A stretch of DNA of 27,786 nt from a virus. Positions 1 to 27,786 of this stretch are shown in pieces. A model generated the notes under the pieces. That model was not told the DNA's origin. It worked only from the letters and a program-made list of their open reading frames with translations, and searched no databases. How positions within the stretch are numbered: the stretch's first letter is position 1; every line of letters begins with the position of its first letter. The stretch is taken from the IMG/VR virus record IMGVR_UViG_3300043570_000663, positions 1 to 27,786 of that record. One strand, written 5' to 3'. The translations under genes and the position numbers were made by a program.

Positions 1-734
1 TTGAAGTACTTTTCTAATAATCTAATTTGTGAAATAGATACATTAGCACCCAACGTTGCGACTGCTGGGAAACCTACTTGGTCTAATCGAATTGCATCAA
101 AAGATGATTCGACTACATACACTATACTAGAACTTTTAACTCTGTGCAAGTTAAACAAAACTTTTCCTTTAGGCAATCCTGGAGTATTTTTAAACTCCTT
201 GCCTTCTATAGATCTTCCTACAAAGCCAATCTTCATTCCGTCAGGTGACTCTACTGGAATAGTAACCATTCCTTGTTTTTCTGAGTAGCCTAAAGAAAAC
301 TTTTTCATTGAATCCATAGTTATCTTTCTACCATGTAGATAAGACTTTGCTGTGTCTGATAATAATAACTGATCATGTAATCTATCAAGAATGGATTCGT
401 CATACTGAACAAACTCTGGTAAGGCGATTAGCTTTTTATTAACCAACATCTCAATATTATGCTCTTGCTCTTTACTTTTTATATATCGAACAGTTTCAAA
501 GTATGTCCTATTTGACATATGCATAACAAACTCTTCTAAGTTTTTAGTTGTTTGACAACCAAAACAAAAGAACAGCCCACTATCTTTGGCTACTTCTCCA
601 GCAGGAGTTCTGCTGTTGTTGTGATATGGGCAGAAGATTATAAAGTCATTACCAAATTCAGTTTCAATATTTACTCCTGAACCAATAAGAACTCGTCTAA
701 TTTGATCTTCCGTATAAATATTATTTGTCTTCAT
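1..734 (-). CDS. dnaG: DnaG-type DNA primase, C-terminus cut by window edge
   Basis: Synthesises RNA primers for phage replication. The reading frame starts at ATG 734 and stays open to base 1, giving 244 residues. A CHC2-type zinc finger is visible at C35, H38, C57 and C60 (CPYH then CFGC). It is followed by the primase core signature (KFSLGY near 145-150, then IPVESPDG, a GFVGRS stretch and a Lys-rich NTPGLPKGKVLFNL segment). The TOPRIM domain begins at about 205 with VVES, where E209 is the expected catalytic glutamate; the DxD motif lies beyond the edge. The start overlaps the helicase end by 14 bases, so the two are probably translationally coupled. An AAAGGA sequence lies about 18 bases upstream, too far for an ideal ribosome site. 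The order of zinc finger, core and TOPRIM makes the family call firm. Confidence 0.92.
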   Translation of the reverse strand, partial: MKTNNIYTEDQIRRVLIGSGVNIETEFGNDFIIFCPYHNNSRTPAGEVAKDSGLFFCFGCQTTKNLEEFVMHMSNRTYFETVRYIKSKEQEHNIEMLVNKKLIALPEFVQYDESILDRLHDQLLLSDTAKSYLHGRKITMDSMKKFSLGYSEKQGMVTIPVESPDGMKIGFVGRSIEGKEFKNTPGLPKGKVLFNLHRVKSSSIVYVVESSFDAIRLDQVGFPAVATLGANVSISQIRLLEKYF

Positions 735-1941
735 AGTCTTTATATCTGTAATATCCTTTATCAAAATCTACCTGTACTAAAAAGTCTCCCATAAAACCAT
801 TTCTATTTTTTCTAAATACGCACTCAATGATATCACTATTTACAGGGCGACCTAGTGCTAATAGCCAGTCAGCATCGTATGAGATCTGTCTAGACCATGC
901 TGTTTGTCCTAGTGTTGGGGGAGTGCTAAGATCTTTTACATCGTCAGGTGTAGCAGATGAGATAGCAATAATTGGTACTTCTTCACTAATAGACATTAGC
1001 TTAAGTTCTCGTGAAAGGTTTTTCATCTTTACCGTTTCACTATCGGCACGTTGGTTTGGACTCATCAACTGAAGATAATCAACAACAACAAAGTCTGGTT
1101 TGTACTGATCAATCTTTCCACGAATAACTGATGGAGTAACCTCTCCGCCAGAGTCATTTGAGATAATATGAAACTCTGGACGACCTTCTACTTTGTTAGC
1201 ATGCCACTTACGAAGCATATCAATTTCAATTTCACCATTGCTTAGTTTACGATGAGACCATAGACCTTCACCCATAATAGCAAACACACGATTACGAACC
1301 TCTGTCTCACTCATTTCAAGTGAGATAATCATTGGTGACTTGCCTTGCTTCCAAGCCTGTACAGCAAAGTATAAAGCCATCCAAGACTTTCCAATTCCTG
1401 GGTAAGCAAGAAACACACCAAGTTGGCCTGGCATAATTCCAGCAGGTAAGTAGTTATCAAATCCTGGCAAACCTGTTTTAATTCCTACAGATCCAAGTTC
1501 ATTTTGCTTTGCAACTCTTTCGTAATACGCAACGGCATCTTCAAGATCAGTAGCATCAATATCACGAATAGCAGCAGTATTCTTTTTGAGCTCTGATGTT
1601 TTTGTAATAAGATGCTCTAAAGCTTCAGTGCCATTGCCTACTTGAACTTCTCCTGCTGCGTTACGAAGAATGTCTTTAAGGCTATCATTTAAATATTCTG
1701 TTTGAAGTTCTGCTAAGTGATGCTTTGTTGCACCTACGCCAGCTACTGGTTCAAAATCACGAAACTTTTCTCTTACAAGTTCTGCAGGTGGAAGTGATTG
1801 GTTATTCTCAGAATATAAACGAATGAAGTTCCAGATATCATTATGTGTTCTTAAAAGAGTTTCAACATTTGCTTGAAGTAGTACGTGAATTTGTTTATCT
1901 TGAAGTACTGCAGATATTACTTTTGCTTCTGTATTATTCAC
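721..1941 (-). CDS. dnaB: DnaB-type replicative helicase
   Basis: Hexameric 5'-3' helicase that unwinds the phage replication fork and normally partners the adjacent primase. The 406 residues include an N-terminal helical region (about 1-130) and a RecA-like ATPase domain (about 150-400). Walker A is AYPGIGKS at 179-186 with K185; the ISLEMS segment at 206-211 is typical of DnaB; Walker B is VVVDYLQLM at 285-293 with D288. A late RKNRNG segment near 377-382 matches the family's C-terminal region. The start is GTG, preceded by AAGGAG seven bases upstream, which supports it. The gene overlaps the upstream 102-codon gene by eight bases and the downstream primase by 14. At 406 residues it is slightly shorter than cellular DnaB, mainly at the N-terminal domain, as is usual in phages. 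Confidence 0.94.
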   Translation of the reverse strand: MNNTEAKVISAVLQDKQIHVLLQANVETLLRTHNDIWNFIRLYSENNQSLPPAELVREKFRDFEPVAGVGATKHHLAELQTEYLNDSLKDILRNAAGEVQVGNGTEALEHLITKTSELKKNTAAIRDIDATDLEDAVAYYERVAKQNELGSVGIKTGLPGFDNYLPAGIMPGQLGVFLAYPGIGKSWMALYFAVQAWKQGKSPMIISLEMSETEVRNRVFAIMGEGLWSHRKLSNGEIEIDMLRKWHANKVEGRPEFHIISNDSGGEVTPSVIRGKIDQYKPDFVVVDYLQLMSPNQRADSETVKMKNLSRELKLMSISEEVPIIAISSATPDDVKDLSTPPTLGQTAWSRQISYDADWLLALGRPVNSDIIECVFRKNRNGFMGDFLVQVDFDKGYYRYKDYEDK

Positions 1942-2242
1942 TTAACCACTCCTTAGCCATTCGTCTGCGTTCTGCTCTTTCTTTTTTATCTTGTTCAACT
2001 TCTGCTCTGCCATTTAAAATCTTTTCAGCATTATAAGCAAAGTAATTCCAACTAGGCTCTTGTGCAATTAAAAAATAATAGTCTAATAGATCATAGCATT
2101 GCGATATTCCATATGACTCCACTAAGCCATCAGCAGCCCACTGTTCAACATTGATATTCATGTTAGACTTTTGCTCATATCGTTGAAGATATAATTTGTT
2201 AAATCTACTGAGCAAAGCCATTCGGTCTTTGCGGTCAGCCAT
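1934..2242 (-). CDS. Small charged protein upstream of helicase, possible replication accessory
   Basis: Unrecognised 102-residue protein, rich in charged residues and probably all helical, with a strongly basic and acidic C-terminal tail (EQDKKERAERRRMAKEW). The middle carries aromatic residues (DLLDYYFLIAQEPSWNYFAYN, about 52-72). It begins at ATG 2242, one base into the stop of the upstream gene (TAATG), and ends eight bases inside the helicase gene, so it is almost certainly cotranslated with the helicase. A GAGGAAA sequence lies about ten bases before the start. Its position directly ahead of a DnaB helicase suggests a helicase loader or primosome partner, but this rests on context alone; no ATPase motif is present. 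Confidence 0.8.
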   Translation of the reverse strand: MADRKDRMALLSRFNKLYLQRYEQKSNMNINVEQWAADGLVESYGISQCYDLLDYYFLIAQEPSWNYFAYNAEKILNGRAEVEQDKKERAERRRMAKEWLSE

Positions 2243-2448
2243 TATTCGTTGATTTCCTCTTTAGCTTCGTTAATCTTTTCAGTAAGCTTGTCTTCTACAA
2301 ACTTGTATACACGCTCAAATGCTTCGTTAGTTGTTTCTTCTCCACGCTTAGAATCTACAATGCCAAGATCTAATCTTAGTGATTGAAAGTTTCCAAGGTT
2401 AAGCGTATATCCTAGTGTTACTGATACCTTTGTTGAATCGTTTTCCAT
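2242..2448 (-). CDS. Small conserved-type phage protein of unknown function
   Basis: Encodes 68 residues: a short beta-rich N-terminal half containing NLGNFQSLRLDLG (about 17-29), then an acidic helix (VYKFVEDKLTEKINEAKEEINE). The 'LGN(F/Y)xSxxxxxG' pattern followed by a helix is one I associate with small phage proteins found near replication or recombination genes, but I cannot name a function. The ATG at 2448 is preceded by a G-rich GGTGGGG stretch acting as a weak ribosome site. Its stop overlaps the next start by one base, placing it in the same operon as the helicase. Sure as a gene, unsure as to role. Confidence 0.78.
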   Translation of the reverse strand: MENDSTKVSVTLGYTLNLGNFQSLRLDLGIVDSKRGEETTNEAFERVYKFVEDKLTEKINEAKEEINE

Positions 2449-2468
2449 ACCCCACCCATTTCATAGTT

Positions 2469-3011
2469 TTAAATATTCTCTGACCAAACAGGAATAAACC
2501 TACCATCTTCTGTCTTCGTATATGTAAGTATACCGTCTCCCATTCGCCGTGTCAACTCTTGGCTTGTAGGAGTCATATTATTTGTTATTAATTTGTCTTT
2601 TCTTGGTTGTCCAATATGTATACTTGCAAGTATAGCACGGATCTCCTTTACATGCGATTCTGAATAATAAGCTCTTCTTTGCCACTTTCTTTCACCATTT
2701 AAAGTTGATCCAACTGGTGGAGGAATAACTCCTCGTTTAATTAGTGATGGAATATATTTTCTATGTCTATTGACAAGTTTAGCAGTTTCTGCTACAGTAT
2801 ATGCTCGTTCTCTATTTTTTCTAAAGTCAACTCTTAAACATGTTTCTATTCTATCTTTTGTAATATTGTAAACAGAAACTAAACCAGTTGATCTTGAGCT
2901 ATGGTAAAGCCTAACTAAATCTCCATTAAGGAACCAAACTTTTTGATTACCTTTAATTACAGATTGGCTATTGTACTCTTCGCCCTTAATTGTTCTTTTC
3001 TCAGTAGCCAT
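2469..3011 (-). CDS. HTH DNA-binding protein, MerR/excisionase-like
   Basis: 180 residues. Residues 71-98 (YTVAETAKLVNRHRKYIPSLIKRG) form a MerR/excisionase-type winged helix-turn-helix: the start of the tyrosine/threonine-valine-glutamate pattern is typical of this class. The flanks are rich in arginine and lysine, fitting DNA binding. The N-terminal part (about 23-65) looks like a separate beta-rich domain (KVWFLNGDLVRLYHSS). The start at ATG 3011 has a good AGGAAGG site five bases upstream. It overlaps the zinc-ribbon gene by 55 bases in another frame. It lies between the tail genes and the replication genes, so control of transcription across this boundary is a reasonable guess. An early-gene regulator or a DNA-packaging recognition protein are alternatives. 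Confidence 0.82.
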   Translation of the reverse strand: MATEKRTIKGEEYNSQSVIKGNQKVWFLNGDLVRLYHSSRSTGLVSVYNITKDRIETCLRVDFRKNRERAYTVAETAKLVNRHRKYIPSLIKRGVIPPPVGSTLNGERKWQRRAYYSESHVKEIRAILASIHIGQPRKDKLITNNMTPTSQELTRRMGDGILTYTKTEDGRFIPVWSENI

Positions 3012-3148
3012 TTACCTTCCTGACTTGCACTTGGTGGATGAAAGAATACTCTTGTCCCGCAAGATATGCAATAAGTTTCTAAATGATCTGTAGATGTATA
3101 TTGTCTATCAATAAACATTTTGCCATTACATTTTTTACAATTTAACAA
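2957..3148 (-). CDS. Zinc-ribbon protein, TTG start
   Basis: 63 residues with two CxxC knuckles, C4/C7 and C27/C30, spaced as in a compact zinc ribbon. After the ribbon come FFHPPS and then a basic tail (GKWLLRKEQLRAKS), most of which is encoded in the 55-base overlap with the HTH gene. The start is TTG at 3148: there is no in-frame ATG before the first cysteine, and AGGT lies eight bases upstream. It starts nine bases after the stop of the preceding minor tail gene. It could bind nucleic acid or partner the HTH protein. The cysteine spacing makes coding very likely; function is inferred from the motif only. Confidence 0.78.
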   Translation of the reverse strand: MLNCKKCNGKMFIDRQYTSTDHLETYCISCGTRVFFHPPSASQEGKWLLRKEQLRAKSTIANL

Positions 3149-3157
3149 TATAATAAC

Positions 3158-3601
3158 CTAGTTTGGTATTCCGATAATAACTAGGTGCACATCTATGGAT
3201 AAGTTTCCATTAGCACCATATCGAACAACGCCTTCAACTCTTGAGGTGGTTGGCTTTTTTAAAACTAACGAAACATTTTGGCCTGCTGAAGTATTTCCTG
3301 TGTTGATAATGGTTGCTGAAACTATTGGTGGATATTTAAAATCACCAACAAAGTCGTATGAGAATGGTTTTTCTGTTGCTGCGGTGACTGTACTGTTATC
3401 CGCAACTGATACAATTCCACCAATTACTCTGGCATCAGATGTTTTAACACTTTGTTTTGCAGCACTTGCAGTATCTATAGTTGTATAGTTATAGCTTGCA
3501 GAAGAAACCTGTGTTGAAAGGTTATTTACTGTGTCTGCCAATTGATAGATGTATGTAACATCTAGTGGTTGACCACGCTCAGGTAGTGGTAGTTTAGCCA
3601 T
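3158..3601 (-). CDS. Minor tail / fibre-tip protein
   Basis: 147 residues. The N-terminal 45 residues are Thr/Ser-rich and probably helical (YIYQLADTVNNLSTQV), as in trimerising stems. The rest reads as a beta-sandwich (YDFVGDFKYPPIVSATIIN, then QNVSLVLKK and LSIDVHLVIIGI), reminiscent of small receptor-binding or H-type-lectin-like modules at fibre tips. No enzyme motif is seen. It is the last structural gene before the replication block. An AGGAGG site lies seven bases before ATG 3601. A TGATATAAT extended -10 box lies just upstream, so it may also be transcribed from its own promoter. Role as receptor-binding protein is inference from position and fold impression. Confidence 0.72.
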   Translation of the reverse strand: MAKLPLPERGQPLDVTYIYQLADTVNNLSTQVSSASYNYTTIDTASAAKQSVKTSDARVIGGIVSVADNSTVTAATEKPFSYDFVGDFKYPPIVSATIINTGNTSAGQNVSLVLKKPTTSRVEGVVRYGANGNLSIDVHLVIIGIPN

Positions 3602-3618
3602 GTTTTTCCTCCTATTAC

Positions 3619-3627
3619 ATTATATCA
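3619..3627 (-). promoter_or_regulatory. Extended -10 promoter candidate before fibre-tip gene
   Basis: The minus strand reads TGATATAAT, a perfect extended -10 (TGnTATAAT). A start site six or seven bases downstream would fall at the AGGAGG ribosome site of the next gene, giving a leader of only about 12 bases. No convincing -35 is present at 17 bases, which an extended -10 does not require. It overlaps the stop codon of the FN3-like gene. Confidence 0.45.
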
Positions 3628-4062
3628 GATGGGTGTTACGGCAGACTCATAAACCAAAAAAGCTGCCTTTATTTGTTTTTTTGATGAAGCATACTGTACT
3701 CTAACCCTATAGTTTGTGATGCCTTGATTTACAAATGAAAAAGAGTATGTTGATACTGTTCCACGATACGCATAAGGGCCATTATCAAAACTTATGAATA
3801 AATCATACTTATCTTCTGACTCTTGCGTTACTACTTCTTGTTTTGTCCAAACTGCAGTAATAACGTTTTCAGTTTTAGAAACTTCGCCAGTATAGGTATC
3901 TGCTACATATTGACCACTGTTATATACTACAGACCAATGCGAGTTTCTGTTTTTATCTTCAGATACAATTCTATAACGAATATTATATTTTTGGCTATCA
4001 TGGTCAATTGGTGGTAAAGAAGATTTTTTTATTGTTACTTTTTTAATATTAGCATCAGCCAT
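3625..4062 (-). CDS. Minor tail protein with fibronectin-III-like fold
   Basis: 145 residues, mostly beta. The stretch KYNIRYRIVSEDKNRNSHWSVVY (about 25-47) and the later YDLFISFDNGPY and TNYRVRVQY segments have the alternating pattern and conserved W/Y positions of an FN3 or Ig-like domain, common on siphovirus tail fibres. It starts at ATG 4062, overlapping the previous stop as TAATG, with GGAG seven bases upstream. It lies between the large fibre protein and the fibre-tip gene, so it probably decorates the tail tip or contacts host surface polymers. No catalytic motif is seen. Confidence 0.75.
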   Translation of the reverse strand: MADANIKKVTIKKSSLPPIDHDSQKYNIRYRIVSEDKNRNSHWSVVYNSGQYVADTYTGEVSKTENVITAVWTKQEVVTQESEDKYDLFISFDNGPYAYRGTVSTYSFSFVNQGITNYRVRVQYASSKKQIKAAFLVYESAVTPI

Positions 4063-5267
4063 TATGAAACTCCAATAGAGAATCTAAATTCAACATAGTT
4101 GTTTGTATTTGGTGATTTTATAATTGTTTCGCCACCTGTGTTTTGAACTACAGTATACCCAGTAAGTCCATACAGTGGATTCTTAGTTGCAACATTTTCT
4201 AGCCTAAGTGCATCTAATGCTACATAATAATCTGATGATGGATTTCCGTTATCAATAACTGATACATAAATCTTTACAACATTTACTGCATTCCAACTAA
4301 AGTTAGGAGAAGTATACAAATCTTGCAACGGTTTAGATACCACATAGTATCTATTAGTTTCAAACTCATCATCTAATGGCTCACTTAAAGATGATCCGTT
4401 ATTTAAATTAGCTTCAAACCTTGCAAATTGTGGAGAATTTGTTTCATCATTTGATGAAAAGTCTACTAAAATTCTAACGGTATCTGGACCTGATGCACTA
4501 CCAGTTTTACTAACTAAAGAAAAAGCAAGTCTTAACTCATCCTTTAAAGAATTTTTATCAAAATCAAGATCAACGCCAGTTAAGTGTATATGAGATCCAC
4601 TAGTTATATCAAAATGACCAAACGTTGGACCAGCAACTGCATTTATATCTAAATCTGATGTATTACCCTGAATTAAAATAGTATTATTTAAAAACCTACA
4701 TCTTTCATATCTGAGTGCTCTAGATGTTTTATAGAATATGCTGTTGTCAGAGTTAGCTTGAAATACAGGTGTTGCTGTTAGTACTCCGTTTACCGCATCA
4801 TATTCTTTTGTTGATGAGTTTATTAGGTATGAGCCTGTAATGTTATTATCATCATTAGTGTCAAGTGGTACTGGAATAGTCGGAATTGGTGATGTAGCAG
4901 CTGATGTATGATATTCCCAATTTTCTGCATCAGTAAATGCAAAAACTGTTTTACTATCATAGGATCCAGCTGAAGGGTTTGATCCAGCTGAGTATATCCC
5001 TACTTCTGTAATTTCATATCTTTCTTCCGTTGGCAATTCAGCAGTAAGAACAATCTTATTCATACCGTTTTCTTGTACATATCCTCTTGAAGATATTGGG
5101 ACTCTAAACATTTCAAAATCTAGATTCTCTTTATTTGAATCGACGATAAGCTCTTCTGAAGTTTTAAACGGTTGTGGTCCACAGCCAACAGCAATATAAG
5201 AAGCAAAAGCTGGTGCTTGGCCTAATAAATATTTGCCAATAATAGTCTTACCAGTATTAGTTATCAT
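4062..5267 (-). CDS. Tail fibre protein with C-terminal carbohydrate-binding-like domain
   Basis: 401 residues. The N-terminal 120 residues (ending ELPTEERYEITEVGIYSAG) resemble the attachment region of phage tail fibre proteins, in which a GIYS/GIYDA-type motif is common. A linker rich in Pro, Thr and Ser (about 120-150) leads to a second domain (about 150-400) with a beta-sandwich, jelly-roll look: paired long strands, an HIHLTGVDLDF segment and a terminal VALDALRLENV strand typical of carbohydrate-binding modules. This would suit a host-surface receptor-binding role. The start ATG 5267 overlaps the upstream stop (ATGA) with AGGAG about ten bases away. The exact carbohydrate-binding family cannot be named. 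Confidence 0.78.
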   Translation of the reverse strand: MITNTGKTIIGKYLLGQAPAFASYIAVGCGPQPFKTSEELIVDSNKENLDFEMFRVPISSRGYVQENGMNKIVLTAELPTEERYEITEVGIYSAGSNPSAGSYDSKTVFAFTDAENWEYHTSAATSPIPTIPVPLDTNDDNNITGSYLINSSTKEYDAVNGVLTATPVFQANSDNSIFYKTSRALRYERCRFLNNTILIQGNTSDLDINAVAGPTFGHFDITSGSHIHLTGVDLDFDKNSLKDELRLAFSLVSKTGSASGPDTVRILVDFSSNDETNSPQFARFEANLNNGSSLSEPLDDEFETNRYYVVSKPLQDLYTSPNFSWNAVNVVKIYVSVIDNGNPSSDYYVALDALRLENVATKNPLYGLTGYTVVQNTGGETIIKSPNTNNYVEFRFSIGVS

Positions 5268-5788
5268 GATGTAGCTTCTCCTAAATATGCTTCATATATT
5301 GTACCACTTAAGCCAATTTGTATGTCAACTTGCTCATCACTGTTAAGATTAACTAACTCTATGATTAGGTCTCCAGAGTCATTAAAATATATATTACTTC
5401 CTGCTGGACCATTTCCAACCTGTGGAATCTTTTCTTCCAGCTTAATAGGAAAGTTACTAAATATTTTATCCGATGAACCCTGTAGGCTAATTATATTTAA
5501 TGGGTTATACTGTTGCTGAATTGATGTTAAGTTTTTAATTATATTATTAGATATAACTTGACCATTAATAGTGTCATTTCTGGCAATGTTGATTAGCTCA
5601 TGCCCCCCAATATTTTCAAAGACAATATCAAACATAGCCTCTGGTGCCACTTTTCCATCATCGAAAAGAACCGTATCTATGGGGGCAGTTTTTACAGAAT
5701 TTTGTTTAATAAAATTAATAGCTGCGTTAGCAAGGTCAGCTGGTGTTAATGGAGATGCCGATAAGTTAGAAAAATTAGTTTCAGCCAT
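5264..5788 (-). CDS. Minor tail protein, hub-proximal
   Basis: 174 residues from ATG 5788. A GTG four codons further up is in frame, but it would place the GAGGTG ribosome site inside the coding region; that site sits six bases before ATG 5788, so the ATG is preferred. The N-terminal half is helical (LTPADLANAAINFIKQ). The C-terminal half ends in a beta-rich region (GSNIYFNDSGDLIIELVNL) of a kind seen in small tail proteins encoded just after the hub protein. It follows the 1505-residue gene almost directly and ends four bases inside the fibre gene. It may join fibre and hub. No enzyme signature. Confidence 0.75.
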   Translation of the reverse strand: MAETNFSNLSASPLTPADLANAAINFIKQNSVKTAPIDTVLFDDGKVAPEAMFDIVFENIGGHELINIARNDTINGQVISNNIIKNLTSIQQQYNPLNIISLQGSSDKIFSNFPIKLEEKIPQVGNGPAGSNIYFNDSGDLIIELVNLNSDEQVDIQIGLSGTIYEAYLGEATS

Positions 5789-5789
5789 G

Positions 5790-8700
5790 CTACACCTCAC
5801 TCAAATAGATAGTCATAGATGGGCCATCTTGGTTTCTACTATAATTAATATTATATACAACAAATCTTGTAGAGTCTGCTGTAACTAAATCCAATCCGTT
5901 AGAATCTTTATAGTCTAAGGTAACAATATCTCCTAATTGTAATATTGGTATGCTAAAGATATTAGCACCAATTATTTTTTTAGGTTCCATTACTTTATTA
6001 ATAATCCAGTTCATTAAAGACTCAGCACTGTCTTGGGTTTGAATATATTGACTGTCAATAGAAAATTCATTCTTGCCATATGTCATTCTGCTTTGTCTAA
6101 TCCTGTCATATTTTTCTTTTTCAATAAAAGGTGAAATAATTTGATTTGTTGCAGTTAGTTCTGGGTCTGACATGTTGCTACGTTTTTTAAAAAACTCGTC
6201 AACAGTTAGCTCGTGTGTTGTGTCTTGAGTAAATGTGACTCCTTGAATTCTTAAAAAGCTTTGTGTAGATTCATCTAGATTAATTGCTTTATCTGTAGAA
6301 TTAAAAACTAAAAACTCTGCCCCATAGGAGTTTGCTTGAAACCCTGAAACCACATATGATTTAATTCTATTAAAGGTTGGAGAGATTTGAGCAGAAAGAG
6401 CTGGGAATGCACGGTCATATTTAATGTCAAAGTATGAGCATTCTCTCATGATTGATCCAAACTCTTCAAAATACATGTTATATTTTGGTGGTTGTTGAGA
6501 ACTTATTCCATTAAGGTAGGTAGATTGAACTACACCGCTCATAGCATATTTTCTAAATGATTCGTTTTCATTTATTTCATTTTTTCCAAATAGCCCAGTT
6601 TCTCTATTAAAATTATTTGAATTTTGAGTTTGTCCAAAAACATTATTAATTTCTGGAGAAGTAGATGCAACTGTATTTTGAGAGTAGTTTTCAGATAGTG
6701 CATAAACATTTTCAAACATACACCTAGCAGATCCACGAGTAAATAAAGCCATATTGTTGTAAATTGGTAGCGGGTCAGTATCTTCTACTACTTGAATTAT
6801 TTTATTATTAATATAAAGATAGAACCTTCTAACTTTTCCAATATCTTCATACTCTACTGATAGATCATATACCGTTGGATTTTCTTCTCCAGCAAGTCTA
6901 TATTGTCCAACAAATGAACCTTCATCAATTGTTATCGCTCCTAATCCTCCCCATAACTTTATTGGAATGGCTTTAGGATTTTCTACATCAACATCTTTTT
7001 TAATTTTATAAAAAACAATATTATGTATATCAATGCTTGGATTACCTGCATTGTTAAATTTAAAGTAAGATTCAATATTGTTTTCAGTAAGTGCGGTAAT
7101 TTCAAAATAGTATCCGTTATTTGTTTCTGGATTAAGAAGTACAGCAATGCCTCCACCTGCGCCTGATATGTTAGGATTTTGATCTGTGTTAGTACCAGCA
7201 ATCTGATAATAGGTTGAGCTTCCAGTTGGTGTTTGAAATTTGACAGCATTGTTTTCAGTTTTTCCAATAATACGAACTCTAGTTCCAAAATGCTTATACG
7301 CATTATCTAGCTCTTTGTAAACATAAGAAACAAAGTTAATTGGGTTTTCTGTAGTTTTAAACGAAGGTCCATTTATAACAAGAGCTGAAGATTGGACTGT
7401 TCCTGTTTGAGTTGACTGTAAATTATTTACAGAAGTTTCAGTTAAATAAGCTGTTGACATAAGATTCTTAATGATTCCATTACGTGTTGTTTGTTTTGCT
7501 AAAGTATTGTTTTCTCCAGCAACACCTACTACTGTGGTTGGTGTGGCAATATCTTTTAGTAATGTATTGGTAAATAAGTACTGGGATTCCATGTTGCATC
7601 CTCTAACATAATCATTATTTGACCAATATGGATTAACACCTGCTGTATGGTAAGCCAATGGAGTATTGAACTGGCCTCGACCATGATCAACAACTGCTCC
7701 ATTTTTTAACCTAACAACATCTCCAATTGTTTCATAGTATGGTGTTGAGTATATTCTAACTAATCCAGTTGGATATATCTTTCCATTAAATGGCAGTGAC
7801 GAAAAGTATTTTTGATACTCTTCATTATTACTAATCCAAACATTACTACTTCCTTGCTTATGTGTATTTCTCCATTTAAGTATTTCAGCATCGTCAGTAA
7901 TGCTTGATGGAGCTAGTCTTCCAGGAAGAACTATCTGAGGATTTGTATCACTTAGTTTTCCATCTGAACTTATTTCATACCATAGTGGAAGTGTAATGCT
8001 GTACTGAACTGCATCATATTTAATTATTTCTCCATTAGAATAAAAGTATCCTTGATTTCTTGTTAACCAATAAACATTTTCTCCAAAATCAATTATATTG
8101 TTTACCAATACTCCTGAAACAACACTTGGGGCTTCTGAAGATAGATCAGAGTTTAATGGCATTGCTCCTAATACATAGTTTCCTTGTGTTGAAGCTATTT
8201 CATTTCTAGTTTTTGTATTTTCTGTTCCCGCAACTTCCCATAATAGTGATGGCTTATATATCCAAGTTTGATCATTATCAATTAAAGATGCTTGTTTTAA
8301 CTTACCCAAAGATCTCTGAATATATCTTTCTGTGTAATTAATTCTTCCATCATTATAAATTTTTTTGTCTTGTGAAGCAATAGATATTAGGTTTGGTAAT
8401 TTTCCAGACGAACTATTCTCTATAACCCCAGAGTCAGTTTGATTATTTGATCCAGAAATTACAAAGTCTGTTGCTCTTTTAGATTCTGTTGGCATTAGAT
8501 AGTCTTTGCTCATAACAATAAAATTATTATATTCATCAAAGAACATTGCACTTTGGCTTGCTCTAGCCAACTCATTTAAAACTTCTGCAACATTTTGATC
8601 TGGAGCAATAAAGAAATATGGGATAACCATTTCAGATTCTCCAGCAGTTCTTTTAAAAGAATAATTACTAAAACCAATATAGTCAAGAATTAAACTAACA

Positions 8701-10307
8701 GCATAACTTAAAGATGTTTGTGTTGTTAGCATTCTTGGGGCAGGCATTGACTCTAAGAAAAAGAATAGGTCTCTTAATGTCAATGAAAGAGTAGCACCAT
8801 TGTCATTAGCTTGTGGAACTCCTTCTGAATATAAAGTTTTTATGGGAACAAAATAATCATAGCCAGCAACATCTAGAACAACTTCATAAAAGTTAAACTT
8901 AATGTTTTTTCTAATATACTTAGAAATAATACTTGATGTATTATTTTCGTTAAAAGCTTGATCATCATCAAATATATCTAGGGTTCCAGTTGAAGCTAAA
9001 AGTTGTCCAACTGGCATTGATGTAATTCCTACATCTGATAAAATTTTTGTAATTTTAAAATTGGTAACTTTGTCTGAAATGTCAACTACTAATCTTGGTG
9101 ACATCTCAATTAAATCAAAGGTAGAATCAAACTTGTTCATTGTCTCTACAACAATTCTCATGCCACGAACATAATCAAATTCACGATAAACAGTTGACTG
9201 ATTCATATCATCAATAAAATAATCTTGATTTGTCAAATCTTTAATAAAACCAGTCTGAGACTTAATTTCTTCTGAGCCTACTTGCCACCCATAACTTGGA
9301 ACAAAAGTTTCATATTCTGATGTTGTTGAATTCCAAATATGAAACGTTCCAACTTCTGAAATATTTTCTTGAACTAAATACGCATATCCGTTATAAGATT
9401 TTTGAGGCAGTAAAGTGATTGATGAAATTTTTTCTGCGTATACAAAAATATCTTTATAATCATCTGGAATAATTATTCCATATTGTAATTCTAAGTATCC
9501 ATCTGGACCGATAATGCTAGAGCCATTATCTCTTAAAGAGTTTTCATTAAATGAATAAGCATCTACCCAGTTATTATCTTTTAGGTATTGTACTTTCCAT
9601 CTATCTGGTGTTGTTTGATTAATGCTTCCGTATAGTTGATCGTCAATTAACTTAGAGCCATCTTTAAAAGGTCCTAAATCTACTGTCCCCACATTGGTTT
9701 GCATCTTTACAACAAGTCTATTTGCGGGTACTGGATCTTTATATACAACAAAAGGAGCTGTGTCATCAATGTAATAGTTTCCATTAGTTATATTTTTTGC
9801 AACTCCATACTCGCTATTATCTTCTGTTCTGTATGAAGTCCAGTATTTGAATTGATCATACCTTGAGGCCATATAGTATCTTGGTCGCTCAGCAAGGCTT
9901 GCTCCAGAATTAGCCAGGAATCTATTTTTAAAGTATGATGCTTTATTTATTCCAGATCTAGGTCTAAATGGTTTAATGCAATCATCTAGAGAATAGATCA
10001 TCTTCATCTTATCTTTAGTAGGTTTAAATATCTGGGGTATTGGATTGGCTATATCATCATTAAAACCACTATTGACTACTACGTTAGAATCGGTGGCTCC
10101 AGTATAGTACCCTCCAGAATCGAGCTGGTCAAAGTCTATAGGAAGTGTAAAAAACTTACTAGATGGGGTTGTGGGTCTATATCGGTAATTACCCAGTTTA
10201 AAGATGTTATCTGGCATGTTCATGTTCCACTCAGCCAAGACCAAACTCTGCAGCCTAACGGTCGCTGATGCCTCTAGATGACCCTTCAGTGCCTCACTTA
10301 CAAACAC
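5790..10307 (-). CDS. Tail hub / tail-associated protein with internal jelly-roll domain
   Basis: 1505 residues from GTG 10307, with AGAGGT four bases upstream and the previous stop directly before it. The position after tape measure and distal tail protein is that of the Tal/hub (gp27/gpD-like) protein at the tail tip. The N-terminal half, especially about 500-620 (LTLRDLFFFLESMPAPRM to AMFFDEYNNFIVMS), matches the tail hub pattern in which DQNVAEVLNELARAS is typical. Residues about 985-1210 look like an inserted concanavalin/LamG-type jelly roll (GGIAVLLNPETNNGYYFEI, then SARCMFENVYAL). The last 60 residues (LQLGDIVTLDYKD, FVVYNINYSRN) look like the second hub half. It is much longer than a minimal hub. 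No peptidase motif was recognised. Confidence 0.83.
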   Translation of the reverse strand: MFVSEALKGHLEASATVRLQSLVLAEWNMNMPDNIFKLGNYRYRPTTPSSKFFTLPIDFDQLDSGGYYTGATDSNVVVNSGFNDDIANPIPQIFKPTKDKMKMIYSLDDCIKPFRPRSGINKASYFKNRFLANSGASLAERPRYYMASRYDQFKYWTSYRTEDNSEYGVAKNITNGNYYIDDTAPFVVYKDPVPANRLVVKMQTNVGTVDLGPFKDGSKLIDDQLYGSINQTTPDRWKVQYLKDNNWVDAYSFNENSLRDNGSSIIGPDGYLELQYGIIIPDDYKDIFVYAEKISSITLLPQKSYNGYAYLVQENISEVGTFHIWNSTTSEYETFVPSYGWQVGSEEIKSQTGFIKDLTNQDYFIDDMNQSTVYREFDYVRGMRIVVETMNKFDSTFDLIEMSPRLVVDISDKVTNFKITKILSDVGITSMPVGQLLASTGTLDIFDDDQAFNENNTSSIISKYIRKNIKFNFYEVVLDVAGYDYFVPIKTLYSEGVPQANDNGATLSLTLRDLFFFLESMPAPRMLTTQTSLSYAVSLILDYIGFSNYSFKRTAGESEMVIPYFFIAPDQNVAEVLNELARASQSAMFFDEYNNFIVMSKDYLMPTESKRATDFVISGSNNQTDSGVIENSSSGKLPNLISIASQDKKIYNDGRINYTERYIQRSLGKLKQASLIDNDQTWIYKPSLLWEVAGTENTKTRNEIASTQGNYVLGAMPLNSDLSSEAPSVVSGVLVNNIIDFGENVYWLTRNQGYFYSNGEIIKYDAVQYSITLPLWYEISSDGKLSDTNPQIVLPGRLAPSSITDDAEILKWRNTHKQGSSNVWISNNEEYQKYFSSLPFNGKIYPTGLVRIYSTPYYETIGDVVRLKNGAVVDHGRGQFNTPLAYHTAGVNPYWSNNDYVRGCNMESQYLFTNTLLKDIATPTTVVGVAGENNTLAKQTTRNGIIKNLMSTAYLTETSVNNLQSTQTGTVQSSALVINGPSFKTTENPINFVSYVYKELDNAYKHFGTRVRIIGKTENNAVKFQTPTGSSTYYQIAGTNTDQNPNISGAGGGIAVLLNPETNNGYYFEITALTENNIESYFKFNNAGNPSIDIHNIVFYKIKKDVDVENPKAIPIKLWGGLGAITIDEGSFVGQYRLAGEENPTVYDLSVEYEDIGKVRRFYLYINNKIIQVVEDTDPLPIYNNMALFTRGSARCMFENVYALSENYSQNTVASTSPEINNVFGQTQNSNNFNRETGLFGKNEINENESFRKYAMSGVVQSTYLNGISSQQPPKYNMYFEEFGSIMRECSYFDIKYDRAFPALSAQISPTFNRIKSYVVSGFQANSYGAEFLVFNSTDKAINLDESTQSFLRIQGVTFTQDTTHELTVDEFFKKRSNMSDPELTATNQIISPFIEKEKYDRIRQSRMTYGKNEFSIDSQYIQTQDSAESLMNWIINKVMEPKKIIGANIFSIPILQLGDIVTLDYKDSNGLDLVTADSTRFVVYNINYSRNQDGPSMTIYLSEV

Positions 10308-10949
10308 TTAAACCTCTTCCAGGGTTACAGAGACATTCCAGAGATCCATATTAGTCCCACCACGTTTTTGAACAGAATATGAGAAATCAGATATATAGAC
10401 TTCCATTATTTGGCTATACTTATTTAAATTATTAAACTGGGTTTCGCCCTCTTGAAAGTTTTTATATTTATCATATGATAAGAATATCCAGAAAGGTCCT
10501 TTGTGGTTTTCATACCAGTCTAAAAGTTCTGCTCCGCCTGCTCCGCCATCTACTGTAAACTCTTGAGATGGGCTCTGACCTTTATACGGAGATAGTCCTG
10601 TTGCAATTTCAAAATCTGCAACATAAGGATATGCTCTTGATGGCAGGTTATCCCATGATGTAGTAATTGTCATCTTATCTGCAATATGATAAGATCTCAT
10701 TCTTCCATTAATGGTTCTTTCACGCTTCTCAATACGAGTAGGTTTAAACTCAATAGGCTGTCTATTGTGATCTGAGATTATTAAGAACTGGTCTATCTCT
10801 GAAGCTGTAGCATCTGGTGCATCAGTTCCTACTTCATATCCCGTTGGAACATAAAGACCATTTGACAGTGTGCCAGCATTATTAGACCATAGCATTGCCT
10901 GTGGTCTTTGATACCTGCGTCTTCCAGACATGTATGCTGTTGTTGCCAT
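10308..10949 (-). CDS. Distal tail protein (Dit-like) / minor tail protein
   Basis: 213 residues, starting at ATG 10949 inside the tape measure stop (TAATG). The gene between tape measure and hub in siphoviruses normally encodes the distal tail protein, a hexameric ring on which the hub sits. The sequence is beta-rich with a C-terminal MEVYISDFSYSV...DLWNVSVTLEEV pattern, which fits the last strands of tail-tube-like domains, and a short Arg-rich N-terminus (SGRRRYQRP). No enzymatic motif. The call rests on position, size and strand pattern, not on a recognised signature. Confidence 0.75.
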   Translation of the reverse strand: MATTAYMSGRRRYQRPQAMLWSNNAGTLSNGLYVPTGYEVGTDAPDATASEIDQFLIISDHNRQPIEFKPTRIEKRERTINGRMRSYHIADKMTITTSWDNLPSRAYPYVADFEIATGLSPYKGQSPSQEFTVDGGAGGAELLDWYENHKGPFWIFLSYDKYKNFQEGETQFNNLNKYSQIMEVYISDFSYSVQKRGGTNMDLWNVSVTLEEV

Positions 10950-13900
10950 TATCGTTGTCCTCTAATTCTTTGTCCATCAATATACTTAATCTTCTGCATT
11001 ACTGTGCTAGCAATATCGTCGGCATTTAAATTGTTACCGCTGACATTTACACTTAAACTATAATTATACACTGAAGAGTCTGTAGAAATACCGTCATTTA
11101 TTTTTGCTAGATTATTTGCACCATAGGCATCTACTGCTGACTTCTTAATAACAAATTCTCCTGGGGTAAGCATGCTTGAAATAGTGTCTTTATTTCCAAG
11201 GCCTGGAACAAGTCCTCCAGTTGCCATCATTAATCTATGTGTATCAGACTTGCTTGGGGTATAGTCTTCATCAATTAGTTTAGTTAATTTTTTTAATTTT
11301 GAAGCACTTATCTTAGACTCTATAATTTTTGGTATCTTTGGGTCAGGTAAAGAAACAGGTGGTATTGCTGTTGCTGGGCTGATTGCTGGAATTGAAATCG
11401 CATCAGCATTAACTGCTCTTAAAACATATTCATTTACATCTTTTGTTATTATTTCACCTTCACCTGGAACAGTATTTATTTGATGAATTCCTACTTGATT
11501 TTCATATCTTGATGCTGTTGTAGCTGCTGGTTTAAAGCTTTCTAGTATAAACTTTGTATTAGGGGCAATAATGCCCTCGTGACTTAACCCTTGGGATTCA
11601 GCAAATGCAGCAATGTCGGGTATTCCTTTTACGCCTTCGCCAAAGTTTATTACTGCTAAAGCGTCTGTTTGTCCTCCGCTAGTTCCACCAAATGCTGCAA
11701 TTTTTGCAGCAGCATCGTAATCATTAGTTATGGATCTAACTGTTGGAGATACAAAAGATTCTCCTATTTGTAAACCAGACAGCGCCTCTAAATCTACATC
11801 GCTAAGTCCACGATATGAAGTTGTTCCTTCTGGAATAATAAATTTTTCAACCAGACTGTTAATTGCAGCTTTTTGGTTGGGAAGATGACCAAGTAGCGGT
11901 TTTTCTAAATAATTTCTTAATGCAAGAACGTCTGCTGGTGGAATGCCAAATTTTTCTGCTTTATTTAATGTGGCTAATTCATGTTCATAATAGTCTCTAT
12001 CGCTCTTATACTTCCAATATGGGCTATCATTTGCGCTATGTTTATCAAAAAGTGCTTTTTCTGGAGTGGGTTCTGAACCGTAAAGTGCTTGGTATTTTGG
12101 CGGATGGGGATACGTTAGCCGTTCCCCACTCATTCGTATAGCAAACTCTTCTTCGGCTACCTCTTTTTGTAAATCATATAATTTAGCATAATCTGGATTT
12201 TCTTTTTCTGTAACTTTTAATTCTGTTGCTCTCTTATTATTCCAGCTTCTTCCATCTGCAATTAATGCTTCTACTTCTGGGGTTAAAGGTGTAGGTGGAG
12301 GAGTAGGAATTCCATCAGGCGTAAAGTTCTTTGGTTTAATTGCTCCCATATCAAGCAATTTTGCAAATAGAGCATCTTGCCCAGGATGGATTGCACCTTT
12401 ACCATGTAAGTCTGTTTTTAGTAATTGCTTAAGTGATTTTAGTGTCATTCCTTCTGGAAGCTTTGCTCCTGGAACAATTGAGTAAATTTCCTCGGCTACA
12501 TTTGCTCTATTAGGGCCATGACCAAGTGGCAGTCCCCCCTTTGCAATTCTTGTTGCCCCACCAATTTCATCTACTAATTTTGGGGGTAGGAAGGATGTAA
12601 ATTCATCAAACATGCCACCAATAGAAAGTGGTGTTGGAACTTGTTCTGGCAAAACATCTATTCTATATATACCAGCGTTGCTTCCCATAAATCCTGATGT
12701 GCCTGCGTTGCTACCTGCAAGATTTAAATGTCTACCTTGCTGCCCATAGGCTGTTGCCATTTTTGATGACATGCTCCAATATCCGCCAAGTTCGCTAAAT
12801 GCTTGAGTAGCTTTAAACATAGCAAGCTGTTGATTTGGATCTAGTCCGTGTGCCTCGGCATATGCTTTATTTGCAGATTTCATAAAATCTGGGACAACAG
12901 TTGCTAGATCATTTTTCCCAGCGAACGCCCCTTTTCCAAACGACCCTACTTTGTATAGAAAATCTTCTTTCGACATTCCTTGAACTGATGCATCGCCTTG
13001 CTTAGCTAAAATAGAATATGCTTCTTCCCAATAATAATGGTAGGCTTTAGCTAGATCTGTTGTTGGTGCGCTACCAAGAATAGCATGTGCATCTATCATT
13101 CCTTTAGCGCCTAATGTCATTTCTGGTAAAGCTCTTCCGTCTGCTTCAGCAAATTGAAGTGCTTTTCCTTGCAAGTTTCTAAGAATTGTTTTACTTGCTT
13201 TTGAAGGATTCATAACATTAACAACTTCAGGTTTAACAGGTGGAGCTGAAAGAGCAGCTCTAACAGGTGGAGCTGGAAGAGCAGCCATAACAGGTGGGAC
13301 TTCAGGGGCAGCATTGGCTACAGATATTGGAGCAGATTTTGCTGCTGCACGTGCCTTAGCTGCATTTAATAAACCTTCTGACCAATCTCCTGGAAGCCAG
13401 CCATCGTTCAAAGGTACTACTTCGTCCCCAATGCTATGTGCAAATTTATCTCCTGCTGGTGTTCTATAAGGACTATGCGTAATTGGAGAAATTGATTTAG
13501 CATAATTCCACATTTCTGTTCCAATAAGTTGACCTTGGTGTGGAGGAAGTACTTTTATACCTTCAACAACGTTAGTTATTTTATCCCAGCTTAGTTGGCC
13601 TATTTTTTCGCCATCTTTTGTTACATTTATAAAATTCAAATATGGATCTGATGTATCTACATTTAACGAGTATCCCTCTGGTAGTTTAGGTTTTGCTACA
13701 GGAACGTCTGCAATAACTGGAACTTCAGGGGCAGCAACCTTTGAAGTAGCGGTATAGGAATCTAAAAATTCTGATATATCAATACGACCCATATCTTCTG
13801 GAACTATTTTAGGGGCTAGTTTAACTGGAGTATACCTTACTGGCATTTTTAAGCCAACTTCATTAACAATGTCCCCTAAAACTCCAGTGTATTTGCTATC

Positions 13901-16900
13901 TAAAAATGCTTTCCAAATTTCGGAATCTGGTTTAACCCCTCCTGGATACATTCCAAATTCCTTTTGGAAATCATATCCCTTTATAAGACCTTTTCCACTA
14001 GATGCTTTTATTAAGCTAAGTAATGATAGCTTATATACATTTTCACCTGCACTTTCAAATGTTTCTTTTGTTCCTAAATAGTTTAATCTACCCATTGAAT
14101 CTGCTTTTCCAGACTTCCAACCCATGGGATCTAAAGTTTTCCCTGCTAAATTATCTGACCAGGATGCGTGTGTTGCATTCTTTAATAATTTAAAAGTTGC
14201 TAATTTTCCTATTCCTGCTTTACCTGTAGGTGTTTCTGGAACAACTTTTGAAGCAACAGCTGCAGCAGCAGGTTGATTTAATTTGGCTGATAGCTTAGTA
14301 AACATATCAATGCCCAAATCTTTTTCAACAAACTTTTTTACACCTTGAGGAATTACTTTGGCTGCAGCGTTTACTACTGGTTTTGCTAATTTTGCAATTG
14401 GAATAGGAATAACGGATGATCCAGCAATTAGGTTATCTCCAACACTAGACTTCATTTCTTGACCTGTAAGTCTAGCAATCGTCATTGCTAGAGGGGCCAC
14501 TGGCGATGGGCCACCATATTTCACTAAGTCTTGGATAGTCTTACCAATTGATGGTAGGCCAAAGAAGTTTGCTGTCTGCTCCCAATTTTCTTTTTTAAAG
14601 ATTTCTTTCCATCCCGAAGGATTTCCGTCTCTAGTTAATCCAGGACCATGCTGGTATCTGCCGTTACCTGTAGTCTGTCCAGATGTTGTATAACCACCTG
14701 GTGGAGTTGAAGAAGCACCGTATTTATGTTTATGACCTACTGGACCGCCCTTGTGTAAATATCCTTCATTTAATGCACTAAGCATATTCATGCCATATTT
14801 ATCTACCGCTGCTTTTCTGACAACAAATTCACCTGGAGTTAACATTGCTGGAACTGTATCAGTTCCCTTGCTAAATCCTCCAGCAGCAAACATCTCAGGA
14901 ATTAGTCCGCCATAATTATAATATCCCATTCCCTTTAATATTGCTGCTATTGTTTCAGGGTTCATTCCTTTAAGCTGAGGGTTTAAGAAAAGTCCTTCTG
15001 TGTAAGTTCCTTTAGGTCCAATTGTTCCAGGGTTTGGAGTTGGAGTTGGAGTTGGAGTTATAACGTTAGCGTTTGCTTCTAGCATACCTTCAGGGCTAAG
15101 AGCATATGCTTTTCTTGCTTCATTTAATTTTGCTCTTAATCCACTAATTATTGTGCTAGATTCTTGATTTTCAATAGCATTTGCTAATGCTTCTTCTGCT
15201 GCCGTTACTTTGGCTTTGGCTGCTGCTATTCTATCTGCTAATATTTTCTTATCAGCTTTTTCTCTATCTTCTAATTCTTTCTTTTCAGCTGCTAACTTTG
15301 CAGCATCAGCATCGGTTTGTTTTTTTATAGCATCAGCATAAAGAGCTGCAAGTTCTTTTGCTGCAGTTTTAGCAAGTCCTAGTTGTTTAGTAAAATCTAA
15401 TGCTGCTGCTTCTGCTGCTTTTAACCCAGCTTCTATTTTTGCAAACTCAGCCTTCATTGCTTCAGTAGCAGCGGCTATTTCTGCATCTTTAGCTTTTCTA
15501 AGAGCGTCTGCTTTTGCTTGAGCTGCTGCTAATGCATCTTGTGCCGTTTTTAAATTATCTTCTGCTTTTTTAAGATCTGCATTTAAACCAATCATCTCAT
15601 TTTTATGATCTGTTTGTGCTTTCTTGATTGCTGCTTCTCTTGCATCTTGTTTTTCTTGAATCTTATCTTCTTGTGTATTTATTGCTGCTTGCTGAACAGC
15701 TATAGCAGCATTCTTTGCTTCTATCTGTGTTTGAATTGCATATAGACCGTTGTTAACAGTTTGTCTAGATAATTCTAAAGCATATATTTGATCTTCTTTG
15801 TCTTTAATTGCTTTAATATATGCAAGTCTACCTTCACTATTTTCAATATTATAAATTTTTTCTTGTTTCTCTGCAATGTCTTTTTCTAGCGCTGCTCGTC
15901 GTACTTGAATTTCATAAGAAGCTCTTTCAATTGCATACTGTCTTGCAGCAATCTGATCTCTAGTTAATCCAGAAGAAGATTTGACTGCTTCAAGTTCTGC
16001 TTCTTTTGCTTTTCCTAGCGTTCCTTGTTGTGATCCCAAAGATTTTGCTGCTTGAGTTGCTCTAATGTCTTGTACTGCAGCAGCTGCTGCTGAAATATCA
16101 CCCTTACTTAAAGCATCTGCCAATCCAAGTTGTTGCTTTTGTTGTTCAACAATGTCTTGATTAAGCTCAGCAACTTTTGTTAGTGCGTCTTCTTGTACTT
16201 TATATTTATCGTTAATTGATTCAGCTATCTTATCCATTACCGCTAAGTCTTCACTTAGTTTAGAAGACTCATCTTGCATATCACTAAGTGGCAACTCAAA
16301 ATCAATTGAGATTTTTCTTTGAATTCCTTCTATTTCTTTTTGTATTTTTTCAACAGCACGAGTATATTGCATTTCGATTGTTCTGTTATATGATGCAATT
16401 TCTTGTTGAAACATTTCAATCGGTCTATTAAATTGTTCTTGAATTCTAACCTGTGTATCTGCTACAAACTTTTCTGCTCCCTCTAAAGATAAAGCGTTAG
16501 TGTCAAGGCCTCCGAGAGAATCTCCAAATCCCATTGCTACACTAATCTTTGAATCCATCTTTATGTCTTTAGCATCTTGTATTTTCTTAATTTCAGTGTT
16601 AAGATCTTTAATTTTTTGAACAAACCCAGCTGTATCGGTAGTGTATGCATCTTCTATATCTTCTACTGCTTTATCATATAGTTTGTTCTGAGCATCAACC
16701 TTGTCTGAAGCTTTGTCAAATATTGTTTGTAATCCATCTTCAACTTTAGTAACAGCTCCAGTAGCTGGGTCTATTGTAATCTTATCGTCAATTGTTGCTT
16801 GAATTTCATCAACGGCTTTATCTGCGCCTGCAATAATTGGGTCCCATTTAATTGCTATTCCTGCTTCAGTTGCTGCAATTATTTTTTGCATATTAGACAT

Positions 16901-19900
16901 TGCTCGATCAAATATGGATTGAACACTGCCAGCAATTTCTTCTATAGATCTTTTTAGATCAGAAATGTTTGCATTTACTTTGACCGTAGTTTTAATATTT
17001 GATAATCCAAGCTCTATATCTTTTTTAAGTTTGTCAACTTCTGGGGCTGCTGTTTTAGGATCTAGCATTTTCTTTACAGTATTAAGTAATGTTGGGCTAT
17101 CTCCTATTATTTTTAGGTCTTCTGCTGAGTAGTTAAATTTTGTTCTTGCCTTAGATAAAGTATTAAGGTCTTCATTTGCTTTGTCTAATTCCTTTTGAGA
17201 ATTATCAATAACTGATATTAATGCTCTATCTAAACCAAGAGTTTCATCTTTGGCTGCTTTTGCTGCAGCAGCCATTTCAAGCATCTTTTTCTTATCTATT
17301 TTTTTAGCATTAATAGCAACAGCTAGGTTAGCATCTGCTGTCATTTCAAGAGCAGTTGCAGTATCTACTCCTGCTGCTTTTAGTTTCTTAAATGCTGCAT
17401 CTTGGGCTACACTATCTTGAACAACTCTAATTTGAGCATCATGATATTCTCCAACAACCTTTTCATTAAAGGCTGCTTTTAATGCTACGCCTTGTTCAGT
17501 TAATACAACCTTACCTTTTTTAACACGCATATAGATATCACGAGTTTTATTGTCCATGCTCTCAAGCATGCCTATGAATTCTCTATTAAATCCACCCTTT
17601 GTACCAGCCATTAATTGTTGAGATACTCCAGCAAATTTTGTTATACCCTTGCCAGAAACAATCTTCATTAAATATGATAGGCTTCCCTCAGCATCAATTG
17701 AGGCATCACGAACAAACTTAAGTTTCTTAAGCATTTCATCTAGTGTGGTATCTCTTGGTGGTGGGATGACTGGATCATTAAGATTGTCGTCAATAATTTT
17801 TGTAGGGTCTGGCTTATCATAACCTTTTCCAATAAGTTTTGAAATAGTTGTAAGTCCTGTACCAGCTTCTGCTTTAAACGTTGGATCATTTGAGGCTATT
17901 GTATAATTAACAACAAGGCTTTTATTTATTGTTTCTTTTCCTTCTGAAAGTTCTGCCCAGTTATCTTTAACACCTTTAAATACTAATGGGTCTGTTCCAG
18001 CAAGTTCTTGTACTAGTTTAAAGTCTAGTTTCTCTGGTAAGTCTTTAATTGATGCTATTGCTCTTGTAGCATTAATTATTTGTGTAACACCATTTGCTTT
18101 TAGATTTAATTTTATCCCATACGCTTGTTCCATATTTGCAATTGCTGCAACTGCTTCTATGTCAGTATCAAAAGATTCTTTATTTTTGTTTACATAATTA
18201 AATAAAATTTCTACAGTTTTTGCATCTGCACCAGTCTTAGCAAAAAGGTCCATCATAACAGCAGTGTCAGCAAACCCTTGTTCATTTATTGTAAAATTAA
18301 TTACTCCTTCTAAGTTTTTATTTTCTGCAGAATACTCTAATATCTTTAATACTGTTGAGGCGCTTAGCTGTTTAGATGCAAAACCTAGCTGTATTGTCTT
18401 TTTAAATGGTGTATCTGAAAGCTCTGAAAGGTTATCTTTTGCTTGTCCTACAAATGCTTTAACTGCATCAGATGAATCTTTATATAAAACATCAATTGAT
18501 GCATTAATTGCTTTTGTAAAATCATCAGAGCCTAGCCCAGATCCAAGGGTCTGTACTTGCTTAAGTGTTTCTGCATTTGCAATATTTAGTTCATCAACTT
18601 TTGCTTTTTTCTGATTTTGAAGGTCAATAACTTCTTTTTCTGTTTTTGCATTTTTAATCTTTATATCATATTCTTGTTTTACACCATCTAGCAATTGTTG
18701 ATTTTGAGCTATTGCTTCTGCTCCAAGTTGAACAGCAGCTGCATCTAGTTTTGCATTTCTTGACTTAAATTCAGTTTCACCAAATGGTAGAACTCCTACT
18801 CCTGTAGCGCCAACTGCAATATCAATAGCCTTTTTCCAACCTGGCAAAGAATTCCAAACTGCCATGTCATTGGCACCAACTAATGCTTGTTCGAAAGCAT
18901 CTTTGACATTGGTGTATGTGTCTGCTTTTATTTTTAAAGCTATCTCTAATGGATTTTCATATAAGTTTGATCCATCAGGTCCTAGAAGTTTAACAAGATT
19001 ACCAGTAATTTTTGCTGGAATCTCATAACTACCAAGTTTTTGACCAAGAGCTGCTGCAATGCTTGCTGCTTGTTCTGTTGTTATAACGCCTTGAAGAACT
19101 GCCTGGCTAAGGCCTGTTGAAACATTTTTTGCAATTGCATCTGAGGTTAATCCAGATTTTGCAAGAATATCTATATCTCCTAATAAATTTTTTCCAAAAT
19201 CACTTTCAAGAAGATTTTGTCCAACTGTTCTTTGTGCTTCTGTTGTTCCTGAAACAATGTTGTCTCTTCTTTTTGATGCCTCTTCTGAAGCACTAACGGT
19301 GTCAGTTATTACAGATAAAGACTGAAGTTTTTTAGAAGTCATAGACATAGCATTTGCTAAGCCAATTCCTTCTTTTCTAGCATCTTCAATCTGCTTATTC
19401 ATCATTAGTACTGATACTCCTAATACCGCAATAGCTGCAACTGCTGCTACCCAAGGATTTGCAAGCATTGGAAGAAGTGCTACTATTCCTTGTATACCAA
19501 ATACAAAAGGCATTGCGGCAGTTGCTATTTCTCCAAGCTTTCCACCTGAGAATGCAGCCATCATTGTTAAGCCAGCAACAGCACCAGATGCAATATTTGC
19601 TTTATGACCAAGGTCTTTAAATCTTCCAGTTGTATTTTTGAATTCAGTGTTTAATGCATCAAATTGTTTTTTAAACTCAGCATCTGAAAGTCCAGCTCCT
19701 GGCATAGTAATTTTCATTCCGCTTGTATTTGGCTTTAGCAAACCAGCCAATGCATCAGCTTGAGAAATTCTGGCATCAGCAAATCCAGGACGAACAGTCT
19801 TTACTCTTGGAGCTTTTTGACCCTTTTTACCTTTTTTAGCTTTTGAACCCTGAACAACTTCTTCATCTTTTTTAAGTGGTGGTGCTATTTTTGAATCTCC

Positions 19901-22900
19901 TGGATCTCCAGAAGAAGACTTAATGTTTGCAGGTCTAGACTCTGTTTGTGGTTTTCTTGTTTTTCCAGTTTTTACATTTTCAATTTCTTCATCTGGTTTA
20001 ATTACAATAGATGTATGTCTTTTGTGTAATTCTCTCCAGTCAACTCCTTTAGCTTCCTCAATTCTTGTAAGCATATTTTCATAGTATGGTCTTTCTAGAG
20101 GATTTAAATTAAAATCTATTAAAGCTTGTTTTATTATGCCTTCTTGCCTGTTAAGTTCTGCAAGCATTTTGTCGTGGTAAACATCTGGAGTCATGCTCTT
20201 TGCAATGTCAACAGTTGCATTTCCAAACCATTGTGGAGATCTTGCAGCATTTGGACCTGAAACTCCACCCAAATTCTTTTCTGCTATTTCTTTTATTGAA
20301 GGAATATCCATAGTCAGATATCTTGGGCCAGATGCTTTATTTAATACTCCAGATCTTCCAGGATCTGTTAGTACACTTCCTCCAAGATTTCCCTTTTTAA
20401 GGTCTGTGTCTCCACGAACGCCTGCTGCAACTACTTGTGTAAAGTAATCATTTTCACTAAATGTTCTTGGAATTGTTGCTGGATCAAATGCTTCATTATA
20501 TGGAGACTCTAATGCAAATAGTTTTTTACCTGTTTTTGAATCTTCTATAACTCTTAGTGTTTGCTCTGGGGTGTCTAAACCAACTCTTCTTCCAATTTCT
20601 GTTAAACGTTGTTCTGCAAGAGCTATGTCTTCAGTCATCATAGGCTTTACAAATACTTGTGTGCCATCTGATTTTTTATATACTCCGCCTAAATGATTTG
20701 CTTCTTCGAAGCTGAAGCCTGAAGTTTTAGATATCTTTTCTCCGTACCTAGTAACTGGCTCATCTTTAAATCTACTATTTTTTACATTTTTATCAGTTTC
20801 TGCAAAGATTTTATCTTCTTTTGTCTGTGCTTTAACAGTTGCATCATCAGGGAATAGTTCAGCAATGGTTGGTCTACCGCCAGTTGCTGGATAAAAACCT
20901 GTATCAAATCTGTAGTCCATACCAGCAATTGTTGCGTGTGCTATTGCTTTTGTAGGATTTCTTTCTACATCTAATACAGCAGTAGCTCGCATTGCTTTGG
21001 CCAATGCAGCAGTATTTGGATGCTCTCCATCTACTAAACGTTGAACACTAGCTCTATCGGTTCCTCGTGCTTTTAGTTGATCATCTGTCATAGCTAAAAG
21101 ATCTTGACCAATACTACCCTTTACGGTATTTAAATAATTATTTGACCAACCTAACTCTGGAACAATATTTGCTGCTCTAAATATTTTATTTCCATCTGAA
21201 TCTACAGACTCAATAAGGTGTGCTTGTTCAAGTTGAAAATAACTCTTTTTTTGTCCTGGCGTAAGTTCAATACCACGCTCTTTAAGATATTTTTCAATTG
21301 CTTCTTGTTCTTGAATTTTGTTTGGATACCCTGCTTCTTTAGCTAGATCTGATATTTTACCTGATCTTGCAGAAGTTATGCCAGATCCTCTATACCCAGT
21401 TCCAATAACTAATCTTTTTTGTATTGAGCTAGCATTAAATTTTTGTCCTGGCTGAGATTTTTGATCAAATGCTTTTATTATTTTTTCTCTACTAAGAGTT
21501 GTTTGCTCTCCTGTTTTTGGATCTGTAAAAACATATGTATCTGCTTTTTCTCCAGGAACAAACTTATCTATAAGTTTTCTAAGTCCATCTGCGCCATCTG
21601 GAGTTCTAGCGTTATACTCTCTATCAAAAAGTGTAACTTTACTTTTTTCTGTTTTATAGTGTTCTTTTATTTCATCAATAATTAATTTTTTAGTTGCTGC
21701 AGATGTTCCTTTTGCTAATAATTTTCTTGCAGCCTTTAGGTCTCCATCCTCTACTGCTTTTCTTAACTTTGTTGCAGAAACATCGTCTTCGCTACCTGGT
21801 ACTCTAGGTACTTCTACTTTTTCTAAAGTGATCCCGTGTTTTTCTGCTGCTAGATCAAAAACTGTGCTTTCCATACGGTCTGAGCCAAGTAGTACTTTTA
21901 CTTCTGTAATCCCTCTATTTTTTAAATCTTCCATTACAGCAAATGGATCTGTTGCAACAACTGGTGGCTTTCCTACAGATTCTTCTATTTGTCTAACTCT
22001 AGTGTCTAAAGAAACAACACCTTTTTTTGCTTTAGTTCCTGCTGATGTGTACTGTATAAATTCGGATCCTTCGGCAACGGCAAGAGATTTTCCTTGATTA
22101 GCAATATCTTCATGTGCAGTAGTAAATGGTTGGTGGGCTCCAAAGGCTACAACAGCTGTTGTGCCTTTACTAAACCCTTGAAGTTTGCCATTAACCATTG
22201 CATCAATGATTGGTTGGTATGCAGGGTTTTGTGCAACATCTCTTGGAATAACGGCTTCTCCAGGAGTAAGCATAGAAGGTACTGTATCTTTAGTACCTAT
22301 TCCTGGAACATAAGTTGATCCAGTAGAGAACTTCTTTGAAGTAGGTCCCTTAAATCCTGGTGACATCATTCCTGGATTTGCTCTTGCAAATGTTAGTGCT
22401 GCTGTAGTTGCTTGTACATAAGCATTACGAAGAGCATGGACAGCGGTAGCTTCTAAGTTAAATGATTGTGTAAGTCTTGTATGGGCTTGGTTAAGAGATG
22501 CTGCTACAGTTGCTGCTTCTAGTTGTTCTGCATTTAGGTATGATGTCTGTTGAGACAATACCGTTGTATTTCCACTAAGTTTTAAGAACCCTGAACGAAG
22601 AGCAAGGAATAGTTTAATGATGTTAGCTGCACCGTTAGCAACTAAACCAAATGTCATTAATAGTGTTGGTCCAAGTATACCTACTAGTGTAGTTGCAACA
22701 ACTATAAACTTTTTAGTACCGTCGCCAAGACCATCGAACTTCTTTAATATCTCTGCTGCAAATTTTATTATTGGTGTTAAAGCCTCAAGGAAAGCTTTTC
22801 CAATTGGCATAATCGAAACTTTTAAATCTTCTACAGCTTGTTTAAAGTCTACGCCTACTGCATCTTCAACTCTTTTTAATTCTCGCTCTGACATAATAGC

Positions 22901-24334
22901 AAGCTCTTCAACAGATGCTTCAGTTAATTTTAAAACCTTACTTGCTTGTGTTCCATCTGTAGTAATATTTTTAAATAATGTTGATAAACGAGCAAACTGG
23001 AATTTACCAAATAGTTGCTCAATTGCTCTTGAACGATTTAGTGGATCTAATGTATCTAGTGCTTTTGCAAACCCTACTACCGTACCTTGAAGATCGCCAA
23101 CATTTCCTTCAACAATTCCATTAATATTTACGCCAAGATCCATAAGCATTGCTGATGCTTTTTTACTTGGATTAATTAAAGCAGCAAGTCCAGACTTTAA
23201 TGCGTTAGCTCCTTCAGAGGCGTTAATTCCTCCTTCTTTCATAGCAGTTAAGAAAAATGCTAAATCTTCTACGTCTCCACCAAGTTGTTGAATTACTGGA
23301 CCAGCTTTTGGAATTGCAATTGTTAAATCTTCAATAGATACAACGGTTTGGTTTTCAACTGCGTTAAGAAAATTAATTTTACCTGCAAGTTGATCAGCAG
23401 CTATTCCAAATGCATTTGTTAATGAGATCGTTGTTTCTAGTGATTGTTGTTGTTCTACACCGCCAAGTACAGCAAGTCGGGTAGCTTCAGCTACTTGAGC
23501 AGTAAGCTCTGCTCCAGTTTTACCCATTGCTGCTGCATCAGCAGCCATCTTCATTGTATCTGTAACAGCTATGCCATACTTAGTAAAACTCTTTGCAAGT
23601 GATTCTATCTCTTTAATAGCCTTGTCTGTTTCTTCAGCACTTGTAAATATGTCTCCATACACACGCTTAAATCTAATTGCTTGTTCTTCCATTTCCATAA
23701 ATGTTTTAGAGGCAATGCTGCCAATGTACATTAATGGAACACTGAAACCAACCATAAGCTGACGACCAGCCCATTGTGTATTCTTACCAAAGTTAAGAAG
23801 GGATGTTGATCCTTGCTTAACTAGTTGATTAAATATTGCTTGTTTTTGTCCTGCAACTGCTGCTTGATTTCCAAAATCTTTCATATTCAAAGTTGTTGGA
23901 GTAATAGACATTGCCTTAGTTGCGCCAGATGCATCACGACCCATCTTAATATATTGGGTCTGCATCTTTCTTACACGTTCTTCTGCTACCTTGCCAATTG
24001 TGTCAAATTCTGCTCTAAACAATTTACCAAATGATTTTGTAGAAGCACCCGCATAACGGAAATACTCACGCATAGAGAGTTTGTTGTTCTCTAGTGCGTG
24101 AGTAAATGACTCCGTAGATGTTCTGACTAATCCCATTTGTGCATGGAATTGACCAGTTGCATTTATAGAATTAAGAAGGTTTGTCTGTAAACCTTTTTGT
24201 GCTGCAGCACTTGCTGCACTATTTTTTGCTATAGATGCATGAAATGTTGCTATCTGACGTTGAAGTGCTTTTAGTTCAGCTAATGCTGCTGACGAATCAA
24301 TGTGTATGCCAATATTAGCATTTACATCAGCCAT
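10949..24334 (-). CDS. Giant composite tape measure protein with embedded enzyme-like domains
   Basis: 4461 residues in one open frame; most siphovirus tape measures are about 700-2000. It sets tail length and is ejected ahead of or with the DNA. ATG 24334 has GAGGTG seven bases upstream. Layout: helical N-terminus (1-130); phage minor tail/tape measure core (about 180-530, with the FLTAMKEGGINASEGANALKS region); hydrophobic helices 541-580; repeat 1 (M688); nucleotidyltransferase-like 720-905; unknown 905-1190; kinase-like 1195-1420; basic linker; hydrophobic 1580-1646; unknown helical 1650-2400; coiled coil 2400-3085; TP repeat 3093-3100; repeat 2 (M3164); unknown 3210-3530; GNAT-like 3549-3650; unknown 3700-3925; ADP-ribosyltransferase-like 4145-4265; repeat 3 (M4388). 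The tape measure call is firm from position and core; the domain calls are from motifs read by eye. Confidence 0.93.
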   Translation of the reverse strand: MADVNANIGIHIDSSAALAELKALQRQIATFHASIAKNSAASAAAQKGLQTNLLNSINATGQFHAQMGLVRTSTESFTHALENNKLSMREYFRYAGASTKSFGKLFRAEFDTIGKVAEERVRKMQTQYIKMGRDASGATKAMSITPTTLNMKDFGNQAAVAGQKQAIFNQLVKQGSTSLLNFGKNTQWAGRQLMVGFSVPLMYIGSIASKTFMEMEEQAIRFKRVYGDIFTSAEETDKAIKEIESLAKSFTKYGIAVTDTMKMAADAAAMGKTGAELTAQVAEATRLAVLGGVEQQQSLETTISLTNAFGIAADQLAGKINFLNAVENQTVVSIEDLTIAIPKAGPVIQQLGGDVEDLAFFLTAMKEGGINASEGANALKSGLAALINPSKKASAMLMDLGVNINGIVEGNVGDLQGTVVGFAKALDTLDPLNRSRAIEQLFGKFQFARLSTLFKNITTDGTQASKVLKLTEASVEELAIMSERELKRVEDAVGVDFKQAVEDLKVSIMPIGKAFLEALTPIIKFAAEILKKFDGLGDGTKKFIVVATTLVGILGPTLLMTFGLVANGAANIIKLFLALRSGFLKLSGNTTVLSQQTSYLNAEQLEAATVAASLNQAHTRLTQSFNLEATAVHALRNAYVQATTAALTFARANPGMMSPGFKGPTSKKFSTGSTYVPGIGTKDTVPSMLTPGEAVIPRDVAQNPAYQPIIDAMVNGKLQGFSKGTTAVVAFGAHQPFTTAHEDIANQGKSLAVAEGSEFIQYTSAGTKAKKGVVSLDTRVRQIEESVGKPPVVATDPFAVMEDLKNRGITEVKVLLGSDRMESTVFDLAAEKHGITLEKVEVPRVPGSEDDVSATKLRKAVEDGDLKAARKLLAKGTSAATKKLIIDEIKEHYKTEKSKVTLFDREYNARTPDGADGLRKLIDKFVPGEKADTYVFTDPKTGEQTTLSREKIIKAFDQKSQPGQKFNASSIQKRLVIGTGYRGSGITSARSGKISDLAKEAGYPNKIQEQEAIEKYLKERGIELTPGQKKSYFQLEQAHLIESVDSDGNKIFRAANIVPELGWSNNYLNTVKGSIGQDLLAMTDDQLKARGTDRASVQRLVDGEHPNTAALAKAMRATAVLDVERNPTKAIAHATIAGMDYRFDTGFYPATGGRPTIAELFPDDATVKAQTKEDKIFAETDKNVKNSRFKDEPVTRYGEKISKTSGFSFEEANHLGGVYKKSDGTQVFVKPMMTEDIALAEQRLTEIGRRVGLDTPEQTLRVIEDSKTGKKLFALESPYNEAFDPATIPRTFSENDYFTQVVAAGVRGDTDLKKGNLGGSVLTDPGRSGVLNKASGPRYLTMDIPSIKEIAEKNLGGVSGPNAARSPQWFGNATVDIAKSMTPDVYHDKMLAELNRQEGIIKQALIDFNLNPLERPYYENMLTRIEEAKGVDWRELHKRHTSIVIKPDEEIENVKTGKTRKPQTESRPANIKSSSGDPGDSKIAPPLKKDEEVVQGSKAKKGKKGQKAPRVKTVRPGFADARISQADALAGLLKPNTSGMKITMPGAGLSDAEFKKQFDALNTEFKNTTGRFKDLGHKANIASGAVAGLTMMAAFSGGKLGEIATAAMPFVFGIQGIVALLPMLANPWVAAVAAIAVLGVSVLMMNKQIEDARKEGIGLANAMSMTSKKLQSLSVITDTVSASEEASKRRDNIVSGTTEAQRTVGQNLLESDFGKNLLGDIDILAKSGLTSDAIAKNVSTGLSQAVLQGVITTEQAASIAAALGQKLGSYEIPAKITGNLVKLLGPDGSNLYENPLEIALKIKADTYTNVKDAFEQALVGANDMAVWNSLPGWKKAIDIAVGATGVGVLPFGETEFKSRNAKLDAAAVQLGAEAIAQNQQLLDGVKQEYDIKIKNAKTEKEVIDLQNQKKAKVDELNIANAETLKQVQTLGSGLGSDDFTKAINASIDVLYKDSSDAVKAFVGQAKDNLSELSDTPFKKTIQLGFASKQLSASTVLKILEYSAENKNLEGVINFTINEQGFADTAVMMDLFAKTGADAKTVEILFNYVNKNKESFDTDIEAVAAIANMEQAYGIKLNLKANGVTQIINATRAIASIKDLPEKLDFKLVQELAGTDPLVFKGVKDNWAELSEGKETINKSLVVNYTIASNDPTFKAEAGTGLTTISKLIGKGYDKPDPTKIIDDNLNDPVIPPPRDTTLDEMLKKLKFVRDASIDAEGSLSYLMKIVSGKGITKFAGVSQQLMAGTKGGFNREFIGMLESMDNKTRDIYMRVKKGKVVLTEQGVALKAAFNEKVVGEYHDAQIRVVQDSVAQDAAFKKLKAAGVDTATALEMTADANLAVAINAKKIDKKKMLEMAAAAKAAKDETLGLDRALISVIDNSQKELDKANEDLNTLSKARTKFNYSAEDLKIIGDSPTLLNTVKKMLDPKTAAPEVDKLKKDIELGLSNIKTTVKVNANISDLKRSIEEIAGSVQSIFDRAMSNMQKIIAATEAGIAIKWDPIIAGADKAVDEIQATIDDKITIDPATGAVTKVEDGLQTIFDKASDKVDAQNKLYDKAVEDIEDAYTTDTAGFVQKIKDLNTEIKKIQDAKDIKMDSKISVAMGFGDSLGGLDTNALSLEGAEKFVADTQVRIQEQFNRPIEMFQQEIASYNRTIEMQYTRAVEKIQKEIEGIQRKISIDFELPLSDMQDESSKLSEDLAVMDKIAESINDKYKVQEDALTKVAELNQDIVEQQKQQLGLADALSKGDISAAAAAVQDIRATQAAKSLGSQQGTLGKAKEAELEAVKSSSGLTRDQIAARQYAIERASYEIQVRRAALEKDIAEKQEKIYNIENSEGRLAYIKAIKDKEDQIYALELSRQTVNNGLYAIQTQIEAKNAAIAVQQAAINTQEDKIQEKQDAREAAIKKAQTDHKNEMIGLNADLKKAEDNLKTAQDALAAAQAKADALRKAKDAEIAAATEAMKAEFAKIEAGLKAAEAAALDFTKQLGLAKTAAKELAALYADAIKKQTDADAAKLAAEKKELEDREKADKKILADRIAAAKAKVTAAEEALANAIENQESSTIISGLRAKLNEARKAYALSPEGMLEANANVITPTPTPTPNPGTIGPKGTYTEGLFLNPQLKGMNPETIAAILKGMGYYNYGGLIPEMFAAGGFSKGTDTVPAMLTPGEFVVRKAAVDKYGMNMLSALNEGYLHKGGPVGHKHKYGASSTPPGGYTTSGQTTGNGRYQHGPGLTRDGNPSGWKEIFKKENWEQTANFFGLPSIGKTIQDLVKYGGPSPVAPLAMTIARLTGQEMKSSVGDNLIAGSSVIPIPIAKLAKPVVNAAAKVIPQGVKKFVEKDLGIDMFTKLSAKLNQPAAAAVASKVVPETPTGKAGIGKLATFKLLKNATHASWSDNLAGKTLDPMGWKSGKADSMGRLNYLGTKETFESAGENVYKLSLLSLIKASSGKGLIKGYDFQKEFGMYPGGVKPDSEIWKAFLDSKYTGVLGDIVNEVGLKMPVRYTPVKLAPKIVPEDMGRIDISEFLDSYTATSKVAAPEVPVIADVPVAKPKLPEGYSLNVDTSDPYLNFINVTKDGEKIGQLSWDKITNVVEGIKVLPPHQGQLIGTEMWNYAKSISPITHSPYRTPAGDKFAHSIGDEVVPLNDGWLPGDWSEGLLNAAKARAAAKSAPISVANAAPEVPPVMAALPAPPVRAALSAPPVKPEVVNVMNPSKASKTILRNLQGKALQFAEADGRALPEMTLGAKGMIDAHAILGSAPTTDLAKAYHYYWEEAYSILAKQGDASVQGMSKEDFLYKVGSFGKGAFAGKNDLATVVPDFMKSANKAYAEAHGLDPNQQLAMFKATQAFSELGGYWSMSSKMATAYGQQGRHLNLAGSNAGTSGFMGSNAGIYRIDVLPEQVPTPLSIGGMFDEFTSFLPPKLVDEIGGATRIAKGGLPLGHGPNRANVAEEIYSIVPGAKLPEGMTLKSLKQLLKTDLHGKGAIHPGQDALFAKLLDMGAIKPKNFTPDGIPTPPPTPLTPEVEALIADGRSWNNKRATELKVTEKENPDYAKLYDLQKEVAEEEFAIRMSGERLTYPHPPKYQALYGSEPTPEKALFDKHSANDSPYWKYKSDRDYYEHELATLNKAEKFGIPPADVLALRNYLEKPLLGHLPNQKAAINSLVEKFIIPEGTTSYRGLSDVDLEALSGLQIGESFVSPTVRSITNDYDAAAKIAAFGGTSGGQTDALAVINFGEGVKGIPDIAAFAESQGLSHEGIIAPNTKFILESFKPAATTASRYENQVGIHQINTVPGEGEIITKDVNEYVLRAVNADAISIPAISPATAIPPVSLPDPKIPKIIESKISASKLKKLTKLIDEDYTPSKSDTHRLMMATGGLVPGLGNKDTISSMLTPGEFVIKKSAVDAYGANNLAKINDGISTDSSVYNYSLSVNVSGNNLNADDIASTVMQKIKYIDGQRIRGQR
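11090..11219 (-). repeat. Tape measure repeat 3 (MLTPGEF type)
   Basis: Encodes a copy of a repeat centred on MLTPGEFV (M4388), preceded by GGLVPGLG and an Asp-Thr, and followed by an AVDAYG...LAKIN pattern. It matches repeat 2 closely (MLTPGEF, A-V-D-x-Y-G, L, N, G). It is the last ordered unit before the C-terminus and follows the ADP-ribosyltransferase-like domain by about 125 residues. The motif is seen in many phage tape measures; its role is not known to me. Confidence 0.85.
11540..11902 (-). other. ADP-ribosyltransferase-like domain in the tape measure
   Basis: Residues about 4145-4265. The order is that of the R-S-E class of mono-ADP-ribosyltransferases: R4175 in TSYRGL, S4196 in SFVSPT (the STS-type strand), and E4253 in SHEGIIAPNTKF (the ExE loop before the conserved last strand). 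The residue two before the catalytic glutamate is S4251, where active enzymes usually have E or Q, so activity on arginine may be lost or altered. Known phage enzymes of this class, such as T4 Alt, are injected with the DNA and modify host RNA polymerase; a similar role here is inference. Confidence 0.7.
12540..13206 (-). other. Unknown globular domain in tape measure, weakly ADP-ribosyltransferase-like
   Basis: Residues about 3710-3930, bounded by a Pro/Ala-rich linker and another Pro-rich linker. A GGYWSMSSKMATAYGQQG segment followed by GIYRIDV is reminiscent of the strand-helix-strand of an ADP-ribosyltransferase fold (a 'ftts...a..y' pattern before a hydrophobic strand). I do not see the full R/H-S/Y-E triad, so this is a weak suggestion. 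It reads as a folded domain, not coiled coil. Confidence 0.3.
13234..13314 (-). repeat. Three imperfect 27-base tandem units in tape measure linker
   Basis: Units at 13234-13260, 13261-13287 and 13288-13314 each begin TAACAGGTGG on the plus strand. They encode a nine-residue Pro/Ala repeat (APPVxAALP-type) in the linker between the GNAT-like domain and the next module. The first two units differ at only a few bases. Replication slippage is the likely source; the unit number probably varies between related phages. Confidence 0.85.
13385..13690 (-). other. GNAT-like acetyltransferase domain in the tape measure
   Basis: Residues about 3549-3650, between Pro-rich linkers. The core is GIKVLPPHQGQLIGTEMW, which aligns with the acetyl-CoA binding loop of GNAT proteins (pattern HRRQGIATAL); here H3599-Q3600-G3601-Q3602-L3603-I3604-G3605, so the first loop glycine is Leu. 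It is followed by THSPYRTPAGDKFAHSIG (H3620), matching the 'hS..RT..G..fa...G' strand-helix of phage-encoded GNAT-like domains. It would transfer an acyl group to an unknown target; catalytic competence is uncertain because of the altered loop. Confidence 0.6.
14762..14883 (-). repeat. Tape measure repeat 2 (DTVPAMLTPGEF)
   Basis: Encodes GGFSKGTDTVPAMLTPGEFV (M3164) followed by an AAVDKYGMNMLSALNEG-type helix, nearly the same as repeat 3. It sits after the coiled coil and TP linker and opens the C-terminal cluster of enzyme-like modules. The DTVPxMLTPGE core is also shared with repeat 1. Confidence 0.88.
15035..15058 (-). repeat. Perfect (TGGAGT)4 hexanucleotide repeat
   Basis: Four exact plus-strand TGGAGT units encode Thr-Pro four times (residues 3093-3100) on the minus strand. 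It forms a stiff linker between the coiled coil and the C-terminal region of the tape measure. Slippage here would change the linker by two residues per unit without a frameshift. Confidence 0.92.
15080..17137 (-). other. Long coiled-coil region of the tape measure
   Basis: Residues about 2400-3085 are almost free of Pro and Gly and very rich in Ala, Lys, Glu, Asp and Gln, with heptad-like spacing of Leu/Ile/Ala. This is the classic ruler-like part. A KTAADALAAAQA-type segment and many 'AAKAAE' runs lie at 2850-3080. It is the strongest candidate for the tail-length determinant, in contrast to the globular modules on either side. Confidence 0.8.
20075..20752 (-). other. HipA/PI3K-like kinase domain in the tape measure
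   Basis: Residues about 1195-1420. A nucleotide-binding hairpin GGVYKKSDGTQVFVKP runs from G1216 to K1230, followed by a helix with E1241 (pattern 'A.AEQRL..IGRRVGLDTPE'). The catalytic loop is GDTDLKKGN with D1311 and N1316 (the HipA-type DxxxxN spacing), and a metal-binding Asp lies in LTMDI (D1343). The order hairpin, Glu helix, catalytic loop, Asp fits the HipA/PI3K-like kinase fold. Target unknown. The remaining part (ENMLTRIEEAKG..) is helical. Confidence 0.6.
21620..22177 (-). other. HIGH-motif nucleotidyltransferase-like domain in the tape measure
   Basis: Residues about 720-905. The opening strand AVVAFGAHQPFTTAHEDI contains the T/HxGH-type motif of the cytidylyl/nicotinate-nucleotidyltransferase superfamily (H741; H734 lies in the preceding loop, and Ala stands where the third motif residue is usually Gly). 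It is followed by VKVLLGSDRM, matching the 'GSDR' strand of the family, and by DVSATKLRKAVEDGDL (S853), the ISxT/S-type motif. The three motifs occur in the right order and spacing. Substrate and target unknown. Confidence 0.65.
22238..22312 (-). repeat. Tape measure repeat 1 (DTVPSMLTPGE)
   Basis: Encodes YVPGIGTKDTVPSMLTPGEA (M688), then a diverged helical part. It shares the GxGxxDTVPxMLTPGE core with repeats 2 and 3, and precedes the nucleotidyltransferase-like domain by about 30 residues. The second half has lost the AVDxYG pattern, so this copy is the oldest or most altered. Confidence 0.85.
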
Positions 24335-24352
24335 CAGTTACACCTCTTTTAT

Positions 24353-24682
24353 TTAGTTATTTGCAAGTACTGTATTAAGCAAAGCGTTTGCATCTGAAAG
24401 TTTAACTCCAGAAGCTGCTTCAATAATGTTATATACAGTTGGTAAATCTAGAACTTCTTCTAATGCAGCAATGTCCTCTGCTAGTTCTGGTTTGTATTGC
24501 TTCATAGCAATCTGCACACATTCAACAAGAATGTTCATTGACTTCTCGTTGTTGTCTGCTACAGCTGCCACCTGTTCAAACTTACTCATAAATGGACGGA
24601 GCAAAGAAATCTTAAGTGGACGTACCTTAATCTTTGTACCATCAATCAGAGTTAGTTCTGTACCCTCTTGTGTATTTGCCAT
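24353..24682 (-). CDS. Short tail assembly chaperone (G-like)
   Basis: 109 residues. Tail assembly chaperones coat the tape measure during tail building. The gene lies directly before the tape measure (18-base gap), where the chaperone belongs. It has an ATG at 24682 with a strong AGGAGG site. Residues 8-96 are homologous to the N-terminal domain of the long chaperone just upstream: GTELTLIDGTKIKVRPLKIS / LVECVQIAMKQYKPE / LPTVYNIIEAASGVKL match the long form. It lacks the C-terminal extension, so it acts as the G part alone. No slippery-site frameshift is needed because the long form is a separate gene. Confidence 0.85.
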   Translation of the reverse strand: MANTQEGTELTLIDGTKIKVRPLKISLLRPFMSKFEQVAAVADNNEKSMNILVECVQIAMKQYKPELAEDIAALEEVLDLPTVYNIIEAASGVKLSDANALLNTVLANN

Positions 24683-24711
24683 TTTTTATTCCTCCTATAT
24701 AGGCTTAGTCA

Positions 24712-24720
24712 ATTATAGCA
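24712..24720 (-). promoter_or_regulatory. Extended -10 promoter candidate before short chaperone
   Basis: The minus strand reads TGCTATAAT, an exact extended -10. No good -35 lies at the normal distance. A start site about seven bases downstream would give a leader of about 23 bases with a full AGGAGG site. The surrounding 15 bases match the site before the long chaperone (13 of 15 identical). Confidence 0.55.
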
Positions 24721-24731
24721 TAAAACGCTGC

Positions 24732-25424
24732 TCAGGTTAGGTTTTCGTAATCTAATCCCATGCCAATTCCAAAGCCAGCTTTTTGTGCGTTTACTCCTTG
24801 AAGTGATAAAACATCATTAGAGTCTCCAGTTTGTCCACCACTAAAGACTCTTGCTTTCATGTCTTCCCACTCTTTTTGTCCTCTGTCTTTTCCGCTTTCT
24901 GCGTCAAGGTCAACACCTTGCATAGCAGCAAGAAATTTCTTTTCTGAATAGTCTAGATCTCTTACTGCTTCTAACGTAATCATTAGTTCTGACATAGATA
25001 GAGATCTTTCTAGTTCTTCGTAATCTTTCCATATACCCAGCAAAAATACTTCAGACTCTAGTTTAGCTAAGTCTAATGTATCCCAGGTTTCCCCACTTTT
25101 TTCTGCTTGGTTCTTTACAGGTTCTTCAGATTTTTTATTTATCTTAATCCCAGCAGATATGTCTAGTACCTTATATATTGTTGGCATGTCAACATTGTCT
25201 TCTACATCTTCTACTGTTTTAGATATCTCAGGACAATATTGTTTCATGCAAACTCTTACACATTCTACAAGGGTACCAATAGCCTCATCATCATTTTTGG
25301 CATTTTTAATATCATCAAATGCCACCATGAACTCTCTAAGATACTTGATCTTAAGTGGAGATATTTCTAGCTCTGTCCCATTAAATAAATGAACATTTTC
25401 AGTCTTATATACTTTAGTTGCCAT
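24732..25424 (-). CDS. Long tail assembly chaperone (GT-like)
   Basis: 230 residues. The N-terminal domain (about 1-100) is a paralogue of the 109-residue gene. The C-terminal part (about 115-230) carries WDTLDLAKLESEVFLLGIWKDYEELERSLSM and YSEKKFLAAMQGVDLD, a pattern typical of the T-part of tail assembly chaperones. In most siphoviruses this long product is made by a -1 ribosomal frameshift from the short gene; here it is a free-standing gene placed first. The ATG at 25424 has no clear ribosome site, but a TGGTAGAAT -10 ends nine bases upstream, which suggests a leaderless mRNA. It follows the major tail gene terminator. Confidence 0.85.
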   Translation of the reverse strand: MATKVYKTENVHLFNGTELEISPLKIKYLREFMVAFDDIKNAKNDDEAIGTLVECVRVCMKQYCPEISKTVEDVEDNVDMPTIYKVLDISAGIKINKKSEEPVKNQAEKSGETWDTLDLAKLESEVFLLGIWKDYEELERSLSMSELMITLEAVRDLDYSEKKFLAAMQGVDLDAESGKDRGQKEWEDMKARVFSGGQTGDSNDVLSLQGVNAQKAGFGIGMGLDYENLT

Positions 25425-25433
25425 TGAACTTCT

Positions 25434-25442
25434 ATTCTACCA
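25434..25442 (-). promoter_or_regulatory. Extended -10 promoter, probably leaderless, before long chaperone
   Basis: The minus strand reads TGGTAGAAT (TGnTANAAT), lying directly behind the terminator. The -10 hexamer ends nine bases before ATG 25424, so transcription would start at or within two bases of the start codon. The gene has no clear ribosome site, which agrees with leaderless translation as is common in Actinobacteria. Confidence 0.5.
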
Positions 25443-25450
25443 TAAAACAG

Positions 25451-25476
25451 AAAAGCCCACCTCCGAAGAGATGGGC
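25451..25476 (-). terminator. Rho-independent terminator after major tail protein
   Basis: On the minus strand a nine-base-pair stem (GCCCATCTC with GAGGTGGGC, one G-T wobble) closes a TTCG tetraloop and is followed by TTTT then CTGTTTT. Stem bases are 25455-25463 and 25468-25476. It lies about 20 bases past the major tail protein stop, and fits the need to express that gene far above its neighbours. Confidence 0.92.
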
Positions 25477-25495
25477 CATGCTGCTTGCTTAATAA

Positions 25496-26134
25496 TTAAG
25501 ACAATGAGTCTCCGAAGGTACGATCAACGATCTTACCATATGAGCCAGATGCATCCTCTGGAAGTAGACGGAATGAAACTTCAAACATTGAAGCTTCGTC
25601 ACGCTTTGCAGAAACTGTTACGTTCTCGATTGACAAGGCACGGTATGCTGTGTAAACACGCTCTACATCTGCAGATGTGACACAATCACCTGTTCCTGGT
25701 CCGACAGCAACAATTCCACGCTCTACTGGACATTCGCCAAGTTCACCTGCAGAAAGGTTTAATACCCGTCCTGTGTGGCTTAGCTTTGTTCCAGTTAGTT
25801 GGTCATCGCTAAAAGCAAGTGCTAGTAGCAAGTTTTCAAGTGTAGCTTCAGCAAAGGCTGTTGCAAGGTTAACTTGCATTCCTTGCTTGTAAAGCTTAGC
25901 AACGTCAAGAATCTGGTCAACTTGAACTTCACCGAAGTCAGGTTGGAACTGCATTTCAAGACCGTTCATTGTATAACCAACATTAGTATAAGCTGCATCA
26001 TTTGAGAGAGTCTCTCTGAATGATACTTCGGTGCTAAATGATTCTAGTGTTGATGGGGTCAAAGTTGTGTCTGCAACGAATAGTGCAGCTGCTCCAACGA
26101 TGATATTAGTTGAACTTCCACGGCTATATGACAT
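25496..26134 (-). CDS. Major tail (tube) protein
   Basis: 212 residues, the building block of the tail tube. It starts at ATG 26134 with AGAGGT five bases upstream and ends at 25496, just before the terminator. The sequence is beta-rich with few charged runs (SSTNIIVGAAALFV, then a central LLLALAFSDDQLTG and a final MFEVSFRLLPED), as expected for tail tube proteins, and lies in the standard place between tail terminator and chaperones. It also has higher GC and more regular codon use than the flanking genes by eye, as often seen in highly expressed genes. Strong expression is supported by its own upstream -10 and downstream terminator. Confidence 0.87.
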   Translation of the reverse strand: MSYSRGSSTNIIVGAAALFVADTTLTPSTLESFSTEVSFRETLSNDAAYTNVGYTMNGLEMQFQPDFGEVQVDQILDVAKLYKQGMQVNLATAFAEATLENLLLALAFSDDQLTGTKLSHTGRVLNLSAGELGECPVERGIVAVGPGTGDCVTSADVERVYTAYRALSIENVTVSAKRDEASMFEVSFRLLPEDASGSYGKIVDRTFGDSLS

Positions 26135-26199
26135 GGTTACCTCTTTCTTATTCTAGATGAATAGATATTAAATTGTTTGGCGTTTGTTTCCTCATGATA

Positions 26200-26208
26200 A
26201 TTATAACA
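26200..26208 (-). promoter_or_regulatory. Extended -10 promoter candidate for major tail protein
   Basis: The minus strand reads TGTTATAAT (TGnTATAAT) in the 80-base gap between the tail terminator and major tail genes, the largest intergenic gap in the structural region. No -35 consensus is seen. With the terminator downstream, this would give a monocistronic major tail protein mRNA of about 750 bases with a leader of about 60 bases. Confidence 0.55.
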
Positions 26209-26214
26209 GCATTT

Positions 26215-26748
26215 TTAAGTGTAAAACGCACCAGTAGTGTGGTAGTCATATTCAATAACTATCTTGTTTACTGCCGAAAGTCTTGCTGATGATAGCTCTA
26301 GCAAGTCTCTTGTTTCGTCAATCTGAAAAGCTTTAAATCTATGAAAAAATACATTTTTGTTGTCATCTGGTAGATTATCCTTTATCCACTTATTAACATC
26401 TTGGGCTGAAGCATCTTCACGGTCAAGGGCTTCTGAGATTACCCTAACCACATCATTTGCAGTTGTTAGGCTGCTTGAATGAATGGTATAAATGAGCTGT
26501 TCTCTTTTATGTCTGTAAAATGATTTTGGTCTATACCGAGCTAATCTATCATAAACAATTAGTAGTGGATTTACCTGCCCAGGAGCGCCTACATAGTTTC
26601 CGTATAACTCTTCTATGTTTGTAGGGGTTACTGGAACTATAGGGTCAAATTGTTCTGCCCCCGTCAAAATACCAAACTCTTCCAGCTGTGCCTGTATATA
26701 CTTATTAATATACTGGGGTGGAAATCCTGTTTGAGATATTGTAGCCAT
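26215..26748 (-). CDS. Tail terminator protein
   Basis: 177 residues from ATG 26748. An in-frame TTG 11 codons upstream (26781) is less likely: the ATG at 26748 is preceded by TATAATAAGGAC. It has helical and strand segments (LLIVYDRLARYRPKSFYRHKREQLIYTIH, about 75-100), and a C-terminal KIVIEYDYHTTGAFY. Position between an HK97-gp10-like protein and the major tail protein is where siphoviruses encode the tail terminator, which caps the finished tube. No signature motif is available for this family, so the call is from order and size. Confidence 0.7.
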   Translation of the reverse strand: MATISQTGFPPQYINKYIQAQLEEFGILTGAEQFDPIVPVTPTNIEELYGNYVGAPGQVNPLLIVYDRLARYRPKSFYRHKREQLIYTIHSSSLTTANDVVRVISEALDREDASAQDVNKWIKDNLPDDNKNVFFHRFKAFQIDETRDLLELSSARLSAVNKIVIEYDYHTTGAFYT

Positions 26749-26754
26749 GTCCTT

Positions 26755-26760
26755 ATTATA
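26755..26760 (-). promoter_or_regulatory. Possible -10 box just before the tail terminator start
   Basis: TATAAT ends six bases before ATG 26748, so a transcript from it would be leaderless. The AAGG lies only two bases before ATG, too close for a normal ribosome site. It has no TG extension and may be a chance match in AT-rich sequence; coupling to the upstream gene, which stops eight bases before this ATG, is an equal explanation. Confidence 0.3.
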
Positions 26761-27430
26761 CCCCAACCCTTGCGTTAGCAATCCATTTAAATCCAGTATC
26801 TACGCCTTTTGCTCTTCCCATTCTAGATCCAGCTGCTACATTTGCTTTATAAATAATTGGCTTACTTATATAATCATACAATCCTGAAGCTCTTATAAAT
26901 GATTGTTTAAAATACCCTAACATGAATTCATCAACAGCTCTTTCAAATGATCCAACAACTTCAGTACCACCTGGATTTTGAACTGTTACTTCTTTTTTAG
27001 TAAATACGGTTTCTCCATTTATATCAAATACAAGAACATCAGATCTAACTGGAGCAATTTTAACTGGAATTCCCTGTTCCATTATTCTTGCTTTATCATA
27101 AAATGGAGTATTAGAATCTCTTGAAAATGATTGTGACTGCGTAAACTTTGATTTAAAGCTAAGGCCTAAGTTACTTACTGTATAACTTAAGTCGTATAGT
27201 CTTGCCTCTGGGCTACCAGTTTGCATCCATTCATAGATATGGTGCATTGCTCTTGGATTAGATCTAGCACTTGCATCAATGTAATCATATAACGCTGTTA
27301 ATACTCCGTGACCTAAGTTGTTTAAGAATACGCTTTTTCCTTTTTCAACCCCGTCTAAAAATCCAAAAGAATAATTAACTATGTTGTTCATTTGTTTTGT
27401 AAAGCTTTTAGTGTTTGTAGAAATTTTCAT
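26756..27430 (-). CDS. HK97-gp10-like tail completion / neck protein
   Basis: 224 residues from ATG 27430, one base into the previous stop (TAATG). It ends just before the tail terminator. The order neck protein, gp10-like, tail terminator, major tail protein is standard, and the sequence has an N-terminal helical part (KSFTKQMNNIVNYSFGFLDGVEKGKSVFLNNL) with a beta-rich C-terminal part, as in this family. The C-terminus carries basic residues (AAGSRMGRAKG, near 201-210). It probably joins the tail to the filled head. The family call rests largely on gene order. Confidence 0.68.
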   Translation of the reverse strand: MKISTNTKSFTKQMNNIVNYSFGFLDGVEKGKSVFLNNLGHGVLTALYDYIDASARSNPRAMHHIYEWMQTGSPEARLYDLSYTVSNLGLSFKSKFTQSQSFSRDSNTPFYDKARIMEQGIPVKIAPVRSDVLVFDINGETVFTKKEVTVQNPGGTEVVGSFERAVDEFMLGYFKQSFIRASGLYDYISKPIIYKANVAAGSRMGRAKGVDTGFKWIANARVGV

Positions 27431-27786
27431 TAGTCACCAACGCTTTGGTTTTCAGTCCTACGCCACAGCATCTTAAAGAATTCAACATCTCCAAATGGTC
27501 CACTAAATGGATCAAAGGTTCCTAGTTCATAGATAGTTCCACGACCTGCTCTTGGCCCAGCACTTTCGGTATAAATAAGATTATCATGAATATCTCTAAT
27601 ATTAGTAATCAATATATTGGTTGCAGCATTTAGAGTATTTGTAGATGATGTTCTTATGTCAGACTTGCTTCGAGCAATGAGCTTATTTTCATACTGAAGG
27701 AATACTTCTGGTCTGATATCTTCAGTACCGTTTCCTCCAACAGAGGTTGCGTTACATACAATTGTTCTATCAAATACCCACTCTTT
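27430..27786 (-). CDS. Head-tail connector (neck) protein, N-terminus cut by window edge
   Basis: 118 residues from the right window edge to TAA at 27432..27430. The frame is open back to base 27786 with no stop, and the TTG at 27612 is internal, not a start. The visible part has beta strands with FDRTIVCNATSVGG and a C-terminal FGDVEFFKMLWRR. Placed directly before the gp10-like gene, it is most likely a head completion or stopper protein of the neck. Coding is supported by tight overlap with the next start and by an unbroken frame; function is inference. Confidence 0.65.
   Translation of the reverse strand, partial: KEWVFDRTIVCNATSVGGNGTEDIRPEVFLQYENKLIARSKSDIRTSSTNTLNAATNILITNIRDIHDNLIYTESAGPRAGRGTIYELGTFDPFSGPFGDVEFFKMLWRRTENQSVGD

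What the first reader, a model, noticed from the sequence alone, without database searches (positions are those of the whole stretch)
10949..24334. Giant tape measure protein fused to at least four enzyme-like modules
One unbroken 4461-codon frame combines a normal tape measure core, two hydrophobic regions and a coiled coil with nucleotidyltransferase-like, kinase-like, GNAT-like and ADP-ribosyltransferase-like domains. The modules occur in two clusters (about 720-1420 and 3549-4265). Since tape measures pass into the host ahead of the DNA, this looks like a 'polyvalent' virion effector: a ruler carrying a set of host-modifying enzymes. Polyvalent proteins are described for phage and conjugative elements, but I know of no tape measure with this set.
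Basis: partly seen in the sequence, partly recalled or inferred. Interest (0 to 1): 0.9.

Follow-up and report, generated by a model that had tools for sequence, protein, structure and literature searches.

The report
Phage tail ruler carrying swappable enzymes
A virus of bacteria appears to have turned the protein that measures its tail into a carrier for interchangeable enzyme modules, probably delivered to the host cell at the very start of infection, and its relatives carry different sets of modules on the same carrier.

Summary
The 4461-codon frame is real (minus strand, 10949-24334) and is also found, identical or nearly so, in two other IMG/VR contigs. It is a TP901-family tape measure in an ordinary siphovirus tail operon. 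A nucleotidyltransferase (residues 722-900) passes its Pfam cut-off. An atypical kinase (1181-1440) is supported by an AlphaFold model (Z 11.7 to CotH kinase) and invariant catalytic residues. The GNAT-like and ADP-ribosyltransferase-like modules of cluster 2 rest on motifs and weak profile links only; their structure prediction failed. I compared 149 distinct complete tape measures of the family (1178-4461 aa). Length variation is concentrated at two docks: the loop between two hydrophobic segments, and a C-terminal site marked by a repeated 40-residue motif (xMLTPGExVI). Some modules occur in different clades at different docks, and a relative with a 97% identical core lacks one whole module. 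Delivery into the host is inferred, not shown. The best-matching isolates examined (Streptomyces phages Bmoc and Coruscant) carry an M23 peptidase near the C-terminus instead. I file it as a polyvalent-type tape measure: a new variant of a known kind.

The parts
10949..24334 (-). giant tape measure protein, 4461 aa
   Evidence: TIGR01760 E 7e-26
22355..24334 (-). N-terminal tape measure core, residues 1-660; 74-100% identical in the 80 loci kept from the first scan, 61% and about 40% to the cores of the two other clades
22598..22714 (-). hydrophobic segment 1 (541-579); a segment at this place in 149 of 149 complete tape measures
22181..22306 (-). MLTPGE motif copy 1 (677-718), at the start of dock 1
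21635..22171 (-). nucleotidyltransferase module (722-900): GAHQPFTTAH at 732, LLGSD at 815, SATKLR at 853
20858..21460 (-). module M2 (959-1159), function unknown, mostly helical in the model; lies in a stretch (901-1180) with dN/dS 0.99
20015..20794 (-). atypical kinase module KIN (1181-1440); K1230, E1241, D1309, N1316, D1324
19388..19531 (-). hydrophobic segment 2 (1602-1649), at the end of dock 1
15110..19612 (-). central ruler and coil (about 1575-3075); 54-61% identical to L083, the lowest of the segments compared
14756..14881 (-). MLTPGE motif copy 2 (3152-3193), at the start of dock 2
14261..14764 (-). linker module Ca (3191-3358), also in L092, L093, L094
13700..14257 (-). module Cb (3360-3545), unknown; absent from the relative with a 97% identical core (L083/L087, one contig)
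13379..13678 (-). GNAT-like module (3553-3652), HQGQLIG at 3599
12335..13201 (-). module ART_B (3712-4000), ART-like by eye only; homologues in tape measures of another clade
11405..12283 (-). module ART_A (4018-4310), R-S-E type ART-like: R4175, S/T block from 4193, E4253
11090..11206 (-). MLTPGE motif copy 3 (4377-4415), at the end of dock 2
10952..11227 (-). conserved C-terminal piece (4370-4461), dN/dS 0.05
25496..26134 (-). Ig-domain protein family match, probable major tail protein
   Evidence: phrog_2175 E 2e-32; synteny with Bmoc
24732..25424 (-). probable tail assembly chaperone 1
   Evidence: phrog_10504, synteny with Bmoc
24353..24682 (-). probable tail assembly chaperone 2
   Evidence: phrog_10504, synteny with Bmoc
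10308..10949 (-). protein following the tape measure, minor tail protein by position
5790..10307 (-). minor tail protein, 1505 aa
   Evidence: phrog_10359 E 6e-61

Best explanation
This is a tape measure protein that doubles as a carrier of exchangeable enzymes. Shown: a conserved core and C-terminus hold two docks where different modules are gained, lost and moved. Dock 1 is the loop between two hydrophobic segments and starts with motif copy 1. Dock 2 lies after the coil, between motif copies 2 and 3. Inferred: the protein sits in the tail lumen, leaves ahead of the DNA, its hydrophobic segments insert in or cross the host membrane, and the enzymes act in or on the host at the start of infection. 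In the window the set would be a nucleotidyltransferase and an atypical kinase (dock 1) and probable acetyltransferase and ADP-ribosyltransferase domains (dock 2). Most likely role: modify host proteins or NAD-linked metabolism to blunt defence and redirect transcription. Dock 2 may descend from the slot that holds murein hydrolases in ordinary tape measures.
For: Core family and synteny. Length 1178-4461 aa over 149 distinct complete tape measures. Distance from the second motif to the C-terminus: 91 of 119 are 76-116 aa, 28 of 119 are 338 aa or more, none between; all 18 with three or more motif matches are in the long group. Of 69 catalogued module instances, 19 lie in the loop between the two hydrophobic segments, 39 after the second motif, and the other 11 in the C-terminal part (5 in L091, which has one motif match; 6 LysM copies just before the last motif); none lies in the first 660 residues. 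The kinase module is in dock 1 in 21 proteins of the window's clade but in the C-terminal part in 4 of another clade. ART_A and ART_B also recur in other clades. A linker module stands before six module families; 12 of 20 copies end within 30 residues of the next catalogued module, which is one of four families. dN/dS of nucleotidyltransferase 0.23 and kinase 0.18 is near the core's 0.13. Kinase fold Z 11.7, with the residues read as catalytic invariant in 22 of 22 sequences. BFVD has six matches to the cluster 1 model at E <= 1e-3, among them phage proteins named tape measure, ADP-ribosyltransferase (two) and portal. Two isolates carry an M23 peptidase near the C-terminus.
Against: No experiment shows virion incorporation, delivery or activity. 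Cluster 2 could not be modelled and no ART or GNAT profile passed a cut-off. ART_A and ART_B have dN/dS 0.76 and 0.70, and the stretch with M2 0.99, which is weak constraint or fast diversification. Many relatives carry wall-related modules (LysM, OmpA, and CHAP-like and M15-like by motif), so part of the cargo probably serves entry, not host modification. 106 of 149 complete tape measures carry none of the catalogued modules. The nucleotidyltransferase and GNAT modules were each found in one further phage only (L083). In one clade (core91) only 21 of 48 have two motif matches, so the motif rule is not universal.
Confidence: 0.62

Rival explanations
1. Entry-only machine: the modules are wall- or membrane-remodelling and structural domains that help the tail cross the envelope, as murein hydrolases in tape measures do; the enzyme resemblance is old ancestry without host-modifying activity.
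For: LysM and OmpA domains (Pfam) and CHAP-like and M15-like modules (by motif) occur at the docks of relatives; two Streptomyces phage isolates have an M23 peptidase near the C-terminus.
Against: The window itself has no wall-hydrolase match. Kinase and nucleotidyltransferase keep their motif residues and show purifying selection; neither class is known to me to act on murein (recalled).
Confidence: 0.2
2. Intracellular late-stage or post-lysis toxin: the modules act in the producing cell before assembly, or against eukaryotic grazers that eat infected cells (Trojan horse idea for VIP2-like ARTs of freshwater phages, PMC6802176), and the tape measure is only a convenient fusion partner.
For: PMC6802176 (passages) reports 24 freshwater phages with ART toxins and repeats this proposal. 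ART-like modules (five families by eye) are the most varied group catalogued here.
Against: The set includes kinase, GNAT-like and nucleotidyltransferase domains, classes that PMC5512222 lists for phage-host conflict; tape measures are virion parts. Immunity genes were not looked for.
Confidence: 0.1
3. The tape measure is cut during assembly and the modules are removed or released as separate proteins; the fusion is a way of making stoichiometric amounts, not of delivery.
For: Some tape measures are processed (recalled: lambda gpH). Zincin-like peptidase motifs occur at some relatives' docks (by eye), and PMC5512222 proposes such processing for polyvalent proteins (passages).
Against: The window protein has no HExxH. 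The C-terminal piece has the lowest dN/dS of the segments compared (0.05), which fits an intact chain but does not prove it.
Confidence: 0.15

Closest known systems
Polyvalent proteins of phages and conjugative elements (Iyer et al. 2017, PMC5512222)
   Same: Several enzyme domains in one phage polypeptide; the paper lists ARTs, kinases, GNATs and Pol-beta nucleotidyltransferases as its protein-modifying classes and zincin-like peptidases as hub (passages).
   Different: The word 'tape' does not occur in that paper's main text. Here the carrier is a tape measure; the nucleotidyltransferase is of the CTP_transf_like type, not Pol-beta; the kinase model has helices after the catalytic loop, whereas the paper's kinases lost the C-terminal subdomain.
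Tape measures with murein hydrolase domains (Streptomyces phages Bmoc and Coruscant)
   Same: Homologous core (31-32% identity), same gene order around it, an enzyme domain about 100-190 residues before the C-terminus, and a weak match to the boundary motif further upstream (E 3e-5 and 6e-5).
   Different: One M23 peptidase instead of a multi-enzyme set; 2110 and 2133 aa; none of the 16 module profiles tried matched at E <= 1.
MuF fusions with ART toxins (MuF-VIP2 in Microbacterium phages, PMC7302621)
   Same: Virion protein fused to an ART-type effector (passages).
   Different: Head-associated protein rather than tail ruler; one effector.
Mosaic tape measures (Smug et al. 2023, PMC10684548)
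   Same: Reports sequence mosaicism in tape measures (passages).
   Different: They say that they could not confirm a genuine recent case; here a relative with a 97% identical core lacks one whole module.

Membership tests
TP901-type phage tape measure | match to the curated family above its cut-off | tested here: met
   TIGR01760 91 bits against 28.8; PF10145 85 against 33
TP901-type phage tape measure | position after major tail protein and two chaperones, before minor tail genes | tested here: met
polyvalent proteins | two or more enzyme domains in one phage polypeptide | tested here: met
   nucleotidyltransferase and kinase fold
polyvalent proteins | packaged and delivered with the DNA | not testable with these tools
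   inferred from tape measure biology
polyvalent proteins | zincin-like peptidase as common partner (not obligatory) | tested here: not met
   no HExxH in the window protein; in the paper only about 36% have it, so this does not exclude membership; seen by motif in relatives
atypical (CotH/HipA/PI4K-like) kinase fold | fold match well above background with catalytic Lys, Glu, Asp, Asn, Asp conserved | tested here: met
   Z 11.7, rmsd 4.0, 215 aligned (which gives 7 to 8 as the usual best Z of models without a clear match); residues invariant in 22 of 22
R-S-E ADP-ribosyltransferase | profile or fold match | tested here: inconclusive
   no PF03496 match in 17 of 17 records, but the control was over the cut-off in 0 of 14 genomes too; no useful PDB match; model failed; motif resemblance only
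GNAT acetyltransferase | profile match above cut-off | tested here: inconclusive
   PF00583 12.4 bits against 20.7; hhalign to GNAT_B 79%, itself unproven
tape measure with murein hydrolase | murein hydrolase domain in the chain | tested here: not met
   no such family in P0001 at E <= 1 (HMMER's filters drop many weak matches)

The most novel reading that the evidence does not exclude
These phages have a plug-in effector system: a tape measure with two standard docks, a repeated boundary motif and a transferable linker, into which lineages load and swap host-modifying enzymes, a siphovirus counterpart of polymorphic toxins or T6SS cargo effectors. The window's set may link NAD supply (the nucleotidyltransferase, if of the NMN adenylyltransferase type) with NAD-using ARTs.
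Probability: 0.4. Interest if true: 0.9.

Novelty: new variant of a known kind. Interest (0 to 1): 0.77.

Why it matters
If right, a tail structural protein is an evolvable delivery vehicle, and the dock boundaries predict where unknown effector families sit. Of 18 cargo pieces scanned, 14 had no Pfam match above a cut-off or at E <= 0.05 at all; the ten modules tried had no PHROG at E <= 0.001, and those tried against isolate phage records had no match. So the docks are a way to find new phage effectors. It would also give clear recent cases of domain exchange in tape measures.

Tried and rejected
PDB searches with A3, A4, A5, A6, A7, A8, A9 and the nucleotidyltransferase gave nothing of use. 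Among them, the ART_A match to an ATP-binding protein (E 0.004) and the nucleotidyltransferase match to an ankyrin design (E 0.0015) were rejected as short or repeat-driven. Foldseek rows of retroviral integrase for model 1, which top the list, were rejected (TM-scores 0.05 to 0.18). Pfam hits under their cut-offs in pieces of L012, L035, L094, L096 and L126 were rejected; APH in L132 (18.3 bits against 23.2) fits the second kinase-like family but is under cut-off too. hhalign between the ART-like families found no link, so I do not claim that they are one family; the names ART_A to ART_E, ZINC, CHAP and M15 are my labels by eye. PADLOC found nothing at E <= 0.1 for two proteins. No relative of the kinase or the core was confirmed in the genome collection of 84,980 species; that scan is pattern-based and may miss distant ones. 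tblastn in 50,697 phage records found no match for one kinase (L028), KIN2 (L091), ART_E (L273) at E <= 0.01 or cluster 2 at E <= 1e-3. Host: not settled; the best-listed matches of helicase and core are Streptomyces phages (39% and 31%), but Mycobacterium, Staphylococcus, Gordonia and other phages match as well. PMC10202952, PMC7824862 and PMC10240207 were looked at as passages and gave no tape measure with such a set.

Limits and dropped rows: the search for related loci keeps the best 80 per scan (596, 586 and 595 relatives confirmed, overlap between scans not checked), and 10-kb flanks make the largest tape measures look incomplete, which biases against giants. Of 249 loci with a core match, some from one contig, 178 were complete and 149 distinct by exact sequence; near-identical ones remain, and the window's own protein is among them as L084. 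The shortest (L245, L063) may be broken frames. For one search I left out L001, L003, L082, L085, L086, L087, L089, L095 and L175 as repeats, and exact duplicates; for L264, L265, L268, L269, L274 and L275. The distance count uses 119 of 149; 30 with fewer than two motif matches were dropped. The motif and module profiles were built from these proteins themselves, so their E-values there are optimistic. That 68 of 69 instances have a motif upstream says little, because copy 1 stands near residue 677 in most; I use instead. The linker seed overlapped the start of ART_B in L273. dN/dS is a Nei-Gojobori estimate on one pair with low dS in some modules (0.03-0.14); the ruler's value may be inflated by misalignment and recombination, and a 51-codon linker gave 1.6.

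Full report
What is there. The frame 10949-24334 lies on the minus strand and encodes 4461 aa without a stop. The window is an IMG/VR virus record of 27,786 bases. Its DNA is identical to L084 over 17,721 bases, the whole gene included, and 99.99% identical to L002 over 14,114 bases; these are contigs of two metagenomes. Neighbouring genes form a siphovirus tail operon, and a DnaB-like helicase and a DNA primase lie at the low-coordinate end. The best-listed isolates are Streptomyces phages of Stanwilliamsviridae; the two examined have the same gene order around the tape measure. The helicase's best-listed matches are Streptomyces phages too, though many other phages match.

Anatomy. Residues 1-660 are the tape measure core. 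Hydrophobic segments lie at 541-579 and 1602-1649. A motif of about 40 residues, of the kind GTxDTVPAMLTPGEFVI and what follows, occurs at 677, 3152 and 4377. Cluster 1 (722-1440) lies in the loop between the two hydrophobic segments; cluster 2 (3191-4310) lies between motif copies 2 and 3.

Cluster 1. The nucleotidyltransferase passes Pfam's cut-off and resembles cyanophage cytidyltransferases at about 28% identity. Three motif blocks are present (their reading as family motifs is recalled). Its part of the model is poor. The kinase was modelled with 26 sequences; 22 of the 26 ten-residue blocks of that part have pLDDT 80 or more. VIA-align gives Z 11.7 to CotH kinase, 10.5 to CtkA and about 9 to HipA, PI4K-II and FAM20C. 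Foldseek alone had no PDB match at E <= 1e-3. The residues that a kinase needs (K1230, E1241, D1309, N1316, D1324; roles recalled) are invariant in 22 of 22 sequences. In BFVD, Foldseek has six matches at E <= 1e-3 to the whole model, the best a tape measure protein (E 8.5e-21); two are named ADP-ribosyltransferase, one portal protein, and two have no name. The aligned part is not given there. Module M2 between the two enzymes has no known function.

Cluster 2. The model failed. GNAT: Pfam match under cut-off and 79% hhalign probability to a module of three other tape measures. ART_A: an R, an S/T block and an E in an ART-like setting (recalled pattern); the S/T block and the E are invariant in 10 of 10 aligned sequences, the R by eye because the aligner misplaced it in four of ten. 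ART_B is ART-like by eye only. A dock module of other tape measures, ART_E, which the window lacks, has R-G, S-x-S and E-x-E invariant in 6 of 6 sequences, the clearest ART signature that I saw in the family. None of these gave a profile match of use.

Comparison. The three cores are 61% and about 40% identical to each other. Of 249 loci with a core match, 178 hold a complete tape measure and 149 are distinct, the window's own included; lengths run from 1178 to 4461 aa with median 2216. Segment 1 is found in 149 of 149 and a second segment in 136 of 149; the loop between them varies from 520 to 1486 aa. The distance from the second motif to the C-terminus is two-peaked: 91 of 119 lie at 76-116 aa and 28 of 119 at 338 aa or more, with none between. 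All 18 proteins with three or more motif matches are in the long group. In one of these (L012) the extra copy lies in dock 1. In the core91 clade motif 1 stands later, near residue 910, and only 21 of 48 have two matches.

Exchange. Fourteen module profiles, from seeds that I chose, gave 69 instances (thirteen of them at least one) in 43 of 149 complete proteins: 21 of 47, 18 of 54 and 4 of 48 in the three clades. Of the 69, 19 lie in the loop between the segments and 39 after the second motif; the other 11 also lie near the C-terminus (5 in L091; 6 LysM copies just before the last motif), and none lies in the first 660 residues. The kinase is in the dock-1 loop of 21 proteins of the window's clade and in the C-terminal part of 4 proteins of another clade (a few are near-duplicates). 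ART_A occurs in 10 and ART_B in 13 of 228 proteins, in three and two of the clades. Each of 15 ORFs from the ART_A and ART_B scans that I checked carries a form of the boundary motif by a loose pattern; six of them are contigs seen before. The relative L083/L087, one contig, 97% identical in the core, lacks residues about 3360-3535 while both flanks align. The nucleotidyltransferase is in 3 of 220 proteins, two of them the window's own phage. A linker of about 60 residues occurs as 20 copies in 18 of 228 proteins; the next catalogued module belongs to six families in all, and 12 of 20 copies end within 30 residues of it.

Selection. Between the window and L083, dN/dS is 0.13 for the core, 0.23 nucleotidyltransferase, 0.18 kinase, 0.42 GNAT, 0.70 ART_B, 0.76 ART_A, 0.99 for 901-1180 with M2, and 0.05 for the C-terminus. 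The central ruler is only 54% identical, while nucleotidyltransferase, kinase and GNAT are 97-98% identical, so these are better kept than the ruler. The ART values speak against strong constraint.

How it most likely works. The core and the C-terminus keep the assembly function while the docks take cargo. The protein would ride in the tail tube and leave ahead of the DNA; the enzymes would then act in or on the host. This last part is inference from tape measure biology. In Bmoc and Coruscant a peptidase M23 lies about 100-190 residues before the C-terminus (E 4e-25 and 8e-25), so dock 2 may be an old hydrolase slot. LysM and OmpA domains, and CHAP-like and M15-like modules, in relatives fit that.

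Known or new. Papers were read as passages only. The polyvalent-protein paper (PMC5512222) lists the same broad enzyme classes, but 'tape' does not occur in its main text; the same holds for the NAD survey PMC9503650, which stresses head packaging and finds components of its NAD-ADP-ribose network in 16% of siphoviruses. PMC10684548 reports mosaic tape measures without a confirmed recent case. MuF-ART fusions are in PMC7302621. The paper searches, in an open-access library that lacks most subscription journals, listed no paper that I recognised from title and abstract start as describing a tape measure with such a set. I rate it a new variant of a known kind.

Noticed in passing
L091, L094, L096, L101, L260, L270, L273: Other giant tape measures with quite different cargo: LysM and OmpA (Pfam), and by eye CHAP-like, M15-like, zincin-like, a second kinase-like family (KIN2) and several ART-like families.
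   Followed up: partly
18 proteins, e.g. L273 residues 1592-1658, L097 2112-2174: A linker of about 60 residues (WFQRYVS...GDxLSAAxLPLNFMGMG) often sits directly upstream of different modules, like a sorting or pre-toxin domain.
   Followed up: partly
L096 and L103, C-terminal dock: OmpA-family domain (Pfam E 3e-15 and 1e-16) inside a tape measure.
   Followed up: no
window 24353-24682 and 24732-25424: Both probable tail assembly chaperones match the same family (phrog_10504), as if duplicated.
   Followed up: no
window 17755-19428 against L083: The start of the ruler has no nucleotide match to a relative that is 94% identical on the high-coordinate side: probably a recombined stretch inside the gene.
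   Followed up: no
Foldseek in BFVD lists proteins named ADP-ribosyltransferase (Mycobacterium phage Onyinye, an uncultured phage) and portal protein, perhaps sharing the kinase-like fold in other virion proteins.
   Followed up: no
window 20795-21634 (residues 901-1180): The stretch with module M2 has dN/dS near 1 between close relatives, and relatives have unlike sequences at the same place.
   Followed up: no
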